A stretch of 64,000 bases of DNA from Bacteroidota bacterium (GTDB lineage Bacteria > Bacteroidota > Bacteroidia > NS11-12g > UBA9320): contig WGNA01000008.1 of NCBI GenBank assembly GCA_016124755.1, positions 124,001 through 188,000 of the forward strand. Reading direction: 5' to 3'. This document shows positions 1 to 64,000 of this stretch, piece after piece. The notes below the pieces were generated by a model. It had not been told where the DNA came from, did no database searches, and was given only the letters and a program-made list of their open reading frames with translations. Within the stretch, counting starts at the first letter, position 1; each line of letters begins with the position of its first letter. A program made the translations under genes and the position numbers.

Positions 1-1563
1 ATGAGAAGGATTCTAATTTTACTTTTACTAATTGTCGGTTCATGTCTTTCATCTGATGTATCATCCACTTCGATACCTTCGGGCCCAAAGCCTTTTATTT
101 TCGAACCGGGAAAACCAGGTGATAAAATCCGAAGCCAGAAACTGTTATTGTTTGGTGAAAGAGGAGCGCTCTATTTTGCTGAAACGGAACTTAAAAAGAA
201 TAAAAAGAAAATTCGGGTACACGTCAATTTTAAGCGCAAAAAGAAGAAGAAAGTAAAAGAATCCAAATACGCCTGGACCATTTATCTGATGGATAGATTT
301 ATGGGTGTGTCGTATGAAGAAACGCTTAATATCAGATCTTCTTTTGGTGATTTCAGCCGTTACTACGACGACGGAGAAAGGGTGTATTTTATAGCGCAAC
401 GTTACAAAAAGGAAGAAGGATTTGAATTGCTGGAAGTAAATTTCAAACGTCATCAGTTCCGGCATTTTAATCTTAAGATGGAATCTGAGACAGAATTCAA
501 GGATGTTGAGAAAGTCGGAGATTCACTTATTATTTCCACTACAGATGCATCCTATTTTTTGGATTCATCGTATAAAACGCTGCATACACTAAAATGCGAG
601 GATCTCACTACAGAATATTTTAACAAAAAAGACAGAGCCAACGCGTTGGAGCGTCACTTTATTTATTTAAAGGAATACAACAAAACCCTGATGCTCGAAG
701 ATGTGGAAATGAGTGCAAACCGTAAAGTAACGTATGCCCGCTGGTTCGACGAAGACCTTGAACACGAATCGGATGAAGTGCTGTACGACGGCGAATACCA
801 TCTTTTTGTTCAGAATGTTTTGCCTCTGGGAAATGGTGATTATGCGATTTCTGGACAAGTAAATTATTCCGGCGATTATTACGGAGGTGTTGGGATATTT
901 TATTTGCGAATTGAAAAAGGAATTCCCGGTAAACCTGTTTTGTATTTTGCTCAAGATGTGGAAGGGTTCGGCTTATTAATGATCCGTAAATACATAAATC
1001 GGAATGAACGTGCAGAGAAAAAGGGGCGTCCTAAAAAATACAAACCGCCTGTCGGACATCTGCACATTGTTCAGTCTTTTAAAGATGGAGATGCTATAAC
1101 GTTCACATTTCAGATGGGTCAGTTGTATATTAAATCCGGAGAGGGTTATTCTTATGTGTATTGCCATACCCGATATGGTGTAGCGTTAAAAGTAAATATT
1201 AACGGAGAATTGCAATGGTCGCATTCGATGAGATTGTCGCACAGTAGTACTACCTTTCCGGAAGCCAGTGCATCGCAGGTTTGTGGAGTGAGTAAAGACG
1301 AAGAAGGGAATTATATGTTTAGCGGTATTTATAATAATACCATGATGGTTAATAATTATGATTCTTTGGGGAAATTGACGACTAAAGAATCATATAACAT
1401 GTTTTGGAAGAAATATACCTTTTATCGTATCAGGCTCCGGATTATGTATGAACACGATTACTGGTTCGCTAAAAAGTCGGTTTTTCACATTCATATTAAA
1501 AGAAGATATAAGAAAAAAATTTTCCGGAAACGAAGGTATTTAGTGAGGATAGTTGGGGAATAA
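1..1563 (+). CDS. Secreted lipoprotein of unknown function (520 aa)
   Basis: The protein starts at the first base of the window with a lipoprotein signal: a basic n-region, a Leu/Ile-rich core and a lipobox ending VGSC at about residue 15. This supports ATG at base 1 as the true start, although nothing upstream can be seen. The mature part is soluble and β-rich, with a Lys-rich stretch at about residues 60-85 and a strongly basic C-terminal 40 residues (KKKIFRKRR). Spaced segments such as GNGDYAISGQVNYSG and KDEEGNYMFSGIY resemble blades of the secreted propeller-like proteins common in Bacteroidota, but I recognise no family. It is expected to be anchored at the cell envelope. Function unknown. 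Confidence 0.75.
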   Translation: MRRILILLLLIVGSCLSSDVSSTSIPSGPKPFIFEPGKPGDKIRSQKLLLFGERGALYFAETELKKNKKKIRVHVNFKRKKKKKVKESKYAWTIYLMDRFMGVSYEETLNIRSSFGDFSRYYDDGERVYFIAQRYKKEEGFELLEVNFKRHQFRHFNLKMESETEFKDVEKVGDSLIISTTDASYFLDSSYKTLHTLKCEDLTTEYFNKKDRANALERHFIYLKEYNKTLMLEDVEMSANRKVTYARWFDEDLEHESDEVLYDGEYHLFVQNVLPLGNGDYAISGQVNYSGDYYGGVGIFYLRIEKGIPGKPVLYFAQDVEGFGLLMIRKYINRNERAEKKGRPKKYKPPVGHLHIVQSFKDGDAITFTFQMGQLYIKSGEGYSYVYCHTRYGVALKVNINGELQWSHSMRLSHSSTTFPEASASQVCGVSKDEEGNYMFSGIYNNTMMVNNYDSLGKLTTKESYNMFWKKYTFYRIRLRIMYEHDYWFAKKSVFHIHIKRRYKKKIFRKRRYLVRIVGE

Positions 1564-1640
1564 CCGATTAGTGTTTTCTATGTTCTGCCAGTCACGGATG
1601 AATTTTTAGCGCATCATGTCAGAAATCTATGAAATAAAAG

Positions 1641-1705
1641 CTCAGTGGCAGGTTCTCGAACCTCTACAAATCATAGAATGCCAAACACATGATCGGCTTC
1701 GGTAT
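1641..1705 (+). repeat. 65-bp dispersed repeat, copy 1 of 4
   Basis: This copy aligns without gaps to 7441-7505 (minus), 42398-42462 (plus) and 56972-57036 (plus). The conserved parts are a GGT..TCGAA block near position 11, a purine-rich centre, and the 3' end ATCGGCTTCGGTAT. CGAA near the 5' side can pair with TTCG at the 3' end, so each copy may fold into a long imperfect hairpin. It lies in the gap between two lipoprotein genes. Confidence 0.75.
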
Positions 1706-1746
1706 ATTTTTGATTTAATGTTCACAATTTAAATTTGGTTCAAGGA

Positions 1747-2478
1747 ATGAATTTATTCTGCAGTAATAAAGTTAGTCCGCATCATTACCATCAATCCGAT
1801 TTATGTTCTTTTAGTAAGCAGATTTGTTTTAGATGTAATTCTTTTTACCTCACTACATCGGTCTTTTTACTTTTTATAATGGGTTGTAGGGTTGAAAGTG
1901 GATCGGAACGAAAAACCGAATTGGAAGTTCATGATTCTTTAATGAATACTCAAACAGACATTCCCGAGAAATTGGAAATAATGCGGGTTGGAAACCGTAT
2001 TTCCGGTGATTTTAACGGTGACGGAATAATCGAATACGCCTGTCTTGTTAAAACAAAACAAGGTTTGGGAAATCCTGTTGAAGAAGGAACTTCCGATGTA
2101 TTTGAAATTCTTTTTTCAAATTCAGAAATTCCGGCAATACCGGTGGATTGCTGCGAATTCCTTTTGGTTTATGAAGGAGACCTTAATGGTAATGGAAGCG
2201 ATGAATTTACGATGTTTCAAGATGGTTTGAACGGTTGTTCTAAGATGGTTAAAACCTTTACTTTTAATAATGATGTTTGGAAAGAACTGTATGATCCTTT
2301 TCTATGTTCGGTCGGTTGTGGTGTGGAAGTTACGGATGAGGAATATCTGAATTGGGTTGTTCTTGAAAATGACACCGTTTATTATCGCCTACCGGATTTG
2401 AATGAACATCTGTTAAATGAAGAAGGAGACAGAATTATTTTTAACCGACTGTTAAAGATAAAAGCAGATATAAATTAA
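1747..2478 (+). CDS. Lipoprotein with two FG-GAP/EF-hand-like loops
   Basis: I chose ATG at 1747; TTG at 1735 is also in frame. The N-terminal region is unusually long (about 46 residues) before a hydrophobic segment and a lipobox ending FIMGC. The mature part holds two Asp/Asn-rich loops, DFNGDGIIEY (about residues 83-92) and DLNGNGSDEF (about 136-145). These look like the calcium-binding loops of FG-GAP/VCBS propellers or dockerin-like EF-hands. There are several Cys residues (CCEF, CSVGCG). The likely role is an envelope-anchored Ca-binding protein, with no specific function assignable. The start is uncertain because the segment before the hydrophobic core is not typical of a signal peptide. 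Confidence 0.65.
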   Translation: MNLFCSNKVSPHHYHQSDLCSFSKQICFRCNSFYLTTSVFLLFIMGCRVESGSERKTELEVHDSLMNTQTDIPEKLEIMRVGNRISGDFNGDGIIEYACLVKTKQGLGNPVEEGTSDVFEILFSNSEIPAIPVDCCEFLLVYEGDLNGNGSDEFTMFQDGLNGCSKMVKTFTFNNDVWKELYDPFLCSVGCGVEVTDEEYLNWVVLENDTVYYRLPDLNEHLLNEEGDRIIFNRLLKIKADIN

Positions 2479-2480
2479 AC

Positions 2481-2630
2481 TGCTTTTCCGCTTGGATACA
2501 CCAGGATTGTTAATCGGTTTGGGATTAATTTACAATCTCTTTTCTTTTCACTTTTTTCTTGTTAAAAAAGAAGCAAAAAATCAATTCGGAAAGAAAGCGA
2601 CCCATGTGCCCTTTCTCATTTGTTGAAAAA
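2481..2630 (+). repeat. 150-bp dispersed repeat, copy 1 (matches 31426-31575)
   Basis: The stretch aligns base for base, without gaps, with 31426-31575 at roughly 75-80% identity by eye. It contains an A/T hairpin (CTTTTTT-CTTGTT-AAAAAAG, 2551-2570) followed by a conserved block CGGAAAGAAAG and CCCTTTCTCATTTGTTGAAAA. Both copies lie just after the stop codon of a plus-strand gene and upstream of a convergent gene's 3' end, so they may double as transcription terminators. The rest of this gap (2631-2827) shows nothing I recognise. Confidence 0.8.
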
Positions 2631-2827
2631 TTAGTTTAAGAAGTGGCAAGCACATTCCCCGATTTTCTACCAAATGACACATTTCCTCGAGGCTATACTG
2701 CCTTTCCGACGAACCGCCCACGCGATCCTATTCTTGTTTTAGATTTGATTCGCACTATTCATGTTGTTCTGTTTAGTACTTAAATTTATGAGATCAACAT
2801 GATGGTATAATTAAGCGGAGCGACTTT

Positions 2828-3349
2828 TTATTTTATTCTGACTTCTAATTCTTTCCCAAGACCAACTTCGATTATTTTTTTCAGTGTTCCCAGTTCAACA
2901 TCCGATTTGTCATTTTCAATGCGGGAAATGTATGTTCTGGAAGTACCGCTCATAATGGCAAGATCCTGCTGAGAAAGACCGGCACTGATTCGTGCTTCAC
3001 GTATCATCTTCCCAAGTTGCATTATAAATTCAGATTTTTCCGGATGACTATGCTTTAATAAGATATCTGCACCAATCTCAAAAGGTACTTTTTCTTTTTG
3101 TCCGTTTCTTAAGGTAATAAACTGTTCTACGTTGTCAAACGAAAGTGTGTTATTTCTAAGAGTAACTTTTTTTAATTCGTTGTCATCATTTAAAATATTG
3201 GCTGTAGATTTTTCATTAACTCCTATACTCTTTAAAACTTTATAAAAATCAATTATTCTGGACTCTCCATTGTTAAATGTAACATTGACCGAGTGATTCT
3301 CAACCCAATTTATTTTTAAGATCCTTGGGATTTTAATTGTCTTTCTCAT
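2828..3349 (-). CDS. DUF2442 protein fused to an XRE-type HTH (likely antitoxin/regulator)
   Basis: The N-terminal half (residues 1-90) looks like DUF2442, with WVENHSVNVTFNNGESRIID followed by LRN and FEIGADILL. The C-terminal half (about 105-173) is a Cro/C1-type helix-turn-helix: IREARISAGLSQQDLAIMSG, then SRTYISRIENDKSDV. Its ATG overlaps the stop of the upstream DUF4160 gene (ATGA, 4 bp), so the two are co-translated. DUF4160 and DUF2442 genes are often paired and are predicted to form TA-like modules. The HTH part would let this partner repress its own operon. The toxin/antitoxin roles are inferred from family and context. Confidence 0.85.
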   Translation of the reverse strand: MRKTIKIPRILKINWVENHSVNVTFNNGESRIIDFYKVLKSIGVNEKSTANILNDDNELKKVTLRNNTLSFDNVEQFITLRNGQKEKVPFEIGADILLKHSHPEKSEFIMQLGKMIREARISAGLSQQDLAIMSGTSRTYISRIENDKSDVELGTLKKIIEVGLGKELEVRIK

Positions 3350-3582
3350 CTTAGATCCGGATTTAATTCATAGAACACTTCCAGTGCCCAATTCGCGTTG
3401 CCTGCCAACCAGTCCATTGCCTTTTTTAATTGTCTTGATGGTAGTTCTCCAACGTACACTTCCTGAGATTCAATAGTTAACAGAATTTCAAATTCATTGT
3501 AAACAACATGGACATGGGGCGGTCGGTGATCACCATTATAAATGTTGATCTTGATCCCGTCAAACATGTCAATGGTTGGCAT
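3346..3582 (-). CDS. DUF4160 protein (putative toxin partner)
   Basis: The protein is 78 aa and full length for DUF4160. It has the usual opening MPTI..FDGIKI.IY and the HRPPHVHV signature, then an acidic β-strand region (FEILLTIES) and a C-terminal helix (RQLKKAMDWLAGN). It is the first gene of a two-gene operon and overlaps the DUF2442-HTH gene by 4 bp. DUF4160 proteins are small, unresolved in biochemistry, and recurrently linked to DUF2442. A TA-like function is a family-level prediction. A run of ATTAGATACA-like bases just upstream (3601-3625) could hold the promoter or operator. Confidence 0.85.
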   Translation of the reverse strand: MPTIDMFDGIKINIYNGDHRPPHVHVVYNEFEILLTIESQEVYVGELPSRQLKKAMDWLAGNANWALEVFYELNPDLR

Positions 3583-3657
3583 TCCACAAATATAGAAATG
3601 TATCTAATTAGATACAAATTGAAATAGATTTTTAGCGAAGTCCCGACTCACAGGAAG

Positions 3658-4572
3658 TTAATATGCGGTGTGATTCTCCCGGTACACATTCGGACTCACA
3701 CCTTCGTACTTTTTGAAAATGCGGCAGAAGTAATTTGGATCATTAAATCCGGATGCGTATGCGATTTCTTTTATTGTGATGCTTTTGTCCAACAATAATT
3801 TCTTCGCGTAATTTAACTTCTCATCAATAATGATTTTTCCGGGAGGCGCTCCCACTTCATCAATGAAGGCACGGTACAAAGTCGATTTACTCATGCACGA
3901 AATGTTGCACAAATCCTCCACGGTAATCGACTGATTAATGCGCGACATGATGTATTGCATCACCAAATAAACCTGTGAATGAATAATCTGTGTGTTGTTC
4001 CGGTAGCTCTTGAGATTTTGAACCCGGATGATATTCAGCAGTAATTCGCGGAGAATTAAATCGATGTTGTAATCGCGAAAAGGATCATCGCCTGTGAAAA
4101 CCCGCAGCAACTTGGAACTCAGCGAAGCCATCTCGTCGTTGTTATTCAGAATTACTTCGTTGATGTCTATTACCCAGTCTTTTTTCTGCGTTTCCGGCTT
4201 TAGTTTTTCGTTTATAATTTCAAGCTGATGATGGATGTACGAATTGTCGATTGCCAAAGCCGTACACTGAGTCGGATTATCGATTTCGGCCTCGGGGAAA
4301 TCAATTTGAATAGGCGTGTCGGTCGGGATAATTACTGTTTCGCCCGGGAAATAATCGAAGCTGTTTACCTCAGGCATGTACATCACTTTTTTGCCCCGCA
4401 ACATCGAGGTAATGGTGAGTCCGTTGAATTTGAGATTGAATTGCTCAGCTCGCTTCCGGGTTTCAAATACATTCAATTCACAGAACTCCGCCCTGAATTT
4501 GGTTCGGTGTTCTACGAGTGAATCTAATTTGTCGAATCCCGTTAGTTTATAAGGAGTGATAAAACTTTTCAA
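3658..4572 (-). CDS. AraC-family transcriptional regulator
   Basis: The C-terminal 100 residues are a canonical AraC double HTH: SITVEDLCNISCMSKSTLYR, then SITIKEIAYASGFNDPNYFC with FKKYEGVSPNVYR. The N-terminal about 190 residues are a β-rich sensing domain (FNGLTITSMLRGKK, a PGETVIIPTDTPI cupin-like strand) of the type in AraC regulators next to alcohol/aldehyde dehydrogenases. The gene is divergent from the AldB/ExaC-type dehydrogenase at 4731 across a 158-bp gap, so it probably activates that operon in response to an alcohol or aldehyde. Family assignment is firm. The inducer is inference. Confidence 0.92.
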   Translation of the reverse strand: MKSFITPYKLTGFDKLDSLVEHRTKFRAEFCELNVFETRKRAEQFNLKFNGLTITSMLRGKKVMYMPEVNSFDYFPGETVIIPTDTPIQIDFPEAEIDNPTQCTALAIDNSYIHHQLEIINEKLKPETQKKDWVIDINEVILNNNDEMASLSSKLLRVFTGDDPFRDYNIDLILRELLLNIIRVQNLKSYRNNTQIIHSQVYLVMQYIMSRINQSITVEDLCNISCMSKSTLYRAFIDEVGAPPGKIIIDEKLNYAKKLLLDKSITIKEIAYASGFNDPNYFCRIFKKYEGVSPNVYRENHTAY

Positions 4573-4596
4573 AGCTCAAACTGCTGTCGCTTGCAC

Positions 4597-4627
4597 CAAA
4601 TTTAGATAAAAGATATACGCGCAACAA
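4597..4627 (-). promoter_or_regulatory. Candidate Bacteroidota promoter for the araC-family gene
   Basis: On the minus strand, TAAATTTG (4604-4597) fits the Bacteroidota -7 element TAnnTTTG, and TTG (4627-4625) lies 20 bases upstream, as expected for the -33 element. The -7 box is 25 bases before the ATG at 4572. This is seen by pattern only. No second site is available for comparison. Confidence 0.4.
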
Positions 4628-4730
4628 GGTCTCGGAAAACATGGGAAGATTGTGCTATACATTGAAAATATCCTCCAGTTAAAATGAGAAAACTGCGCAA
4701 TTCCTTTGACTGAATAAAAATTTTAATGTT

Positions 4731-6257
4731 ATGCTAACACTTTCCAAAACACTCCCTTTTGAGGGATTAGAAGTTGAATTTAATTCTCAATACGACAATT
4801 ACATCAACGGCCAGTGGACGGCTCCGGTGCGGGGAAATTATTTCGAGAATATTTCACCGGTTAACGGACAGCCGTTTACCAAAGCAGCCCGGTCAACTGC
4901 AGAAGACATTGATCTTGCGCTGGATGCGGCAGAAAAAGCATTTGTTTCCTGGAGCAAAACTTCCGCTGCCACCCGGGCGAATCTACTCCTCAAAATTGCG
5001 CAGATTATGGAAGACAATCTGGAATATCTGGCTACTATTGAAACGGTTGACAACGGGAAGGCCATTCGCGAAACGATGGCTGCCGACCTACCGCTTTCGA
5101 TAGATCACTTCCGGTATTTCGCCAGCGTAATTCGCGCTGATGAAAGTACCATGTCTGAACACGATGAACATACCGTGAGTATTAATCTTCATGAACCAAT
5201 TGGTATTGTCGGACAAATAATTCCCTGGAATTTTCCACTGCTTATGGCTGCCTGGAAAATTGCGCCCGCTTTGGCTGCAGGAAATTGTGTTGTGGTAAAA
5301 CCGGCCGAACAAACACCCACCAGCATCATGTGTCTTATGGAATTAATTGACGGTGTGCTGCCTGACGGAGTGTTAAACGTGGTAACAGGATTTGGAATTG
5401 AAGCCGGAAAGCCTTTGGCAACTTCGCCTCGCATTCAGAAAGTTGCGTTCACTGGAGAAACCACAACCGGACGGCTTATCATGCAATATGCTTCCGAAAA
5501 TCTGATTCCGGTTACCATGGAATTGGGCGGAAAGTCTCCGAATATCTTTTTTAAATCTGTGGCCGATCACGACGATGAATTCTTTGATAAAGCCGTGGAA
5601 GGTGCCGTAATGTTCGCATTAAATCAGGGTGAGGTGTGCACATGCCCTTCGAGAATTTTAGTGCATGAAGACATTTACGATCGGTTTATGGAAAGAGTGA
5701 TCGCCCGAACCAAAGCCATAAAAGTAAAGAATCCGCTTTCGAAAGAAGCCATGATGGGCGCGCAGGCCTCGAATGATCAGTACGAAAAGATTCTGAATTA
5801 CATCCATATTGGCATGGAAGAGGGCGCGGAAGTATTATGCGGAGGTGCTAAATATTCCTTGAACAGCGGACTTGAAGAAGGGTATTATATTCAGCCGACA
5901 CTGCTGAAAGGTCACAACAAAATGCGGGTATTTCAGGAAGAGATTTTCGGTCCCGTTTCCTGTGTAACTACTTTTAAAACGGTAGAAGAAGCCATAGAAA
6001 TTGCGAACGACACTTTATATGGACTCGGAGCCGGCGTTTGGACCCGGGATGCACACGAGCTTTATCAGGTTCCACGTGCAATCAAAGCCGGAAGAGTATG
6101 GGTGAATTGTTATCACGCATATCCTGCTCATGCGCCGTTTGGTGGATATAAAAAATCGGGCTTTGGTCGCGAAACTCATAAAATGATGCTGAATCATTAC
6201 CGGCAGACGAAGAACATGTTGATTTCATACGACAAGAATAAACTGGGTTTTTTCTAA
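4731..6257 (+). CDS. aldB: NAD(P)+-dependent aldehyde dehydrogenase (AldB/ExaC type)
   Basis: The 508-aa protein matches the AldB/ExaC branch of aldehyde dehydrogenases over its whole length (about 510 aa is normal). It oxidises acetaldehyde and similar aldehydes to acids with NAD(P)+. Visible signatures are the opening [23 protein letters not shown] (cofactor fold), the catalytic base Glu in [12 protein letters not shown], and the nucleophile Cys in [11 protein letters not shown], a branch-specific form. The C-terminal [16 protein letters not shown] and QTKNMLISY also fit. It is preceded by a divergent AraC regulator and followed by DUF779, the same trio seen in other genomes. Probably a cytoplasmic tetramer. 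A hairpin separates it from DUF779. Confidence 0.96.
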
Positions 6258-6290
6258 AATCTGATCTAACGAATACTTAGGGTTTAATTC

Positions 6291-6327
6291 AAGGCTCTTT
6301 CTGTGATTCAGAGGGAGCCTTAATTTT
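6291..6327 (+). terminator. Hairpin plus T-run between aldB and the DUF779 gene
   Basis: AAGGCTC (6291-6297) pairs with GAGCCTT (6315-6321), with an inner TCTG/CAGA pairing, followed by AATTTTT. This looks like an intrinsic terminator or attenuator. It ends only about 5-10 bases before the DUF779 start codon, so it could uncouple or dampen expression of that gene. Confidence 0.6.
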
Positions 6328-6331
6328 TAAA

Positions 6332-6706
6332 ATGATGAAACGAATCGAATTAACTCCGGCGGCTCACGAATTAATCAATGAATTAAAGATGCAGAATGGA
6401 GAACTCATTTTTCACCAAAGCGGCGGTTGTTGCGACGGATCTCAACCGATGTGTTTTGAAAAAGGAGATTTCAAAATAGGGGGTAGCGATGTGATGCTGG
6501 GAGAAGTCGTAGGTTGCGAATTCTGGATGAGCAAAGATCAGTTTGAATACTGGAAGCATACACATCTCACATTAGACGTGGTTTCAGGACGGGGATCGAG
6601 TTTCTCTCTGGAAATTCCGTATGGAAAACGATTTGTTATCCGATCCCGACTTTTTACCGATTCTGAATTGCTGAATCTGGAAGAAGTGCGTTTTCTGAAT
6701 GAATGA
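6332..6706 (+). CDS. DUF779 protein, aldehyde-dehydrogenase-associated
   Basis: The 124-aa protein has the DUF779 signature GELIFHQSGGCCDGSQPMC and the later segment GCEFWMS...YWKHTHLTLDVV. It ends with GRGSSFSLEIPYGKRF. Full length for the family. DUF779 genes recur next to AldB/ExaC dehydrogenases, as here. The conserved Cys pair and His suggest metal or cofactor binding, but the biochemical role is unknown. ATG at 6332 or 6335 are equally good starts (MMKR). The hairpin just upstream may control it separately. Confidence 0.9.
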   Translation: MMKRIELTPAAHELINELKMQNGELIFHQSGGCCDGSQPMCFEKGDFKIGGSDVMLGEVVGCEFWMSKDQFEYWKHTHLTLDVVSGRGSSFSLEIPYGKRFVIRSRLFTDSELLNLEEVRFLNE

Positions 6707-6829
6707 AGAAATCGGAGTGGTCGTTCCGGCATAGTTACCGCCGCGAAACGAATTAACATTGGAATCTTATATTCGTCTGCATGGAGAACGTGTGAGGCAA
6801 GACTCGTTTTAAAAGTCATAAGTGCAGAT

Positions 6830-7351
6830 ATGAAGATTAAAAAATATACGGGAAATCTGGTAACCATCGATTTGAAAAACCGTAAAACACCCGTTTCCGG
6901 ATATGTGATTGACCAGAACGATGACTGGACTTTATTAAAGAACAATCCGGTGGATTTTGTGATCGATGGCTATGTGTTAATTCCCAATAAATACATTAAA
7001 AATATTCATCACGGTAAAGAGGAAAAGTGGGCAGAATCGGTAATGAATATCAAAGGATTACAGCCAAAGGAAGAAGACCGCATGGCATTGAATGGTCTCG
7101 AGTCGATATTAACGGCGATAACCGAAAAATATCATGCTTTTATGTTAAACACCAAATCAGATGATCTGTGTTTTCCGGGCAGATTAAAATCAATCGGTGA
7201 AAAAGAATTGGTGTTGGAGGCACTCTCATCCAAAGCAGAATGGGAAGGTGAATTTGTTTTAAAAATTAATGAAATACGATCGGTGGAGTTTAATACAGAT
7301 TATCTGAATTCGCTGATGTTGGTGAATCGCGTACACAGAGTGGTTGAATAA
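6830..7351 (+). CDS. Hypothetical cytoplasmic protein with duplicated β-barrel-like halves
   Basis: The 173-aa soluble protein has no signal peptide. Two halves share a pattern of short strands: VSGYVIDQNDDWTLLKNNP...IPNKYIKNI (about 23-60) and FPGRLKSIGEKELVLEALS...KINEIRSVEF (about 115-158), as in tandem Sm-like or small β-barrel domains. I do not recognise a family. A TATATTCG box at 6768-6775, about 55 bases upstream of the ATG, could be a promoter -7 element. The gene stands alone between the DUF779 gene and a 390-bp gap. Function unknown. Confidence 0.7.
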   Translation: MKIKKYTGNLVTIDLKNRKTPVSGYVIDQNDDWTLLKNNPVDFVIDGYVLIPNKYIKNIHHGKEEKWAESVMNIKGLQPKEEDRMALNGLESILTAITEKYHAFMLNTKSDDLCFPGRLKSIGEKELVLEALSSKAEWEGEFVLKINEIRSVEFNTDYLNSLMLVNRVHRVVE

Positions 7352-7440
7352 TTATCCTGAGGTCGATCAGGTATTTGGTTTGAAATATTTCTTACTGTTT
7401 CGAATACCCGACATGGATTTATATGAATGTATGTGGATGT

Positions 7441-7505
7441 ATACCGAAGCTGATTTGATTTTTGCCTCTTTCTGATTCAAATGGCATGGAGTACCCGGCT
7501 ATGGT
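7441..7505 (-). repeat. 65-bp dispersed repeat, copy 2 of 4 (inverted)
   Basis: Read on the minus strand, this aligns ungapped with the copies at 1641, 42398 and 56972. It keeps GGGTACTC, a purine-rich AGAAAGAGGCAAAAA centre and CAGCTTCGGTAT at the end. It sits in the 392-bp gap between a hypothetical gene and the 3' end of a TlpA-like gene. The rest of that gap (7352-7440 and 7506-7743) shows no gene, terminator or other repeat that I can support. Confidence 0.65.
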
Positions 7506-7743
7506 GTTGTTGTTCAATGCTGCAGTTCAGCTAAAAATTAGTCATTGGTCATCCAACAACCTGTTGAACAAGTAGAGCTGATTGAATTAGCAGAATACAT
7601 TTAATTAGAATATACGATTTACTCAATTCGTTGTTCAAATTCACAATGGTGACTTAAGCATTTTAAAGGTGAGGGAAGTATAGTTATGCGGAGTATAAGC
7701 AGTATATGCTGAAATATTGAAGTATTTATCCGACTGCTGAAGG

Positions 7744-8859
7744 TCAGTTATGGAGTAAATCGAGCGATTTTAAATATTTCATAATTTCCGAATCACTTAC
7801 TCGCTTGCCGTAACCAACAAATCTTTTTACTTCCTGTAAATTTTCGTCTAAAAGGATTAAAGTGGGGAAAGAGTTAATATCATGGAGAGGTTTCATGACT
7901 TCTACATCTAATTGATCTATTAAATAGCCTTTTCGACTAATATATCGGTTAATATTAGACTTTGTGTCGTAAGGATTTACACCAAACATAATTAGTTTGG
8001 CGGTATCTATTTGTTCGTGCAACTCATTGACAAAGGGCAACATTTGAAGACATGGTGAACAGCTAAGATACCAATAGTCTATAAGAATATATTTTCCGGA
8101 AGTGCTTTTAATAGTATTTCCATTGATAGTTGGAATGGAATTCTTATTAAACTCTACTGTTGTATCCCTGTTTAACTCTTCCGTAACATTTTTAGGAGGA
8201 ATACTAAATTTGCCAAGGTTAAACTCTCTGTTAAGACTATCGAAACAATTCCCCTTAAAGTAATTAAACTCTATATTGAAGGCAGAATCGGGTCTGTCAT
8301 TGTCATCATTAAAACTTGCATATTTAAAGATTCTGTAATTGCTGGTGAAATAGATAATTCGGGTACCGTTCCAAACTTTGTTTTTTTGTGCTAGGGCAAA
8401 GGTATCATTAGAGTGATAAATCAGTTTTGGTCGGGTGAATTTTCTTCTTGAAAAATCGCCTTTCTCAAAGGTTGGTACCCAATATAATGGGAAGAAAAAG
8501 CTATTGGAATGATACCTGTCAAAATTATATGGTTTAATATTTATTTCAAATGTATCGCCACTTAGACCGGTACCAATGATTTTAAATTTATTGTAAACAC
8601 AGGAGGAACCTGGTTTAGCACCATAGAAATTATAAGAATAGTTCTTAGTAGGAAATAAGTATGTGTTAAGAAAAGATGTATTGCTTTGAGTGAATCGATT
8701 TGAAAGAGTGCATCTTATGAGGAAGGTGGAGTCTTCAAAGTCAGAAATGCTGTTATTGGCTTGCTTAACCTTTTTGTAAAGTTGCCTGGCAGATTGGCTG
8801 AATACCTGACCTGAGAAAATAACCAGATAAAGTATCACTGTGAAGACCCAACTCCTCAT
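7744..8859 (-). CDS. TlpA-like thioredoxin-fold exported protein
   Basis: A signal peptide (VILYLVIFSGQVFSQ) is followed by about 230 residues of β-rich sequence and then a C-terminal thioredoxin-like domain (about residues 245-371). The domain has SGKYILIDYWYLSCSPCLQM, whose redox motif is CSPC, and the cis-Pro strand NSFPTLILLDE. This order (N-terminal domain plus TlpA/AhpC-TSA domain) is common in exported Bacteroidota thiol-disulfide reductases. It likely acts in the periplasm as a thiol:disulfide oxidoreductase. It follows a small lipoprotein gene with a 9-base gap, so they are probably one transcript. Substrate unknown. Confidence 0.88.
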   Translation of the reverse strand: MRSWVFTVILYLVIFSGQVFSQSARQLYKKVKQANNSISDFEDSTFLIRCTLSNRFTQSNTSFLNTYLFPTKNYSYNFYGAKPGSSCVYNKFKIIGTGLSGDTFEINIKPYNFDRYHSNSFFFPLYWVPTFEKGDFSRRKFTRPKLIYHSNDTFALAQKNKVWNGTRIIYFTSNYRIFKYASFNDDNDRPDSAFNIEFNYFKGNCFDSLNREFNLGKFSIPPKNVTEELNRDTTVEFNKNSIPTINGNTIKSTSGKYILIDYWYLSCSPCLQMLPFVNELHEQIDTAKLIMFGVNPYDTKSNINRYISRKGYLIDQLDVEVMKPLHDINSFPTLILLDENLQEVKRFVGYGKRVSDSEIMKYLKSLDLLHN

Positions 8860-8868
8860 AATTGTTTA

Positions 8869-9252
8869 CTATTTTATTTTAAATAAGAAAGAACAGATGA
8901 AACAACACTTTCGATAAATACCAACCAAGGACCAGGGTTTCCACCTCAGCCTTCTTCTATTGTTTGTAAACAAGATGATCCTTCCTCTGTCCCACCACAT
9001 GGCGACAATTGGTGTATCATTTTGCAAATACCCTAAATACGGATTACCCACTGATGTTTGAATTGCGCTATAATTTGAGTCGCTCTCCCCACTCATTGAT
9101 TTAACATTCGGATTATAATCTTTACTCTTATTATTGAACGCGGTTTCGTCTTGAGAACAAGAATGAATTGCAATTGCGAGTACTAACACGCAAATTGCAC
9201 TAATAATTTTTTTGGTATAGAATTTCCGGTTTACTTCAAAAGTTGTTACCAA
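8869..9252 (-). CDS. Small lipoprotein, possibly frameshifted near its C-terminus
   Basis: A short basic start and hydrophobic segment end in a lipobox AIHSC at about residue 32; the mature part is Ser/Asn-rich. After residue about 83 (NDTPIVAM) the reading frame becomes oddly basic and Trp/Cys-rich (WWDRGRII, RKCCFICSF). In the next frame the same DNA reads CGGTEEGSSCLQTIEEG and then stops (8946-8948), a more natural ending with paired Cys and Gly-Gly. A single-base indel near 8999 would join the two. Small Cys-tailed lipoproteins often sit next to TlpA-like proteins in Bacteroidota. Whether the shift is genuine or a sequencing error cannot be told here. Confidence 0.6.
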   Translation of the reverse strand: MVTTFEVNRKFYTKKIISAICVLVLAIAIHSCSQDETAFNNKSKDYNPNVKSMSGESDSNYSAIQTSVGNPYLGYLQNDTPIVAMWWDRGRIILFTNNRRRLRWKPWSLVGIYRKCCFICSFLFKIK

Positions 9253-9409
9253 GCAAACCTATTGTATATGGAATCTTTTTTTGTCATATTGGTATCAAGA
9301 TCAAAATATTGGGAATTACTAGTTATTTGGATTCCCAATAGGGCAATTTCATTATCCGGTTATCTTAAATCTAATCCCTTATTTTCGTCTGCAATAAGCA
9401 ATTGATGAT

Positions 9410-9781
9410 ATGAAATTGGGAGCCTTTTCCATTAGTCTGAGTGTAAAAGACCTAAACGCATCCAAAACATTTTATGAGGAGTTAGGCTTTTTCGTTTTCG
9501 CCGGTGATCCGGATAAAAATTATCTCATTATGAAGAATGAGAATTCGCTGATTGGTTTGTTTCAGGGAATGTTTGAGGGAAATATTCTGACCTTCAACCC
9601 GGGTTGGGATGAAAACGCTCAGAACCTTGAACATTTTGATGATGTTCGGGAAATACAAAAACACCTGAAAAATAAAAACATCAACCTGATTTCGGAAGCA
9701 GATGAATCCTCCAACGGCCCGGCCAGTATCATGCTCACCGATCCGGATGGTAATATGATTTTGTTGGATCAACACAGATGA
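9410..9781 (+). CDS. VOC-family (glyoxalase/bleomycin-resistance-like) protein
   Basis: The 123-aa single VOC domain is built from two βαβββ halves. The N-terminal half is FSISLSVKDLNASKTFYEELGF and the C-terminal half ends ASIMLTDPDGNMILLDQH, with the typical DPDGN turn. Usual length for a one-domain member, which normally dimerises around a metal. The substrate cannot be predicted. TATTTTCG at 9380-9387, about 23 bases before the ATG, may be the -7 element. The stop codon is followed directly by a GAGCGAAAG-rich low-complexity stretch. Confidence 0.88.
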   Translation: MKLGAFSISLSVKDLNASKTFYEELGFFVFAGDPDKNYLIMKNENSLIGLFQGMFEGNILTFNPGWDENAQNLEHFDDVREIQKHLKNKNINLISEADESSNGPASIMLTDPDGNMILLDQHR

Positions 9782-10136
9782 GATGGAATGAGGAAAGAGC
9801 GAAGGATGGAAGAGCGAAAGAACTAATGAGCAGCAGAGCGAAAGAGCGATACTCCTTCACCTTGAAGTTTTTACTTTCGCCGGAGCTTGCTCTTACGCCG
9901 TAGCTTGAGCGAAAGGTGCACAGCGAAGGAGCACAGTGAAGGAGTACGACGAGAGTATAGCCGATATTCAATCTGGCATTTGTTGTTTAGATAAAATTAA
10001 ACCGCGAAACTTTGCGACAAACTTTGCGTGACTTTGCGGTTGAATGCAAATACAAAAAGCGACAGCTGAAATAATGTGTATAACTGCCGGTAGCGATCCG
10101 GTTACCTGAAATAATAGAATTTAATTAAACAACTCA
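9782..10136. other. Intergenic low-complexity region with GAGCGAAAG motifs
   Basis: No gene. Bases 9790-9850 repeat AGAGCGAAAGAGCG-like words, the reverse complement of the CGCTCTTTCGCTCT part of the array at 20231-21685. Bases 10003-10043 hold ACTTTGCG words in three imperfect copies (CGCGAAACTTTGCG, AACTTTGCG, GACTTTGCGGTT). The same word recurs near 55530. These look like pieces of dispersed intergenic repeats. Confidence 0.5.
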
Positions 10137-10577
10137 GTGATAACAACCAATCTCAACACCTACAAAGCCATAATTAAAGCACCGATGGAAAAAGTATGGC
10201 ATGCCTTAACCGATCGTGAAACGGTTAAACAATATTTTTTCGGAACTCATCAGCAAAGCACTTATAAAGTCGGAGATCCGATTACGTGGGATGGCGAATT
10301 CGACGGAAAAAAATACCATGATCAGGGCGTAATTCTCGAATCCGATGCTCCGAATGTTCTGGCCTACTCGTATTTGAGTTCGTGGAGTGGGAGGGAAGAT
10401 AAAGATGAGAATTATTTGTATGTGAAATACGAATTGAAGGTAGCGGTAACAGAAACGGTAACAGAAACAGTAACGGAGTTGACAGTTACTTTTTCAAGTT
10501 ACGATGAAGAGGGCGCCAAACATTCGGAAGGAAGCTGGAAAATGTTAATCGACGAGATGCGTAAGCTGATTGAATAA
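10137..10577 (+). CDS. SRPBCC/AHSA1-family protein with repeat-derived insertion
   Basis: The 146-aa protein begins at a GTG. It has the START-like fold of activator-of-Hsp90-ATPase homologues: YKAIIKAPMEKVWHALTDRE, then YFFG, WDGEFDGKKYHDQG and a closing HSEGSWKMLIDEMRKLIE helix. The family binds small hydrophobic ligands; the ligand is unknown. Residues about 104-114 are VTETVTETVTE, coded by an almost perfect 12-bp repeat (10446-10475) not normally present in the family. The same word occurs in the intergenic array near 20.8 kb, so the loop looks like an in-frame expansion between two strands. Confidence 0.85.
   Translation: MITTNLNTYKAIIKAPMEKVWHALTDRETVKQYFFGTHQQSTYKVGDPITWDGEFDGKKYHDQGVILESDAPNVLAYSYLSSWSGREDKDENYLYVKYELKVAVTETVTETVTELTVTFSSYDEEGAKHSEGSWKMLIDEMRKLIE
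10446..10475 (+). repeat. In-frame GTAACAGAAACG tandem repeat inside the SRPBCC gene
   Basis: Two 12-bp units, GTAACAGAAACG and GTAACAGAAACA, are followed by a partial GTAACG. The reverse complement (CGTTTCTGTTAC) appears in the tandem array at about 20801-20840. The unit length keeps the coding frame and adds VTE triplets. Confidence 0.8.
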
Positions 10578-10820
10578 AGAATCAGACTACCATTTGCTGG
10601 TTTCACAAAACGACACAAACCTCTTCATTCAATAGATAAAACTGCGCACTCCCTTCAAATGCCTAAAAGACCACAGCTTTTTAATTTTTAGCTCAACAAT
10701 TTGGAATGCCGGAAATTACCGCGCCTCTGCGTGAGAACTAACGGTATATTTTCTAATTTATACGGATTACGCCGAATAATGGTTTTTCCGTTCAACATTA
10801 ATATTCAAAGAGCTTCGTCT

Positions 10821-10875
10821 GCAATTCTCTCATTCTCCAATTCCCCAATTTATGCTGACAATGCCGAACCCGGTA
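10821..10875 (-). repeat. Inverted copy of the repeat family at 58331-58620
   Basis: The reverse complement contains CGGGTTCGGCATTGTCAGCATAAA followed by TTGGGGAATTGGAGAAT, as at 58331-58353 and 58409-58455 on the plus strand. It lies in the 343-bp gap between the SRPBCC gene and a convergent gene. Nothing else is supported in 10578-10920; a 71-aa open frame at 10701 looks like chance. Confidence 0.65.
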
Positions 10876-10920
10876 ATAAGTTGTTACACGTAATTTTCAA
10901 AGTCATTCGTCAGTAATTCC

Positions 10921-12021
10921 TTAATGCTTTGCTGTTACGTAGCTTGCTTCTGAAAGATATTGTACTTTTTCCTTTCCGTCACTCGACTTCATTTTGATCA
11001 ACAAACCGTTATCGCCATACACGTAATCAATAATCCAATTTGATTTCAATTTTCCACTGCCGTTATACCAGGAATATTTACGGGATAGAATTTGCCCTGC
11101 TTCGTTAAATTCCTCATGATTTTGACGATTTTTCTTGCCATCTGAGTAATTGGTTGACGATGATGAAATCAAAATTGTGTCTGACACGAATATCTTAGTC
11201 CACTCAACGACCAACTGTTCTTCAACTCCTTTGAAATATTTAAATGAAATAATTTTATCCACTTTATTATATACATAAATGGATTTTGTAATTTTCCCTT
11301 TTTCATCAGTTGATTGCCAAACCGAAGTTGTGGTTCCATCCGGATTCTCGGTCTTTTTCAGACAAACAGTGGAAGTGTCTTTATGCCTTGCAATCTCTTT
11401 CCCTTCCTCACTGCATGCATAGCTCCACACATATTTTTCCTTTCCCTTTCGATTAAAATAGCGCGTTGTTTTTCTGTCTCCATTAGGATAATACTCGTAA
11501 ACATAATAGCTCTTGAATTTGCCATTTATATATGTCGAATATTTGATAATAGCGCTGTCGTTGAATTCTGAAACGGAACTATAGGTTCGATTTTTTATTC
11601 TATTGGAATATTGAATTCTATGTCCGGCCTCATCGTATTTGGCGGAATAAAACAGAAGAGTATCTCCTTTAGAATTTATCTGATATCGTTGAACCACTTT
11701 TAACTGATCGTCATAAACAAAATGATCATCCTTTTTAATTTTATTTTTGGCGTTATAGGTTACAATGCGCACAGGAACTCCTTGTTGATTGAAATAATAC
11801 CGGGATTTCGTTGTAGATTTAACCTTGTCCTTTTTAACTTTCGTGTAGCGTAAATCCAAGGATTCCACGGAGTTTTTTTTGATTAATTCCTTTAAGTATT
11901 TGTTGTCATCAAAACCGAGGTCTAATCTGATTTTGCCATCATCACCAATATAATATTGCGCCCTGGCAACACCGGCGGAAAGAAAAAGAAGCAGCAGCGG
12001 GATTTTAAAAAACGTTTTCAT
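10921..12021 (-). CDS. Exported protein with YD-repeat-like strands
   Basis: A cleavable signal peptide (PLLLLFLSAGVARAQ) is followed by about 340 residues of repeated strand-turn units rich in Tyr, Asp and Gly: YYFNQQGVPVRIVTYN, FVYDDQLKVVQRYQIN, KYDEAGHRIQYSN, EYYPNGDRKTTRYFNRKGK. This resembles YD/RHS-type β-units or MORN-like toxin_dehydrogenase-free proteins of Bacteroidota. No membrane anchor or sorting tail is visible, so it is likely periplasmic. Function unknown. It stands alone, convergent with the SRPBCC gene and divergent from the barrel gene at 12173. Confidence 0.75.
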   Translation of the reverse strand: MKTFFKIPLLLLFLSAGVARAQYYIGDDGKIRLDLGFDDNKYLKELIKKNSVESLDLRYTKVKKDKVKSTTKSRYYFNQQGVPVRIVTYNAKNKIKKDDHFVYDDQLKVVQRYQINSKGDTLLFYSAKYDEAGHRIQYSNRIKNRTYSSVSEFNDSAIIKYSTYINGKFKSYYVYEYYPNGDRKTTRYFNRKGKEKYVWSYACSEEGKEIARHKDTSTVCLKKTENPDGTTTSVWQSTDEKGKITKSIYVYNKVDKIISFKYFKGVEEQLVVEWTKIFVSDTILISSSSTNYSDGKKNRQNHEEFNEAGQILSRKYSWYNGSGKLKSNWIIDYVYGDNGLLIKMKSSDGKEKVQYLSEASYVTAKH

Positions 12022-12172
12022 AGATAACAGACGGTTTGTTTATTCTTAGGGTTGGTGAAGTTCTGCAAAAACCTCCGAAGTACAAAATCGTTTTTTGAAT
12101 CTGCAAGACCGGCAAATCAAATCTGCAAAGAACCAATCCATATATTTGCTCAAAGCCACTCAATATTTTAAT

Positions 12173-13015
12173 ATGCCGGTAAATATGTCGGGTATAAATC
12201 TACCCCGGATTGCTTTCGTTCTGCTCCTTTTAAATTGTTCGGTTCCGCAGAGTCATGCGATTAAAATTCCTAAAGTTGAATCGCGATGGAATCTCGGTTT
12301 GAATCAGGGAGGAGTGGTGAATCTTCCCGGAAAATCACGAACCGATAACTCTATTTCACAGAAACCTTTTGCCGATTATTTCATTTCTGTTGAACTTGGT
12401 TACCGTGTTAACAACCGTATTTCTCTGTCTTTTTCGCACACCCGATACAGCTACACGAACAGCGTTTATGTGGAAGACAAAGAATTATACGCACATCGTG
12501 AAGCCGGCTATATTTACGGACAAGGCACGGCGTTCGGCGGAACTTATTCTGTATTTTATCAATGGCCGGTTAAAGCGTATTACCGGCTGAACGATCCGGA
12601 TAAAAAATTCTGTTTTCGCACCTATCCGCTCATCGGTCTTGCCTTTTCAAAATCCGGAGGAAGTCAGTTTAGCAGTTATGGCCAATACGAGGAAGTGCGC
12701 GGAGGTGATTCGGTAAGCGTTGCATACACTCATTCTTATGCAAGACCATACACAACTGCTTTGGTCTTCGGAGCAGGATTGCAATTCTCCTATCCGGTGA
12801 AGAGATGGACCTTTTCCGGTTTATTAGAATTTAATCGAACCAACCGAATCTGGACATCAACCAAAATGACGTATTACCGCTATTCGCAGGCGTTCGGAAC
12901 TTTTTATGAAAGCAATATTTTTGATTCTAAAGGTGGTTGTATTCTTTTTGGTTTCGGCATAAGGTATCAATTCAGAAAGAAAGTGGAACAACTTATTCGG
13001 AAGGACAAATCGTAA
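12173..13015 (+). CDS. Exported outer-membrane-barrel-like protein
   Basis: I chose ATG at 12173 (12185 is also possible) because the signal peptide LPRIAFVLLLLNCSVPQSHA begins there; an upstream TTG at 12095 would add an implausible leader. The mature part alternates aromatic and polar residues in amphipathic strands (ISVELGYRVNNRISLSFSHT, YTTALVFGAGLQFSYP, ILFGFGIRYQF), as in 8- to 12-stranded outer-membrane β-barrels. It ends RYQFRKKVEQ rather than in a terminal Phe. Probable small outer-membrane barrel or a soluble relative. Ligand unknown. Confidence 0.75.
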   Translation: MPVNMSGINLPRIAFVLLLLNCSVPQSHAIKIPKVESRWNLGLNQGGVVNLPGKSRTDNSISQKPFADYFISVELGYRVNNRISLSFSHTRYSYTNSVYVEDKELYAHREAGYIYGQGTAFGGTYSVFYQWPVKAYYRLNDPDKKFCFRTYPLIGLAFSKSGGSQFSSYGQYEEVRGGDSVSVAYTHSYARPYTTALVFGAGLQFSYPVKRWTFSGLLEFNRTNRIWTSTKMTYYRYSQAFGTFYESNIFDSKGGCILFGFGIRYQFRKKVEQLIRKDKS

Positions 13016-13121
13016 CTTTCAATAAAAATGTTTACACTCGGGCAACCAAATAATAATGACGGGCATCATGCTTATTGTAAGACTGAATTGTTAAATTTGG
13101 CAAGCCTCACAAACCTATTGA

Positions 13122-16100
13122 ATGAAGCGCAACCAAACGATCTTCCACTGTTTGAGAACAACCGCAGCATTGCTGGTGTTTGGTGCTATTCCCTTTATTT
13201 CTCTTGCTCAACCTACTGCCCGGTTTAGTGCAGATACAACAAAAGGATGTGCTCCTGTTACGATTCATTTCAAAGATCAAAGCACCGGTTCCGGACTCCA
13301 CTACCTGTGGATTTTTGGAAACGGAAATGTGAGTACACTACCCAACCCACAGGCGATTTATTACCTGCCTGGCAGATACGATGTGTCGCTCACCATTACC
13401 GATTCAGCAGGAAAACAAAGCACTAAAACCATTTCGCAATACATTCAGGTTTTTAAAAATCCGGTGGCAGATTTTACCGGTGATCCGTTGTCGGGCTGTA
13501 TTCCACTCACCACTACCTTTAAAAATTTATCTAAACCCGGAGACGGAAAAGTCACTGATTTTATTTGGGATTTCGGCGATGGTAACACTAAAAAGGATTC
13601 CATCGGCAAACACACATACACTACTCAGGGAAAGTTTAATGTTTCGCTGGTGGTTACGGATATTAATAAGTGCAAAGACAAAAAATTTATTCCGTTATAC
13701 ATTGAGGTTTTACCAAGTCCCGACCCGCAAATTTCTGCCGATAAAAAATTCGATTGCGAACCTCCGTTAACCGTTCAGTTTACCAACAACACACCCGGTC
13801 TGCAATCTTCCGATACGTATGAATGGAATTTCGGAGACGGCAGTAAATCCACTTCCAAAGATCCGAGTCATACCTACACACAGAAAGGAAAGTTTGATGT
13901 TTCCTTGCGTGTAACCAAGGCCAACGGTTGTACGATGGAAAAAATCTTTCCGGGCTACATTATTATTGATGATTTAAAACCAGATTTCGTCGCTAACAAA
14001 ACCAAAGCGTGTGCACCTTCCGAAATTAAATTCACTAACACGACTCAACCAACCCGTGACGGAGTGGATTTTAAATGGACATTCGGAGACGGTGGTGTTG
14101 CTCATACACCAGACGACGCCTATCACAAATACACGGCAGCCGGTAAATACGATGTTACATTAGAAGTCTCCTATAACGGTAAATGCAAAACCAGTATAAC
14201 AAAACCGGCTTATATCGAAATTCAGGACGCACCCGATGCTTCTTTTACTATGAGCGATTCCATTGCCTGTAAGGTACCGGCGTCTACACTACTCACAAAC
14301 ACTTCAAAAAATTATTCTGAATTTCAATGGTTGATCAACGGGCAAAAAGGGCTCGATCAGTCAACTCTTTATCAGACATTTTACAAAGAGGATGATTACG
14401 AAATAAAACTCATTACCAAGAATTTTCTGGGGTGCACCGACACGGCCGTTAAAGTTTTTAAAATTGAAAAACCGGAATTAGAATTAATGCCGTCCACCAC
14501 AAATGGATGTGCACCGACTCCCATATCTTTCAAGACTAAAATTGAAACTTTCGACGAGGTTACCGATTACGACTGGGTTTTTGAAAAGGGAAAACACGAA
14601 CAAACCACAACGGAATCCACATCTCATACATTTCAGAATGCAGGAACCTATCAGGTAATATTGAACATTACAACTAAATCCGGTTGTAAGGCATCCGACA
14701 CAGTTGATATTCATATCGGTTTAAAAACCAATCCGTCTTTCGCCGAGGGAAAAGATACCTTGTGTAATAATGAGAAAATTACTTTTCAGAATACCACAAA
14801 TTCTAATGGAGTGCCTGTTGATTCGTGGCAATGGAAACTTGCAACAGACGACAATATTGGGACTTTCTCCACTGAAGTAAACGGTGAATTAAAAACGAAA
14901 CACAAACCCGGCACCTACAGCTTGATGCTCATTAGTGAAAACAACGGCTGTTTTGATACAATTACCGAAGCCGACAAAATCACGATTCTGGCACCACTTG
15001 CAGATTTTGAAACGGGAGGAATGGGGTCGTGTAATGCAGATACTCTTTTGCGAATAAATTCAACTTTGGGTGCCGATAGTTTTGTTTGGAATATTTATTA
15101 CCCGAATGGAATCAGACGGGAACAAAGCTGGGAGCAACAGTTGAGATTTACCCGGGATTACATGAACAATGTGCTGGAATTACTCGCCTTTAACAGCAAA
15201 ACGGGTTGCGAAGATTCGAAAAAGGATACACTCAAATTTCCGGAAATAACCACAAGGGCTTCAATTGCCCGAACAGGAAGTTTGTGCGCTCCATCCAGTT
15301 TTACTTTCACTGCCAAAGATGCCGACAACGTGCAGATTTATACATGGTATACGGAGGACGATTCGCTGATTGGTCCGCAGCAAATAATTGATTATCCGGC
15401 ACCGGGCGATTATTCCATTTTATTAAAGGTGGAAAATCCTTCTAATGGTTGTGTCGATTCTTTGCGAACTTCTTTTACGGTTACGGGGCCGGAAGTATCA
15501 GGCGAACTTTCGGGCAAAGAAGGATGTGCGCCGCTGAACATAAAACTTCAATGCAACAGCGATCCGAAGAATTATAAGGAGTTGTACTGGCTGATTGACA
15601 CAACCAAAATTCCGGTTAAAAATATCGGAACTATTAATTATACATTGCTGAAGCCGGGACCGGAATCCGATGGTTCGTATAAAATTAAATTAATCGGAAA
15701 AGATTCGAATGGATGCGCCGGGTATCAGGTATTCCCGATTAAGGTGAAAGGAGTAATCGGAGCGGATATTAAAATACGACGAATCACAAACTGCTCCGGA
15801 AGACATTTCATTTTTGAAGCAGTTACACCCGGATTTGACCCGGATAAACTGGGAATCGAATGGGATTTTGGTGATGGAACCACTTCTACCGAACCCATTA
15901 AAAACAAAGATTACGATGCCGACGGGAAATACAATCTGGTTTTAAAAATTACGAATCCGGCAACGGGCTGTGTCACACAGATCGATAAATTAATAGACAT
16001 TGACAAAGAAAAACTGATTCCGAAATTCACGGCCGACAGTCTTAAAACCGAGTGTCCGCCACTGTTTGTTAAGTTCAGGGATTTGTCGACCACAGCGCCG

Positions 16101-18428
16101 GGAAGGTATGTAACCAAATGGCTGTGGGATTTTGGAGATGGAAGCACATCGTCGGAAAAAGATCCTTCGAAACTGTATTTGTTCCCGGGCAACTATACGG
16201 TTACCTTAAAAGTTGAAGATGAAAATCATTGCCGGGATTCCATTGTTTTTAAAGATTTTGTTCTGGTTTCAGGGCCGCAGGGTGGATTTAATTTCGATAA
16301 GAAAACCGGCTGCGCTCCATTGGAAGTGAAATTTACCGGTTGGGCGAAAGATGCGGTGAAAACCGAATTTGACATGGGCGACGGAACGGTTTACAAAGAC
16401 GTTCTGAATTTCACGCACATCTATAAGCTGCCCGGACGATACATTCCCGTTCTCGTTTTAACGGATTCATTCGGTTGCACGTTTACTCACCCACCGATCG
16501 ATACCATTTTTGTTTTTGATCACCCGAAACCCAGATTCAATACTGTCGGGGTTTGTATGGGAAATCCGATAAGCTTTACTCCGGTGAATGGAGAAAACGA
16601 CGGTAAAATCGAACATTACGAATGGGAGTTTACGCAGGATAAACATATACAGACATCCACGGAAACAAATCCGGTAATTACGTTTAACGGATACGAAATG
16701 CCGCTCATCAAACTTACCACAACTAATGAAGCGGGATGCACCGGAACGTATGAAGGGCCGGCAGAATTATCCAGACTAAAAGCGGATTTTGAAACAACCG
16801 GCAAGTTTAATTGTGTGGGGAATGAAATTAAACTCAGCAGTTCAACAACCAGCGATACATCGATTGAAATCTACCACTGGATAATTGGTGACGATCATTT
16901 TTATACACCGGATGTGGTTTTCCATGCCGACACCATCGGGCCAAAACAAATCAGACTGATGGTTTCTAATTCGATGGGTTGCCACGATACAATTGAAAGC
17001 GAAAAACTCATTATCGGTGATACGATTCCTCCGCTCAATGTTGAGATTTTGCGGGTTACTGTAAATGATGATTACACGGTTCAATTAGATTTAAAACCGA
17101 GTCCGGCAGCCGATTTTAATTCATACGAAATTTTTAAGGAACAGGAATCCGGATACCGGAAATTGTGGAGTGTGGAAGACCGGAAAAAAATCAGCTATCT
17201 CGAAAATAGCAACAACACTCTCGAAGAAGTGTATTGTTATAAGGCGTTGCAAACGAATGCCTGCGGACTCTTATCCGATTCGATGCAAGCGATAAAGCAT
17301 TGCACAGTTGAATCTAAAGCGAAAGGCGAGGTGAACCGTGCGGTAGTTTCCTGGAATACATACAGCGGATGGCAAAATATTTCGGGATACGATGTTCTTC
17401 GGGAGGATCTGGATGAGCCGGGATCGTTTTTCAAAATCGGATCAACATCGGCAGATGAAACAGAATTTATCGATTCCAATATCGTTTGTCGCGTTGAGCA
17501 TACCTATAAAATAAAAGCAATAGAAAGTGCGGGTAATTTGCAGATTTCCTTTAGTGATACATGTAAGGCCCGACCGATCTGGAAGGTAAAACCCGATCCG
17601 AATGAACTGATTCGCGCGACGGTCGAAAACGATAAATTTATTCGCATTGAATGGGATTCAAGTTATTACCCGAGAATTCCGATTGAAACGTATGTTTTGC
17701 AGCGATCCGACGACGGAGATTATTACCCGCTCACCTGGACATTTAACGCTGATAAATTTGATTTTGAAGATCACAAGGTAAAGGTGGATGATCAGTCTTA
17801 TTTCTACCGGACGTATGCAATTGACAAATGCCGCGACACCAGTGATATCTGGAATTTCGGAAAGACAATTCTGCTTCATGCCGATACTACTGCCGAACAA
17901 CGCCCGATGCTCACATGGAGTAAATATCAGGGATGGGATGCCGGAGTAGATTATTACCATGTTGAAATTAAAAATCCGGATGGCAGTTTTTCTTTTATCG
18001 GACAAACGGCGTCTACCGACACCATGCTGGTGGATATGATTACCAATTTAAATCAGCGTCCGAATTACTGTTATCGCATTGTGGGTTACCGGAATTACGT
18101 GGATGGAAAACCACAGGTGGTGAGCGTGAGTAATGAAGATTGCTCACCGGTTTATTCAAGATTGTATGTTCCGAATGCATTCACACCGAATTCGGATAAT
18201 ATTAACGAAGGATTCGGAACGCCCGGAATTTACATTCACGAATACCACATGTCGATTTATACTCGGTGGGGCGAAAAGATCTGGGAAACCTACAACATGG
18301 ATGAGAAGTGGGACGGAACCTACGATGGCAAACCTGCTCAAATGGATGTGTATGCCGTAATTGTTGAATCCATCGGTGTTGATCGCGTACGACGGGTTCA
18401 CTATGGAACGATTACGTTGTTGCGGTGA
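13122..18428 (+). CDS. Giant multi-PKD surface protein with T9SS type B sorting tail
   Basis: The 1768-aa protein has a signal peptide (TTAALLVFGAIPFISLAQ). It then carries a long series of PKD-type Ig-like domains, each with a GC.P Cys and a DFGDG-like turn: about residues 30-110, 115-195, 205-285, 290-370, and again about 890-1160 (DFGDGTTSTEP, DFGDGSTSSEK, FDMGDGTV). Between these lie divergent, Cys-bearing Ig-like units. FN3-like modules occupy about 1320-1670. The last about 90 residues (YVPNAFTPNSDNINEGF ... YTRWGEKIWE ... WDGTYDGKP ... VYAVIVE) are the gliding-motility-type (CHU_C) type B signal. It should be exported by T9SS and displayed on or released from the cell surface, possibly for adhesion. 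Confidence 0.95.
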   Translation: MKRNQTIFHCLRTTAALLVFGAIPFISLAQPTARFSADTTKGCAPVTIHFKDQSTGSGLHYLWIFGNGNVSTLPNPQAIYYLPGRYDVSLTITDSAGKQSTKTISQYIQVFKNPVADFTGDPLSGCIPLTTTFKNLSKPGDGKVTDFIWDFGDGNTKKDSIGKHTYTTQGKFNVSLVVTDINKCKDKKFIPLYIEVLPSPDPQISADKKFDCEPPLTVQFTNNTPGLQSSDTYEWNFGDGSKSTSKDPSHTYTQKGKFDVSLRVTKANGCTMEKIFPGYIIIDDLKPDFVANKTKACAPSEIKFTNTTQPTRDGVDFKWTFGDGGVAHTPDDAYHKYTAAGKYDVTLEVSYNGKCKTSITKPAYIEIQDAPDASFTMSDSIACKVPASTLLTNTSKNYSEFQWLINGQKGLDQSTLYQTFYKEDDYEIKLITKNFLGCTDTAVKVFKIEKPELELMPSTTNGCAPTPISFKTKIETFDEVTDYDWVFEKGKHEQTTTESTSHTFQNAGTYQVILNITTKSGCKASDTVDIHIGLKTNPSFAEGKDTLCNNEKITFQNTTNSNGVPVDSWQWKLATDDNIGTFSTEVNGELKTKHKPGTYSLMLISENNGCFDTITEADKITILAPLADFETGGMGSCNADTLLRINSTLGADSFVWNIYYPNGIRREQSWEQQLRFTRDYMNNVLELLAFNSKTGCEDSKKDTLKFPEITTRASIARTGSLCAPSSFTFTAKDADNVQIYTWYTEDDSLIGPQQIIDYPAPGDYSILLKVENPSNGCVDSLRTSFTVTGPEVSGELSGKEGCAPLNIKLQCNSDPKNYKELYWLIDTTKIPVKNIGTINYTLLKPGPESDGSYKIKLIGKDSNGCAGYQVFPIKVKGVIGADIKIRRITNCSGRHFIFEAVTPGFDPDKLGIEWDFGDGTTSTEPIKNKDYDADGKYNLVLKITNPATGCVTQIDKLIDIDKEKLIPKFTADSLKTECPPLFVKFRDLSTTAPGRYVTKWLWDFGDGSTSSEKDPSKLYLFPGNYTVTLKVEDENHCRDSIVFKDFVLVSGPQGGFNFDKKTGCAPLEVKFTGWAKDAVKTEFDMGDGTVYKDVLNFTHIYKLPGRYIPVLVLTDSFGCTFTHPPIDTIFVFDHPKPRFNTVGVCMGNPISFTPVNGENDGKIEHYEWEFTQDKHIQTSTETNPVITFNGYEMPLIKLTTTNEAGCTGTYEGPAELSRLKADFETTGKFNCVGNEIKLSSSTTSDTSIEIYHWIIGDDHFYTPDVVFHADTIGPKQIRLMVSNSMGCHDTIESEKLIIGDTIPPLNVEILRVTVNDDYTVQLDLKPSPAADFNSYEIFKEQESGYRKLWSVEDRKKISYLENSNNTLEEVYCYKALQTNACGLLSDSMQAIKHCTVESKAKGEVNRAVVSWNTYSGWQNISGYDVLREDLDEPGSFFKIGSTSADETEFIDSNIVCRVEHTYKIKAIESAGNLQISFSDTCKARPIWKVKPDPNELIRATVENDKFIRIEWDSSYYPRIPIETYVLQRSDDGDYYPLTWTFNADKFDFEDHKVKVDDQSYFYRTYAIDKCRDTSDIWNFGKTILLHADTTAEQRPMLTWSKYQGWDAGVDYYHVEIKNPDGSFSFIGQTASTDTMLVDMITNLNQRPNYCYRIVGYRNYVDGKPQVVSVSNEDCSPVYSRLYVPNAFTPNSDNINEGFGTPGIYIHEYHMSIYTRWGEKIWETYNMDEKWDGTYDGKPAQMDVYAVIVESIGVDRVRRVHYGTITLLR

Positions 18429-18475
18429 TTGGTTGGTAATAGTATTGACTTATTTCTTGCACAATAGAATATTTC

Positions 18476-18940
18476 ATGACAAGGTTCCTGATAATATTTA
18501 TAGTTTCGATCGCACTTATTTCATGCGTCAAATTAAACCGTGTGAGAGTGTCTCCGGAGAGTATTATCCATGATACCTCAGTTTTTAGTCCAGAAACAGG
18601 TTGGTTTGCTCTCGCTGACAGTCATTCTATAGGACGATACTCAAGAATCGGAAAACAAATTTTTTGTGGTGAAATAGGATGTAAGGATTATCCGGTTATC
18701 AATGTTGATGTAGAAAGTTTTGAGGTTTGGCCGGGGACGAATTATGCCCGGGACAAGAAAAGAGTTTACTATCCAGAAACATTTATCTGTAGATGTGGTG
18801 ATCAATGTGGGACTTGTTACAACTCAGATCCGGAAATAAAAGGCGCAGATCCTGTATCCTTCAAATGTGTTGCGGCAGACTCAGCGGTTGATAAGAATTC
18901 ATATTATCTGGGGAATAAAAAATTTCCCCGCAATAATTAA
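18476..18940 (+). CDS. DKNYY-type lipoprotein
   Basis: A signal peptide ends in a lipobox ALISC at about residue 17. The mature part holds DKNYY-family units, seen as NYARDKKRVYYPET (about 98-111) and ADPVSFKCVAADSAVDKNSYY (about 124-144), where DK..YY turns alternate with GADP.SF strands. A Cys-rich loop (CRCGDQCGTCY) lies between. DKNYY proteins are small envelope proteins of unknown function. It begins 47 bases after the PKD protein, on the same strand, and could be in its transcript. Confidence 0.8.
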   Translation: MTRFLIIFIVSIALISCVKLNRVRVSPESIIHDTSVFSPETGWFALADSHSIGRYSRIGKQIFCGEIGCKDYPVINVDVESFEVWPGTNYARDKKRVYYPETFICRCGDQCGTCYNSDPEIKGADPVSFKCVAADSAVDKNSYYLGNKKFPRNN

Positions 18941-19041
18941 AGAATTCACAGTAGTTAATTAATTTTAATAGCTTGAACCAGCTACGAGTCAAACCAAAAC
19001 GCATTGAAGATAATTAAAATGGTGTGTTGCCATAACATTGA

Positions 19042-19134
19042 ACCAAGCTTGGTGATTTTGAATATCAATTATGTTGGATTCGATTTATTGGAACTCACTC
19101 CGAATATGACAAGATAGACGCAAATAGTATTTGA
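19042..19134 (+). pseudogene. higB: Remnant of a HigB toxin gene (C-terminal end only)
   Basis: The frame before the higA start reads GDFEYQLCWIRFIGTHSEYD and then KIDANSI, stopping at TGA 19132-19134. IRFIGTHSEYDKID is the hallmark C-terminus of HigB-family mRNA interferases. Upstream of 19042 this frame has stops and no HigB N-terminus, so about two thirds of the toxin is missing. The distance from its stop to the antitoxin ATG (19137) is normal for higBA. The toxin is therefore dead by deletion, and the antitoxin is retained. Confidence 0.85.
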
Positions 19135-19136
19135 TA

Positions 19137-19493
19137 ATGAAAATTAAACCGATAAGAAACGAAGAAGACTATCAAAATGCACTCGAACGACTTGAGGTAA
19201 TTTTTGATGCTAAGAAGGGTACGGATGAGGGGGACGAATTAGAAATATTATCAATATTAATCGACAAGTATGAAGATGAAAACTTTCCTATCGGGATGCC
19301 CGATCCAATCGAAGCTATTAAGTTTAGGATGGAACAAATGGGAATAAGTCAATCAGAATTGGCAGAGGTCGTAGGTTTTAAAAGTAGAGTTAGTGAAATA
19401 TTAAATAAAAAACGAAAACTTACGTTGGCCATGATTCGCAAACTGCATGAGAGTCTTCACATTCCAACCGAAGTACTCATTCAAGACTATTAA
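19137..19493 (+). CDS. higA: HigA-type antitoxin
   Basis: A 118-aa antitoxin starting at ATG 19137, just after the HigB remnant stop; a TTG at 19131 is less likely. The N-terminal helical region (IRNEEDYQNALERLEVIFDA) and acidic linker lead to a Xre-type HTH at about 60-115, with FRMEQMGISQSELAEVVGFK, SRVSEILNKKRKLTLAMIRK. It would bind its promoter and neutralise HigB, but the cognate toxin here is reduced to a tail. It may persist as an orphan regulator or by protecting against a HigB elsewhere (inference). Confidence 0.9.
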   Translation: MKIKPIRNEEDYQNALERLEVIFDAKKGTDEGDELEILSILIDKYEDENFPIGMPDPIEAIKFRMEQMGISQSELAEVVGFKSRVSEILNKKRKLTLAMIRKLHESLHIPTEVLIQDY

Positions 19494-19524
19494 TTAAAAT
19501 ACTATTGTGGTTTAACATGAACCA

Positions 19525-20190
19525 TTATTTCTCTCCAATAAATTCCGGTTCTCCCAGAAAATGTGGTTTAATACCTATTGCCAAATCGATAAACAATTTC
19601 ACCCGGGCAAATTTTTCCCGGAGCTGAGTTTTAATTCCGCGTTTCAGACTCACATCTTTTGCATTAAAACCAATGGCTTTTAAACCTTTTTCTTCAGCGA
19701 GAAATACCGCCCGTTGATTGTGAAATTTTTGAGAAATAATGGTAACCGAGTCCTGACCGAAAATTTCTTTGCAACGCACAACCGAATCCAACGTTCGAAA
19801 TCCGGCATAATCCAGAAAAATATGATCTTCCGGAATTCCGGCCTTAATGAGATCTTCTTTCATGGCGGTAGGTTCGTCGTATCGCACAGAACCGTTGTCA
19901 CCACTTATCAAAATATATTTGATTTTACCGGCTTTATACAACTCAACTGCGGCATTAATCCGAAATACATAATACGGATTTTTAAAATTGCCGTTTCTGG
20001 TAACCGGTGATGTTCCAAGCAACAAACCCACTTCATTGTATCGCAGTTGCGACAAATCAGTAAATACCTTTTTTTCGGTACGGCGTTCAATGGTAAAATC
20101 ACAAAGGGCAATCACGAGCACACAAATAGCAATTCCCAAAATGGCAGGTTTTAAAATTGTTCTGAACGGCACTTTGATTTTTTGAAACAT
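19525..20190 (-). CDS. sanA: SanA/YdcF-like envelope protein (DUF218)
   Basis: The protein has one N-terminal membrane segment (ILGIAICVLVIALCDF, about 17-32) and a DUF218 domain. The domain has the SanA-type motifs LLLGTSPV, NPYYVFRINAAVELYKAGK, ILISGDNGSVRYDEPTAM, and LDYAGFRTLDSVVR. In enterobacteria SanA affects envelope barrier function and vancomycin sensitivity at high temperature; the molecular activity is not settled. At 221 aa the length fits. The region upstream of its start is the eight-unit repeat array, so its promoter probably lies in the first about 40 bases upstream. Confidence 0.88.
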   Translation of the reverse strand: MFQKIKVPFRTILKPAILGIAICVLVIALCDFTIERRTEKKVFTDLSQLRYNEVGLLLGTSPVTRNGNFKNPYYVFRINAAVELYKAGKIKYILISGDNGSVRYDEPTAMKEDLIKAGIPEDHIFLDYAGFRTLDSVVRCKEIFGQDSVTIISQKFHNQRAVFLAEEKGLKAIGFNAKDVSLKRGIKTQLREKFARVKLFIDLAIGIKPHFLGEPEFIGEK

Positions 20191-20230
20191 GTTGGCAAGT
20201 TAGGGAATGGATTCTTTAAGGAATGTAGAA

Positions 20231-21685
20231 TTCTGATCATCTCCAATTTTACGCGCTCTTACACTCTCCCGCTCTCCGCTCTTCTTGTTTCCGCTACAGT
20301 TACTGTTACTGTTACCGTTACCGAGTTCGTTCGCTTCGCTCATGATGACGATCGTTCTCGGAGGAGAAAGGGATTCTTCGCGGAGCTCAGAATTTTATTA
20401 ATCTCAGTTTAATGCGCTCTTATGCTCTCCCGCTCTCCGCTCTTCCGTTACCGTTTCCGTTACCGTTACTGTTTCTATTACCGTTACCCTTCATGGGTTC
20501 ATTCGCTTCGCTCACGATGACGATCGTTCTTCGGGGTAAAAGGGGATTCTTCGCAGAGCTCAGAATTTTATTAATTTCTAGTTTTACCCGCTCTTTCGCT
20601 CTCCCGCTCTCCGCACTTCTGTTACCGTTACCGTTACAGTTGCCGTTTCCCTTCATGGGTTCATTCGCTTCGCTCACGATGACGATCGTTCTTTGGGGTA
20701 AAAGGGGATTCTTCGCGAAGCTCAGAATTTTATTAATCTCAGTTTAATGCGCTCTTATGCTCTCCCGCTCTCCCGCTCTTCAGTTACTGTTACCGTTACA
20801 GTTTCTGTTACCGTTACAGTTTCTGTTACCGTTACCGTTACCGTTACTGTTTCCGTTCATGGGTTCATTCGCTTCGCTCACGATGACGATCGTTCTTCGG
20901 GGTAAAAGGGGATTCTTCGCAGAGCTCAGAATTTTATTAATTTCTAGTTTTACCCGCTCTTTCGCTCTCCGCTCTTCAGTTACTGTTACTGTTACCGTTA
21001 CTGTTTCTGTTACCGTTACCGTTTCCGAGTTCATTCGCTTCGCTCACGATGACGATCGTTCTTTGGGGTAAAAGGGGATTCTTCGCGGAGCTCAGAATTT
21101 TATTAACTTCTAGTTTTACCCGCTCTTTCGCTCTTTCGCTCTCCGCTCTTCTTGTTACCGTTACCGTTACCGTTACCGTTTCCCTTCATGGGTTCGTTCG
21201 CTTCGCTCACGATGACGATCGTTCTTTGGGGTAAAAGGGGATTCTTCGCGTAGCTCAGAATTTTATTAATTTCTTGCGTTACCCGCTCTTTCGCTCTTTC
21301 GCTCTCCGCTCTTCTTGTTACCGTTACCGTTACAGTTACCGTTTCCCTTCATGGGTTCGTTCGCTTCGCTCACGATGACGATCGTTCTTTTGGGGTAAAA
21401 GGGGATTCTTCGCGGAGCTCAGAATTTTATTAATCTCAGTTTAATGCGCTCTTTTGCTCTCCCGCTCTCCGCTCTTCAGTTACTGTTACCGTTACAGTTA
21501 CCGTTTCCCTTCATGGGTTCATTCGCTTCGATCATGATGACGATCGTTCTTTGGGGTAAAAGGGGATTCTTCGCGGAACTCAGAATTTTATTAACCTTAA
21601 GTTTGAAGCGCTCTTACGCTCTCCCGCTCTTCGCTCTTCTTGTTACCGTTACCGTTACCGTTACCGTTACCGTTACCGTTTCCCT
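20231..21685. repeat. Tandem array of eight ~162-bp units with GTTACCG hexamers
   Basis: Eight copies of a composite unit lie between sanA and the racemase. Each has (i) CGCTCTTTCGCTCTCCCG words, (ii) a run of GTTACCG/GTTACTG/GTTTCTG hexamers of variable length, and (iii) a constant part with CTTCGCTCACGATGACGATCG, GGGGTAAAAGGGGATTC and TCAGAATTTTATTAA. The word GATGACGATCG starts at 20344, 20517, 20678, 20882, 21048, 21211, 21374 and 21536, giving periods of 173, 161, 204, 166, 163, 163 and 162 bases. The long open frames in it are products of the periodic sequence, not genes. The final hexamer run reaches the stop codon of the racemase gene. Confidence 0.95.
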
Positions 21686-22756
21686 TCACACCACCTTCTT
21701 CTCCACATAATCCGAATTCATCACGGTAAGCACTCCCGTATAATTGAGTGTAAACCGGATTTCATCGCCGAGACGGATCGGTTTTTTGCACGAACCCACA
21801 TCCAAAACAATCATATCGGAACTGCCACCGATTATTTCGATGTCGGGATCTACAGGTGTAAGGTCGGTTGGATTTACGTCCAGCACACCGAGGTCGATAA
21901 TGGCACGTGTGCTTTCTTCTCCCAATTGCGAAAGATCAATTTCCGGAGATTCTCCCAACAGATTGGTTCCCTGTAATCCGGTTGCAACAACGGGCTTTTC
22001 CCTTATTTCAATTACCTCCGTCGCCAGAATAAAAACATCCTGTTTCATCTTTTCAACCGGTTTGTTATGATAAATGTCGTTGCCGAAAAACAGCGTTTCT
22101 CCGATCCGGAAATGATTACAGCCTTTCGGAATCTGCTTCATCGCCAGCAACGGAAGTGTGATCGAAGAACCGGCAGATACCCAGCGGATATTAGAATGAA
22201 ACCGGGCATTTATTAATTCGCAATACAAACTCAGTTGAATCAATTTATCCTTCGAAGGAAGAATTCCGTTCAAACAATTGAGATTTGCACCAAGACCGAT
22301 CACCTCTATGTTCTTTAGTTCAAAAACATCCTGATAAAACTGAATCAGTTCTTCGCCCATTACACCTTCCCGCAAATCACCAAGTTCAATCATAATAATG
22401 ATTTTGTGAATCACATTTTGCCGCGCAGCTTCTTCATTAATGAGGCGAATGGTTTTTATATGCGTATTAAAACTAACGTCGGCACAGGCAACTAATCTTT
22501 TAATACCATTTAATGGTGGCGGTTTTATATAAACCCTTTGAATTTCGGGAGCGAGTTTTTTGAGTTTTTCCAGATTACTCAGTCGGGAATCGTGAATTTC
22601 CATTGGATTTAACCGAACGAGTTCTTTTAAATAAATCTCATTGCCACAGAGAATTTTGGCAACTACACCCCAGTTTTTATTATACTTTTTAAATCGCTCA
22701 TCTAAATATTTAAAATTTAGTTCGAGCGATTTTCTTTTTAATTCAATGTAGGCCAC
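21686..22756 (-). CDS. PLP-dependent amino-acid racemase (alanine/ornithine racemase type)
   Basis: The protein has the fold-type III racemase order: N-terminal TIM barrel with the PLP-lysine segment VVAKILCGNE (about 32-41), then YIKPPP, IMIELGDLREG, GLGANLNCLNG and WVSAGSSITLPL (phosphate-binding), FRIGETLFFG, and a C-terminal β-domain. This is the branch of alanine racemases related to ornithine racemase, not housekeeping Alr. Start at 22756 overlaps the end of the symporter gene by 14 bases, so translation is coupled. Together they suggest uptake of an amino acid or amine-like solute and racemisation of it. Substrate unproven. Confidence 0.88.
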   Translation of the reverse strand: MAYIELKRKSLELNFKYLDERFKKYNKNWGVVAKILCGNEIYLKELVRLNPMEIHDSRLSNLEKLKKLAPEIQRVYIKPPPLNGIKRLVACADVSFNTHIKTIRLINEEAARQNVIHKIIIMIELGDLREGVMGEELIQFYQDVFELKNIEVIGLGANLNCLNGILPSKDKLIQLSLYCELINARFHSNIRWVSAGSSITLPLLAMKQIPKGCNHFRIGETLFFGNDIYHNKPVEKMKQDVFILATEVIEIREKPVVATGLQGTNLLGESPEIDLSQLGEESTRAIIDLGVLDVNPTDLTPVDPDIEIIGGSSDMIVLDVGSCKKPIRLGDEIRFTLNYTGVLTVMNSDYVEKKVV

Positions 22757-24209
22757 GGCTGTTGGGTTTCATAATTTCCAGGAGTATATAGGTGAGACCA
22801 GATCCGATTACTCCGTAAAAAATCGGGTCAAGTCCGAAAGGTATTGTAATAGCGTCGAGTGCGAACCAGTTTGTTGAAATTCCTTTTTTTAACACCGTTA
22901 AAATCACGGTGCCGAATCCGCCGATCATCATCGACCAGAAAGCAGAATTTGAATTGGGTTTCCACGGACCCAGCATTACGATTACCGGAACTAATAATCC
23001 GGAAACCATAAAAGCGTAGGATAGGAGCATTAAATCGAGAACGCTGGAAGCCTGAAACGCCAATAGTATGGCAACAGCTCCGATTCCGAACGTTACGAGT
23101 TGAGATCGCCGCACACTTTTTTTGTGCATCGGATCTGTGTTCAGAATATCACTGGTAAAATTACCGGAAGCCGCGAGCAGACAACTGTCGGCAGTAGACA
23201 TGATTGCCGAAAAATATGCCGACAACATCAATCCCATCCAACCGGCCGGTAAAACATGCCGCAATAAAAGGGGTAGTCCGAGTTCTTTGTCCATCGCACC
23301 GCCCGGATGAAATCCATCACTAATGAACAGACCTTGTTCGAAACCTGCACGTGCAAAAAGTCCGAGAACGACGCCCATAAATGCCATCAAAGGATATTCA
23401 AACAAACCGGCGATATACCAGGCGCGTTTGGCGGTTTTTTCATCGCGGCAAGCATAAATTCTCTGATATAAGGTCATACCTACAAACCAGATCGGAATTA
23501 TCGTTATGGCCCAGTTGAGCAGTTGTGTTAGTGATACATTTTTTAGTGAGATGAGATCGTGCGGAATAAAACGGAGAATTTCATCATAACCGCCGAGTGC
23601 TTTATAGGAAATGGGAATTCCGATAAAAATAAGACCGGCCATTAATAAAATCCACTGAAATGTATCGGTATAAATCACTGCTTTTATTCCCCCGAAAGCC
23701 GTATATCCGACAGCAACAACACCCATTATTAAAAGTGCTGAGTTGCGATCTAATCCGTTGAAAGTTCCCTCGGCCAGTTTGGAACCGGCGAGCAACTGAC
23801 TGGAAGTGAACATCAGATAACCGATAAAGGAAATTACACCGGCAACCAAAGCCACCCGTTTGTCGAAGGTGTCTGCGAGCAGTTGCGGAAAGGTGAGCAG
23901 TTTGAGTTTATGTGCACGGTGAATAACACGCGGAATTACTATCACCGCGCTTAGCCAGGCTCCGATGAGTCCGGTGAACAGCATCCATGAGCCCGAAAGT
24001 CCCATTGCGAAACCGAGACCGCCTAATCCGATGGAAAAACCGCCGCCAACATCCGTTGCAACAACCGACAAACCGATATGTCCGGATCCCATTCCCCGGC
24101 CGCCTGCATAAAAATCGCCGGCGTCTTTGTTTTTAAAATGAAAATACACTCCGATCCCCGCTACAATGAGGATGTAGAGAACGAAGATGATGATATCTAT
24201 GGCTGGCAT
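22743..24209 (-). CDS. Sodium:solute symporter (SSS family)
   Basis: The 488-aa protein shows 12-14 predicted membrane segments and the SSS pattern: N-terminal IIIFVLYILIVAGIGVYF, the DFYAGGRGMGSGHIGLSV motif, GYTAFGGIKAVIYTDTFQW, RIYACRDEKTAKRAW, and SAIMSTADSCLLAASGNF (the sodium-binding TM8 region). It imports a solute with Na+. It precedes and overlaps the racemase gene, which suggests an amino acid or proline-like substrate. It sits 6 bases after the GNAT gene on the same strand. Confidence 0.93.
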   Translation of the reverse strand: MPAIDIIIFVLYILIVAGIGVYFHFKNKDAGDFYAGGRGMGSGHIGLSVVATDVGGGFSIGLGGLGFAMGLSGSWMLFTGLIGAWLSAVIVIPRVIHRAHKLKLLTFPQLLADTFDKRVALVAGVISFIGYLMFTSSQLLAGSKLAEGTFNGLDRNSALLIMGVVAVGYTAFGGIKAVIYTDTFQWILLMAGLIFIGIPISYKALGGYDEILRFIPHDLISLKNVSLTQLLNWAITIIPIWFVGMTLYQRIYACRDEKTAKRAWYIAGLFEYPLMAFMGVVLGLFARAGFEQGLFISDGFHPGGAMDKELGLPLLLRHVLPAGWMGLMLSAYFSAIMSTADSCLLAASGNFTSDILNTDPMHKKSVRRSQLVTFGIGAVAILLAFQASSVLDLMLLSYAFMVSGLLVPVIVMLGPWKPNSNSAFWSMMIGGFGTVILTVLKKGISTNWFALDAITIPFGLDPIFYGVIGSGLTYILLEIMKPNSRGLH

Positions 24210-24215
24210 ACGCTG

Positions 24216-24656
24216 TTATTTCCGGGTTAGCCTCATTTCGAGGTACTTGTTTTCAAAACCCAGATTCTTGTACAGATGAAGTGCGGGATTATCGTGTTCA
24301 ACATGAAGCGCCACGCTGCCCTGACATTTATCGAGCGCCGCGGTCATGAGTTTTCTGCCCAGACCTTCTCCTCGATGTTCGTTGTGAATGGCGATGTACA
24401 CCAATATATTTTCCGGAATGTAGTCGTTCATGCCGGTTTGATTCACGATAACAGCCCCGACAATTTTTGATTTTTCTTTAAGGGTTAAAATAAATCCACC
24501 GAAAGACGGACTCTCTTTAATTGCGTAATCGATGCATTTGTTAATGGCGGTAAGACTGTCGCCGTATTGTTCTAAATGTTTGTGAAGAAAGCGTGCAATT
24601 TTATTTTTTTCAATTGCTGATGGCCTGTTAAAGGCGTCGTAGGTGTTGATCGTCAT
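24216..24656 (-). CDS. GNAT-family N-acetyltransferase
   Basis: The GNAT core has VGAVIVNQTG (β4), YIAIHNEHRGEGLGRKLMTAA (acetyl-CoA P-loop R/Q-x-x-G-x-G/A) and HVEHDNPALHLYKNLGFENKYLEMRL. I chose ATG at 24656 (MTINTYDAFNRPS) because family sequences start there; the frame stays open to 24791 and would add 45 residues of unlikely leader. Six bases before the symporter start, so the three genes GNAT-symporter-racemase form one operon. Acetyl acceptor unknown. Confidence 0.85.
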   Translation of the reverse strand: MTINTYDAFNRPSAIEKNKIARFLHKHLEQYGDSLTAINKCIDYAIKESPSFGGFILTLKEKSKIVGAVIVNQTGMNDYIPENILVYIAIHNEHRGEGLGRKLMTAALDKCQGSVALHVEHDNPALHLYKNLGFENKYLEMRLTRK

Positions 24657-24910
24657 TCCCGTTTTTCTGTGGTAAGCGGGCATTATAGTTTTTAAATCGG
24701 GAATGTCAAGTTTTACAAGGCTCCCGGAGGATTTAAATGAAATTTGAAATCTTGTGTTGAACGGTATCAGCACGTTAGCGGCTAATGTCATAAAAGTGTC
24801 GAAAGGCCGGATTTGTTGACATATTAACCCGATCTTAAGATTTTATGAAGATTTGTGAACCTTGTTTGAAATTCTAAATTAATCCCAAATTGAAGTTCTA
24901 ATTTGCCCGG

Positions 24911-25585
24911 GTGAAAATTCTGATTGTAGAAGACGAGCATATTCTGGCGAAAGATCTCAAATCGCATCTTACGTCGGATGAATACGCCTGCGAAATCAGT
25001 GAAACATTAGCTCAGGCAGAAGAGAGCATTTATCTGCACCAATACGACTGTGTATTACTGGATCTCAATCTTCCCGACGGAGAAGGAGAAACGTTGATTC
25101 CTATAATTCGGGACGAAAGTTCTTCCACCGGAATTATCATTATTTCGGCAAAAGGTTCGGTTGAAGATAAGGTAAGAGCGCTTCAATCCGGAGCAGATGA
25201 TTATCTCTCCAAACCGTTTCATCCGGCTGAGCTGTCTGCCAGAATTCACGCGGTTATCCGACGCAAAAAATTCGATAGTCAGAATCAGATTGAATTCAAT
25301 GAAATACGAATTGACTTATTAGCGAGAACCGTAAATGTGAACGATTCCGCAATAGAATTAACCCGAAAAGAATTTGATCTGTTGATTTTTTTTCTGGGAA
25401 ATAAAAACAGAGTACTCACCAAAGGCGCACTTGCAGAACACCTTTCAGGCGATTTCGCAGATATGTTCGACAATTATGATTTCGTGTATGCCCACGTAAA
25501 AAATCTTAAAAGAAAGCTTAAAGAATCGGGCAGCGCTAAATACATTAAAACGGTTTATGGAAGCGGGTATAAGTGGGAATCATGA
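24911..25585 (+). CDS. OmpR/PhoB-family response regulator
   Basis: The receiver domain (1-115) has the acidic pair after MKILIVEDEHI, the phosphoacceptor Asp in CVLLDLNLPDGEGE, and the conserved Lys in DYLSKPFHPAELS. The C-terminal winged-helix (about 130-224) has LTRKEFDLLIFFLGN, and KTVYGSGYKWE. The start is GTG. Its stop overlaps the histidine-kinase start (ATGA), so the two are co-translated. It binds DNA when phosphorylated by the partner at 25582. Its target may be the PepSY/TonB pair a few kb downstream, as such systems often sit together in Bacteroidota (inference). Confidence 0.95.
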   Translation: MKILIVEDEHILAKDLKSHLTSDEYACEISETLAQAEESIYLHQYDCVLLDLNLPDGEGETLIPIIRDESSSTGIIIISAKGSVEDKVRALQSGADDYLSKPFHPAELSARIHAVIRRKKFDSQNQIEFNEIRIDLLARTVNVNDSAIELTRKEFDLLIFFLGNKNRVLTKGALAEHLSGDFADMFDNYDFVYAHVKNLKRKLKESGSAKYIKTVYGSGYKWES

Positions 25586-26859
25586 AGCGATTACTCGACA
25601 TACCGGTTCGCTCTCTTGCGCTGTATTCTTTGCTGATTGTTGTGGTAATGATTCCGGTTTTTTTCTTTCTGGTGGAAGCCATTTGGGAGTCGGAAGTCGA
25701 TGAACACAACCGGAGAATTGCGAAACATTATGTTGAAAAAATAGAAACACTGGATGTTGAAGATACCATTCTTTTAGAACAGTTTGAATTCTGGAGCGCA
25801 TGGCAACCGAATATTTCGATTAATAAAGTTGCAGCCATTAATGTTCCGTCAGACAGCGTTTACGAGGTTTGGGAAAAGACGCCGCACAGTTCAGAAAAGG
25901 ATCGCTTCCGGTGTTATCAAACCTTTGTTTCAAAGGATGATTTGGCTTTTCAAATTCGGGTTCAGACCAATATAGAAGAGGAGGACGAAACTCTGATAGT
26001 GATCGGAACTTTTGCTTTTGTTGTTTATCTGATGTTGGTTATAGGTTTTATTATTTTAAACCGCAGGATTTCCCGCAAAACATGGAAGCCATTTTATGCT
26101 TTGTTAGGGCAGTTGGAAAAATTTGAAATTTCAAATCCGGTGAATACTCAATTTCCGGAAACCGGTATTTACGAATTTAATAAGCTGAATGAGGCATTAA
26201 AAAAGCTCATTGATCATTCTGTGAAATCCTTTCAGATTCAAAAATCGTTCACCGAAAATGCCGCTCACGAACTGCAAACACCACTGGCTGTTTTGCGTAC
26301 CCGTCTCAATGCTTTTGTACAAAATAAAAATCTCTCGGAAACACAGCTACAATTGGTAAACGAATTAGAAGCACCAATTACCCGACTTACCCGAATCAAT
26401 AAAAATATGCTCTTGTTGTCGGGGATTGAAAATCGTCAATATGAAGAAGTACAAAAGGTTGATTTGCGGGAAATTCTGCATCAATCGATGGAATTAATGT
26501 CGGATTTTCTGAAAAATTCCGGTTTAACTTTTAGCATAATAAACGAAGATCCGGTTGTGGTTGAGGCGAATTCATTTTTGTGTGAAACGGTGATTCAGAA
26601 TTTGATTTCTAATGCGATCCGGCATTCCGAAGAACCGGGAATTATTGAACTCGATATGTCGGGGAATAAACTATCCATTTCAAATCCGGGAAAAACAGCC
26701 TTGGTCGATAGTAGTCTTTTTACCCGTTTTTCCGGGAAGAAAAAAACTTCCGGGGTCGGACTCGGTTTATCCATTGTACGGGAAGTCTGTTCGCAATATG
26801 GCTGGGAAATTCAATATCGTTTTGAGGGGAAGCATATTTTAGAGATTCAATTTCTTTGA
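25582..26859 (+). CDS. Sensor histidine kinase
   Basis: ATG at 25582 overlaps the regulator's TGA; a GTG 9 bases earlier is less likely. Two membrane segments (about 14-32 and 134-157) flank an about 100-residue periplasmic sensor. A linker leads to the HisKA box FTENAAHELQTPLAVLRTRL with the phosphoacceptor His, then the ATPase N-box IQNLISNAIRHSEE and a G-box GVGLGLSIVREVCSQYGW. It autophosphorylates and passes the phosphate to the regulator. Signal unknown. Confidence 0.95.
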   Translation: MKRLLDIPVRSLALYSLLIVVVMIPVFFFLVEAIWESEVDEHNRRIAKHYVEKIETLDVEDTILLEQFEFWSAWQPNISINKVAAINVPSDSVYEVWEKTPHSSEKDRFRCYQTFVSKDDLAFQIRVQTNIEEEDETLIVIGTFAFVVYLMLVIGFIILNRRISRKTWKPFYALLGQLEKFEISNPVNTQFPETGIYEFNKLNEALKKLIDHSVKSFQIQKSFTENAAHELQTPLAVLRTRLNAFVQNKNLSETQLQLVNELEAPITRLTRINKNMLLLSGIENRQYEEVQKVDLREILHQSMELMSDFLKNSGLTFSIINEDPVVVEANSFLCETVIQNLISNAIRHSEEPGIIELDMSGNKLSISNPGKTALVDSSLFTRFSGKKKTSGVGLGLSIVREVCSQYGWEIQYRFEGKHILEIQFL

Positions 26860-26934
26860 TTTCGGTCATTAATTACAATAGTTATTTTTTTCGTTTATTT
26901 CGTTTGCGTAATTTCGGATAAGAAAGTTCAGCGG

Positions 26935-27393
26935 ATGGAAACAATTGACAAGAAAGTTCTGGAGGAGGATCAAAAAATTGCATTAAGTTCCAAAATGCAA
27001 ATAGAAAAGTTGTCAAATAGATTACACCAGTTTCGTTCATCACAAATCAAGATTAAGGTGGAGGAAAACGGAGATTTTATAACAATTCCCACGAATGCCA
27101 TCGCTTTATTGATTGATATTCTCTCAAACATGTCGGAAGGTAAATCGATTACGGTTATTCCATCTAATTCGGTTTTAACTACACAACAGGCTGCAGAAAT
27201 TCTGAATGTTTCAAGACCTCATGTCGTTAAACTCTTGGAACAAAAAATAATACCATTTAAGAAGGTTGGTAGCCACAGACGGGTATTGTTGAAGGATATT
27301 TTAAAGTATCAGGATCAGCAAAAAATATTACAAGAAGAAAATCTCAGATTTCATACGGAGCAAGCTCAAAAGCTGGATTTAGATTATGAATAA
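26935..27393 (+). CDS. VapB-like antitoxin with excisionase-type HTH
   Basis: The 152-aa protein has an N-terminal helical part and a MerR/excisionase-type HTH at about 80-130: VLTTQQAAEILNVSRPHVVK, then LLEQKIIPFKKVGSHRRVL. This type of antitoxin is found directly before VapC50-like PIN-domain toxins. Its stop codon TAA overlaps the toxin ATG by one base (TAATG, 27391-27395). The antitoxin looks intact, while its toxin is interrupted by a 505-bp insertion. It would also act as an autorepressor of this operon. Confidence 0.85.
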   Translation: METIDKKVLEEDQKIALSSKMQIEKLSNRLHQFRSSQIKIKVEENGDFITIPTNAIALLIDILSNMSEGKSITVIPSNSVLTTQQAAEILNVSRPHVVKLLEQKIIPFKKVGSHRRVLLKDILKYQDQQKILQEENLRFHTEQAQKLDLDYE

Positions 27394-27457
27394 TGTCTAA
27401 TTCCAAAATCATTGCGATACTTGATGCATGCGTGTTAGGCAACATAAAAACTAAAAC

Positions 27458-27811
27458 GTGAAAATATTTAATAGAGATACTATTAGAGGGCTAATCTTAT
27501 GGTGGGAGATAAATCGCATTCCTCTTTCAATAAATTTATTGATAGCGTGGTATGCATGGGCTGATATTGACAATCATTATAACGGGGCTTTCATAGAACA
27601 AATTGAGTTGCGGCCTTTTCTGTTTATTACTTTGATCATGCTAATTATTTTTAACCTATGCTTAGTGTTAAACTGGATGATAAATGTGTTGATTCATCAA
27701 CTCAGCCCAGTAATTGCCAGGCATTACGCTGGATACGGATTGATAATAGCTTACCTGGTGCCGTGGCTATTTGTGCTTTATGTAATCATATCATGGGAAA
27801 TAAAAACATAA
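27458..27811 (+). CDS. Small membrane protein carried by the cassette
   Basis: The start is GTG at 27458, 23 bases inside the cassette. Stop TAA is at 27809-27811, directly followed by the attC-like site, as in integron cassettes. The 117-aa protein has three or four hydrophobic segments: INLLIAWYAWADI (about 25-37), FLFITLIMLIIFNLCLVL (about 54-71) and GLIIAYLVPWLFVLYVIISW (about 92-112). No family is recognised. Cassette genes are often of unknown function; small membrane proteins are frequent among them. Confidence 0.75.
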   Translation: MKIFNRDTIRGLILWWEINRIPLSINLLIAWYAWADIDNHYNGAFIEQIELRPFLFITLIMLIIFNLCLVLNWMINVLIHQLSPVIARHYAGYGLIIAYLVPWLFVLYVIISWEIKT

Positions 27812-27814
27812 GTT

Positions 27815-27939
27815 GCCTAACACGCGGTGTAGCCAAAGCGGGTTGAAAAGGTTACATGAGCTTTCAGAATACAAATTATCATTATCTCCGTTTTGGAGAT
27901 AGGGACTACCAAGTCCGTTTTTGCGATACAGCCAAAAAG
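27815..27939 (+). other. attC-like recombination site
   Basis: The site starts with the inverse core GCCTAAC (RYYYAAC, 27815-27821), and its core GTTAGGC is formed when 27939 joins 27435. GTTGCCTAAC at 27812-27821 pairs with GTTAGGCAAC across 10 bases. After a 4-5-base unpaired spacer, GG.TGTA..GC pairs with GC..TACA.CC near 27923-27933 with extra unpaired bases, and more pairing follows (CGG/CCG). Two inner hairpins lie in the centre (TATCTCC/GGAGATA and GGACT/AGTCC). This is the layout of an attC: two arm pairs, unpaired spacer and extrahelical bases. Total length is about 131 bases. Confidence 0.72.
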
Positions 27940-28534
27940 TTATATCCTGCTCCAATAAGAGATTTATTGCTTTCTGTTGCGAACGAAGACGTTTTCAAAT
28001 CCTGTTGGACTCAGAAAATTCAAGATGAATGGTATAATAATCCTTTGCTAAATCGCCCGGATTTAAAACGATCACAATTAGATGAAACTATCAAGGCAAT
28101 GAACGTGGCATTTCCGGAGGCAAACCAAAACAGATATAGTTTACTATTCAAAAATATTAATCTTCTGGATCCCGATGACCGACATGTTGTTGCTGCAGCA
28201 ATCAGGGCAAAAGCAAACTATTTAGTAACCTATAATCTCAAGGATTTTCCCGAATTGTATCTGAATGAATTTAACATTTCCGTTCAACACCCGGATATTT
28301 TTCTGACCAACTTATTTGAGCATAATAACAAAGCCGTATCGACTGCCTTCGTAAAAATGGTTAATCGGTTAAAGAACCCGCCTAAAACGGCAAAACAGGT
28401 TTTGGAAATCTTAGCGAAACTTAGTTTGAATTCATTTACTACAAGGCTGAGAAACGAAGAATGAAAATGTGACTTCCCTCAATTCCAAAAAAAATCCAAA
28501 TTGCCTTTTAGTGTTGCCTTCAAATTGAATTCAC

Positions 28535-29002
28535 ATGAGATCAACACTTAGTTTTACGGGAGTTTTGATGTTGCTGGCAGCAGCGTGTAATCAAAACACT
28601 TTAAATGTTCCCGTTGCGGTAGAGAAAGCTTTTCACGAACAATTCCCGGATGTAAAAAATGTGAAATGGGAACTGGAAGAAGAAGATGTTTGGGAAGCTG
28701 AATTTACAGATGCAGACAATGAAAAGTCAGCCGAATTTTCGTCGGATGGTGTCTGGATTGAATCGGAAATGACCATAGGTTTTGACGAACTCCCGACAGA
28801 TTTACTGAGCACACTCCAGAAAACTCACGAAGACCTCAGTATAATGGAAGCTGAGAAAATCTGGAGAAAAGGCGGTGTTTATTATGAATTCGAAGCGATG
28901 GGTGCAAAAAAATCCTACGAAATTTTATTGGATTCAAACGGAAGAGAAATAGAATTTAAGCAGGTGGATTCTACCTATGTTAATGAAGACGATGAAGATT
29001 AA
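28535..29002 (+). CDS. PepSY-like lipoprotein
   Basis: A signal peptide ends in a lipobox LAAAC at about residue 18. The mature part has two PepSY-like repeats typical of the Bacteroidota PepSY-like family: VEKAFHEQFPDVKNVKWELE..VWEAEF and LSTLQKTHEDLSIMEAEKIW, ending with YEILLDSNGRE. These proteins are periplasmic and may inhibit or bind proteases or metals; no role is proven. Its stop overlaps the start of the TonB-dependent receptor, so both are co-translated. Such a pair with a two-component system is a recurrent arrangement. Confidence 0.88.
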   Translation: MRSTLSFTGVLMLLAAACNQNTLNVPVAVEKAFHEQFPDVKNVKWELEEEDVWEAEFTDADNEKSAEFSSDGVWIESEMTIGFDELPTDLLSTLQKTHEDLSIMEAEKIWRKGGVYYEFEAMGAKKSYEILLDSNGREIEFKQVDSTYVNEDDED

Positions 29003-31403
29003 TAAATTTTTAACTCTGCTGATTCCAATACTTCTTTGCGCCTTTAATACTAATGCGCAAAGTGTTACACTTACCGGAAAAATTGTTGATTCTAAAAGCA
29101 AGGAAATGCTGGCGTATGCCGGTGTAATCCTTAAAACACAACCGGATTCTGTTTTTGTTTCCGGAACCATTTCCGATAGCAATGGGATTTTTTCATTAAT
29201 CAATATTAATCCCGGCCGATATTTTATTTATGTTGAATACGCGGGTTTTTCGCCATTAAAAAGGGAAGTATTTGTGGGTTCTAAAAGTCAGTATTTAAAT
29301 GTCGGAGAGTTGTTTCTCGAGCCGAATGACGCAATACTGGGAGCCGTGGAAGTCGGAGGGAAGAAGGGAGAAGTAGCGGCGAGAATGGACAAAAAAACGT
29401 ATGATCTGAAAGACAATATTTCGCAGTCGGGTGGTTCGGTAACACAGGCAGTTCAGAATCTTCCCGGAATCAGTATTCAGGACGGAAAAATTTTGCTCAG
29501 AGGAAACAGTAATGTAATTATTCTGATCGATGGCAAACAAACAGCCATCACAGGTTTTGGCGGTCAAGGCGGACTCGATAACATCCCGGCTTCATCTGTC
29601 GAGAGAATTGAAATAATTAATAATCCATCTTCAAAATTTGATGCTAACGGAAATGCCGGAATTATTAATATTATTCTAAAGAAGGAAAAAAACGACGGTC
29701 TGCATGTAAAAGGTTCCATGGGCGGCGGAGTGGGTGCCTGGTGGGTTCGACACGGAAATCTTCCGGATATCCGGCCGCAATACACGATGACTCCTAAAAT
29801 TAATCCGTCGGTTTCTCTGAATTACCGCAAAGACAAAGTCAACGTTTTTTTTAATGCAGATGATTTGTACACGCATTCATTAAATAAAAATGAATTTACA
29901 ACCCGTTATTACGACGACGGCACTTTGATTCGTCAACAGTTAAAGCGAAACCGGAATACCAATTTTGTAACTTCCAGAATAGGTCTGGATTATAATCCGA
30001 ATGCGCAGAATTCCTTTGTGATTTCCGGCATGTTTGGTTCCGAAAAAATTCTGGATCGGGGCGACGAGCCTTTCTTTAGCGGTAATCTGGAAGAACGATT
30101 CCGGTTGTGGCAATTTCTGGAAGATGAATTAAAAACTACGGCAATGGCAACTGCGGTTTGGCGACATAATTTTAAAGAAGCAGGACATCACGTTGAATTC
30201 AGTTACAATTACACATTTCACCGCGAGAACGAACGGTATTATTTTAAAAACACCATGCCGACCTTTATCGGAAATGATTCCTTTAAATTATTGTCGGATC
30301 AAAAGGTTTCCGATTTTATGCTGGATTATTTTCGTCCGACCAAACACGGAAAATTTGAATCCGGACTAAAATTCAGAAAAAGGGCTATTCCAACGAACAT
30401 GCATTTTCAACCGGGCCTGAATTCCCCGCTTGACGTAAATGCAGGAGGAAAGGCGACTTATGAAGAAGTGATTCCGGCAGCTTATGCAAATTACGTTTTT
30501 GAAAAACCGACGTATGAAATGGAAGCCGGTTTGCGCGTGGAATATGTTTCGGTTAATTATCTGGTGAACCCTAATCACAATACCTATAAAAGCGATGGTT
30601 ACAATTATCTGCAGCCTTTTCCCTTTTTGCGATTGGCTAAAAAATTAGGTGAAAATAAAAAACTCACATTATTTTTAAACCGAAGAGTAGATCGGCCGCA
30701 GGAAGTGGATATCCGTATATTCCCTAAGTACGACGATGCGGAAATTATTAAAGTTGGAAATCCTGCGCTAAAACCCCAGTTTACAAATTCAGCGGAATTG
30801 GGTTATAAGTCATCGTGGGACAAAGGTTATCTTTTCCTTTCGTTATATGGAAAACAAGTGAACGGCACAATTACCCGGATTTCTTCCACCGTTCCCGGCA
30901 GTACGTTGATATACGCTATTTTCCAAAATGTAAATTCCAGTATAAACAGCGGAATTGAAATGGTATTTGAACAAAAGATTTCCAAAAAGACATCTGTAAA
31001 TCTGAACGGAAATATTTATTACAACCAGATCGATTCTTTTTCTGTGCATAATCTCTATCCTACACCGAATGATTTTCATGCAGATCAGCAGCAGATTTAT
31101 TCCGGAAACCTGAAATGCAACATTAAAACTACACTCGGGAAAAGTACCGAAATGCAGGTTACTTTTATTTATCTGGCGCCGGATATCATTCCGCAGGGAA
31201 CAATCAGCTCACGTTATGCAGTAAATCTGGGATTAAAGAAAATGGTGAGTAGCGGAAAAGGAGAGTGGTACATTAATGTTTCCGATTTATTCAATACTAT
31301 GATTGTTCGTAAGACCATTCAGGGCGACGGATTTTATTATACGATTTCCGATTATCAGGAAACACAATCCCTGAGATTCGGTTATAAATATACATTTCGT
31401 TAA
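28992..31403 (+). CDS. TonB-dependent receptor (outer-membrane β-barrel family)
   Basis: ATG at 28992 gives a clean signal peptide (FLTLLIPILLCAFNTNAQ); earlier in-frame ATGs at 28977 and 28983 are possible. Domains in order: carboxypeptidase-regulatory-like (about 22-105), plug (about 115-220, with LPGISIQDGKILLRG and VERIEIINNPSSKFDANG), and a large barrel to a terminal aromatic/Arg end (YKYTFR). It would use TonB-ExbBD energy to import a siderophore, metal complex or oligomer, or act as a peptide receptor. Ligand unknown. It overlaps the PepSY-like gene. Confidence 0.93.
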   Translation: MKINKFLTLLIPILLCAFNTNAQSVTLTGKIVDSKSKEMLAYAGVILKTQPDSVFVSGTISDSNGIFSLININPGRYFIYVEYAGFSPLKREVFVGSKSQYLNVGELFLEPNDAILGAVEVGGKKGEVAARMDKKTYDLKDNISQSGGSVTQAVQNLPGISIQDGKILLRGNSNVIILIDGKQTAITGFGGQGGLDNIPASSVERIEIINNPSSKFDANGNAGIINIILKKEKNDGLHVKGSMGGGVGAWWVRHGNLPDIRPQYTMTPKINPSVSLNYRKDKVNVFFNADDLYTHSLNKNEFTTRYYDDGTLIRQQLKRNRNTNFVTSRIGLDYNPNAQNSFVISGMFGSEKILDRGDEPFFSGNLEERFRLWQFLEDELKTTAMATAVWRHNFKEAGHHVEFSYNYTFHRENERYYFKNTMPTFIGNDSFKLLSDQKVSDFMLDYFRPTKHGKFESGLKFRKRAIPTNMHFQPGLNSPLDVNAGGKATYEEVIPAAYANYVFEKPTYEMEAGLRVEYVSVNYLVNPNHNTYKSDGYNYLQPFPFLRLAKKLGENKKLTLFLNRRVDRPQEVDIRIFPKYDDAEIIKVGNPALKPQFTNSAELGYKSSWDKGYLFLSLYGKQVNGTITRISSTVPGSTLIYAIFQNVNSSINSGIEMVFEQKISKKTSVNLNGNIYYNQIDSFSVHNLYPTPNDFHADQQQIYSGNLKCNIKTTLGKSTEMQVTFIYLAPDIIPQGTISSRYAVNLGLKKMVSSGKGEWYINVSDLFNTMIVRKTIQGDGFYYTISDYQETQSLRFGYKYTFR

Positions 31404-31425
31404 TAATGTATAATATAGGTTTAAA

Positions 31426-31575
31426 TGCTTCTCCGTTTGGATAGAGCACGATTGTAGATCGGTTAGAGATCAATATACAAACTCATTTCTTCTTACTTTT
31501 TTCTTGATAAAAAAGTAAGCAAAAAATCAAGTCGGAAAGAAAGCTGCCCAAACGCCCTTTCTCATTTGTTGAAAA
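31426..31575 (+). repeat. 150-bp dispersed repeat, copy 2 (matches 2481-2630)
   Basis: Aligned without gaps to 2481-2630. The hairpin is ACTTTTTT-CTTGAT-AAAAAAGT (31495-31516), one pair longer than in copy 1. It starts 22 bases after the receptor stop and ends next to the stop codon of the convergent flavoprotein gene. Its position suggests a shared terminator for both strands. Confidence 0.8.
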
Positions 31576-32796
31576 TCAGGGCAGCCAGGAATAGCCGTGA
31601 CGGTTCTTCCACAAGAAATATTTTTCTAAGGCTATTTTACCCCAGTCGTTAAAAATATTGGGAAGTATTATCGCAAATTGTCTCGGACGGAAGAGGTGAT
31701 TCGCCAAAAGATAAACTTCTTTGTGTCCGGCATCCATAATGCATACCGCCGGAATTCTTCCCCAGGATTTGCTGATTAGTTTGCTTTCTCCGTTGATTAA
31801 CCGAACGATGTTATCGGCAACAATTTTTCCGGTAACATCGCTCGGATAACCGGTCTTCGGAACACCGTAAGCTGTTTTGGTAATTATGAATGGAGGTTTA
31901 ACCTGAACGGCCATTCCCGCAGCGAAAACATTTTTATAGGTGTGATGTTGATAGGTTCCGTCGGTTTCTACAAATCCTTTTTCATCAACCAATTCCGGAC
32001 TTTTTTTCATCACTTCGGCACCTTCAAACGGAGGCATTAACATGGCCATTTTGAAATCGATGGTATTTCCGTTTTTCAAAATGATTTTATGGCTTTCGAT
32101 TCTTTCGATGCTGGCATCAACCAAATAATGGATGTTGTACATTTTCATAAAAGCCTTTAACATGCCTTCACCGCCGGGCATTCCGTCGATTCCGAAATTT
32201 CCCAGATACGGTTCCGGAGTTATCCAGTAGAGATCAACTTTGTCACGCACATTTCTCCTTCGAAGTTCTTTGTCCATGTTAAAAAGGTATTCATAAGCGG
32301 CACCCATGCAACTTGCCGATTGCGTTGCTCCAACCACAACCGGTCCGGGATCCTGAACGAGTTTTTCGAATTCTTCCCGGGTTTTCATGGCTAATGCAGG
32401 AATTACAATGTTCTGCACGTTTTCATATTTAGGATTTAATCCGTCAACAATGTCGAGATTCATGTGGATTCCGGTGGCACAAACCAAATAGTCATACGAT
32501 AATTCTTTGCCATCGGCCAGATATACGGTGTTTGCAACGGGGTCTACCCTGTCTGCACCGACTTCCAGAAAAACGATTTCTTTTTCCTCATAAATCGGGC
32601 GAACATCGAACCGGATGTCTTTGAGTTCTCGTCTTCCGAAAGGAACCCAGATGAGAGAGGGAACATACAGAAAATCGTGGGTTGGAGAAACAACGGTGAT
32701 TTTAACGTTCTTTCGTTTTTTACCGAGCTTTTTGTGAATCTGAAGTGCGGCTGTAAATCCGGCGAAGTTGGTTCCGAGTACGACAATGTTTTTCAT
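31576..32796 (-). CDS. SQR/NDH-2-like FAD-dependent oxidoreductase
   Basis: ATG at 32796 (MKNIVVLGTNFAGFTAALQI) starts exactly at the Rossmann βαβ; the frame stays open for 31 extra residues but is not typical. Further motifs are YDYLVCATGI, VVVGATQSASCMGAAYE, and VFAAGMAVQVKPP. This pattern is that of the sulfide:quinone oxidoreductase / type-II NADH dehydrogenase family. SQR-type redox Cys positions cannot be fully verified by eye; CMGAAYEY carries one. It likely passes electrons to the quinone pool at the membrane surface. The 150-bp repeat directly follows the stop. Confidence 0.8.
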   Translation of the reverse strand: MKNIVVLGTNFAGFTAALQIHKKLGKKRKNVKITVVSPTHDFLYVPSLIWVPFGRRELKDIRFDVRPIYEEKEIVFLEVGADRVDPVANTVYLADGKELSYDYLVCATGIHMNLDIVDGLNPKYENVQNIVIPALAMKTREEFEKLVQDPGPVVVGATQSASCMGAAYEYLFNMDKELRRRNVRDKVDLYWITPEPYLGNFGIDGMPGGEGMLKAFMKMYNIHYLVDASIERIESHKIILKNGNTIDFKMAMLMPPFEGAEVMKKSPELVDEKGFVETDGTYQHHTYKNVFAAGMAVQVKPPFIITKTAYGVPKTGYPSDVTGKIVADNIVRLINGESKLISKSWGRIPAVCIMDAGHKEVYLLANHLFRPRQFAIILPNIFNDWGKIALEKYFLWKNRHGYSWLP

Positions 32797-32979
32797 AACT
32801 GATTGCTTTTTAAGAATCATTAATCCGTAATTTCGGATAGTGATTCCGGGGACAAAGCTATGTTTGCCAGGAAGAGCGAAACATGACAATGAGCAGGAAA
32901 AACGGTGATTGTTGAATGATGTCTCTTAACTCAAAAATTAAATTTTATTAACCGAAAAGAAATATTAGAAAGATTGGAG

Positions 32980-34014
32980 TCACAGATCGGGAAGTTGATA
33001 TAAATAATTGCTTTTCAAACCTTTTATAGTGTTGAAGTTAAATACAACATTAATCTGTGCAGTGAGAAATTGTTCATCAGAATTCTTCAGAAATTTATAT
33101 CCGACTACCAGATTTGATTGCAGAATATTGTACAGATTGAATCGGTTATAAATGCCTGTAATTAATTGCAGTTCAGTAAAAGTTTTTTGAGTATTGGTAA
33201 TTCCCGGGCCAAAACTATATCTTCTTTTATTTAAGAATCTGGTGTAATAAACGGTGTTTAGTGAAAATAAATGTACGGATGAAATCTGCATCGGTAAATC
33301 CACGTGAACCCATCGCTTACCAGAATTTTCATATAAAGCATGAATTAGAATTCCACGTGAATAATGTTCCGCCAGTTTTATTTTATGAATCAACTGAAAT
33401 GATTTGCTGATCGGGAATTTAGTTTTAATTCCATTCGCATTAAAATCAATCGGTCTGTTTATGTGGTTAATGGAAAACCCAAAGACCGAATGCCGTAAAC
33501 AAAGCAACAAACCGGATCCGGCATTAATCGCTTTGGTATTAAACCGATAACCTTTAATGGAATTAGAAGATGTTAAAAGGTGATTATGAATAAATGCATC
33601 TGTATTAACATCTGTTTCCTGCCAACCGATTTTAACGCCGTACCTAAGATAAATATGGCTCCCCGGTTTAATCGGTATCGGATAACCAGAGATGTACAGA
33701 TTTAATGCTTGTATTCCGTATCCTGATTTCTCGTTTCTGCAATTAATGGTTAACCCCGGATTTATGTATCCGAATTTTGTGCATTTTTCAATGTGCAATT
33801 GGTTTAAAGGAGATGAGCATCGATTGTCGAACTGAACAAGATGCGATGCGGAATAGTAGAGAGCTTTATTCGACACTCCGCAGTTAAATGCCGGATTGAA
33901 GTTGATCAGACTTTGAATGTTAACGGGAATCGGGGAAGCAAGCTGTGCCTTACAATTAGTGTTAATGATGAGAACAACACATTGCGATATAAAACCCAAT
34001 AACCTTAACTTCAT
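32980..34014 (-). CDS. PorP/SprF-family type IX secretion membrane protein
   Basis: The 344-aa protein has a signal peptide (FISQCVVLIINTNCKAQ) followed by the family-like NFNPAFNCG segment, and repeated amphipathic strands (GYGIQALNLYISGYP, RYGVKIGWQE, YSFGPGI). PorP/SprF proteins are outer-membrane barrels that help secrete or retain T9SS type B cargo. Here no type B partner lies next to it; the nearest one is the PKD protein 15 kb away. It may act for distant cargo. The sequence is divergent from PorP itself, so the exact subfamily is uncertain. Confidence 0.78.
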   Translation of the reverse strand: MKLRLLGFISQCVVLIINTNCKAQLASPIPVNIQSLINFNPAFNCGVSNKALYYSASHLVQFDNRCSSPLNQLHIEKCTKFGYINPGLTINCRNEKSGYGIQALNLYISGYPIPIKPGSHIYLRYGVKIGWQETDVNTDAFIHNHLLTSSNSIKGYRFNTKAINAGSGLLLCLRHSVFGFSINHINRPIDFNANGIKTKFPISKSFQLIHKIKLAEHYSRGILIHALYENSGKRWVHVDLPMQISSVHLFSLNTVYYTRFLNKRRYSFGPGITNTQKTFTELQLITGIYNRFNLYNILQSNLVVGYKFLKNSDEQFLTAQINVVFNFNTIKGLKSNYLYQLPDL

Positions 34015-34066
34015 AGTTGCACAGCTGCAAGATAAAGCGGATCGGGTATTCCGGAAAAGAGGATAA

Positions 34067-34261
34067 TTAAATCTCTGCCTGCAAACACAACGTCTGGCAG
34101 AGAAAATCTGCCATTACTGCATCTACCGTATTTTCGGGAACACGCAACAACCTACCGGAAAGAAAGTACTTTCGGTTTTCGGATTTTACGGACTTAATAC
34201 CACCTGCCGGATCAAACTGATCGAGCAGTTTCTTTCGGTATGCTTCTGAATTTTTCTTCAT
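34067..34261 (-). CDS. Possible small protein (64 aa)
   Basis: A short frame, MKKNSEAYRKKLLDQFDPAGG to CQTLCLQAEI, lies in the 640-bp gap between two divergent genes. It has a plausible helical start and two Cys near the end but no match that I recognise. The longer frame to 34336 is less likely. It could be chance. Nothing else in 34015-34658 is supported except the palindrome at 34592-34617. Confidence 0.25.
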   Translation of the reverse strand: MKKNSEAYRKKLLDQFDPAGGIKSVKSENRKYFLSGRLLRVPENTVDAVMADFLCQTLCLQAEI

Positions 34262-34591
34262 TCTTACTGTCGGATGGATCACACGCCAAGAATCTTCTGA
34301 CCAGTAAAAAGGAGAAACGTGATAAGAGAAAAACAACAGGCACTTATTCTTTGTCTACCACACGAACCATCCTTATTTTGTTCCGGAATCACTTCCGGAT
34401 TTTGCCAAAAAAGTCGACAACTTTACAACACATCCGAGACTAAGACAAGAGTTAGGCTTGTCATATTTTGTGCATCCCGAACTTCGGATACCATTTTTCT
34501 CCCGTTAATTTTTCAGAAATCACTTTACGGGATAATCCATCGAATTGGTTTTACACTTATCAAGTATGAGGTTTTTCGCAAAATCCTTCTC

Positions 34592-34617
34592 ATTAATGCG
34601 GAAGACTTCGCATTAAT
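34592..34617. promoter_or_regulatory. 26-bp palindrome upstream of the coiled-coil membrane protein
   Basis: ATTAATGCG (34592-34600) and CGCATTAAT (34609-34617) are perfect inverted 9-base arms around GAAGACTT. Immediately after is TAGCTTTG (34621-34628), which fits the Bacteroidota -7 element. The palindrome covers the space where the -33 element would be, so it looks like an operator for a dimeric regulator. No regulator is identified. Confidence 0.5.
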
Positions 34618-34658
34618 ACATAGCTTTGTAAAATTCCTAGTAGAGAGACTTTTATTGT

Positions 34659-35588
34659 ATGACACTTAAAAACGAAGAGAAGGATAAGAGAAGCAGATTA
34701 TACCTTTTTATCATCATCATCGCCTTATTTCTGGTGAACGGTATTCTGATCTACAACCTGATCAGCAGCGACCGGGAACTTACTAAAACTAAAGAAGAGA
34801 AAGTTGACCTTACCGATCAGGTAGATCATCTCAATACCGAATTGGATAAGATTCAGCTTGAGTTGGATGACTACATGGGCAAAAACCAACAACTCGACTC
34901 TATCATTGATATCCGCAATTCGGAATTGGCCGATAAGGTTGCCGAACTCCGTGCTGCGGTTAATTCTAAAAATATCAGTGAGGCACGAATCCGTCAATTG
35001 CAAAAGGAAATTGAAGGACTTAAATCGATCCGGGATCAATACATTGCTCAGGTAGATTCTTTAAGTCGCGAAAACCAGTTTTTGAAAGACGACATTTATG
35101 CTAAGGAACAAGAAATAAAAAGACATCAGGATACTGAAGATGCTTTAGCTCAGGATCTGATGAGTGCTAATGAAAAAGTAAGAATCGGTTCTATTCTGAA
35201 AGTACAGTTTATGGAAGCCTATGCTGTGAAAGTGAAGGGTACCGATAAAGAAAAGGAAGTTACCAAGCTGAGCAAAGCTGATAAAATCAAGATTCATTTT
35301 ATTATTGGCAAAAACGATGTTGCTGAACCGGGACAGCGAACGGCTTATCTTAAAATTATAACACCTTCTAAAGCAACTCTGCATAACGAAGAGCGCGGAT
35401 CCGGAAAATTTAAATACAAAGGAGAAGAATCTCTTTACACTGCGAAACAAGCTTTCCAATTCAGAAACAGCAACGAAGAGATTACCTTTTATTGGGATAA
35501 ATCTCCGGCTATGATCACGGGTGATTACGAAGCGTATATTTTCTGCGAAGACGAAATCATCGGTCAGGCTAAATTTTCACTGAAATAA
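34659..35588 (+). CDS. Membrane-anchored coiled-coil protein
   Basis: The 309-aa protein has one N-terminal membrane helix (LYLFIIIIALFLVNGILIYN, about 14-33), about 140 residues of coiled coil (heptads from TKTKEEKVDLTDQVDHLN to YAKEQEIKRHQ), and a C-terminal β-rich domain (residues about 185-309). The last part (YLKIITPSKATL, EITFYWDKSPAM, GDYEAYIFCED) is conserved in Bacteroidota proteins of unknown function. It is likely anchored in the inner membrane with the coiled coil and β domain in the periplasm. The SDR gene follows 7 bases later, so they may be co-transcribed. A palindrome and -7 box lie upstream. Confidence 0.82.
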   Translation: MTLKNEEKDKRSRLYLFIIIIALFLVNGILIYNLISSDRELTKTKEEKVDLTDQVDHLNTELDKIQLELDDYMGKNQQLDSIIDIRNSELADKVAELRAAVNSKNISEARIRQLQKEIEGLKSIRDQYIAQVDSLSRENQFLKDDIYAKEQEIKRHQDTEDALAQDLMSANEKVRIGSILKVQFMEAYAVKVKGTDKEKEVTKLSKADKIKIHFIIGKNDVAEPGQRTAYLKIITPSKATLHNEERGSGKFKYKGEESLYTAKQAFQFRNSNEEITFYWDKSPAMITGDYEAYIFCEDEIIGQAKFSLK

Positions 35589-35595
35589 TTTTCGG

Positions 35596-36390
35596 GTGAG
35601 CAACAACCAAAAGGTTGTCTGGATAACCGGTGCCGGATCCGGTATCGGAAAAGCGCTTTGTGTAGAATACGCCCGCTCCGGATGGACAGTAATTCTGTCT
35701 GGCAGAAACACAGCAGCTCTGCAGGAAACAGAGAAAATCTGCAAAACTCACGGCGCTGAAACCAAAGTTATAAAACTGGATCTTACATCTGAAGATTCTG
35801 TTCTTGCGGCCATTGAAGAAGCCAAAAAGCATTTTTCGAAAATCGATTTGTTGATTAATAACGGCGGAGTTAGTCAACGGGCTTTAGTCACGGAAACCCC
35901 AATGGAAGTGGATAGGATGATTTTCGAGACCAATTATTTCGGGACTGTGTTGCTCACGAAAAATGTTTTAAGCTGGATGTTAAAAACCGGCGGAGGTCGA
36001 CTGGCTGTGGTGAGCAGCATTTCCGGATTATTTGGATTTCCGCTGAGAGCTTCCTATTCTGCCAGTAAACATGCCGTGGTTGGATATTTCGAAACCATTG
36101 AGCTCGAAAATTTCAGACAGAACATCCGCACATCTGTGGTTTTTCCAGGAAGAATTAAAACTGATATTTCGATTAATGCACTTTTGCCGAGCGGAGAAAA
36201 ACAAAACACCATGGATCCCGGACAGGAGAAAGGAATGTCGGCAGATCGTTGTGCGCAGAAAATCAGAAAAGGGCTCAGTCGGGGGAAACGAAGAATCTAT
36301 GTAGGCGGAAGTGAATTGCTCATGATTTTCTTTCACCGTTACCTTCCTCCATTATTCAGGCGAATTGCCGTAAAAATTGATCCGCGGTAA
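35596..36390 (+). CDS. Short-chain dehydrogenase/reductase
   Basis: A GTG start, 7 bases after the preceding gene, gives MSNNQKVVWITGAGSGIGKA. The classic SDR signatures are TGAGSGIG (cofactor binding), LINNGGV, the catalytic Ser in VVSSISG and the YSASKHA motif (Tyr and Lys). 264 aa, usual length for a cytosolic classical SDR of the DltE/YbbO-like type. It uses NAD(P)H to reduce or oxidise an alcohol/ketone. Substrate unknown; a lipid or steroid-like one is possible for this subfamily. Confidence 0.92.
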   Translation: MSNNQKVVWITGAGSGIGKALCVEYARSGWTVILSGRNTAALQETEKICKTHGAETKVIKLDLTSEDSVLAAIEEAKKHFSKIDLLINNGGVSQRALVTETPMEVDRMIFETNYFGTVLLTKNVLSWMLKTGGGRLAVVSSISGLFGFPLRASYSASKHAVVGYFETIELENFRQNIRTSVVFPGRIKTDISINALLPSGEKQNTMDPGQEKGMSADRCAQKIRKGLSRGKRRIYVGGSELLMIFFHRYLPPLFRRIAVKIDPR

Positions 36391-36444
36391 CGTCTTATTA
36401 TCTGAACCTTAAATTCATCACCGGCTTGCGGTATATTCGCAGCT

Positions 36445-37503
36445 ATGGGGAAAATGATAAGTGGAATTCAACAAATGGGAATCGGAATTCCCAATGTTCA
36501 TGAAGCCTGGAAATGGTACCGTCAGAATCTCGGAATGGATGTTCCCATTTTTGAAGAAGCAGCAACTGCGGGTTTGATGTTACCGTATACAGGAGGGAAA
36601 CCGCACGATCGTCACGCTATTCTCGCTCTGAATATGCAAGGTGGCGGCGGTTTTGAAATATGGCAATACACCAGCCGGAATCCGGAAGCCCCGAATTTCA
36701 AACCTCAGCTCGGAGATCTGGGAATTAATATCTGCCGTATGAAATCGCGAAATGTGGATGCGGCTTTCGAATTCCTCCAAAACAAAAATTGTCTTATTAG
36801 CCCTAAGGTCGAAAAAGATCCTTCCGGAAATAAATTTTTCTTCCTCCGTGATCCATACGGAAATTGGTTTCAGGTGGTTGAATTCGACGCTTTCTACATG
36901 AAAAGTAAAGCACTCACCGGTGGCGTAAGCGGAGCGGGCATTGGTGTTAAAAATATTGATAAAGCACTCACATTATATCGGGATGTACTGGGATACGATA
37001 TTGTTGAATACGATGTCTCCGGGAAATTCGATGATCTCGAGGGTTTAAATGCCAGAGGTGATGAATTTCGAAGGGTTCTACTTCGTCATAGCCGCGAGAG
37101 AATGGGAGGTTTCAGCCGGCTGTTGGGCCCGACCGAAATTGAGTTGTATCAAAACCTTACGACAGAACCCAGAAAAATTTATGAAAACCGGTATTGGGGA
37201 GACCTCGGTTTTATTCACCTGTGTTTTGATGTTACCGATATGTCGGGACTGAAAAGAATTTGTGAAAAAGCAGGGTTTCCGTTTACGGTCGATAGCTCAT
37301 CCAGTTTCGATATGGGAGAAGCTGCCGGACATTTTACCTATATCGAAGATCCCGACGGAACCCTGATCGAGTTCGTGGAAACCCATAAAATACCGATCAT
37401 GAAAAAACTGGGTTGGTATCTTAATCTCAAAAAACGAAATGCTCAAAAGCCGCTTCCCAACTGGATGCTAGGAGCATTGGCGTTGAATCGTAAGAAAGAC
37501 TAA
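36445..37503 (+). CDS. Two-domain VOC (glyoxalase-like) protein
   Basis: The 352-aa protein holds two VOC domains: residues about 5-155 (MGIGIPNVHEAWKWYRQNLG ... FFLRDPYGNWFQVVEF) and about 165-315 (GAGIGVKNIDKALTLYRDVLG ... FTYIEDPDGTLIEFVET). Both halves end with the DPDG-type turn and Glu that usually ligates a metal. It could be a glyoxalase- or dioxygenase-like enzyme; the substrate is not predictable. A TATATTCG at 36432-36439 lies just upstream of the ATG. Confidence 0.88.
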   Translation: MGKMISGIQQMGIGIPNVHEAWKWYRQNLGMDVPIFEEAATAGLMLPYTGGKPHDRHAILALNMQGGGGFEIWQYTSRNPEAPNFKPQLGDLGINICRMKSRNVDAAFEFLQNKNCLISPKVEKDPSGNKFFFLRDPYGNWFQVVEFDAFYMKSKALTGGVSGAGIGVKNIDKALTLYRDVLGYDIVEYDVSGKFDDLEGLNARGDEFRRVLLRHSRERMGGFSRLLGPTEIELYQNLTTEPRKIYENRYWGDLGFIHLCFDVTDMSGLKRICEKAGFPFTVDSSSSFDMGEAAGHFTYIEDPDGTLIEFVETHKIPIMKKLGWYLNLKKRNAQKPLPNWMLGALALNRKKD

Positions 37504-37650
37504 TTCCGGTATTCGCCGGTGATTCCGGTTACCCTTTCCTTCTGAACCTTTGTTTTAAAATGGTGTTAAATCGTCATAAAACCATCGTTTGGTGATTTAA
37601 TCAGATTGATTACTTTTTTTTGCGGCCAAACGTGTGAAAGTATAAGGCTA

Positions 37651-40092
37651 ATGAGTCGTTTAAAAAAGTTTATCCCCCTCACATTCATTGTTTTTCTCTC
37701 AATATTTACCGTTCTGATTTCGATTGAATGGGAAATGGAAATTCCCGGAATGGAAGAAAATGAAGAAGAACCCGGATTTTTTGAGCAGTTCAAATTGATG
37801 AAGCAAAACGAGAATGGCGAATATCCATCCGGTTTGTGGAAAGAGTGGAGCAGACAAACACGATCAATGTTCAAAGCTCAGTTCTTTTCGGATGTTCGGG
37901 AAATTGGTCCCACCAACATCGGTGGCCGAATCCGGGCAATTGCCGTCGATTACGATAACAAAGACCGATGGATTGCAGGCAGTGTTTCCGGTGGAATATG
38001 GGTAACGGAAAATGCCGCTGCCAGTTGGACTCCACTTGATGATGATGCGACTACACTTTCGGTTTCGGCAATTACTCAAAGTCCGTTTAATCACAAGGTA
38101 TTTTATTACAGTACCGGTGAAGTTTCCACAGGGGTTTATATCAACTACGATGGTTACGGCATTTTTAAATCGGTAGATGGCGGGAAATCATTCCAGCATC
38201 TCGATTCCTCTAATGTTACCGGATTTGAGAAAACCTGGGATATTGAACATTCCCGCACCGACAGTAATACATTTTACGTGGCAACCATTGGTAACGGTCT
38301 TTGGAGATCCCGCGACGGAGGTGAATCTTTCGAGCAACTTTTCAAATCTTCCTCCGATATTAATGACGTAGATGCGCTGAACGACGGAACGGTTTACTTT
38401 ACCCGATCCGGAAGTGGTGTTTATCGCTTCAAAGAACAGGATACAGTTCAAATTGAACATCTCAACAACAACGGTTTGCCGACTTCGGCGGTAAGTCGTG
38501 TTGTAGTTGAACCGTGTTTAAGCGATCCGAGTGTTGTATACGCTGCATTTGCCGGAACGGATCGTGCGTCTTTGGCCGGTCTTTATAAATCAACGGATTA
38601 CGGAAAGAGCTTTGTGGAATTAACTACAGGTGGTTCTGCCAGCTACGATCAGACCTGGTATAATTTCCTTTTTAAAGTGGATCCGGAAAACCCGGACTTT
38701 ATTTTAATGGGTGGAGTGAACGCCGAATATTCTAAAGACGGAGGAAAAACCTGGTCGGTTCTTACCAGTGGACATACCGACTTTCACAATGCTTTTTACA
38801 TTCCGGGTACGAGTGATTTCGTAACCGTTTCTGACGGCGGTCTGTACATTCACAACAAAACAACGGCAAGCTCAACCGCCAAAAACGGGAATACCAATCT
38901 GAACATCACCCAGTTTTATTGCGGAGCGTGTTATCCGACCGGCGACAAAGTAATTGTGGGAGCACAGGATAACTGGACATCGATCAATGTGGCCGGTGGA
39001 TCAACCTTTGTGCAGAAGTGGCCCGGCGATGGAGCTTACAATGCTGTTTCGGAAGATGGACAAACCTTATATTGTTCTTCTCAGAACGGCTATTTAGGCC
39101 GGTCGACCAATGGTGGAAATTCATTCCAGAGCATCTATTACGGTTTGGCAAACAAAGTCGGAACAACTGATTTTTGGTTTGTTAATCCGTTTGAATTGAA
39201 TAAACGCGACGCAACAAATGTTTTCTTCCCGACTAAAAATGTTGTAGCCGTAACTTCAAACAGCGGTTCTTCGTGGAAGGTAATTACCAAAACAATTCCC
39301 GGAAATATTTTCTCGATCGGAATAACCAACGAAGAATCACCAACCGTTTATTTCGGTGGCCAGAGCAGTTTGCTGTACCGAATTCCGGATGCAAATAATG
39401 CAACCCCGGGTGATGAGTTCAAAATGTTTACGCTGGCTCCGGCCGAAGCACGTGGTGGTTTTATCGGCAACATTGAAGTGGATCCGAACGATAATTCGAC
39501 CATTTTTCTGGCGATGAATAATACCAGCACTTTACCGAGAATCTGGAAGGTACTCAATGCCGACACAGAATCGCCTACCTGGGTGAATGTTAGTGCAAAC
39601 CTTCCAACCGGACTTCCTGTGAACTGGATTGAAATCGATCCGAAGAACAGTGATCACATCATGATTGCAACGGATTATGGTTTATATGTTACAGTGAACG
39701 GCGGAGGCTGGTGGGAAAAAGAAACGCGAATTCCGAATGTCTATATTTCCATGATCCGGCTTCGGGAATCAGATCGACGACTTTTTATTTTCACATACGG
39801 ACGTGGAGTTTGGGTTGCCGATTTGGAGGAAAATATCTTCTCTTCTTCAAAACTTTCTGCGAATCTTTCGGCCTCGGTTAAAATTTATCCGAATCCTGCC
39901 AGTGACTATGTTCAGATTGAAGGGGCATCCGGTAAATATGAAATTTTCGATTTACAGGGAAGTCAAATCGCAACCGGAACAACAAATTCCGGAGACAAAA
40001 TCCCGACATCATATTTCAAAAACGGGCTGTACTTCATTCGCGTTTACGACCCAAAAGGAACGGTAACCCGAAAGTTGGTTTTACAACACTGA
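37651..40092 (+). CDS. BNR/sortilin-like propeller protein with T9SS type A sorting tail
   Basis: ATG at 37651 gives a signal-anchor-like start (FIPLTFIVFLSIFTVLISI); an upstream ATG at 37606 would place a poor leader before it. The mature part has many BNR/Asp-box-like blades of the VPS10/sortilin-type propeller: GIFKSVDGGKSFQHLDSSN, GLWRSRDGGESFEQLF, GLYKSTDYGKSFVEL, YSKDGGKTWSVL. The last about 75 residues are a type A sorting domain: VKIYPNPASDYVQIEG, YEIFDLQG, YFIRVYDPKGTVTRKLVLQ. It should be exported by T9SS and attached to the cell surface. Possible glycan-binding or adhesin role (inference). Confidence 0.93.
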   Translation: MSRLKKFIPLTFIVFLSIFTVLISIEWEMEIPGMEENEEEPGFFEQFKLMKQNENGEYPSGLWKEWSRQTRSMFKAQFFSDVREIGPTNIGGRIRAIAVDYDNKDRWIAGSVSGGIWVTENAAASWTPLDDDATTLSVSAITQSPFNHKVFYYSTGEVSTGVYINYDGYGIFKSVDGGKSFQHLDSSNVTGFEKTWDIEHSRTDSNTFYVATIGNGLWRSRDGGESFEQLFKSSSDINDVDALNDGTVYFTRSGSGVYRFKEQDTVQIEHLNNNGLPTSAVSRVVVEPCLSDPSVVYAAFAGTDRASLAGLYKSTDYGKSFVELTTGGSASYDQTWYNFLFKVDPENPDFILMGGVNAEYSKDGGKTWSVLTSGHTDFHNAFYIPGTSDFVTVSDGGLYIHNKTTASSTAKNGNTNLNITQFYCGACYPTGDKVIVGAQDNWTSINVAGGSTFVQKWPGDGAYNAVSEDGQTLYCSSQNGYLGRSTNGGNSFQSIYYGLANKVGTTDFWFVNPFELNKRDATNVFFPTKNVVAVTSNSGSSWKVITKTIPGNIFSIGITNEESPTVYFGGQSSLLYRIPDANNATPGDEFKMFTLAPAEARGGFIGNIEVDPNDNSTIFLAMNNTSTLPRIWKVLNADTESPTWVNVSANLPTGLPVNWIEIDPKNSDHIMIATDYGLYVTVNGGGWWEKETRIPNVYISMIRLRESDRRLFIFTYGRGVWVADLEENIFSSSKLSANLSASVKIYPNPASDYVQIEGASGKYEIFDLQGSQIATGTTNSGDKIPTSYFKNGLYFIRVYDPKGTVTRKLVLQH

Positions 40093-40208
40093 GCGGAAAT
40101 CGAAAAGCGAAGAACGAAAAGCGAAGAACCAAAATCGAAGAGCCAAGAGCGAAGAACGAAGAACCAAAATCGAAAATCGAAAAACGAAAAACGAAAAACG
40201 AAAAACTA

Positions 40209-40243
40209 AAATCGAAGAATCAAATCCTCGCTCTTCGATTTTC
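40209..40243. terminator. Bidirectional terminator between convergent genes
   Basis: AAAATCGAAGA (40209-40219) pairs perfectly with TCTTCGATTTT (40233-40243), with A-run before and T-run after, so it can work for both converging genes. It ends a 150-base low-complexity stretch (40093-40208) of GAAAAGCGAAGAACGAAA words with a period of about 8-10 bases. Confidence 0.75.
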
Positions 40244-40267
40244 AGACTTCGCTTTTCGATTTTTAAA

Positions 40268-41269
40268 TCATTCTTCTTCCTCAAATACCTCCATGTTTTC
40301 AAGAAACTCTTTGAGATCCGAAATCATTGGAACTTCCATGAGGGGGGCGCCGAGTTCGTTCGCCATCATTACCGAAACCCAGTCGAGTCGGTAAATCACA
40401 TCAAACAAAATATAGAGGTTGTATTCCGGAATTACCAACGGAAGCACTTTGTTGTTGTCCATTTCCAGATGTCCGGTGAGAAAATCAAAACGGGCAGAAT
40501 TCCGCTCGTTCAATTCTGTGTGAAGTAAAATGAAATTCGTCGGTAGTCGGTCGGTGTACGATTCCAAAACATTGTGATTGCTTTCCGGTATCGGATGAAC
40601 AAATGCTTCGAGTTTGGCATTTTCATTCATCTGCTGACTAAATCGGATTGCGGTTGCGTGCATCTGTCGATCGGCAAGAATTACGAATTTGTTTTTCGGA
40701 CTGGAAACAAAGAAATTAAAAATGGTTTCTGCAGACCGAATCTGATGATCCTGTTTTTCATCCAGTTCATTTGCAATGTTTGTGAGTTCTTCGGTTAAAT
40801 CATTTCCGTTGAGTTCACCGAGTATTAATGCATGATAGGTGAGTCCGAAACCAATGGTCATTCTGGGTTGAAATCCGGTTTCTATCGGTAAACACATTAT
40901 TCCATCCGCTTCACATCTGCGCATTAATTCACCTCCGGAACTCATACAAATCATTTTGGCAGATTTGGATTTTGCCTCGTCGTACAAGGTGAGCGTTTCT
41001 TCTGTGTTTCCGCTGTACGAGTTTAAAACGACCAATGTTTTTTCATTTACAAATGCCGGTAAATGATAGTCGTTAATGGTTTCAACCGGCAAACTCAGTT
41101 TATCAAAAAAATACCCTTTTATCACCGCAGAAGCAATCCCGGAACCACCTAGTCCGCCCAAAACCAAATTGCTGATTTCGTCGGCCTTAATGCCGTGTGA
41201 CTTATAATTTTCAAGAGCGTAACGAAGCTGGGATGAATAATCGTGAAGTGAGCTTTCGTGTGTGATCAT
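40268..41269 (-). CDS. Bifunctional phosphoglucose/phosphomannose isomerase
   Basis: The protein has two SIS domains in the archaeal/bacterial PGI/PMI layout. Features seen are LVLGGLGGSGIASAVIKGYF at about 36-55, LNSYSGNTEETLTLYDEA (SIS phosphate-binding Ser-Tyr-Ser-Gly-Asn-Thr) at about 83-100, SSGGEL, and HPIPESNHNVLES in the second half. It interconverts fructose-6-phosphate with glucose-6-phosphate and mannose-6-phosphate. The C-terminal YRLDWVSVMMANELG motif is also typical. Length 333 is normal. It diverges from rluD across 44 bases. Confidence 0.93.
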   Translation of the reverse strand: MITHESSLHDYSSQLRYALENYKSHGIKADEISNLVLGGLGGSGIASAVIKGYFFDKLSLPVETINDYHLPAFVNEKTLVVLNSYSGNTEETLTLYDEAKSKSAKMICMSSGGELMRRCEADGIMCLPIETGFQPRMTIGFGLTYHALILGELNGNDLTEELTNIANELDEKQDHQIRSAETIFNFFVSSPKNKFVILADRQMHATAIRFSQQMNENAKLEAFVHPIPESNHNVLESYTDRLPTNFILLHTELNERNSARFDFLTGHLEMDNNKVLPLVIPEYNLYILFDVIYRLDWVSVMMANELGAPLMEVPMISDLKEFLENMEVFEEEE

Positions 41270-41313
41270 GGCAATCTTTTAATTTTGATGCGAATTTAAA
41301 CGCTTCGGAATAT

Positions 41314-42321
41314 TTGGCCACAGAAGACTTTCATACCTTATTCGAGTTTGATGCAGACCGTGGCCAGAGTCCGGTTCGCATCGATAAATTTTTAGTTGAT
41401 CGCATCGAAGGAATTACCCGAACTAAGGTGCAGCAAGGCATTCAGGAAAACCGGGTTCTTGTGAACGGACAAGTGGTTAAGGCGAATTATAAAGTTCGTC
41501 CGGGCGACAAAATACGCATTATTGTTTTTGAGGAACCCAAAGATTATGAGGTTAAGCCGGAGAAAATGGATCTCAACATTGTGTATGAAGACGATGTTCT
41601 TTTGGTGTTGAACAAACCGGCAGGAATTGCAGTTCATCCCGGCGTTGGAAATTATACCGGTACGCTCAGCAACGGACTCGCTTATTATTTTAATGATGGA
41701 GTTCATGCCATGAACCGGCATCCATATCTCGTTCACCGGATCGATAAAAATACCAGCGGGTTATTGCTTGTCGGAAAAACCGAAGCTTCAACCAAACATC
41801 TGGCAGATCAGTTTAAAGCGCACACAACCGTTCGCAAATACAACGCGTTAGTTTGGGGAAGTCTGGAAGAAAAGGAGGGAACAATCAAGGGAAATATCGG
41901 ACGCAGCACACGTGAACGACAGGTTTTTACTGTGGTAGATGAAGATCAGGGAAAACATGCGGTTACACATTATAAGGTGTTGGAAGATTATACGTATGCG
42001 TCTTTAATCGAATGTGAACTCGAAACCGGAAGAACGCATCAGATCCGGGTGCATTTAAAACACATCGGTCATCCACTTTTTTCTGATGAAAAATACGGGG
42101 GAAGAAGAATCCGGAAAGGCGTTGTTTTTAGCAAATACAAACAGTTTGTTGAGAATTGTTTCGAGATAATGCCGCGACATGCACTTCATGCAAAAACACT
42201 TGGATTTGTACACCCAATAACCGGAGAACAAATGTTTTTCGACAGCGAATGGCCGGATGATTTTGCCGAGGTAATTCGACGGTGGAGAAGCGTGAACGAC
42301 AGCTATTCTTTTGATGAATAA
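41314..42321 (+). CDS. rluD: 23S rRNA pseudouridine synthase RluD family
   Basis: The protein has an S4 domain (about 20-85, IDKFLVDRIEGITRTKVQQG), then the RluA/RluD catalytic domain. The catalytic Asp lies in HRIDKNTSGLLLVGKT (about residue 149), and the segment RTHQIRVHLKHIGHPLF is the active-site partner motif. The start is a TTG at 41314, the only one that fits the N-terminus. It isomerises uridines in helix 69 of 23S rRNA. The 335-aa length fits RluD. The gene runs divergently from the isomerase gene. Confidence 0.94.
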   Translation: MATEDFHTLFEFDADRGQSPVRIDKFLVDRIEGITRTKVQQGIQENRVLVNGQVVKANYKVRPGDKIRIIVFEEPKDYEVKPEKMDLNIVYEDDVLLVLNKPAGIAVHPGVGNYTGTLSNGLAYYFNDGVHAMNRHPYLVHRIDKNTSGLLLVGKTEASTKHLADQFKAHTTVRKYNALVWGSLEEKEGTIKGNIGRSTRERQVFTVVDEDQGKHAVTHYKVLEDYTYASLIECELETGRTHQIRVHLKHIGHPLFSDEKYGGRRIRKGVVFSKYKQFVENCFEIMPRHALHAKTLGFVHPITGEQMFFDSEWPDDFAEVIRRWRSVNDSYSFDE

Positions 42322-42397
42322 ATGATCATCACGACTGGACTCCTGGTATGTGATAGTTCTCCTATAAGTATCTCACCCGCAACGAAAGAGTATTAAA

Positions 42398-42462
42398 CCG
42401 ACAGACGGGTACTCGAAGCATTGAGAATTAGAAAGTGCCAAAAACCGGATCGGCTTCGGTCT
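42398..42462 (+). repeat. 65-bp dispersed repeat, copy 3 of 4, abutting the RAYT stop
   Basis: Aligned ungapped with the other copies (GGGTACTCGAA at the 5' side, ATCGGCTTCGGT at the 3' side). CGAAGC can pair with GCTTCG across the copy. The last two bases overlap the TAG stop codon (42461-42463) of the transposase gene on the minus strand. The remaining part of the gap (42322-42397) shows nothing I can name. Confidence 0.8.
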
Positions 42463-43012
42463 ATAAAAAATCAATATCGATTACACCTTTTATTCCCTGA
42501 TAATCTCTCGCACTGCTGTAGAGATAGTATTCCGGTTTGTCAACAATTCCTGCTGCTACGGGATTATTATGCAGGTATGTAAGACACCTGATTTTAATTA
42601 ATGGTGATCTTAGTTCAATTGGATGATTTTCTTGTCTCCAGAATTGATGCGTTTCATTTCTTGAATTGGATTTGCCAGCTGAGCGGAAAACACGTAACAT
42701 CCAGGAACGTCTGCTCTCTTTGCGAAGATTTTCAATTTTGCGCAGGTTTCTAACAGACGTATATTTTTTGAAATCTCGTAAAATGTCACTTAATCGATAG
42801 CCCGCCTTTGCGGAAATGATTAAGTGAAGATGATTGCTCATAATTACCCAGCCATGAATGTTTAATCCTTTTTTCTCCTGACAAAACCTGAGACTTTCAA
42901 CAACAATCTTTCTATATGTTTCTCTTGTGAAAACATCAATCCATTCAACTACCGCGAATGTTATAAAATAAATTCCTTCCTGATTCCTGATTTTATATCC
43001 ACCTGAAGCCAT
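42461..43012 (-). CDS. REP-associated tyrosine transposase (RAYT, Y1_Tnp family)
   Basis: ATG at 43012 (MASGGYKIRNQEGIYF) is the start; a longer frame to 43111 runs into the palindrome. The domain is Y1 HUH type: YFITFAVVEWIDVF (β strand), HGWVIMSNHLHLIISA with the HxH metal-binding pair (HLH), and a C-terminal helical part with YLHNNPVAAGIV. The catalytic Tyr is expected in the IRCLTYLHNN-like helix or the YYLYSSARDY segment. RAYTs are single-copy IS200/IS605 relatives that process REP palindromes. A BIME-like palindrome pair lies 69 bases upstream and a 65-bp repeat directly downstream. Confidence 0.92.
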   Translation of the reverse strand: MASGGYKIRNQEGIYFITFAVVEWIDVFTRETYRKIVVESLRFCQEKKGLNIHGWVIMSNHLHLIISAKAGYRLSDILRDFKKYTSVRNLRKIENLRKESRRSWMLRVFRSAGKSNSRNETHQFWRQENHPIELRSPLIKIRCLTYLHNNPVAAGIVDKPEYYLYSSARDYQGIKGVIDIDFL

Positions 43013-43080
43013 GAAACAAAATTGGCTGTAAACCAAATTTATTTTTAGAATTAAAAAACTAACCGCATCATAAAAAAACC

Positions 43081-43260
43081 ATCCGTCGTCTGCCGTGCAG
43101 GATCGGGCCATGGCGACGACGGATATGTTATTTCCAATAACAATTTTTGAAATTTATTCCGGAGAACAATCTTGTTTATGGCAGTACTTATTTTAAATGT
43201 TCTTATTCAGAACAATGTCCGTTGTCGCCGAAGCACAGGCCGTCCCGCAGACGACAGACA
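43081..43260. repeat. BIME-like pair of REP palindromes upstream of the RAYT
   Basis: Unit 1 has ATCCGTCGTC (43081-43090) inverted as GACGACGGAT (43115-43124), with TGCC/GGC extending the stem. Unit 2 (43216-43260) has TGTCCGTTGTC paired with GACGACAGACA, needing two G-T type pairs. The reverse complement of unit 2 resembles unit 1, so the units are in opposite orientation about 90 bases apart, as in a BIME. The spacing to the RAYT start is 69 bases. Confidence 0.8.
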
Positions 43261-43297
43261 TATTATTTAGAAGTTGAATATGTAATAATTCGTCTTA

Positions 43298-43774
43298 TCA
43301 TTTCAACACCTTCTCTAAACAAATCGATTGAGACGGATTGCTGCGTTCCCGGAACAGCGGAATTCTGCGGTAACCGTTAAGTTGATATAAAGCCAAAGAT
43401 TCGGGTTGCATCACCCCCGTTTCCACAATGATGGAATTTGCTCCGCGTTCGAGAGCTTCCGATTCCAGCTTCTTCATGATAGCCGTTCCGATTCCCATAC
43501 GTCGGAATTCCGGCTTAACAAACAAACGAACCACTTCTTCTTTTCCGGGAGAAAATTGTCTCATTGCACCGCAACCGGTGAAAACATCTTCCTCGTTTGA
43601 AAGAACCAGTGTATTGAGATCTTCCACGCGGAAATCCGGGTCGTAATCGCTCTGCCAAAGTCCGTAACGGTCGTGCAGTTCTTCGTCGAGCAGTTGAGTT
43701 AATTTTTTAAATTCAGGATGGGAAACAGGATGTGTTTCAACAGATAGAATCGCTTTTGCATTCATTTGACTCAT
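43298..43774 (-). CDS. GNAT-family N-acetyltransferase
   Basis: The 158-aa protein shows the GNAT core: VVRLFVKPEFRRMGIGTAIM (R-R-M-G-I-G acetyl-CoA binding) and a C-terminal VETGVMQPESLALYQLNGYR. The N-terminal region (EFKKLTQLLDEELHDRYG) resembles phosphinothricin-type or amino-acid N-acetyltransferases of the same family. Substrate unknown. The upstream 43775-43964 stretch shows nothing that I can support. Confidence 0.88.
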   Translation of the reverse strand: MSQMNAKAILSVETHPVSHPEFKKLTQLLDEELHDRYGLWQSDYDPDFRVEDLNTLVLSNEEDVFTGCGAMRQFSPGKEEVVRLFVKPEFRRMGIGTAIMKKLESEALERGANSIIVETGVMQPESLALYQLNGYRRIPLFRERSNPSQSICLEKVLK

Positions 43775-43964
43775 GGTAATTTTCGTAATTCGTTCGCTGA
43801 AAATCCTGGCTCAATCAGCTTTTCAAAAGTAGAGTTTCAGGTGAAATCGGCTGAATTGATAATCATCATTTGCAAACGAGTTTTGCGACATTGCTCACAA
43901 TATTGTCCATTTCGAGATAGAAATAAACTGATTTTTATCAATCAAATTGAACTGGTCGGGAAAT

Positions 43965-46028
43965 CTATTTTTTCTTCCCCTTTTCTTTCCCTTTTGTTTC
44001 CGGAACATAGCGAACAATTAGTGCCGGACTTTCCCGACCTTTTTCGTCAAAAGTGATAATCCTGTATTCGTAGGATTTATCTCCCAAAGCATAAACATCC
44101 GTAAGTTCCAGCTCGTTAGCCTTCATCTCCTTTAACATTATTGATTTACCGGTTTCTATATTTTTTCGGTACACAACAAAACCTGCAACCGGTCCCAATG
44201 CCGGTTTTTCCCATGTAATTATTATTTTTTCATCTTTTAACAAGGCACTTCCGGTAGGCGAGGCGAAAGGTTTTAATGTAGTGTTAAAAGATGTGGCGAC
44301 AGCTTTGGAAAGTGGGCTACGGTTACCGGAAGTATCAATCGCAACAATCTGATAAAACCGCTCACCATCGCTCTGAAGTGTATCTTTAAAATGCAAGGAA
44401 TCACTGCGGCCAATTACCAGAAAGAATTTATCATTTGCTGTTTTTCGTTGAATTTCATATCCGGAAATATCCCCTTCCATATTCGATTCCCAGAAAATCT
44501 GAACCCCGATCCCATTGGGATAAATAGCCGTTATCACCGGAGCCGCCGGCGGAGTTTTATCCGGCAGTGAGGCAAAAATCATTTCCGAAGCTTTTGATCG
44601 GATTCCGTTTTTCCGAACCGAATAAATTACGTATCCGTATTTTCTTTCCGAATTATCTTTCGGATCATCGGTAAAAGTGGTGTTTGTAATTAATGTTTTA
44701 TTTAAAGAAAATCGGGTTTTGTACTGATCATCTGCAGCTCGTTCAATTTCGTAACCCGCGATGTCGTCTGTTTTTACGGCATTCCATGTAATAATGATTT
44801 TGCCGTTGCTGGCTACCGCTTTTATGTTTTCCGGAGCGGGAGGAAGTGTATAATCTTCAAACTCAAACAGCACCGTATCCGAATAGTTTTTTGTTTTTAA
44901 ATCGCCCGCCAGACTGGTAATAAAATAATAATACGCTTTTCCTTTTTGAGCATTAAAGTCAATAATACTGCGACTGGTATCTGTATTTAAATCGGTAACC
45001 GGATGAATTTTAACAAAGGATTTTTTTAAATCTTCACTCCGGTAAACTTCAAAACCGGATGCTTTCGAACTGCCGTTCCAATCAATTTTAACTCTGCCTC
45101 CGTAGGGTTCTATTTTTATATTTCCTGCCGGTAAAGGTTTGCGATCATCTGCCGGTGTGGCTTCAACGGTAAGACTTGCCTCACTTTCAAATCCAAATGC
45201 ATTTACTGCTTTTAATTGATAATAATACGTTTTTCCATTAGTTAAATACCGATCAATATAATTTTGAGTTGTCGCTCCGGATTTTTGATTTCCCGAACTG
45301 ATTTCAACCGGCATCATCCCCTGATAATTTACTTTAACAAAAGGCCCCACCGGATTTTCAGCGCGATAGACATTGTACGAAACAACCTTTCCGGATTTTA
45401 ATAAAGCTGCGTTTTTATCCCATACCAATTCAACCGCTTCATTCATGGGATTGGCCGCTTTTATTAATGCAGATGAAATCATTTCTGTGGTTTTTAAGCC
45501 CACTGATACCGATGACGAATTAGCCCAAACAGTAGAATTTCCATTTACAACTTTTTCAATTTTGTACTGATAATTTCCTGCTGCCTCCGGTTTATCTGAG
45601 TACTCCGTTCCAAGCGCTTTTCCGTATTCCGGATTTATCACACTCAACATTCCGAGAAACGATTTTGAATTTTCATCCGAAACGGCTTTCTGAAAAACTT
45701 CTTCCGTAATGTTCGTTCCGGCTTCTGCTTTAAAAAGGGATGTAAAAACAGCCGCATCTTCGCCCATTACTTTTTTTATGTCCTCCGGCTTTTCGAATCG
45801 GTGTACCGTAATCTCATTCAGCTTTTTCCAGGTCGTTTCGGTTGTTGATTTTCGATATACATCGTAGCCTTCAAGTCCTTTGTCAAAGGCAATTTTCCAT
45901 TTCAGATAAACCGATCCATCTGCAACATACGTGAGCACCCCCTGAGCATAACTCGTATTACAGATAAAGATAAAAACGACACTTGTTAAAAGCGCTTTCT
46001 CCAATTTGATATGTGTCTTTCTCATCAT
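43965..46028 (-). CDS. Exported FN3-repeat protein, third gene of a giant-protein operon
   Basis: A signal peptide (LLTSVVFIFICNTSYAQ) is followed by at least five fibronectin type III-like domains. The recurrent pattern is VYLKWKIAFDKGLEGYDVYR, VELVWDKNAALLKSGKVVSY, VKIDWNGSSKASGFEVYR, IIITWNAVKTDDIAGYEIER, VQIFWESNMEGDISGYEIQR, and IIITWEKPALGPVAGFVVYR. The last 10 residues are Lys/Glu-rich (KGKEKGKKK). No T9SS tail is visible. Start is one base after the stop of the 2446-aa protein, so translation is coupled. Likely periplasmic or surface partner of that protein. Confidence 0.88.
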   Translation of the reverse strand: MMRKTHIKLEKALLTSVVFIFICNTSYAQGVLTYVADGSVYLKWKIAFDKGLEGYDVYRKSTTETTWKKLNEITVHRFEKPEDIKKVMGEDAAVFTSLFKAEAGTNITEEVFQKAVSDENSKSFLGMLSVINPEYGKALGTEYSDKPEAAGNYQYKIEKVVNGNSTVWANSSSVSVGLKTTEMISSALIKAANPMNEAVELVWDKNAALLKSGKVVSYNVYRAENPVGPFVKVNYQGMMPVEISSGNQKSGATTQNYIDRYLTNGKTYYYQLKAVNAFGFESEASLTVEATPADDRKPLPAGNIKIEPYGGRVKIDWNGSSKASGFEVYRSEDLKKSFVKIHPVTDLNTDTSRSIIDFNAQKGKAYYYFITSLAGDLKTKNYSDTVLFEFEDYTLPPAPENIKAVASNGKIIITWNAVKTDDIAGYEIERAADDQYKTRFSLNKTLITNTTFTDDPKDNSERKYGYVIYSVRKNGIRSKASEMIFASLPDKTPPAAPVITAIYPNGIGVQIFWESNMEGDISGYEIQRKTANDKFFLVIGRSDSLHFKDTLQSDGERFYQIVAIDTSGNRSPLSKAVATSFNTTLKPFASPTGSALLKDEKIIITWEKPALGPVAGFVVYRKNIETGKSIMLKEMKANELELTDVYALGDKSYEYRIITFDEKGRESPALIVRYVPETKGKEKGKKK

Positions 46029-46029
46029 T

Positions 46030-49000
46030 TCAAATATTGGCCGAATACCCTACATCCAAATCGGTTGAACCACTATAAACCCAAACATTCCAGCTCACTT
46101 TAGCCGAACCTTTCACTTCTACCTGACTCGGACTTGCTTTTAACTGAAGCGCTAATGCCACATTTCCGCTAAGTAAATCTGCATTGCCCAAAGGAGTTTT
46201 GAGATCCACATCCCAATTGCCGTTAAAGGTTGCAGCAGCATTTAAAGTAGAAGTGGAATTCGTGTACAGAAAACTTCCGGTTGCTTTCACATCAATTACC
46301 GCCGCGACCGACACGATGCCGATTCCCATTTCTTTGTTGAGGTTATATGTGAGTTCGCCATTTAATGAAGTTGACCGGTCGGATATTTCAAGACTTGCCG
46401 TTGCATTCACTTTTTGAAGGAACGATCCGGAAATATCCTCACTCCACACATAACGGTTCCGGCTGTCTTTCGGGAAACTGTAATTGATCTGACCGTTAAA
46501 CAGGAAAACAGATCCTTTTTTATCCGGTAAACCAATAAACATTCGTACATAACCGTCGATTTGAGCTGCGGGTTCCCAGGCCAGATTAATTTGCCCTTCT
46601 CCAAACAACGATTCTTCCTTCGTTAATAACCAGACTTTTCCGTACAATGAAAATTTCCCCGGAACCAGCACCATTTCGAGCCTGCTGTTAAATACACTTC
46701 CCGGAGTTGGCAGAACATTGCCGATTCCCGTGATCGCTTTTAAACCGAACGTTGTGTTCAACGACGGACTTCCCGGGGTGCTGCCGATTGGCGGATTGTA
46801 ATGATAACCAACACCACCGCCTATTTCTGTAATTCCGAGTCCGGTTGTGCCGAGCGGGAGAGGAGGTCCTGCATACGCAAGTTCCACATACCAATATGTG
46901 AATGTGTCTTTGTTCGCGGCTTGTGTTCCGATTACCATTTCCCCGGAAATGCCACGCGTTATGCCCGAACCCATTTGAATTCCGAGTTTAAAACTGCCTT
47001 TAAAAACTTCGGTTTCATACGAAAGTTCGCCATCGAACGACACCGGTTTTTTGTCAAACTGAAGTGCGACTTTTTTGAACGTCACGCTCGGGCCCGGATT
47101 TATTTTAATGTCTGCAGCGATTTCACCCATGGCAAAAAATCCGAGTTTGCCATCGAAGCCCAACGAATATTCTTCTTTGGTTTTGGAAAAGGAAATGGAG
47201 TTCACATAGAGTTCGAACCCTTTCCCGAATTTGATCGCCTTATTAACCGACAGATTTTCGGCTTTAATGGAGCCATCCGATTTTAGTTCGAAACCGGTGA
47301 TGTCCATATCTCCATATTTTCGGGAAGAGATCGATGCATTAATCGAAAGGGTTCCGATTTTCTCGGTGCGGTCGTAATTCAATCCGGTTCCGGGTCGCAG
47401 GCTAAAAGTTGTGGCAAGTCGCCGAATGTAAACCGGATTATCCGTGCTGATATCGGCAGTAAAGGCAGAACCGGTAGCTGAAACTAAAATACCGATTTCG
47501 CCTTCGGTATTCCCGCCCGGTTTGAGTGATCCTTTGAATGTTCCGGCTTCTAAACTGTTTTCGTTGAGTTTGATGGCAACACTATCCGCTTTAAATTCAT
47601 ACCCGGCATACGCAAGATCAATGAAATCACCGGTGAGTGAAATTTCGCCGCTTACACCGCCTCGTCCGATTGAAAAGTCTTTAGCATGAAGCGTTGTGGG
47701 TTTCGACGCCGAGGCCTTGCTGAATTCTTCCGGTAGTTCAATTGTTGCCGACGGAATATACACTCCCATGAAATCGAAGCGCAAATTGGATCCGGGCGGA
47801 TTGAGGGAAGCGTGCATATCAATCGAAAGCGAGGCTCCTTCTTTTAGTTTAAAACCACCGATTTCTTTAGCGGGAAGTTGCGAAACGGTTCCCAGAAAAT
47901 TTCCGTCGGGATCGATTACGGCTTCAAAAGCAACGGCATTTTCGTATCCGGGTGGTTTCACCTGACCGGCAATTCCGGCTCCCTGATGTGCATAGATAAA
48001 CAGTGAGTCGAGCGTGAATTCAAAATTCAGAAATGTCTTTTTGAGTTCCGATTCCGATTTCCAGGAAACACTGCCATCCACCGCCAGAAAATCATCTTCT
48101 CCTTTCTGTTCTAAAACCACATTATTGATGGTAAACTTCACCTGTTTCAACGGAAGCAGAACGCCATCCTGAACTTCAACCGCCAGTTTTCCGGAACCGG
48201 TATAAGGTTCGGACGGATCAAATTCTTCATCGGCTTCTACAACAAATGGAGATGACGGAACTCCGATTTTAAAGCGCTTGGCTTTGCTGGTTCCGTATGT
48301 TCCTTTCACTTTTTTCGGACGGGAAACCGGCTGATATTTCACTTCAACATTCGCCTCAACCTCGAGTTCTTTTTCATCGGGGATATCGGTTCCGGTGGTT
48401 CGGGCAATGCCGATGAGTCTGGTCTTGTCTGATGCGGGTTTTACATCACCTTCTCCTCCCGCTTTTTTAAACTCAATTGTGTAATCGTTAATAGCTTTTC
48501 TTTCTTCATCAACGATTCCGGCAATAAATGTAGGAACCTTTGCCCACGGATCCGGTTTGTCTTTTTGCGCGAGTTTATCCGGGAATTTGTATTTGGCAAA
48601 CAAGGCATCATCAACCGAACTGCCTTTGAAAACATCGATCGCAGCATTCCATGCAAATTCCGCCGGACCATTTCCGACTTTCGCCATTTGCAACCGAATT
48701 GGGGAAATCGCCTCAAACGTATCCTGATCCACAACCTGACCGCCGCGCATCCACTTAACCGTTATTTCAAATTTTGCATAACCTTTTCCGAAGTTGAATT
48801 TCACTTTGGCGTATCCGTCTCCATCGGTTTGAACCGCTTTGTTCGGCGTGGTTTCAAAACCAAAGCCGGTTGCATTTCCTTCTTTCAACACCGCCGCATA
48901 TTCCACGGTTTCCTGCGCGAGACCTTTGTGATCACCGGTTACAATTCGCGATTGAATTTCATACGCGGAATCCGCCCGTCCGATCAGGGAATCCGGAACT

Positions 49001-52000
49001 TCAATCAGAACTCCCGGATGTACTTCAATTTTTGATGTTTTGTCTTTGGGTTCATCTTCCGCCAATTCCGACGCGGTGTAAACCAAGCCCACTAATTTTT
49101 CTTCAACCACTTTCGGTTTTGGAACAAAGGAAGGTTCCCATAATGTCTGGTGATGCGACATTCCACCGCCGGGCCCAACTTGTTTGTCAAGCGACCAGGC
49201 CATTGTTCCAAGATCAACAATATCTTCGGTTACCGGAGCCAGAAATGCACAGCCACTTTCTTCCTGTTCGTCTTCGTCGTCGCCTCCGGTGGTAGATTCA
49301 CCCTTTTCACCCTTGTCATCTTTCCCGCGTTCTTTGGTCTTATCTTTCCCGCGTTCCCGGGTTGTATTGTCTCCTTCGGTTTCGGTTTTTGCAGGCGGAT
49401 CGCCACCGGTAACGGGTCTTTCGGTTTTAGTCTGATCCGATCCGGTAACAGGCCTTTCGTCGCCACCCGGAACTTTTATCGCTTCACCTCCATCTTCTTT
49501 TTCATCCGAAAGCGGTTTGCAGGTGTACGACATCTGATCTTTATCGTCTTCAACTCCGGCATTCAGCACCACAACATCTTTGGCCAAAATTCGCTTCTCG
49601 TCTTGCGGAATTACCGGCCATTCTTTCCAGAGCGGTTCTCCTTTTTTATAAGCGAGGGCAATCGTTCTCGGTTCTCTTTTGGCAGTTGCAATTGCAGTTA
49701 CCTCCGGTGGGTCGGCTTTGTCGAATTCAATAAAAGGCAAACAGATATAATCTTCTCGGTTGTCGGGTTTTGTGGGTTTCGCATCAATATTGGCGAAAAG
49801 CGGCGTTCTTCCCTGATATGTTAAAGTGGTGGTGAGTTGGTTGGTTCCGTCTTTCGAACGCCACTGATCCAGATCATCACCTTTGTCGAGCGCTTCGAGT
49901 TTTATCACCACGTTTATTTTTACATTCTCGAATTCTTTCACCAAAAAATCATGGAATTTTTTTCGCGCATCTTCGAGACTGTCTTTTGCTTTTTGAAGAT
50001 CTTCCTCAACCTTTTTGGTTTTCTGATCTTTCTTCAGTTTTGCATCGTCAATTTTTCGAGTTGCCACTGCGATCGCGTCTTCGGCCTGTTTTTTAGAAGC
50101 GTTTAATCCATCGACTTTGGAAGCTTTCTTTTTTACGGCATCATCATTATTTACTAAAGAATCGACATTGTTATTTTTTACCGCATTTTCAAGTTCGGCA
50201 ACCTTGGTTTTATTTTCCTGTACTAATTTTTTATTTTGATTGATGGAGGTTAATGCATTTTCATATTCCGAATTCAGTTCAAACATTTTTTTAATGTATC
50301 GAAAGTGAATTTCCTGTTTCAAGTCATACGCTTCCGACTTTTTATCATAATCATCTTTTGCGTTTTGTGTGGCCAATAATTTAGCATCTTCATCCGCGGA
50401 TTTGGAAGCGCGTTGACTTCTCAGCGTTTGAAGTTCATTGTTTAGATCGTCGATTTGTTTTTGCGTATTGGCTAATGTTTTCTGAGCTGTGGTTAAAGCC
50501 GGAATATCGTCTAAAGATCGCGCCCGGTTCACATCATTCTGATCGCGGTTTTTCTGTTTTTCTTTTTCCTGTATTTCTTCCTCTTTGGCTTTGATATCCC
50601 GATCGATGGCAATGCGTTCATCCGAAGATTTTATCCATGCCTGTTCTTTAGTTTTGAAATCTTCTTCAGCTTCCTGAAGTTTTTTGAATTCTTCTTTTAA
50701 AAGCGAATCGTTTTTTTCTAAAAGTTTGCGGTGATCTTTTATTTCTTTTTTGAGATCTGCACTATCGGCAACCGATTTCTGAACCGCATCTTCGGCTTCT
50801 TTCAGCTTATCTTCATTAGATTTCAGCCTTCGGTTGAGTCGGTCTTTATCGCGGTTTTTGTCGAGACTTTTATTGGTTTTTAAAGAATCCAATTGCTTTT
50901 GGGCGCCTTTTAAATCTTCGTCTATTTTTTTAATCCGGATTTTATTTTGTTGAATTTCAACCAAGGCATTTCCAATATCAAATAGTTCGGATGTGAGATC
51001 GCTTTGCAATTGTTCCTTTCTCGCATAGGCTAATTTTAACGAATCTTCCGCGGCTTCCACCTTATCGAGAAGTCGTTCGAATTCTGCCCGGTTCATGATG
51101 TTTTCAAGCGGCGGAGGAATGTAATAGGCATAGGGCCCGACAGCAGTTTTAGACGGACTTTTTAACGCTGTTAATTTTGCTTTTAGCGAATCCAATAAAG
51201 CACGTGCAGCTTTTAATTCGTCCTGCAATCGTTTTTGTTCGGCTTTGAGATCACGCTCTTTTTGATCTAATTGGGTTTTCTGATTTTCAAGTCCGGTTTT
51301 AATATTTTCTAAAATCGATTTTTCCTGCCGAGCCGTATTAATTTCTCCCTGCAATTTTGCAATCCGTGCATTCAAATCATTAATCTGATCTCTTTTAGAA
51401 CTTATGGAATCGGCCAGATCTTCAAGTCCGGAGTTCAAACTTCTGATTTTGGATGTTGAGACATTAATTTGTTCTAAATATTTTTCTCGATTCAAAAGCG
51501 TACTGTCTTCCCGCGATTGTTTCATTTTCTGAAGTTCCGCTTCCAAACCGGCGATACGTTTGGAAATAGCATCGACTGTATTTTTAAGAACTTGTTTTTG
51601 ATTTTCTAATGTAGAAATGGTCTGATTAAACCGGTTCACTTCCGACAGATATGCCGAATTCGCATTATTAACTGCATCCTTTTTGGCATTTAATCCCGAT
51701 TGAAGTAACCGCAATTCGTCTCGCGCTTTATTGAGTGCATTTAAAATATTCTGATCAATCACAACCGATTGAGTCGAAAGTCCCTGCATCGTGTTTCGAT
51801 ACGAATCCGCAGAACCTTGAACCACGGCAATTTGTTGACGACAAGTTACGGCATCATTCCCACTCAACTGCGAACAGGCGGAACTCAATGAAGCCAGAAC
51901 CTGATTGAGTTTTACACTAAAATCTCCAAAAGCTGCAGTGCGTTGTCCGGAATTAATTGTGGTTAAAATTTTCAGTGCTTCGGCATTGGCGTCCTTCGCT

Positions 52001-53370
52001 TGTTGTGCAGCGTTCGAAACCGGATGTTGCGCAAGGAACGATGTTAATTTTAACATATAATCCTGTTTCCATTGCAGGTACGAACGGATATTCGGATTCG
52101 CAAAAAGACGACTTTCCAGATCGTTAATCTCTTTCGTTTTTGCTGTGATCGCCGTTTGCGAAACATTGTATTGTGTAGCGGCGGTTTCAACTGCATTTAA
52201 TTTGGAATTAATTGAGTTTGTAAACTGATCGGATTGCCTGGCAATTTCCTCTTCTTTAGAATTTAATTGTTGCTGTGCGTTGGTTAGCTTGTCTTGTTCA
52301 ACGGCTATTTCATTAATTTTTGTGGTTTCGGCAGAAGAAGGTTTGCCTTCCAGAATGGCCTGTAAGGAATCAATTTCCTTCTGCGTTTCGGTGATTTCGG
52401 ATTGTTTGGATTTAACGTCTGAAAGAAAATCATCTAATCGACTCTGTTTGTCGCGTAGCGCATTTGACGCCGAATCAAGTTTGGTTTGCAACGAATCGAT
52501 CGATCGTTGTTTCCGGTTAATGGCTTCCTGTGTTTTTCGGATTTTTTCATCTAATGCGGCTTTCTGTTTCGGAATGGAATCCAATTCCGGTGGAATTTCA
52601 GAAAGCCGTGATTCCAATCGGGCGATTTCTTTTAAAATGCTGTCAATCTGCTTTTCCGTTTTATCAATGTCGTTTGCTTTAAAAGGCGACTCCAACGAAC
52701 CTTCTCCGGAAATTAATGTCCATTTAAATTCTTTGATTTCGTCGCGAACCGGCATATCGTAAATACTGGTATTGCCGCCGCACCCCGGACATTCATAGCG
52801 AATGAAATCCCAGTCGATGCCTTCTGCCCGCATGGGAACCGCACGTGGGTAAAGGAATTTTCCCGGTTCGTCAACGTGCATTCCAAGCGCGATTTCCGGT
52901 CCTTTGTCGGGAGTTAGGGTTGCCAAAAGACAACCGCCTCCGGTGGAATCTCCCGGTGTACAGAAAATGGAAGGAGTCGATAAAACATTTATTCCGGTTT
53001 TAAAATCATAGGATTCTACCACCCAGGCGTAACAGGTATTCTTTTCCGGAAGCGGAATATTTTCCGGCCATGTGGTAAATGTATTATCGAGATTATAAGA
53101 AGTTACAATCGGTTGATTCGCCCGCATGGCGGTGGATGGCGTTTGCCCGTCTAAAATTTCGTAAACCAGAAAATTGTAGGTTGGGGGTTCTTCTCCGATC
53201 GGCATCGGCGGTGTCCAGCGAAACTGTGGACGAACACCTTCCTGAATAGTTTCCCCGCTGATCGGAAATAATAATAAAGGAGGATTTACATCGGTGTTCT
53301 GCGCTTTTAAATAATCGGAATACATCAGACTAATTAAAATGAACAGCGATATGTATTTCCATCCGCGCAT
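46030..53370 (-). CDS. 2446-aa exported protein with very long coiled coil and β-rich C-terminal half
   Basis: A signal peptide (ISLFILISLMYSDYLKAQ) is followed by an FN3-like N-terminal domain (about 25-165: GVRPQFRWTPPMPIGEEPPTY). About residues 230-1145 are almost continuous coiled coil (heptads rich in Leu, Lys, Glu, Gln), with a break near 740 (GPYAYYIPPPLENIM). A low-complexity acidic/basic linker (about 1290-1370, ERPVTGSDQTKTERPVTGG) leads to about 1080 residues of β-strands (AGYEFKADSVAIKLNE, GFELYVNSISFSKTKEEYSL). The N-terminal domain resembles part of TANFOR-type proteins of Bacteroidota. No T9SS tail seen. It lies between an outer-membrane barrel and an FN3 protein in one operon and is likely a surface or periplasm-spanning component. 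Confidence 0.9.
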   Translation of the reverse strand: MRGWKYISLFILISLMYSDYLKAQNTDVNPPLLLFPISGETIQEGVRPQFRWTPPMPIGEEPPTYNFLVYEILDGQTPSTAMRANQPIVTSYNLDNTFTTWPENIPLPEKNTCYAWVVESYDFKTGINVLSTPSIFCTPGDSTGGGCLLATLTPDKGPEIALGMHVDEPGKFLYPRAVPMRAEGIDWDFIRYECPGCGGNTSIYDMPVRDEIKEFKWTLISGEGSLESPFKANDIDKTEKQIDSILKEIARLESRLSEIPPELDSIPKQKAALDEKIRKTQEAINRKQRSIDSLQTKLDSASNALRDKQSRLDDFLSDVKSKQSEITETQKEIDSLQAILEGKPSSAETTKINEIAVEQDKLTNAQQQLNSKEEEIARQSDQFTNSINSKLNAVETAATQYNVSQTAITAKTKEINDLESRLFANPNIRSYLQWKQDYMLKLTSFLAQHPVSNAAQQAKDANAEALKILTTINSGQRTAAFGDFSVKLNQVLASLSSACSQLSGNDAVTCRQQIAVVQGSADSYRNTMQGLSTQSVVIDQNILNALNKARDELRLLQSGLNAKKDAVNNANSAYLSEVNRFNQTISTLENQKQVLKNTVDAISKRIAGLEAELQKMKQSREDSTLLNREKYLEQINVSTSKIRSLNSGLEDLADSISSKRDQINDLNARIAKLQGEINTARQEKSILENIKTGLENQKTQLDQKERDLKAEQKRLQDELKAARALLDSLKAKLTALKSPSKTAVGPYAYYIPPPLENIMNRAEFERLLDKVEAAEDSLKLAYARKEQLQSDLTSELFDIGNALVEIQQNKIRIKKIDEDLKGAQKQLDSLKTNKSLDKNRDKDRLNRRLKSNEDKLKEAEDAVQKSVADSADLKKEIKDHRKLLEKNDSLLKEEFKKLQEAEEDFKTKEQAWIKSSDERIAIDRDIKAKEEEIQEKEKQKNRDQNDVNRARSLDDIPALTTAQKTLANTQKQIDDLNNELQTLRSQRASKSADEDAKLLATQNAKDDYDKKSEAYDLKQEIHFRYIKKMFELNSEYENALTSINQNKKLVQENKTKVAELENAVKNNNVDSLVNNDDAVKKKASKVDGLNASKKQAEDAIAVATRKIDDAKLKKDQKTKKVEEDLQKAKDSLEDARKKFHDFLVKEFENVKINVVIKLEALDKGDDLDQWRSKDGTNQLTTTLTYQGRTPLFANIDAKPTKPDNREDYICLPFIEFDKADPPEVTAIATAKREPRTIALAYKKGEPLWKEWPVIPQDEKRILAKDVVVLNAGVEDDKDQMSYTCKPLSDEKEDGGEAIKVPGGDERPVTGSDQTKTERPVTGGDPPAKTETEGDNTTRERGKDKTKERGKDDKGEKGESTTGGDDEDEQEESGCAFLAPVTEDIVDLGTMAWSLDKQVGPGGGMSHHQTLWEPSFVPKPKVVEEKLVGLVYTASELAEDEPKDKTSKIEVHPGVLIEVPDSLIGRADSAYEIQSRIVTGDHKGLAQETVEYAAVLKEGNATGFGFETTPNKAVQTDGDGYAKVKFNFGKGYAKFEITVKWMRGGQVVDQDTFEAISPIRLQMAKVGNGPAEFAWNAAIDVFKGSSVDDALFAKYKFPDKLAQKDKPDPWAKVPTFIAGIVDEERKAINDYTIEFKKAGGEGDVKPASDKTRLIGIARTTGTDIPDEKELEVEANVEVKYQPVSRPKKVKGTYGTSKAKRFKIGVPSSPFVVEADEEFDPSEPYTGSGKLAVEVQDGVLLPLKQVKFTINNVVLEQKGEDDFLAVDGSVSWKSESELKKTFLNFEFTLDSLFIYAHQGAGIAGQVKPPGYENAVAFEAVIDPDGNFLGTVSQLPAKEIGGFKLKEGASLSIDMHASLNPPGSNLRFDFMGVYIPSATIELPEEFSKASASKPTTLHAKDFSIGRGGVSGEISLTGDFIDLAYAGYEFKADSVAIKLNENSLEAGTFKGSLKPGGNTEGEIGILVSATGSAFTADISTDNPVYIRRLATTFSLRPGTGLNYDRTEKIGTLSINASISSRKYGDMDITGFELKSDGSIKAENLSVNKAIKFGKGFELYVNSISFSKTKEEYSLGFDGKLGFFAMGEIAADIKINPGPSVTFKKVALQFDKKPVSFDGELSYETEVFKGSFKLGIQMGSGITRGISGEMVIGTQAANKDTFTYWYVELAYAGPPLPLGTTGLGITEIGGGVGYHYNPPIGSTPGSPSLNTTFGLKAITGIGNVLPTPGSVFNSRLEMVLVPGKFSLYGKVWLLTKEESLFGEGQINLAWEPAAQIDGYVRMFIGLPDKKGSVFLFNGQINYSFPKDSRNRYVWSEDISGSFLQKVNATASLEISDRSTSLNGELTYNLNKEMGIGIVSVAAVIDVKATGSFLYTNSTSTLNAAATFNGNWDVDLKTPLGNADLLSGNVALALQLKASPSQVEVKGSAKVSWNVWVYSGSTDLDVGYSANI

Positions 53371-55079
53371 CAGAAGCGATAATTAAGGGTGAAGCGGTTG
53401 AGGAATTCATTCATTGTCGGTACGGTTGCGCCTTCGCCGTACGAAAAATGGTTGTTCGAAACATTTACTTCAGCTTGAAGTTTTTTAGAAATGGAATACC
53501 GAACCGATATATCGTAAAACTTCCGATTGCCCAATGTGACTCCGTTGTTGGCGGTTTTGGCCAACGTATATGCCGCACGAGCCGACATTTTGTTTTTTAA
53601 TACATTAGCCATTGCAGATAAGGTGGCGGAGTTCAGGTTATAATCTCGTCCAGGCTGCCGAAACCGATAACTTCCAAGCATAATTCCGCCGGTATATTTT
53701 TTAATCTGTGCATTGTATTTCACATAAATGTTGGTGATTTTATTGTCGTTAACCGCGTCGGTTGCTGCCGTTAAATCATTGTAATTGTCGAGCAATAAGC
53801 CGAGTGATACCGTGTGTTTAAGTCCGAATTTATCAAAGTGGTAAACCGGAATTACGGAAATGGTACGGGCGATAATCTGAATATTAAAAGTATCATTAAT
53901 GGTATTGGTGCGAACGCCGTAATTCGCCACATTAAAATTCACATCCAGATTTTTGATGGGCAGATAAACACCACCGATGTTCACGATTAACTGACTGGTT
54001 CTGGTGCCAGCCGATCTGCCGGAAACATTATTCGCCCGTCGTCCGATCACACCTTTAAGCGTGAGTTTTTTATTTAGAAAATAACCGTATGGGGAAACGG
54101 TAAGATCAAAAATATCGGAAGCCTGAAACGGATATCCGATCATTACGTAATCCTGCCCGATGGATTTAGCCATAAATTTTAATCCGTACAATTTTTTGTG
54201 ATAATCAAATTCCACCAAACCGGCCATACCGCTCACGCCGCCGGAATTGGAAGGTAATGCCAGCGCTGCCGGAGAGAATTCATTTTTAATCGAATCCACA
54301 TTTTTATTATAGGTGAAAGCATTATTTCCGATTTCACATTTGAGGGCGATGTCTTTGGTGAGGTTATAAATTCCGTCAAGACTAATAATCAAACCTTTTT
54401 GCGGAAGATCAAAATACACGGGGGGAATGCTGTCGACGGAATTAATGCGATCATTTACAGAAACTACATTCAGCGCGATGTACTGTTTGTCTCTGAACTT
54501 TTTTGCGACACGACCGGTGATCATGTACTTTTTGAAATTGACATTTTCTATCGGATTCTGACTTGTTCCGAAATTTAGCCGGAAGGAATAATTGTCGTTT
54601 TCATACGTACCGCCGGCACCAAAAATCTGAAGATCGCCGACAGATAAAGTTGAATACACCGGGGTATGACTTCCGAGATCGAGTTTTACACCGCGAATAG
54701 TCGGGGAGATGCGGATTATATTTCCGGGATACCGGAGAAACTGCCAGAAGTCAGGATTTTTGGGAGCGGGAAAAATCGGGCTGATGGTGTTGTTGGAAAG
54801 TGAAATGGTGATCGGTATTTTCAGATCGTAGGCCGTGAGTTCCGCGAACATATTAAACCGGCTGTAGTTTTTGGGACGTCGGGAGTAGGCCGGTGTTCCG
54901 GGATCGGATTTGAAAGAGTAGTATTGATGGAAGAAATTGGTGTTTCCGCGAAGCGAAATATTATCAGTGAATTTGATTTGCGCCTGAAGGGGAAGAACGA
55001 AAATCGGAACTGATAGAAGGAGGAAAATCCATCGGGCGGGCAGTTTCAGAATTTCGGGTCTTCGGGGCATTGCGGGCAC
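53370..55079 (-). CDS. Outer-membrane β-barrel protein, first gene of the giant-protein operon
   Basis: A signal peptide (WIFLLLSVPIFVLPLQAQ) precedes about 540 residues of amphipathic strands ending in a classic terminal Phe (RFTLNYRF). Strand examples are FNMFAELTAYDLKIPITISL, YSFRLNFGTSQNP, HTVSLGLLLDNYNDL and ISVRYSISKKLQAEVNVSNN. The size and end suggest an outer-membrane barrel of about 20 or more strands. Its stop overlaps the giant protein's start by one base. It could be the anchor or pore for the giant coiled-coil protein. No named family is assigned. Confidence 0.82.
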   Translation of the reverse strand: MPAMPRRPEILKLPARWIFLLLSVPIFVLPLQAQIKFTDNISLRGNTNFFHQYYSFKSDPGTPAYSRRPKNYSRFNMFAELTAYDLKIPITISLSNNTISPIFPAPKNPDFWQFLRYPGNIIRISPTIRGVKLDLGSHTPVYSTLSVGDLQIFGAGGTYENDNYSFRLNFGTSQNPIENVNFKKYMITGRVAKKFRDKQYIALNVVSVNDRINSVDSIPPVYFDLPQKGLIISLDGIYNLTKDIALKCEIGNNAFTYNKNVDSIKNEFSPAALALPSNSGGVSGMAGLVEFDYHKKLYGLKFMAKSIGQDYVMIGYPFQASDIFDLTVSPYGYFLNKKLTLKGVIGRRANNVSGRSAGTRTSQLIVNIGGVYLPIKNLDVNFNVANYGVRTNTINDTFNIQIIARTISVIPVYHFDKFGLKHTVSLGLLLDNYNDLTAATDAVNDNKITNIYVKYNAQIKKYTGGIMLGSYRFRQPGRDYNLNSATLSAMANVLKNKMSARAAYTLAKTANNGVTLGNRKFYDISVRYSISKKLQAEVNVSNNHFSYGEGATVPTMNEFLNRFTLNYRF

Positions 55080-55312
55080 TGGCTCAGAGCCTGCTCATCA
55101 ATCCATGACGTACTTTCCCTCAAGCCCAACTCAACTACGTCGATAAAATTATTTGCAATCTGCGGGATAAATAAGTGGCTTTGGTGAATCGAAACTACGA
55201 AGTGAAACGGGCAAATGCAAATGGATGTGAAAGAAAAAGGATTTGATAATTTACGAAGTACGATCGCTGATAGAAAAATCGAAAATCGAAAAGTTGAAAA
55301 TCGAAGTAACTT

Positions 55313-55712
55313 CCGATCAAAAATCGTCGATCTGAGAAAGCATGTTATATTTCGCGCAGAGACGCAGAAATATATACTCTGAAAAGATAGATTGAAAGTA
55401 GAAAAATCCCATTCTTATTTCGAAACAAATCTTGAGTCGCAGAATCGTGTTGCCACGATTTATTTCCCAAAATCAATTCGGGATACCCGATCAAAAATCG
55501 TCGATCTGAATTCGTACTTTCAAATTGCGTGACTTTGCGGTTAGATTTTCACGCAGAGACGCAGTGCGAAACATATTCTGAACTACATTGATTAAAACCA
55601 ATAAGATCCCATTCTTAATTCGAAACAAATCATGAGTCGCAGAATCGTGTTATCACGATTTACTTCTAAAAACAATTCGGGATAACCGATCAAAAATCGT
55701 CGATCTACGATC
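55313..55712. repeat. Tandem ~200-bp repeats with a conserved short hairpin
   Basis: Two full units and one remnant lie in the 816-bp gap before 55896. Matching words are CATTCTTA.TTCGAAACAAAT (55411 and 55611), GAGTCGCAGAATCGTG (55434 and 55634) and GATCAAAAATCGTCGATCT (55315, 55489, 55688), almost exactly 200 bases apart. Both units hold a perfect hairpin AATCGTG-N4-CACGATT (55443-55460 and 55643-55660) whose loop differs (TTGC versus TTAT) while the stem is kept. GCAGAGACGCAG words precede each unit. The rest of 55080-55895 (to 55312 and from 55713) shows no gene. Confidence 0.85.
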
Positions 55713-55895
55713 GTACCTTAAAACGTGATTTTGGTTTGGTTGATTTACAAAGTTGATTAAGATGAAGTGCACCACGGAGCGTCATCCCGGACTCGTTCCG
55801 GGATCTCATTCTGTTTCCGATAAGACTAATTAATACACGACACCCTGTTTACCAAATACTCCGAAATAATTTAACAACACCTCCGTTCCCTCCAC

Positions 55896-56366
55896 GTGAA
55901 GTTCCTGCAATTCCTCAAAGTGCTTGCAATCTTTTGCTGGCTTGTTGCCATCGTTTTTTTAGCATTAAAAATCCACTACGAATCACAAAGCCGAAAGTTA
56001 AATGCCATGTATGAAGTGTTTGAGCCGCAAGCCGGTGCAGTTAAAGAGCAATACGACTTTTCAGCTGAGAGTTTTCGCTATTTTGCCCCCAAAAACAAAT
56101 TTCATGTTGGGGATTCACTAAAGCTTGATTTCGGAATCTGGCTTCTTCCTTTCGGGAAATTACGAACCTATGTATTAATCCCTCCTGCCCCTTTTGATAC
56201 CATCTTTTATCGGCCCGGTGATCGTTTTTATAAAAAGAAAATAATTGCAAAAGAACCGGGTATGCACAAAGTTCAATGGTTTTTACAAACCGAATTGAAA
56301 GACACAGTTGTTCGAATACCCGTTGATTTTGAATACGAGGTACTATCAGAAAGAAGCGAATTATGA
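55896..56366 (+). CDS. Membrane-anchored exported protein, unknown
   Basis: The start is GTG at 55896. One N-terminal hydrophobic segment (VLAIFCWLVAIVFLALKIHY, about 9-28) is followed by a β-rich soluble part (SLKLDFGIWLLPFGKLRTYV, YRPGDRFYKKKIIAKEPGMH). No family recognised. Its stop overlaps the start of the next gene by 4 bases (ATGA), so the pair is co-translated. The two proteins are similar in length and layout and may work together. Function unknown. Confidence 0.75.
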   Translation: MKFLQFLKVLAIFCWLVAIVFLALKIHYESQSRKLNAMYEVFEPQAGAVKEQYDFSAESFRYFAPKNKFHVGDSLKLDFGIWLLPFGKLRTYVLIPPAPFDTIFYRPGDRFYKKKIIAKEPGMHKVQWFLQTELKDTVVRIPVDFEYEVLSERSEL

Positions 56367-56836
56367 AATGGAAAATAACCGGTTGGAGTTTGCTCTGTAT
56401 TTTACCCTGGTGCGGAATTATTACATGGCACGATGATTTCAATAATGCCCTATTGGATAACCGATATACTAATTTTAGAATTAAGGAATTTCGTTCAATA
56501 CTCGACCCCAAACAAAAAGATCTGGCTGAAAAAGCATCTCATTATTTTGTGCAGGTTGATCCGTCAATTGCCAATTCTGGAGATTCAATTGAATTTTCAA
56601 TTATTCTTAAATACCTTCAATCTGTATTTAGAGATAGAAGACATTCCCCTCACGTTGCGATTATTCATAACAATCAGCCCAACGATACGATTTGGATGAA
56701 CACCTCAACCGTTATTCATTATTCAGAAAAAGTAACACATGTAGGGTTTGATTCTGTAATAATGGAAATATGCAATTGTGGTGGAATGCATGGAATTATT
56801 TGGAACGATACCTTCCGATACGAGGTATTACCCTAA
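56363..56836 (+). CDS. Exported protein of unknown function, paired with the previous gene
   Basis: The 157-aa protein has a short N-terminal hydrophobic segment (ITGWSLLCILPWCGIIT) and a soluble part with IANSGDSIEFSIIL and a Cys-Asn-Cys-Gly-Gly turn (EICNCGGMHGIIW). No family recognised. It overlaps the upstream gene by 4 bases. The GGMHG segment could bind a metal, but this is only a suggestion. Confidence 0.7.
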   Translation: MKWKITGWSLLCILPWCGIITWHDDFNNALLDNRYTNFRIKEFRSILDPKQKDLAEKASHYFVQVDPSIANSGDSIEFSIILKYLQSVFRDRRHSPHVAIIHNNQPNDTIWMNTSTVIHYSEKVTHVGFDSVIMEICNCGGMHGIIWNDTFRYEVLP

Positions 56837-56971
56837 TTATTTCAATCGCAAATGGACATAGGTTTCGTCGTCCATTAAATTACTGGAATTTCAATTATTC
56901 ACTTAACAGAATAAATTTTAGAAACGAATTCTTGACAAGTGTATATTTCGCCAGCAACCTATGAATACAAA

Positions 56972-57036
56972 CCCACAGGCGGGTAATCGAAACCGTTCAA
57001 TACCTCGTAGTCTAAAACACTAATCGGCTTCGGTAT
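56972..57036 (+). repeat. 65-bp dispersed repeat, copy 4 of 4
   Basis: Aligned ungapped with the other three copies (GGCGGGTAATCGAA on the 5' side, AATCGGCTTCGGTAT on the 3' side). It lies in the 319-bp gap before the pirin gene. Other parts of the gap (56837-56971, 57037-57155) show only a possible GATATTCG promoter box near 57129-57136. Confidence 0.75.
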
Positions 57037-57155
57037 GAAGATATTTCATATAGTGAAATTGTTTCCGATGATAAGGGGAATCAATTCACAACATTGACTT
57101 CTTATCTTAATCCCAAACCATTTTTTGCGATATTCGTTTATCCAAAAAATGTGAT

Positions 57156-58319
57156 ATGCAAAAAGGAAATCGCCGGAGTTTTCTTGGAAAAGTAACATTA
57201 GGCATCAGCGGTTTGGTGGCACTGCCATACACCGGAATCGGCAGGTGGTTGAGAGGAAACGAAGATGAAAAACCGGAGGTAAAAACGATACGATCTAAAA
57301 AAGCGCTTGGATTTCAATGGGATACTCTTGATCCGTTTTTGTTTTGCGTGCATCACGAAGATGATTTCCCGAAAGGCAATCTCAATTGTGGTCCCGATCC
57401 CGAGTATTTTAAAGGCCGGCACATGGGAGACGATTTTATTATTAAAGACGGTTTTCGGATGTATCACGGGCAGGTTGTTCCCGGATTTCCCGGACACCCG
57501 CATCGCGGTTTTGAAACCATAACAGTGGTACGGAAAGGATTTGTGGATCATGCCGATTCGATGGGCGCGTCGGGACGATATGGAAATGGCGACGTGCAAT
57601 GGATGACGGCCGGGAAAGGTGTTCAGCATTCTGAAATGTTTCCGCTGTTAAAAGAAGATCAGGAAAATCCGATGGAATTGTTTCAGATCTGGCTGAATCT
57701 GCCCAAGATTAACAAGATGGCTGATCCGCATTACAAAATGTTGTGGAGTGAGGAAATCCCTGTTTTTGAACACGAAGATGATCAGAAGAAAAAGACGCAT
57801 ATCGAAGTAATTGCCGGTTCATTGGAAGATCATAAAGCTCCTGCACCGCCACCGGATTCCTGGGCAAAATCTGATGAAAATACGGTCGCGATCTGGAATA
57901 TTTCCATGGAAGCGGGAGCGGTTTATACCATTCCCAAAACATCGGCCGGAACAAATCGGATGTTGTATTTCTATGAGGGAAATTCAATTGATCTTAATGG
58001 AGAAATCATTGAAAAATACCACGGTATTGAAGTGGAACCCACGCATGATCTGGTGATCAAAAATCCGGATACGCACGGTTCGAGTATTTTGGTTTTACAG
58101 GGCAAACCTATTGGGGAGCCGGTAATTCAATACGGTCCGTTTGTGATGAATACCAAACAGGAAATTCAACAGGCTTTCGACGATTATCACAAAACGCAAT
58201 TTGGCGGTTGGCCCTGGAACAGGAGAGACGTCGTTCACGATCGCAAAAAAGGCCGCTTTGCCAAACACGCGGATGGCACGGAGGAGGTACTGACGAATGC
58301 CTTGCTAAATAAAGGTTAA
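57156..58319 (+). CDS. Pirin-family protein with a twin-arginine (Tat) signal
   Basis: The cupin-type pirin fold is shown by HPHRGFETITVV and GNGDVQWMTAGKGVQHSE, which hold the metal-ligand His residues and Glu, and FQIWLNLP. Pirins bind Fe(II)/Fe(III); some show quercetinase activity. Unlike most pirins, this one starts with NRRSFLGKVTLGISGLVALP, a Tat-type signal with RRSFLGK, so it is probably folded in the cytoplasm with its metal and exported. It is 387 aa, longer than the usual about 290, with an extended C-terminus. The final codons (TACTGACGAATGCCTT) match the intergenic repeat downstream, so its C-terminus may be repeat-derived. Confidence 0.9.
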   Translation: MQKGNRRSFLGKVTLGISGLVALPYTGIGRWLRGNEDEKPEVKTIRSKKALGFQWDTLDPFLFCVHHEDDFPKGNLNCGPDPEYFKGRHMGDDFIIKDGFRMYHGQVVPGFPGHPHRGFETITVVRKGFVDHADSMGASGRYGNGDVQWMTAGKGVQHSEMFPLLKEDQENPMELFQIWLNLPKINKMADPHYKMLWSEEIPVFEHEDDQKKKTHIEVIAGSLEDHKAPAPPPDSWAKSDENTVAIWNISMEAGAVYTIPKTSAGTNRMLYFYEGNSIDLNGEIIEKYHGIEVEPTHDLVIKNPDTHGSSILVLQGKPIGEPVIQYGPFVMNTKQEIQQAFDDYHKTQFGGWPWNRRDVVHDRKKGRFAKHADGTEEVLTNALLNKG

Positions 58320-58330
58320 CAATTGATAAT

Positions 58331-58620
58331 CGGGTTCGGCATTGTCGGCATAAATACTGACGAAAGCCGGAATGCAAAGGGTACGTCGGTAAGATAAGAT
58401 ATGGCTTTGTCAGCATAAATTGGGGAATCGGGGAATTGGGGAATTGGAGAATTGGGGGACGGACGAAAGCTGGAATGCAAAGGGTACGACGGCAAGATAT
58501 GATATAGCTTTGCCAGTATAAATTGGGGAATTTGAGAATTACTGACGAATGCCTTCGTTCATTTGGTAATCCAAATATTTTTATGTTAGGCATTGTCAGC
58601 ATAAATTGGGGAATGTTGAC
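58331..58620. repeat. Tandem ~103-bp repeats with GGGGAATTG words
   Basis: Two adjacent units start with GACGAAAGC.GGAATGCAAAGG at 58359 and 58462 (103 bases apart), followed by GCTTTG.CAG.ATAAATTGGGGAAT. A third partial unit (58582-58620) has GGCATTGTCAGCATAAATTG. An inverted copy lies at 10821-10875. GGGGAATTG is repeated in the first unit. It begins right after the pirin stop codon. Confidence 0.8.
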
Positions 58621-58663
58621 GAAAGTATTAATTGAATTTGTATCGGGATCTTATTTTTTAGAA

Positions 58664-58858
58664 GAAAGTGACAACCTTTATTTTTCACGCAGAGACGCAA
58701 AGAATTTCAGAACTCAAAATGATTTGGGGAAGAACGAACTGTTGTGGTCTTTGGCAGCTTTTATTTTGAGCCGCAGAATCCTGTTACCACGATAGTCTTC
58801 TGAAGAATCAGTTTAGGGTTTTACATCAAAAAAACGTCGATCTGAGATCGTAACTACA
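58664..58858 (+). repeat. Diverged copy of the 200-bp repeat family at 55313-55712
   Basis: The stretch holds TTTTTCACGCAGAGACGCA (58680 on), GAGCCGCAGAATCCTG..ACCACGAT (58768-58793) and ACGTCGATCTGAGATCGTA near the end, in the same order as in the 55-kb copies. The hairpin is imperfect here (AATCCTG versus CACGATA). It lies in the gap before 58910. Confidence 0.65.
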
Positions 58859-58909
58859 AATCAACTGATTCCTTATTTTCGACGCGCCGGAAAAGTCCGG
58901 GTGGAAACA

Positions 58910-59830
58910 ATGAAAATATTTGTCCTTTTTTTTATTGCTGTTAGTATAGTTCTGCTTTTCAGAAGACGGGTAAAGAAAGCCGGTAAAATGGATTATTCGT
59001 TCGGACTCAAATCTGCGCAGGACGCACTCACCTGTATTAAAGAAAAACGATATGCGGATGTTTCAAAAGATATTTCCGGAATTCATCCGGATGAGTTAAC
59101 GGTTATTGTGGATTACCTCGCTCTGTCTCTCGACGAGAAACAAATTCAGGAGTGGGCAGACACAGCATCGGAGCAAAATCTGGCATTATTGGTTCTGGGT
59201 GTTTATTACAATCATCAGGCATGGTTGGTACGAACCCACCAGCGCGCGGATAATGTTTCCGACAATGAGGCACTTGATTTCTTTGAGCTTAATTTGCTTT
59301 CTTTAACTTCACTAAAAAAGGTTAAGGAAACTTCAATTTTTTTTGGCGAAACCTGTTCTCGATTAATACGGGTATGCATGGGTCAGAATGATCACGAATC
59401 GGTGGATACTTATTTTCAGAAATGTTTAGAAACCAATCGCGATAGTGTGTGGCCATACCTGCATTATTGTGAAGCAATTGAGCCCAAATGGGGCGGCAGT
59501 ATTGAGAAGGTAAAAGCGTTGAATTCCTCACTTCCGGATAATCGAAGTATCCGACATATTATTACTTTAAAGGTCTTGCTGGATTCTCTGCAAAACGAAG
59601 AAAATCTTTTTGGTGGAACTCTTTCCGAACTGCACGACAAAGCGGCGGATTTGCTGCATCAGATCGACGAAGATGTTACCGTAAAACCCATTACTTCCAT
59701 TAACCGCTACATCCTTTTTAATTATATGTTTTCTGTTTCAGCGGAAGTGAAAAACAACAAACTCATGCTGAAATATTATAAATTAATGAAAGGGTATTTT
59801 ACGTTGCATCCGAGTGGGGTTGTGGTTTGA
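58910..59830 (+). CDS. Membrane-anchored helical protein, TPR-like
   Basis: ATG at 58910 (GTG at 58901 is in frame) gives a single N-terminal membrane segment (FVLFFIAVSIVLLF) followed by about 280 residues of α-helix-rich sequence. Helical pairs such as YADVSKDISGIHPDELTVIV, EWADTASEQNLALLVLGVYY, VDTYFQKCLETNRDSVWPYL, and ALNSSLPDNRSIRHIITLKV look like degenerate TPR or DUF-type solenoid repeats. Function unknown. It converges with the T9SS cargo gene at 59886. Confidence 0.7.
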   Translation: MKIFVLFFIAVSIVLLFRRRVKKAGKMDYSFGLKSAQDALTCIKEKRYADVSKDISGIHPDELTVIVDYLALSLDEKQIQEWADTASEQNLALLVLGVYYNHQAWLVRTHQRADNVSDNEALDFFELNLLSLTSLKKVKETSIFFGETCSRLIRVCMGQNDHESVDTYFQKCLETNRDSVWPYLHYCEAIEPKWGGSIEKVKALNSSLPDNRSIRHIITLKVLLDSLQNEENLFGGTLSELHDKAADLLHQIDEDVTVKPITSINRYILFNYMFSVSAEVKNNKLMLKYYKLMKGYFTLHPSGVVV

Positions 59831-59885
59831 TGGGTGGATTAATTTAATCATGAGTACACTATTTATCTTCCATATAAGTGATGTG

Positions 59886-62800
59886 CTAATTGTTAAATAT
59901 TGCAACACGAAAATTCACGAAAGCTGATTCTGAACGGATCATTACTGTATAGATGCCGTCCGGAATATCCTCATCAAAAATCATAACTGTAGTGTTCACA
60001 TATTCCCGTTCACTTACAGTCTTGCCGGCAATATCGATGAGATTCAATTTGTAATTATCAGGAGATGCATTAGTGTAAATTGCAAACCGCCCATTATTGG
60101 GGTTTGGGATCAGCCAGGCGACATTTCGGAGATCTTTCAGTGCAATGTTCCCCGATTTAAAATTGAAACATTCCGTTGTATCCGAGCAACCGCCAAAACT
60201 TAAAATAGCAGAATAATTGCCCGAATTAGTTGGATAATATTTTCTGTTATTCTCTCCTTTAATTTTTGATTTCGTATCGCAATCATACCATTGGATTTTC
60301 CCTCGGGTTTCCTGACACAATATTCCACTGTCTTCCTGGATTACGGAGCCTGACAGATTTGCGATATCCACATCGTAAACATTAAACTGAGAGCATCCAC
60401 TTAATAAATGGGTTGTGTCTTTGTACGTGCCACTGGTTGTCCATTTTTTACCTGATAAAGATCGAAACACCTGACAAACTGTATCACTGAAATGGATTGA
60501 AGTATCGTAATTAATAGTTACCAACATCTCGATCAGAGAATCGCAACCGATTGATGAATGAAATGTATCTGTATATATTCCTGAATGGACAATTTCCTTT
60601 CCTGAAGGTGAAGTAAATAGGTTGCAAGCCTGAAAATCAGCATAATTTTTTTCAGCGTATCCTATATTAATATCCATTGTAAGCACGGAATCGCATCCTG
60701 TTGAACTAATGAGTGTATCGGTGTAGAATCCGGAATATCTAATCAATTGACCAGATGGTGTGATGTAAGATTTACAGGAATTAATTTGTATTGTATCCGA
60801 AAAACCGGAGTTAATGGTAAGATTCAATTGATTAATTGTCTGAAAGGTATCACATCCGAAATTAATGAAGTTCACTTCTTTGTAAATGCCGGATTTTGAA
60901 TACACGGTTCCATTTGGACTTTTATATGCACCACAATTATTTCGCTCTTCAATGGTGGGAATTTCAATCGTTTTACAACCGTGTTTCGGGTAAAAAACGA
61001 ATCCGCATTCGGGTACGAATGAAACCAAGTTTGAATTTGTGTAATATGGAAAGTGAGGACTAACAATGTTTCCAAAATCACGATAATTAATCTGGTATTT
61101 TTCATACATTGGAAATGTTTTATGCAAAGCTATACGTCCGTTTTTAACGGTCATTCGATTGAAATAATCAATTCGGTAGCCATCAAAATTTACGTTTAGT
61201 CCATTAACAAAGGCAGTCTCACAGTAACCATTTGTGTCGAAACGCGTAACAAAATAATCCGATTCTGTTTGAAATCCGAGAGTATCCCATCCTGTTGAAT
61301 CATGGTTAAAAACCAGATACCCCGGCTTTCTGTCCTGGTTAAAACTCCTTCCCAGAACATATAATTTTCCCTGATCTTTAACGAGGTCATATCCGGCAGA
61401 ATACCGTTGAGGTTGAGTACCGGTTACCCATTGGCAAATTCCATTTTTGTTAACTGAAGCAACATAAAATCTACCGGGATACATGGGGTTTCGGGAGCCG
61501 TCCGCATTCGTTATTACAGCGGCATCTGTTGAATCTCCATAACCGGAAGTGTTCGCTCCTGTAAAGTAAAATCTTCCGTCAGGTTCTGAAATCAGATCAT
61601 TAACTTCAATATTCTGCAATGGAGCTTTAGGCGAAAGAATATTCATATTCCATATTTTCCGTCCGGCAGTATCTAATTTTAAAATAAATACTCTGTGATC
61701 GTCTGAAGTTCCGGCATTACTTATCAGCGTATCAATCGTTTCGTCCCTTCTGTCGTGGGCATAAATGTTACGGAATACATGACCCGCAATCGTAACGTTA
61801 CCAAAGGAATCTCCATGAGCAACTATGTTTTTGGGAATGTTATAGTTGAATAATTCCAAAGGTCGGTGCCATACCAATTTCCCTTCTGCATTAAATTTGG
61901 AAAATGCCCAAAAGCTATTGGCTTTAGTATCTTTATATCCCTGAAGTGAATCGCTTAATATTCCATTTAGATACAATTGAACCTTGGATTCTTGAAATTG
62001 ATTGTAATATGAGCCAAACAACATAAAATCCCCATCCGACATCGGAAAGATATTTACCGGGATAAATAGGTCCTGCCATTTGCTTTTAAGTTCCCAGATT
62101 AATTCACCTTGCTGATTTAATTTTAATATTTGTGAGCTTATGGTTGAATAATCTTTACCAGTGTTATCGGTAAATCCATATGATCGGTTGGCAAGAATAA
62201 TGTTCCCATCAGTGGTGCTGATGAGATCGTTAAATGCCGTAATACTTTGTTGATCAATAGCGTCACATGGTGCTGAACAAATCCATTTCAGGATACCGTT
62301 CTGAGAGTATTTTATCAAACACGATGAAGCATAGGGGAGTTCATAATCCAATCCACCTCTGGAATAAATTTTTTCACCCTGTCTGTAAGTACCGGTGATT
62401 AAATATCCGTCGTCATCCGCAAGTGATAATCTTCTCATTTCCTCAGGATAGGTAATATGGAGTCGATGAAGAGAATCTCCACCAACAAATAAGTTCCAGC
62501 AATCATCGGGAACAGATGCTTCCCGATACACATTGGTGCTTGTTGTTTGACGGATGTCGTGGCAACCGTCATCAGACCACGTTTCAAGGGTAACGGTGAT
62601 TCTTCCGGTTTTACTAAAAACACAACGGGCTTTTCGAACGGAATCTTCTGACCAATCCGGTTTGGGTGAGAAATCCCAGTGAAAGTGTTCGGCATCATCC
62701 GAAAGTGCATTAAAGGCTAATGTGTCTTTAATGTCTGCATTTATATACCGGGAATGAAATTCGGAAGTGACATTTTGAACTTTTATGTAAATAGTTCGGT

Positions 62801-64000
62801 TGGCCATCGAAACACAACTCGCATTGGAATGATTAACACCTAATTTGTATGTACCGGATTCCAGAATTTTACCGGAAATAAAATTAAAGGTGTCGCTTAA
62901 ACATACAGCACTATTTTTAGATTCGAAAGACTTTTGCGATTGGCCGTACAAATAGTAGTAATATCCCGAATCTGCATGCGAAACATTTACTTGTGCACCA
63001 TTACCCAGACAAACAACCGTATCAGTCAAATCAAAATCCAAAGCGGTATTTGGCGGATCTACTACATGGAAAATTCCTGCGGTGGTATCGCGTAGCGAAT
63101 CCTGATTCATCACAATCATTTGTATTTTGTACTCACCAACCTTATCGAAAAGATAGGAAACTTTCTGACAAGTTGATTGATAAAACTTTCCATCAACCCA
63201 CCATTCACATTTTTCCGAAGAACCGGTTGTGGCATATAAATTTTGATTTGCATTTACACACGAACCTAATAAATTGAGTTTTGCATATGGATAAGTTCCG
63301 CCACCATTATCATTTGTTAAATAAAGATTTCCATTTGGGCCACAACCATAATTTTTCTTGGAGTCGGAAGGAAGATACCAAAAACAATCTACCGAATAAT
63401 CCCCGGTTCCATCCATTAATTCTAAGGTTTCGGTTTTAAACATTTTGTATATGCCGTGGGAAGTGCCGACAAAAATTGCCGATCCATTCCTGAGAATGCA
63501 TTGTCCGTTCAGAACATCCGGTTTAAAGTTGGTGAGTTCATCGAAAACCGAATGATTGTAGTAATACAAACATTTACCTACACCATAAATGTTTGTTGCA
63601 TTGTCGTAAGTTAGGCCGCAAACGGGTTTATCGGAAGAAACATATTCCTGCAATTCTATTTCATACCTATAACTAACCGTATTAAATCCAAAATAAGCCT
63701 TTGTGATGCCGGATGATGTTCCAAGCAACAAGTCATTTGCCGAACTTGAATTAATGCAGGCAACACTCAGCAAGTCATCTGTGAAGTTTGTTTCAGCCTC
63801 TTTGAACGTATTATTATCCAGTATTAGAAAAAGGCCGTTATCTCCAACTGCAACATACGTTTTTAAATAAGCGCTGTAAGCCAATTGATTCAGGGAGCTT
63901 CTGTAAATGCCACGATAAATAATTTGATAGGAAAGGTCGGTAAGCGAGATGCGAAAGGCAACGGCAGTATGGGTGATAGTGTCCTGTCCACAGGCATAAA
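59886..64000 (-). CDS. T9SS type A cargo, cut by the window's right edge
   Basis: The frame stays open to base 64000; codons before the ATG at 63884 read YACGQDTITHTAVAFRISLT and further YRSSLNQLAYSAY, so that ATG is internal and the 5' end lies outside. Visible parts: propeller-like repeats (YGVGKCLYYYNHS, GIYKMFKTETL), a PKD-like region (HFHWDFSPKPDWSEDS), a narrative-type propeller (GDGDFMLFGSYYNQ-like strands), and four repeats of CxxYxSPSGxxxxxSGxYTDTxxSxxGCDS near the end. The C-terminal about 75 residues (WLIPNPNNGRFAIYTN, LNLIDIAGKTV, GIYTVMIRSES) are a type A sorting signal. It is exported by T9SS. At least 1371 residues are in view. Confidence 0.9.
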   Translation of the reverse strand, partial: YACGQDTITHTAVAFRISLTDLSYQIIYRGIYRSSLNQLAYSAYLKTYVAVGDNGLFLILDNNTFKEAETNFTDDLLSVACINSSSANDLLLGTSSGITKAYFGFNTVSYRYEIELQEYVSSDKPVCGLTYDNATNIYGVGKCLYYYNHSVFDELTNFKPDVLNGQCILRNGSAIFVGTSHGIYKMFKTETLELMDGTGDYSVDCFWYLPSDSKKNYGCGPNGNLYLTNDNGGGTYPYAKLNLLGSCVNANQNLYATTGSSEKCEWWVDGKFYQSTCQKVSYLFDKVGEYKIQMIVMNQDSLRDTTAGIFHVVDPPNTALDFDLTDTVVCLGNGAQVNVSHADSGYYYYLYGQSQKSFESKNSAVCLSDTFNFISGKILESGTYKLGVNHSNASCVSMANRTIYIKVQNVTSEFHSRYINADIKDTLAFNALSDDAEHFHWDFSPKPDWSEDSVRKARCVFSKTGRITVTLETWSDDGCHDIRQTTSTNVYREASVPDDCWNLFVGGDSLHRLHITYPEEMRRLSLADDDGYLITGTYRQGEKIYSRGGLDYELPYASSCLIKYSQNGILKWICSAPCDAIDQQSITAFNDLISTTDGNIILANRSYGFTDNTGKDYSTISSQILKLNQQGELIWELKSKWQDLFIPVNIFPMSDGDFMLFGSYYNQFQESKVQLYLNGILSDSLQGYKDTKANSFWAFSKFNAEGKLVWHRPLELFNYNIPKNIVAHGDSFGNVTIAGHVFRNIYAHDRRDETIDTLISNAGTSDDHRVFILKLDTAGRKIWNMNILSPKAPLQNIEVNDLISEPDGRFYFTGANTSGYGDSTDAAVITNADGSRNPMYPGRFYVASVNKNGICQWVTGTQPQRYSAGYDLVKDQGKLYVLGRSFNQDRKPGYLVFNHDSTGWDTLGFQTESDYFVTRFDTNGYCETAFVNGLNVNFDGYRIDYFNRMTVKNGRIALHKTFPMYEKYQINYRDFGNIVSPHFPYYTNSNLVSFVPECGFVFYPKHGCKTIEIPTIEERNNCGAYKSPNGTVYSKSGIYKEVNFINFGCDTFQTINQLNLTINSGFSDTIQINSCKSYITPSGQLIRYSGFYTDTLISSTGCDSVLTMDINIGYAEKNYADFQACNLFTSPSGKEIVHSGIYTDTFHSSIGCDSLIEMLVTINYDTSIHFSDTVCQVFRSLSGKKWTTSGTYKDTTHLLSGCSQFNVYDVDIANLSGSVIQEDSGILCQETRGKIQWYDCDTKSKIKGENNRKYYPTNSGNYSAILSFGGCSDTTECFNFKSGNIALKDLRNVAWLIPNPNNGRFAIYTNASPDNYKLNLIDIAGKTVSEREYVNTTVMIFDEDIPDGIYTVMIRSESAFVNFRVAIFNN

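Follow-up and report, generated by a model that had tools for sequence, protein, structure and literature searches.

A RAYT gene of a Bacteroidota bacterium between its probable cognate REP pair and a copy of a lineage-specific, MITE-like palindromic repeat

A predicted gene for a REP-associated tyrosine transposase (RAYT) in a Bacteroidota genome (4.05 Mb in 39 contigs) is bracketed by two unlike palindromic repeats, which raises the question of whether one or both of them belong to it. An earlier note had placed the RAYT at 42461–43012, an inverted palindrome pair upstream and a 65-bp element ending on its stop codon downstream, and had taken the two flanks either as the left and right ends of the RAYT's own element or one of them as its substrate. 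In our analysis of the window, i.e., the whole stretch of 64,000 nucleotides, the gene (an open reading frame on the minus strand) and the upstream pair were both confirmed. We consider it quite probable that the locus is a REPtron without its downstream REP, and that an unrelated, lineage-specific, decaying MITE-like repeat of about 140 nt lies there now. The arrangement at the RAYT locus is mostly ordinary and made up of known kinds of element, namely:

41314–42321, plus strand: intact gene for an rluD-type pseudouridine synthase, with a conserved divergent neighbor and, in relatives, no RAYT downstream
42323–42462, plus strand: copy of an imperfect palindrome of about 140 nt, filling the gap between the rluD and RAYT stops; the 65 bp of the earlier note are its right part
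42461–43012, minus strand: predicted RAYT/TnpAREP gene, 183 aa, subclass 2.6 type (NF047646, motifs, AlphaFold)
43081–43125, plus strand: REP1, cognate REP palindrome with 12 pairs and a loop of about 19 nt, separated from the RAYT start codon by 68 nt on its upstream side
43217–43262, minus strand: REP2, second cognate REP, opposite in orientation to REP1 and forming a BIME/REPIN-like pair with it

The deduced RAYT protein scored 98.1 bits against the NF047646 profile (cut-off 80) and also matched Pfam Y1_Tnp. It harbored an HUH motif (H61-L-H63 in SNHLH), the tyrosine motif YLHNNP with Y146 as the catalytic residue by alignment, W125, and a YSS motif, and the spacing of 83 aa from H63 to Y146 is near the subclass 2.6 value. 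Alignment with 24 relatives revealed nine invariant columns, including H63, W125, H148, and N150, and conservation of H61, Y146, and P151 in at least 90%, while the profile of this alignment brought the HUH and Y--NP residues onto the HUH and DYIYINP of 4er8. Both the HUH and the tyrosine residues, whose lack on close alignment would have counted against a RAYT for the earlier note, were found in these comparisons. The AlphaFold model (pLDDT 93.6) had 4er8 as its top PDB match (E 1.2e-8, 15% identity), and the C-terminus is full-length compared with the orthologues of loci L080, L082, and L043. A longer reading frame from 43111 was rejected, as it starts inside REP1 and the orthologue alignment favors the start at 43012; the tyrosine of DFKKYTS was dismissed as the catalytic one, being F or H in several orthologues, with the published motif and 4er8 indicating Y146. 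Judged by sequence, the protein fits an HUH/Y1 RAYT of the Bacteroidetes TnpAREP subclass 2.6 (group 5), and it is one of five Y1-type genes in the genome. If it acts as E. coli TnpAREP does, it would bind the hairpins of its own REPs in single-stranded DNA and nick and rejoin them, and we infer such an activity on the upstream REPs.

REP1 and REP2 have GTCGTCTGC...GGCGAC in common. Since the pattern GTCGTCTGCN{10,35}GCGAC matched the genome at REP1 and REP2 only (and at seven scattered sites in 146 relatives), a pair arising by chance is very unlikely. BLASTN of the pair against the genome returned only itself, besides short matches at E ≥ 0.06, and a covariance model built from REP1 and REP2 alone (R2) matched the genome twice and 36 other family members not at all. 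R2 was also run on the window together with six RAYT loci (L080–L082 and L042–L044; 91,077 bases including the 64 kb of the window), where all of its 12 matches sit at RAYTs. At L080, it identified a palindrome downstream (3336–3385, 26.9 bits) and one upstream of the RAYT (2709–2748, 12.1 bits); at L082, one on each side (1934–1981 downstream and 1276–1322 upstream, 18.6–19.9 bits); and at L081, two upstream (2891–2938 and 2647–2694) and one downstream (3565–3608, 12.9 bits). Taken alone, the upstream matches of L080 and L081 and the downstream one of L081 are weak (12–19 bits), and L042–L044 had no R2 matches. The RAYTs of L080, L081, and L082 are 60–62% identical to that of the window, and the stem CCGTCGTC/GACGACGG of the window REPs corresponds to CCGTAGTC/GACTACGG in the orthologue REPs, with one pair changed on both sides. 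Plain local alignment of REP1 and REP2 with the orthologue flanks showed no clear gain over shuffled queries. Because R2 finds REPs on both sides of these three orthologues, the upstream pair is the cognate REP type of the window RAYT. The suggestion that one flank is a substrate thus stands for the upstream pair as regards the REP type, and is not supported for the 65-bp element. Contrary to a second expectation of the earlier note, this RAYT-bearing genome shows no enrichment of the upstream REPs: instead of a dispersed population, two copies were found. The R2 scan of eight whole genomes gave a single match and missed the known REPs of the L080 genome, i.e., it is insensitive, and any decayed REPs elsewhere in the window's genome may have escaped it.

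Comparison with further RAYT loci revealed how such palindromes are usually laid out. At 26 of 37 loci, the upstream and downstream flanks matched each other above the 99th percentile of mismatched-locus controls, 18 of these 26 in inverted orientation. The set consisted of 23 loci (L040 and L042–L063, with L064–L070 and weaker matches dropped) plus 14 of another 21 (L080–L093, with L094–L100 dropped), and the control comprised 1222 of 1332 pairs, Cytophagales pairs with one common REP type being omitted; 19 of the 37 loci pass when these pairs stay in. Some direct flank matches, such as those at L048, L049, L061, L062, and L081, reflect duplicated stretches that extend beyond the REPs. The 11 loci below the threshold include the window as well as L080, L090, and L091, the last three of which have related palindromes on both sides by eye. 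L042 has palindromes downstream only, so that one-sided RAYT loci occur elsewhere, too. Two further arrangements were observed at these loci: L047 (G143, 400–1950) harbors two adjacent RAYTs, each within its own, different inverted palindrome pair (the second by eye), and at L060 (G117) the 5' part of the RAYT and its upstream palindrome are duplicated in tandem (by eye).

A search of 12 genomes with the pattern GTCCGTAGN{1,31}GACTACGGAC resulted in matches in three (8, 3, and 3 sites) and in none of the other nine, including this one; the reversed control had no matches. In the genome of L081 and L082, three RAYTs, 74–77% identical to one another, account for six of the eight sites, one lies elsewhere, and one was left out, while two of three sites in the L043 genome and one of three in the L080 genome lie at RAYTs. 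For this one REP type, nine of 14 sites in three genomes are hence at RAYTs and four are not, with one left out. Because the REPs stand at both gene ends, are low-copy and mostly confined to these ends, and because one genome holds three such similar RAYTs, it is conceivable, if rather doubtful, that in subclass 2.6 the whole REP-RAYT-REP cassette and not the REP alone is the mobile unit, the window copy having arrived at the 3' end of rluD and lost its right end. Such a unit would be at odds with the published view, in which the REPtron is not mobile as a whole and there is no evidence of tnpAREP mobility (PMC8266576).

On the downstream side, a genome search with 42370–42480 gave 25 matches, and aligning these with their flanks resulted in an element of about 140 nt, TATACC...GGTATA. 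The 65-bp element was correctly placed at its end on the RAYT stop and underestimated in size, being only the right part of the palindrome. Together with the copy at 42323–42462, the window harbors five copies or part-copies, the others being:

1602–1706, plus strand: partial, internally deleted copy
7354–7434, minus strand: partial copy
7440–7562, minus strand: internally deleted copy
56896–57036, plus strand: full-length copy

A model of the repeat (R1) had at least 56 matches in the genome at E ≤ 0.1 and at least 48 at E ≤ 1e-3, both being lower bounds with 150 of 1289 first-look candidates scored. Of 146 relatives, 39 have RAYT matches, and none of the 146 revealed a convincing copy under stricter filters and with up to 21 candidates per genome scored; five genomes had a single R1 match of 18–21 bits, which we take as chance, and two of these (G117 and G144) carry RAYT matches. 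The consensus of 13 full-length copies folds into a single long hairpin, in which 35 of 40 pairs are Watson-Crick (about −47 kcal/mol), and individual copies retain 16–26 of the 40. Of the cells, 68% pair versus 29–42% for slid partners, and covariation was no better than in shuffles, 100 of 500 of which reached its score. Since pairs were lost without compensating changes, the pattern is that expected if copies of an originally palindromic element decayed independently. In several copies, a similar stretch in the middle is missing. Among 27 copies looked at, positions between divergent, tandem, and convergent genes were found.

Being short, dispersed, intergenic, and self-complementary, the repeat has the features of a palindromic, ERIC-like MITE. 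Its ends suggest a TA target, and no longer duplication was seen. A transposase gene with such ends was not found in the one candidate region, on contig C18, where the reading frames between two left-half copies (6909 and 10242), taken as a possible composite element, look like ordinary cellular genes by eye. Searches revealed no match to an Rfam RNA and none to suggest a plasmid- or phage-borne repeat. Integron attC sites have RYYYAAC/GTTRRRY ends, and these were absent by eye; the occurrence of copies in both orientations and on many contigs also spoke against such sites. A possible second RAYT C-terminus beside another copy (L019), a short reading frame, did not hold up, and no match was found there. 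In the RAYT, REPtron, REPIN, and Bacteroidetes MITE literature, as far as it was covered, no description of the repeat was found. In our best reading, it is probably a lineage-specific, decayed palindromic MITE-like family of ordinary type with about 50 copies, unrelated to the RAYT and presumably moved by some other transposase.

The copies are unevenly distributed, with one on contigs C1, C23, C25, and C31 (1.2 Mb; 14.4 expected), 11 on C29, and seven on C24, and with C20 also among the rich contigs; the bias persists when copies within 5 kb of each other are counted as one (simulated P about 5e-4, 22 of 39 contigs). In one cluster (L136, C24:4500–24400), the copies separate short genes that differ in function and are mostly on the same strand, and some repeat flanks are themselves duplicated. 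Apart from this family, the window harbors further repeats, about 200 nt long and containing AAAATCGTCGATCTGA and 'CGCAGAGACGCA' motifs (55313–55723 and 58805–58860), inverted copies, 47 kb apart, of a repeat with AATTGGGGAATT units (10818–10921 and 58282–58614), an array of direct repeats of about 163 nt (20209–21727), and, in an intergenic region, a tandem repeat of 14 nt that also has an inverted copy (40080–40263).

At the junction itself, rluD ends at 42321 and the repeat begins at 42323, its last bases overlapping the RAYT stop codon. The downstream REP of L080–L082 begins about 6–12 nt past the RAYT stop; within 400 nt downstream of the window RAYT, neither GTCGTC nor GACGAC occurs, and atypical REP-like palindromes flank this RAYT on its upstream side only. 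Of 29 rluD loci from relatives (six further matches left out), 28 have a divergent sugar-phosphate isomerase gene beside rluD, in one case in part, and in the stretch examined none of the 29 contains a RAYT or a GNAT gene. As these loci lack a RAYT, the gene came to the 3' side of rluD within the lineage of this genome. Several relatives have a conserved intergenic stretch (AAAGTAGTAGTAGTAATATCC...) 3' of rluD, perhaps a small RNA (L148–L150). We picture the window locus as a one-sided REPtron with inverted REP1 and REP2 upstream, whose downstream REP would have been lost and have its place held by a copy of an unrelated MITE-like repeat, with one edge over the RAYT stop. This repeat would once have spread through the genome and now be decaying. 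The events may have followed either order, the repeat inserting at the REPtron or the REPtron arriving beside the repeat.

Against this stands the earlier suggestion that the downstream element is a REP-like family spread by the RAYT, i.e., a second, large substrate. The palindrome does abut the RAYT stop exactly, it is dispersed in intergenic regions, and subclass 2.6 REPs are known as atypical (PMC6006769). However, the at least 48 genome matches adjoin one of five Y1-type genes, with one of about 48 copies at this RAYT, RAYT-bearing relatives lack convincing copies, and orthologues carry a different REP type at this place, unlike the repeat in sequence and related to the window's upstream pair, so that we regard such a substrate as very improbable. 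Nor do these observations support a right end of a RAYT element, and an enrichment of the 65-bp element in RAYT genomes, which had been proposed as a check, was not found. A structured RNA or bidirectional terminator kept at gene 3' ends would agree with the stable consensus fold and with several copies within 30 nt of stop codons. Here, too, the probability is very low, as covariation did not exceed that of shuffles, some copies are found between divergent genes (L101, L110, and L127), Rfam had no match, and single copies have lost about half of the pairs.

The ends of IS200/IS605 elements can differ, and the REP pair and the repeat do bracket the RAYT, which would suit two unlike ends of one RAYT-containing mobile element, as the earlier note had envisaged. 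We give this hardly any credence: the repeat occurs alone at some 47 other places, and in the orthologues a single REP type stands at either flank of the gene. A second locus bracketed by both repeats was not found, the REP pair occurring once in the genome. The favored reading, a REPtron with an unrelated repeat beside it, sets a likely enzyme-substrate pairing, i.e., the RAYT and its upstream REPs, apart from an accidental neighbor, and the compact REP type common to RAYTs of about 60% identity could serve to test how subclass 2.6 recognizes REPs without a GTAG foot.

Compared with known systems, the downstream repeat resembles ERIC and RU-type (PMC2759123) palindromic MITEs in being intergenic, dispersed, and about 100–170 bp long; besides these traits, it has internally deleted subforms and TA-rich ends. 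Its sequence is unrelated to theirs as far as searched, and no Bacteroidota genome other than this one was found to carry it. GTAG and CGTC palindromic repeats, of which one type flanks RAYT genes, were described by Di Nocera et al. (2013, PMC3733652); CGTC repeats have stems of 8–9 bp and loops of 4–5 nt and are not found beside RAYTs. The window REPs are likewise short palindromes and contain CGTC, but they have 12-pair stems and loops of about 19 nt and flank a RAYT. With E. coli TnpAREP (4er8, REP-bound), the window RAYT shares the predicted fold and catalytic residues and a REP pair inverted as in a BIME/REPIN; in contrast to it, identity is 15%, the REP sequence is another one without a GTAG foot, and REPs are not found genome-wide. 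The closest likeness is to subclass 2.6 (Bertels group 5), for which Quentin et al. (2018, PMC6006769) give 179 aa, NH[LIV]H, YIH[QN]NP, an SS motif, occurrence in Bacteroidetes, an HUH-to-Tyr distance of about 83–85 aa, atypical flanking palindromes without a GT[AG]G foot, and, as criteria, an HUH-to-Tyr spacing near 82 aa and a 21-aa insertion between alphaC and beta4. Unlike this description, the window REPs lie upstream only, with two copies in the genome, and the tyrosine motif YLHNNP has L for I. In its length of about 180 aa, its motifs including SS, their spacing, its Bacteroidetes origin, and palindromes without a GT[AG]G foot, the window RAYT matches the subclass as described there.

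What the first reader, a model, noticed from the sequence alone, without database searches (positions are those of the whole stretch)
46030..55079. Three-gene operon with a 2446-aa coiled-coil giant, an OM barrel and an FN3 protein
The three genes are joined by 1-base overlap or 1-base spacing. The giant has about 915 residues of near-continuous coiled coil; at about 0.15 nm per residue this could extend about 130 nm. It is followed by a Lys/Glu-rich linker and about 1080 β-rich residues, but no T9SS tail. The barrel ends in a terminal Phe. The set looks like one assembly that spans or projects from the outer membrane. The N-terminal domain of the giant resembles TANFOR-type proteins, but the coupling to a barrel and an FN3 protein is not known to me as a described system.
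Basis: partly seen in the sequence, partly recalled or inferred. Interest (0 to 1): 0.62.

Follow-up and report, generated by a model that had tools for sequence, protein, structure and literature searches.

The report
Outer-membrane barrel, coiled-arm giant, FN3 cassette
A rare three-gene set, kept together in unrelated bacteria, encodes a very large outer-membrane pore, a giant protein carrying what looks like a 60-nm folding arm, and a helper protein; it appears to be a non-toxin cousin of a known family of bacterial giant toxins and suggests that this whole family has its own dedicated membrane partner.

Summary
In detail: three minus-strand genes, barrel (53370-55079), 2446-aa giant (46030-53370) and FN3 protein (43965-46028, outside the stated interval), with a 1-base overlap and a 1-base gap. 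The set is a genuine cassette. It recurs complete in four other genomes from at least three families; barrel and FN3 trees independently group the same five cassettes. The barrel models as a ~25/26-strand outer-membrane barrel (pTM 0.64; nearest solved fold MtrB, then pilus ushers), has no Pfam or NCBIfam family, and occurs in 115 of 392 Bacteroidota genomes, always with the T9SS translocon SprA, and in 14/14 genomes with the TANFOR domain. In Flavobacteriaceae-like loci it adjoins giants whose C-terminal halves are hypervariable, consistent with TANFOR polymorphic toxins. The window giant shares their second N-terminal domain and beta-core but has no toxin, no TANFOR match and a conserved C-terminus. 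Its coiled coil splits into four equal ~208-215-residue segments with a YYIPP hinge and a ~117-residue insert, constant in seven proteins at ~24% identity. This implies an antiparallel, elbowed, SMC-like hairpin of ~60 nm, not a 130-nm rod. Mechanism (inferred): surface display or export through, or anchoring on, its own barrel. New variant of a known kind.

The parts
53370..55079 (-). Outer-membrane beta-barrel protein, 569 aa, about 25-26 long strands, signal peptide, terminal Phe
   Evidence: AF2 pLDDT 74, pTM 0.64; MtrB Z 20.4 over 457 residues; ushers next in aligned length; no Pfam/NCBIfam hit
46030..53370 (-). Giant secreted protein, 2446 aa
   Evidence: homologous end to end with L007/L008 giants
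43965..46028 (-). FN3-repeat protein, 687 aa, signal peptide, no T9SS tail, no lipobox seen
   Evidence: (Pfam fn3 5e-13)
53002..53283 (-). Giant residues 30-123: FN3-like N-terminal domain shared with TANFOR-type giants (there placed directly after the TANFOR domain)
   Evidence: hhalign up to 99.0%, E 8e-18
52672..52878 (-). Giant residues 165-233: conserved 'YPRA..D.D..C.GC..W.L.G.GSL' base segment before the coiled coil
52099..52671 (-). Giant residues 234-424: coiled-coil arm 1, lower half
51748..52098 (-). Giant residues 425-541: ~117-aa insert that breaks heptad periodicity (110-121 aa in 7 proteins)
51136..51747 (-). Giant residues 542-745: coiled-coil arm 1, upper half
   Evidence: insert-to-hinge 208-209 aa in all 7 proteins
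51100..51135 (-). Giant residues 746-757: hinge GPYAYYIPPPLE (first Tyr and Pro-Pro invariant)
50500..51099 (-). Giant residues 758-957: coiled-coil arm 2, upper half
49927..50499 (-). Giant residues 958-1148: coiled-coil arm 2, lower half
49516..49926 (-). Giant residues 1149-1285: conserved base segment after the coiled coil (D.WR..D / EPRT.AL.Y..G / W.VI / LAKDV)
49255..49515 (-). Giant residues 1286-1372: Gly/Lys/Glu/Asp-rich linker of variable length
48691..49020 (-). Giant residues 1451-1560: Ig-like domain resembling invasin/intimin Ig domains and complement MG domains
   Evidence: Z 11-12, ~100 residues, rmsd 2.5
46033..47943 (-). Giant residues 1810-2446: beta-core of long antiparallel strands; 1813-2310 shared with TANFOR-type giants

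Best explanation
A dedicated outer-membrane export or anchoring cassette. SHOWN: the genes form a conserved unit; the first encodes a member of a widespread, unnamed family of very large (about 26-strand) barrels that goes with TANFOR-type giants and occurs only in genomes with T9SS; the giant is a distant, toxin-less relative of those giants. STRONGLY INDICATED: its coiled coil is an antiparallel hairpin. Two ~31-nm halves per arm are joined at a YYIPP tip and an elbow with a small domain, rooted in a base domain formed by the conserved segments on either side of the coil, so the arm reaches about 60 nm straight or about 30 nm folded. INFERRED: all three proteins cross the inner membrane by Sec. 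The barrel acts as the giant's own outer-membrane partner, much as PorP/SprF barrels shuttle and anchor type B T9SS substrates, and receives or sheathes the giant through its N-terminal FN3-like domain. The Ig-like/beta-core part and the jointed arm are then displayed on the surface for adhesion or contact with other cells, and the FN3 protein is an accessory of that complex. No catalytic or toxin domain was found.
For: Unit: same three-gene order in L007 and L008, L082/L046 and L086/L041; 29 of 40 top-scoring barrel loci have a >900-aa same-strand ORF within 400 bp, 27 have a giant with the TANFOR-type N-terminus, 18 have giant and FN3; the four barrels nearest the window's are those of the four other coiled-coil cassettes, and so are the four nearest FN3 proteins, rather than the paralogous cassette in the same genome (Mantel r 0.52, 0/5000). 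Barrel: AF2 pTM 0.64; best fold MtrB Z 20.4, 457 residues, ushers 346-386 residues. T9SS link: 115/115 barrel genomes have SprA, none of 73 SprA-less genomes has the barrel; TANFOR genomes 14/14 barrel-positive, P 2e-8. Relationship to TANFOR giants: hhalign 94-99% in many pairs for the beta-core, up to 99% for residues 30-123. Hairpin: segments 207-210, 208-209, 202-212 and 210-218 aa in seven proteins at 23-26% identity, with invariant residues concentrated at the two base segments and the hinge. Precedent: type B CTD substrates need a cognate SprF-like shuttle encoded next door (PMC12618676) and bind PorP-like barrels on the surface (PMC9143113). The one cassette without a barrel (L084) also lacks the TANFOR-linked N-terminal domain.
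Against: No experiment. The giant and FN3 protein carry no known T9SS signal, so export by T9SS is unproven. L084 shows giant plus FN3 in a genome bin with no SprA and no detectable barrel (mis-binning or incompleteness possible). The SprA association is partly phylogenetic. The beta-core model is poor (pTM 0.33).
Confidence: 0.5

Rival explanations
1. Periplasm-spanning machine: the giant stays in the periplasm, its elbowed arm (about 30 nm folded) bridging inner and outer membrane, and the long-stranded beta-core works as a lipid- or glycan-carrying groove feeding the large barrel.
For: Beta-core model resembles LptD/ApoB-type long sheets; the folded arm length is close to a typical periplasm width (general knowledge); no T9SS signal.
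Against: Its relatives include giants with polymorphic, toxin-like C-termini that are thought to act outside the cell (PMC7073777); Ig-like domain of adhesin type; no inner-membrane anchor seen beyond the signal peptide; the fold matches are weak (TM about 0.1-0.2).
Confidence: 0.17
2. Polymorphic-toxin system: the giant is an antibacterial or anti-eukaryotic toxin with an unrecognised C-terminal toxin domain, and the FN3 protein or a neighbour is its immunity partner.
For: Homology to TANFOR giants; barrel-linked giants in Flavobacteriaceae-like genomes lose identity from 50-99% to ~20% in the C-terminal half, and one has a weak TNT toxin match.
Against: C-terminus of the coiled-coil class is conserved (33-54% over the last ~450 residues) with no polymorphism; no toxin domain in Pfam or NCBIfam; the downstream gene is the conserved secreted FN3 protein.
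Confidence: 0.1
3. A simple long adhesin or rod: a parallel coiled-coil stalk, about 130 nm, carrying a beta-rich tip, with the barrel only as membrane anchor.
For: Strong 3.5-residue periodicity over long stretches; beta-rich C-terminus.
Against: Four equal segments around a conserved hinge, near-constant lengths, and conserved segments flanking the coil on both sides are what an antiparallel hairpin predicts and a parallel rod does not require.
Confidence: 0.13
4. Chance neighbours: three unrelated envelope genes that share an operon without forming a complex.
For: Secreted proteins of several kinds are common in this window; the barrel also occurs next to other giants and sometimes without one.
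Against: Order conserved across families; co-segregating trees; overlapping genes in three genomes.
Confidence: 0.07

Closest known systems
TANFOR-domain proteins (TIGR02542), Bacteroidetes polymorphic toxins (Jana, Salomon and Bosis 2020, PMC7073777)
   Same: Shared FN3-like domain near the N-terminus and beta-core; related FN3 proteins, and Fn3 (COG3401) enriched near TANFOR genes; same barrel family next door
   Different: No TIGR02542 match, no toxin domain, no polymorphic C-terminus, and a 915-residue coiled-coil region plus adhesin-like Ig domain added; the paper does not mention a barrel
PorP/SprF shuttle barrels of T9SS type B substrates (PMC12618676, PMC9143113)
   Same: Outer-membrane barrel encoded beside its large surface substrate; restricted to T9SS genomes
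   Different: No sequence match to that family; much larger (about 26 strands); the giant has no type B CTD
MtrB/PioB porins (Mtr electron conduit)
   Same: Closest solved fold, similar strand number (Z 20.4, 457 residues)
   Different: About 10% identity; no MtrB_PioB Pfam match in 40 members; no cytochrome partner seen in the cassette
Chaperone-usher pores (FimD, PapC)
   Same: Large barrel able to pass folded protein; 346-386 residues aligned
   Different: No usher sequence match; no chaperone or pilin genes in the cassette
SMC/MukB/Rad50 coiled-coil arms
   Same: Antiparallel-type arm with hinge and probable elbow, conserved arm length
   Different: Secreted; no ATPase head; similarity is confined to coiled-coil composition
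CdiB/CdiA two-partner secretion
   Same: Barrel plus giant surface protein in one operon
   Different: No POTRA domain (barrel strands start at residue 41); no haemagglutinin repeats

Membership tests
TANFOR proteins | N-terminal TIGR02542 domain | tested here: not met
   No match in the window giant nor anywhere in its genome at E<=10; distant relatives L010, L061 and L072 match below cut-off
TANFOR polymorphic toxins | Variable C-terminal toxin domain, often with an immunity gene downstream | tested here: not met
   No toxin domain; C-terminus conserved between genomes; downstream gene is the FN3 protein
TANFOR-type giants in the broad sense | Homologous FN3-like domain and beta-core | tested here: met
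   hhalign residues 30-123 and about 1813-2310
T9SS substrates, type A or B | C-terminal TIGR04183 or TIGR04131 sorting domain | tested here: not met
   No match in the giant or FN3 protein; neighbours in the window do match
T9SS-dependent systems | Present only where the SprA translocon is present | tested here: inconclusive
   Barrel: 115/115 with SprA, 0/73 without. But the L084 genome bin has giant and FN3 without SprA
PorP/SprF | Sequence family match, ~300-aa barrel | tested here: not met
   No Pfam/NCBIfam match; 569 aa, about 26 strands
MtrB/PioB | Sequence match to the MtrB_PioB family | tested here: not met
   40 family members scanned against Pfam, only single weak matches to OMP_b-brl_3 and DUF2490
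MtrB/PioB | ~26-strand barrel fold | tested here: met
   a shared fold shows no function
Two-partner secretion TpsB/CdiB | Periplasmic POTRA domains before the barrel | tested here: not met
   Strands begin at residue 41 directly after the signal peptide
SMC proteins | ABC-type ATPase head formed by the two ends | tested here: not met
   Matches to SMC models are partial and far below cut-off; ends are a signal peptide and beta domains
SMC-like antiparallel arm (architecture only) | Chain folds back on itself at a hinge | tested here: inconclusive
   Equal segment lengths around a conserved hinge; no 3D model was made
Lipid-transfer beta-groove proteins (TamB/AsmA, ApoB type) | Long groove of repeated beta-strands | tested here: inconclusive
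   Long-strand model of low confidence, weak ApoB/LptD matches

The most novel reading that the evidence does not exclude
The barrel family is the outer-membrane conduit of a so far undescribed export and display system for TANFOR-type giants in Bacteroidota. One branch delivers polymorphic toxins, another (this window) displays a jointed, SMC-like coiled-coil arm. It hands proteins without a T9SS C-terminal signal to the surface, which would answer how TANFOR toxins leave the cell.
Probability: 0.3. Interest if true: 0.8.

Novelty: new variant of a known kind. Interest (0 to 1): 0.58.

Why it matters
TANFOR proteins were proposed in 2020 as T9SS-exported toxins although they lack the T9SS signal, and how they cross the outer membrane is open. 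A barrel family that accompanies every TANFOR-positive genome tested and sits beside the giants is a concrete candidate partner that can be deleted and tested. The window's version also shows an extracytoplasmic protein whose coiled-coil arm keeps its segment lengths almost fixed at 24% identity, which suggests a mechanical device (reach, hinge, elbow) of a kind known so far mainly from DNA-organising proteins inside cells.

Tried and rejected
Close-relative search with the barrel alone in genome contigs gave no relatives. Pfam, NCBIfam and PDB sequence searches gave no family for barrel or beta-core. SMC and Rad50 matches of the giant are coiled-coil composition, not homology. The 509-aa gene upstream of the L084 giant was aligned as a possible barrel and rejected. 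Promoter and terminator scans were no better than shuffles. Class-wide search for the coiled-coil class found only the window's own copy among 345 genomes, so the class is rare and patchy. Fold searches of the C-terminal half apart from the Ig-like domain are too weak to name a fold; families missing from those lists are not excluded. A literature search for coiled-coil giants on the Bacteroidota surface found nothing relevant. Idea rejected: the cassette as a toxin-immunity pair, because the C-terminus is conserved.
Full report
WHAT IS THERE. Three genes lie head to tail on the minus strand: a 569-aa barrel (53370-55079), a 2446-aa giant (46030-53370) and a 687-aa FN3 protein (43965-46028). 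The barrel and giant share one base; giant and FN3 are one base apart. All three begin with signal-peptide-like sequences. Pfam finds fn3 repeats in the third protein only; the giant gives sub-threshold coiled-coil matches and the barrel nothing. No T9SS type A or B tail is found in giant or FN3, whereas three other large proteins of the window do carry such tails.

THE SET IS A CASSETTE. In two genomes of the same family the order barrel-giant-FN3 recurs with 4-base overlaps and full-length homologues (L007, L008). A scan of about 85,000 species genomes with the C-terminal alignment found the coiled-coil class in only six records: the two above, two Bacteroidota bins of other families with complete cassettes, a Crocinitomicaceae bin cut at the contig end, and an 'Acidobacteria' bin (L081-L086). 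Among 345 genomes of the window's class only the window's own copy appeared, so the class is rare and patchy. The window's genome also has a distant paralogous cassette (L009) and G009 another (L010). For 23 cassettes with both genes, barrel and FN3 distances correlate (Mantel r 0.52, 0 of 5000 permutations). The four barrels nearest the window's, and independently the four nearest FN3 proteins, are those of the other four coiled-coil cassettes, not the paralogue in the same genome. Shared descent of the host genomes contributes to such correlations, but the cassettes come from different families and the paralogues separate cleanly.

THE BARREL. A profile of five barrels matches 115 of 392 complete Bacteroidota genomes. 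Of the 40 best loci inspected, 29 have a same-strand ORF over 900 aa within 400 bp, 27 a giant with a TANFOR-type N-terminus in the stretch, and 18 a giant and an FN3 protein. The family has no Pfam entry. All 115 barrel-positive genomes have SprA and none of 73 SprA-less genomes has the barrel (Fisher 4e-13). All 14 genomes with a TANFOR match are barrel-positive (P 2e-8); phylogeny was not controlled. AlphaFold2 gives a barrel of about 25-26 long strands starting right after the signal peptide (pLDDT 74, pTM 0.64). Its best solved match is MtrB, the 26-strand sheath of the Mtr conduit (Z 20.4, 457 residues, rmsd 5.8). Porins and ushers follow; ushers align over 346-386 residues. This shows a very wide barrel, not a function.

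RELATION TO TANFOR TOXINS. The window giant does not match TIGR02542. Profile comparison places its residues 30-123 on the domain that follows TANFOR in other giants (up to 99% probability) and its residues about 1813-2310 on a beta-core in the middle of those giants (94-99% in many pairs). In Flavobacteriaceae-like loci, barrel-linked giants are 45-99% identical over the first ~1000 residues and then fall to about 20-25%, the mark of polymorphic toxins, as described for TANFOR proteins (PMC7073777); one has a weak TNT toxin match. Coiled-coil giants instead stay conserved to the last residue. That paper reports Fn3 and T9SS-tail genes enriched near TANFOR genes and hypothesises T9SS export; the word 'barrel' does not occur in it.

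THE ARM. The coiled coil is flanked by two conserved, coil-free segments (165-233 and 1149-1285) that hold most of the invariant residues, together with the motif YYIPPPLE at 749-756. A ~117-residue insert at 425-541 breaks the heptad signal. In seven proteins with 23-26% identity to the window's the distances are: base to insert 207-210, insert to hinge 208-209, hinge to a midpoint at 957 202-212, midpoint to base 210-218. The insert in arm 1 faces the midpoint of arm 2, which carries the only proline of arm 2 in the window's protein; that proline is not conserved in the relatives. The simplest reading is one chain folding back on itself at YYIPP, with an elbow half way, rooted in one base domain: about 60 nm long if straight and about 30 nm if bent. 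The 130-nm figure assumed one straight pass. This is an inference from lengths and conservation; no coordinates were available.

THE C-TERMINAL HALF. The model of residues 1375-2446 is of low global confidence (pLDDT 65, pTM 0.33). One domain, residues 1451-1560, is clear: an Ig-like fold matching invasin, intimin and complement MG domains (Z 11-12, ~100 residues, rmsd 2.5). The rest is long antiparallel strands with weak matches to LptD, ApoB and barrels, which do not settle whether it is a groove, a barrel or a stack.

HOW IT PROBABLY WORKS. Type B T9SS substrates need a cognate SprF-like barrel encoded next door for secretion and bind such barrels on the surface (PMC12618676, PMC9143113). 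By analogy, not homology, I propose that this larger barrel is the dedicated outer-membrane partner of TANFOR-type giants, engaging their N-terminal region, and that in the window's branch the toxin half has been replaced by a jointed arm plus an adhesin-like part, with the FN3 protein as an accessory. One cassette without a detectable barrel, in a bin without SprA, has also lost the TANFOR-linked N-terminal domain (L084). That fits the docking idea but is a single case, may be a binning error, and weakens any claim that T9SS is essential. A periplasm-spanning machine remains the main rival.

VERDICT. The set is a real, rare, conserved cassette, a new variant of the TANFOR-type systems, and it points to an unnamed barrel family as their missing outer-membrane partner.

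Noticed in passing
L009 (G000:C21:28000-47900), barrel 9395-11176, giant 3660-9386, FN3 1454-3670: The window's genome holds a second, distant barrel-giant-FN3 cassette with a 1908-aa giant without coiled coil; G009 also has a second one, in the order giant, FN3, barrel (L010).
   Followed up: partly
L047-L051, L054, L057, L058, L077: In Flavobacteriaceae-like genomes the barrel carries an extra ~240-residue C-terminal extension with helical character; it is absent from the window's barrel.
   Followed up: partly
L084 (JAFGTD010000156.1): Coiled-coil giant and FN3 gene in a bin labelled Acidobacteria that has no SprA and no detectable barrel: horizontal transfer, incompleteness or mis-binning.
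   Followed up: partly
L064 and L067 (two contigs of G304): Two nearly identical barrel plus ~1570-aa giant loci in one genome; the giants are 84-100% identical along their length.
   Followed up: no
window 12095-18428 +: 306-aa outer-membrane-like protein followed by a 1768-aa PKD-repeat protein with a T9SS type B sorting domain: another substrate with a possible cognate partner.
   Followed up: partly
window 32980-34014 -: 344-aa protein that by eye resembles PorP/SprF barrels, without a type B substrate next to it; NCBIfam gives no match.
   Followed up: partly
window 37606-40092 + and 59886-63884 -: Two T9SS type A substrates (828 and 1332 aa) flank the region; SprA itself is on contig C1.
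   Followed up: yes
window 42461-43111 -: By eye a REP-associated (Y1-type) transposase, about 850 bases beyond the FN3 gene.
   Followed up: no
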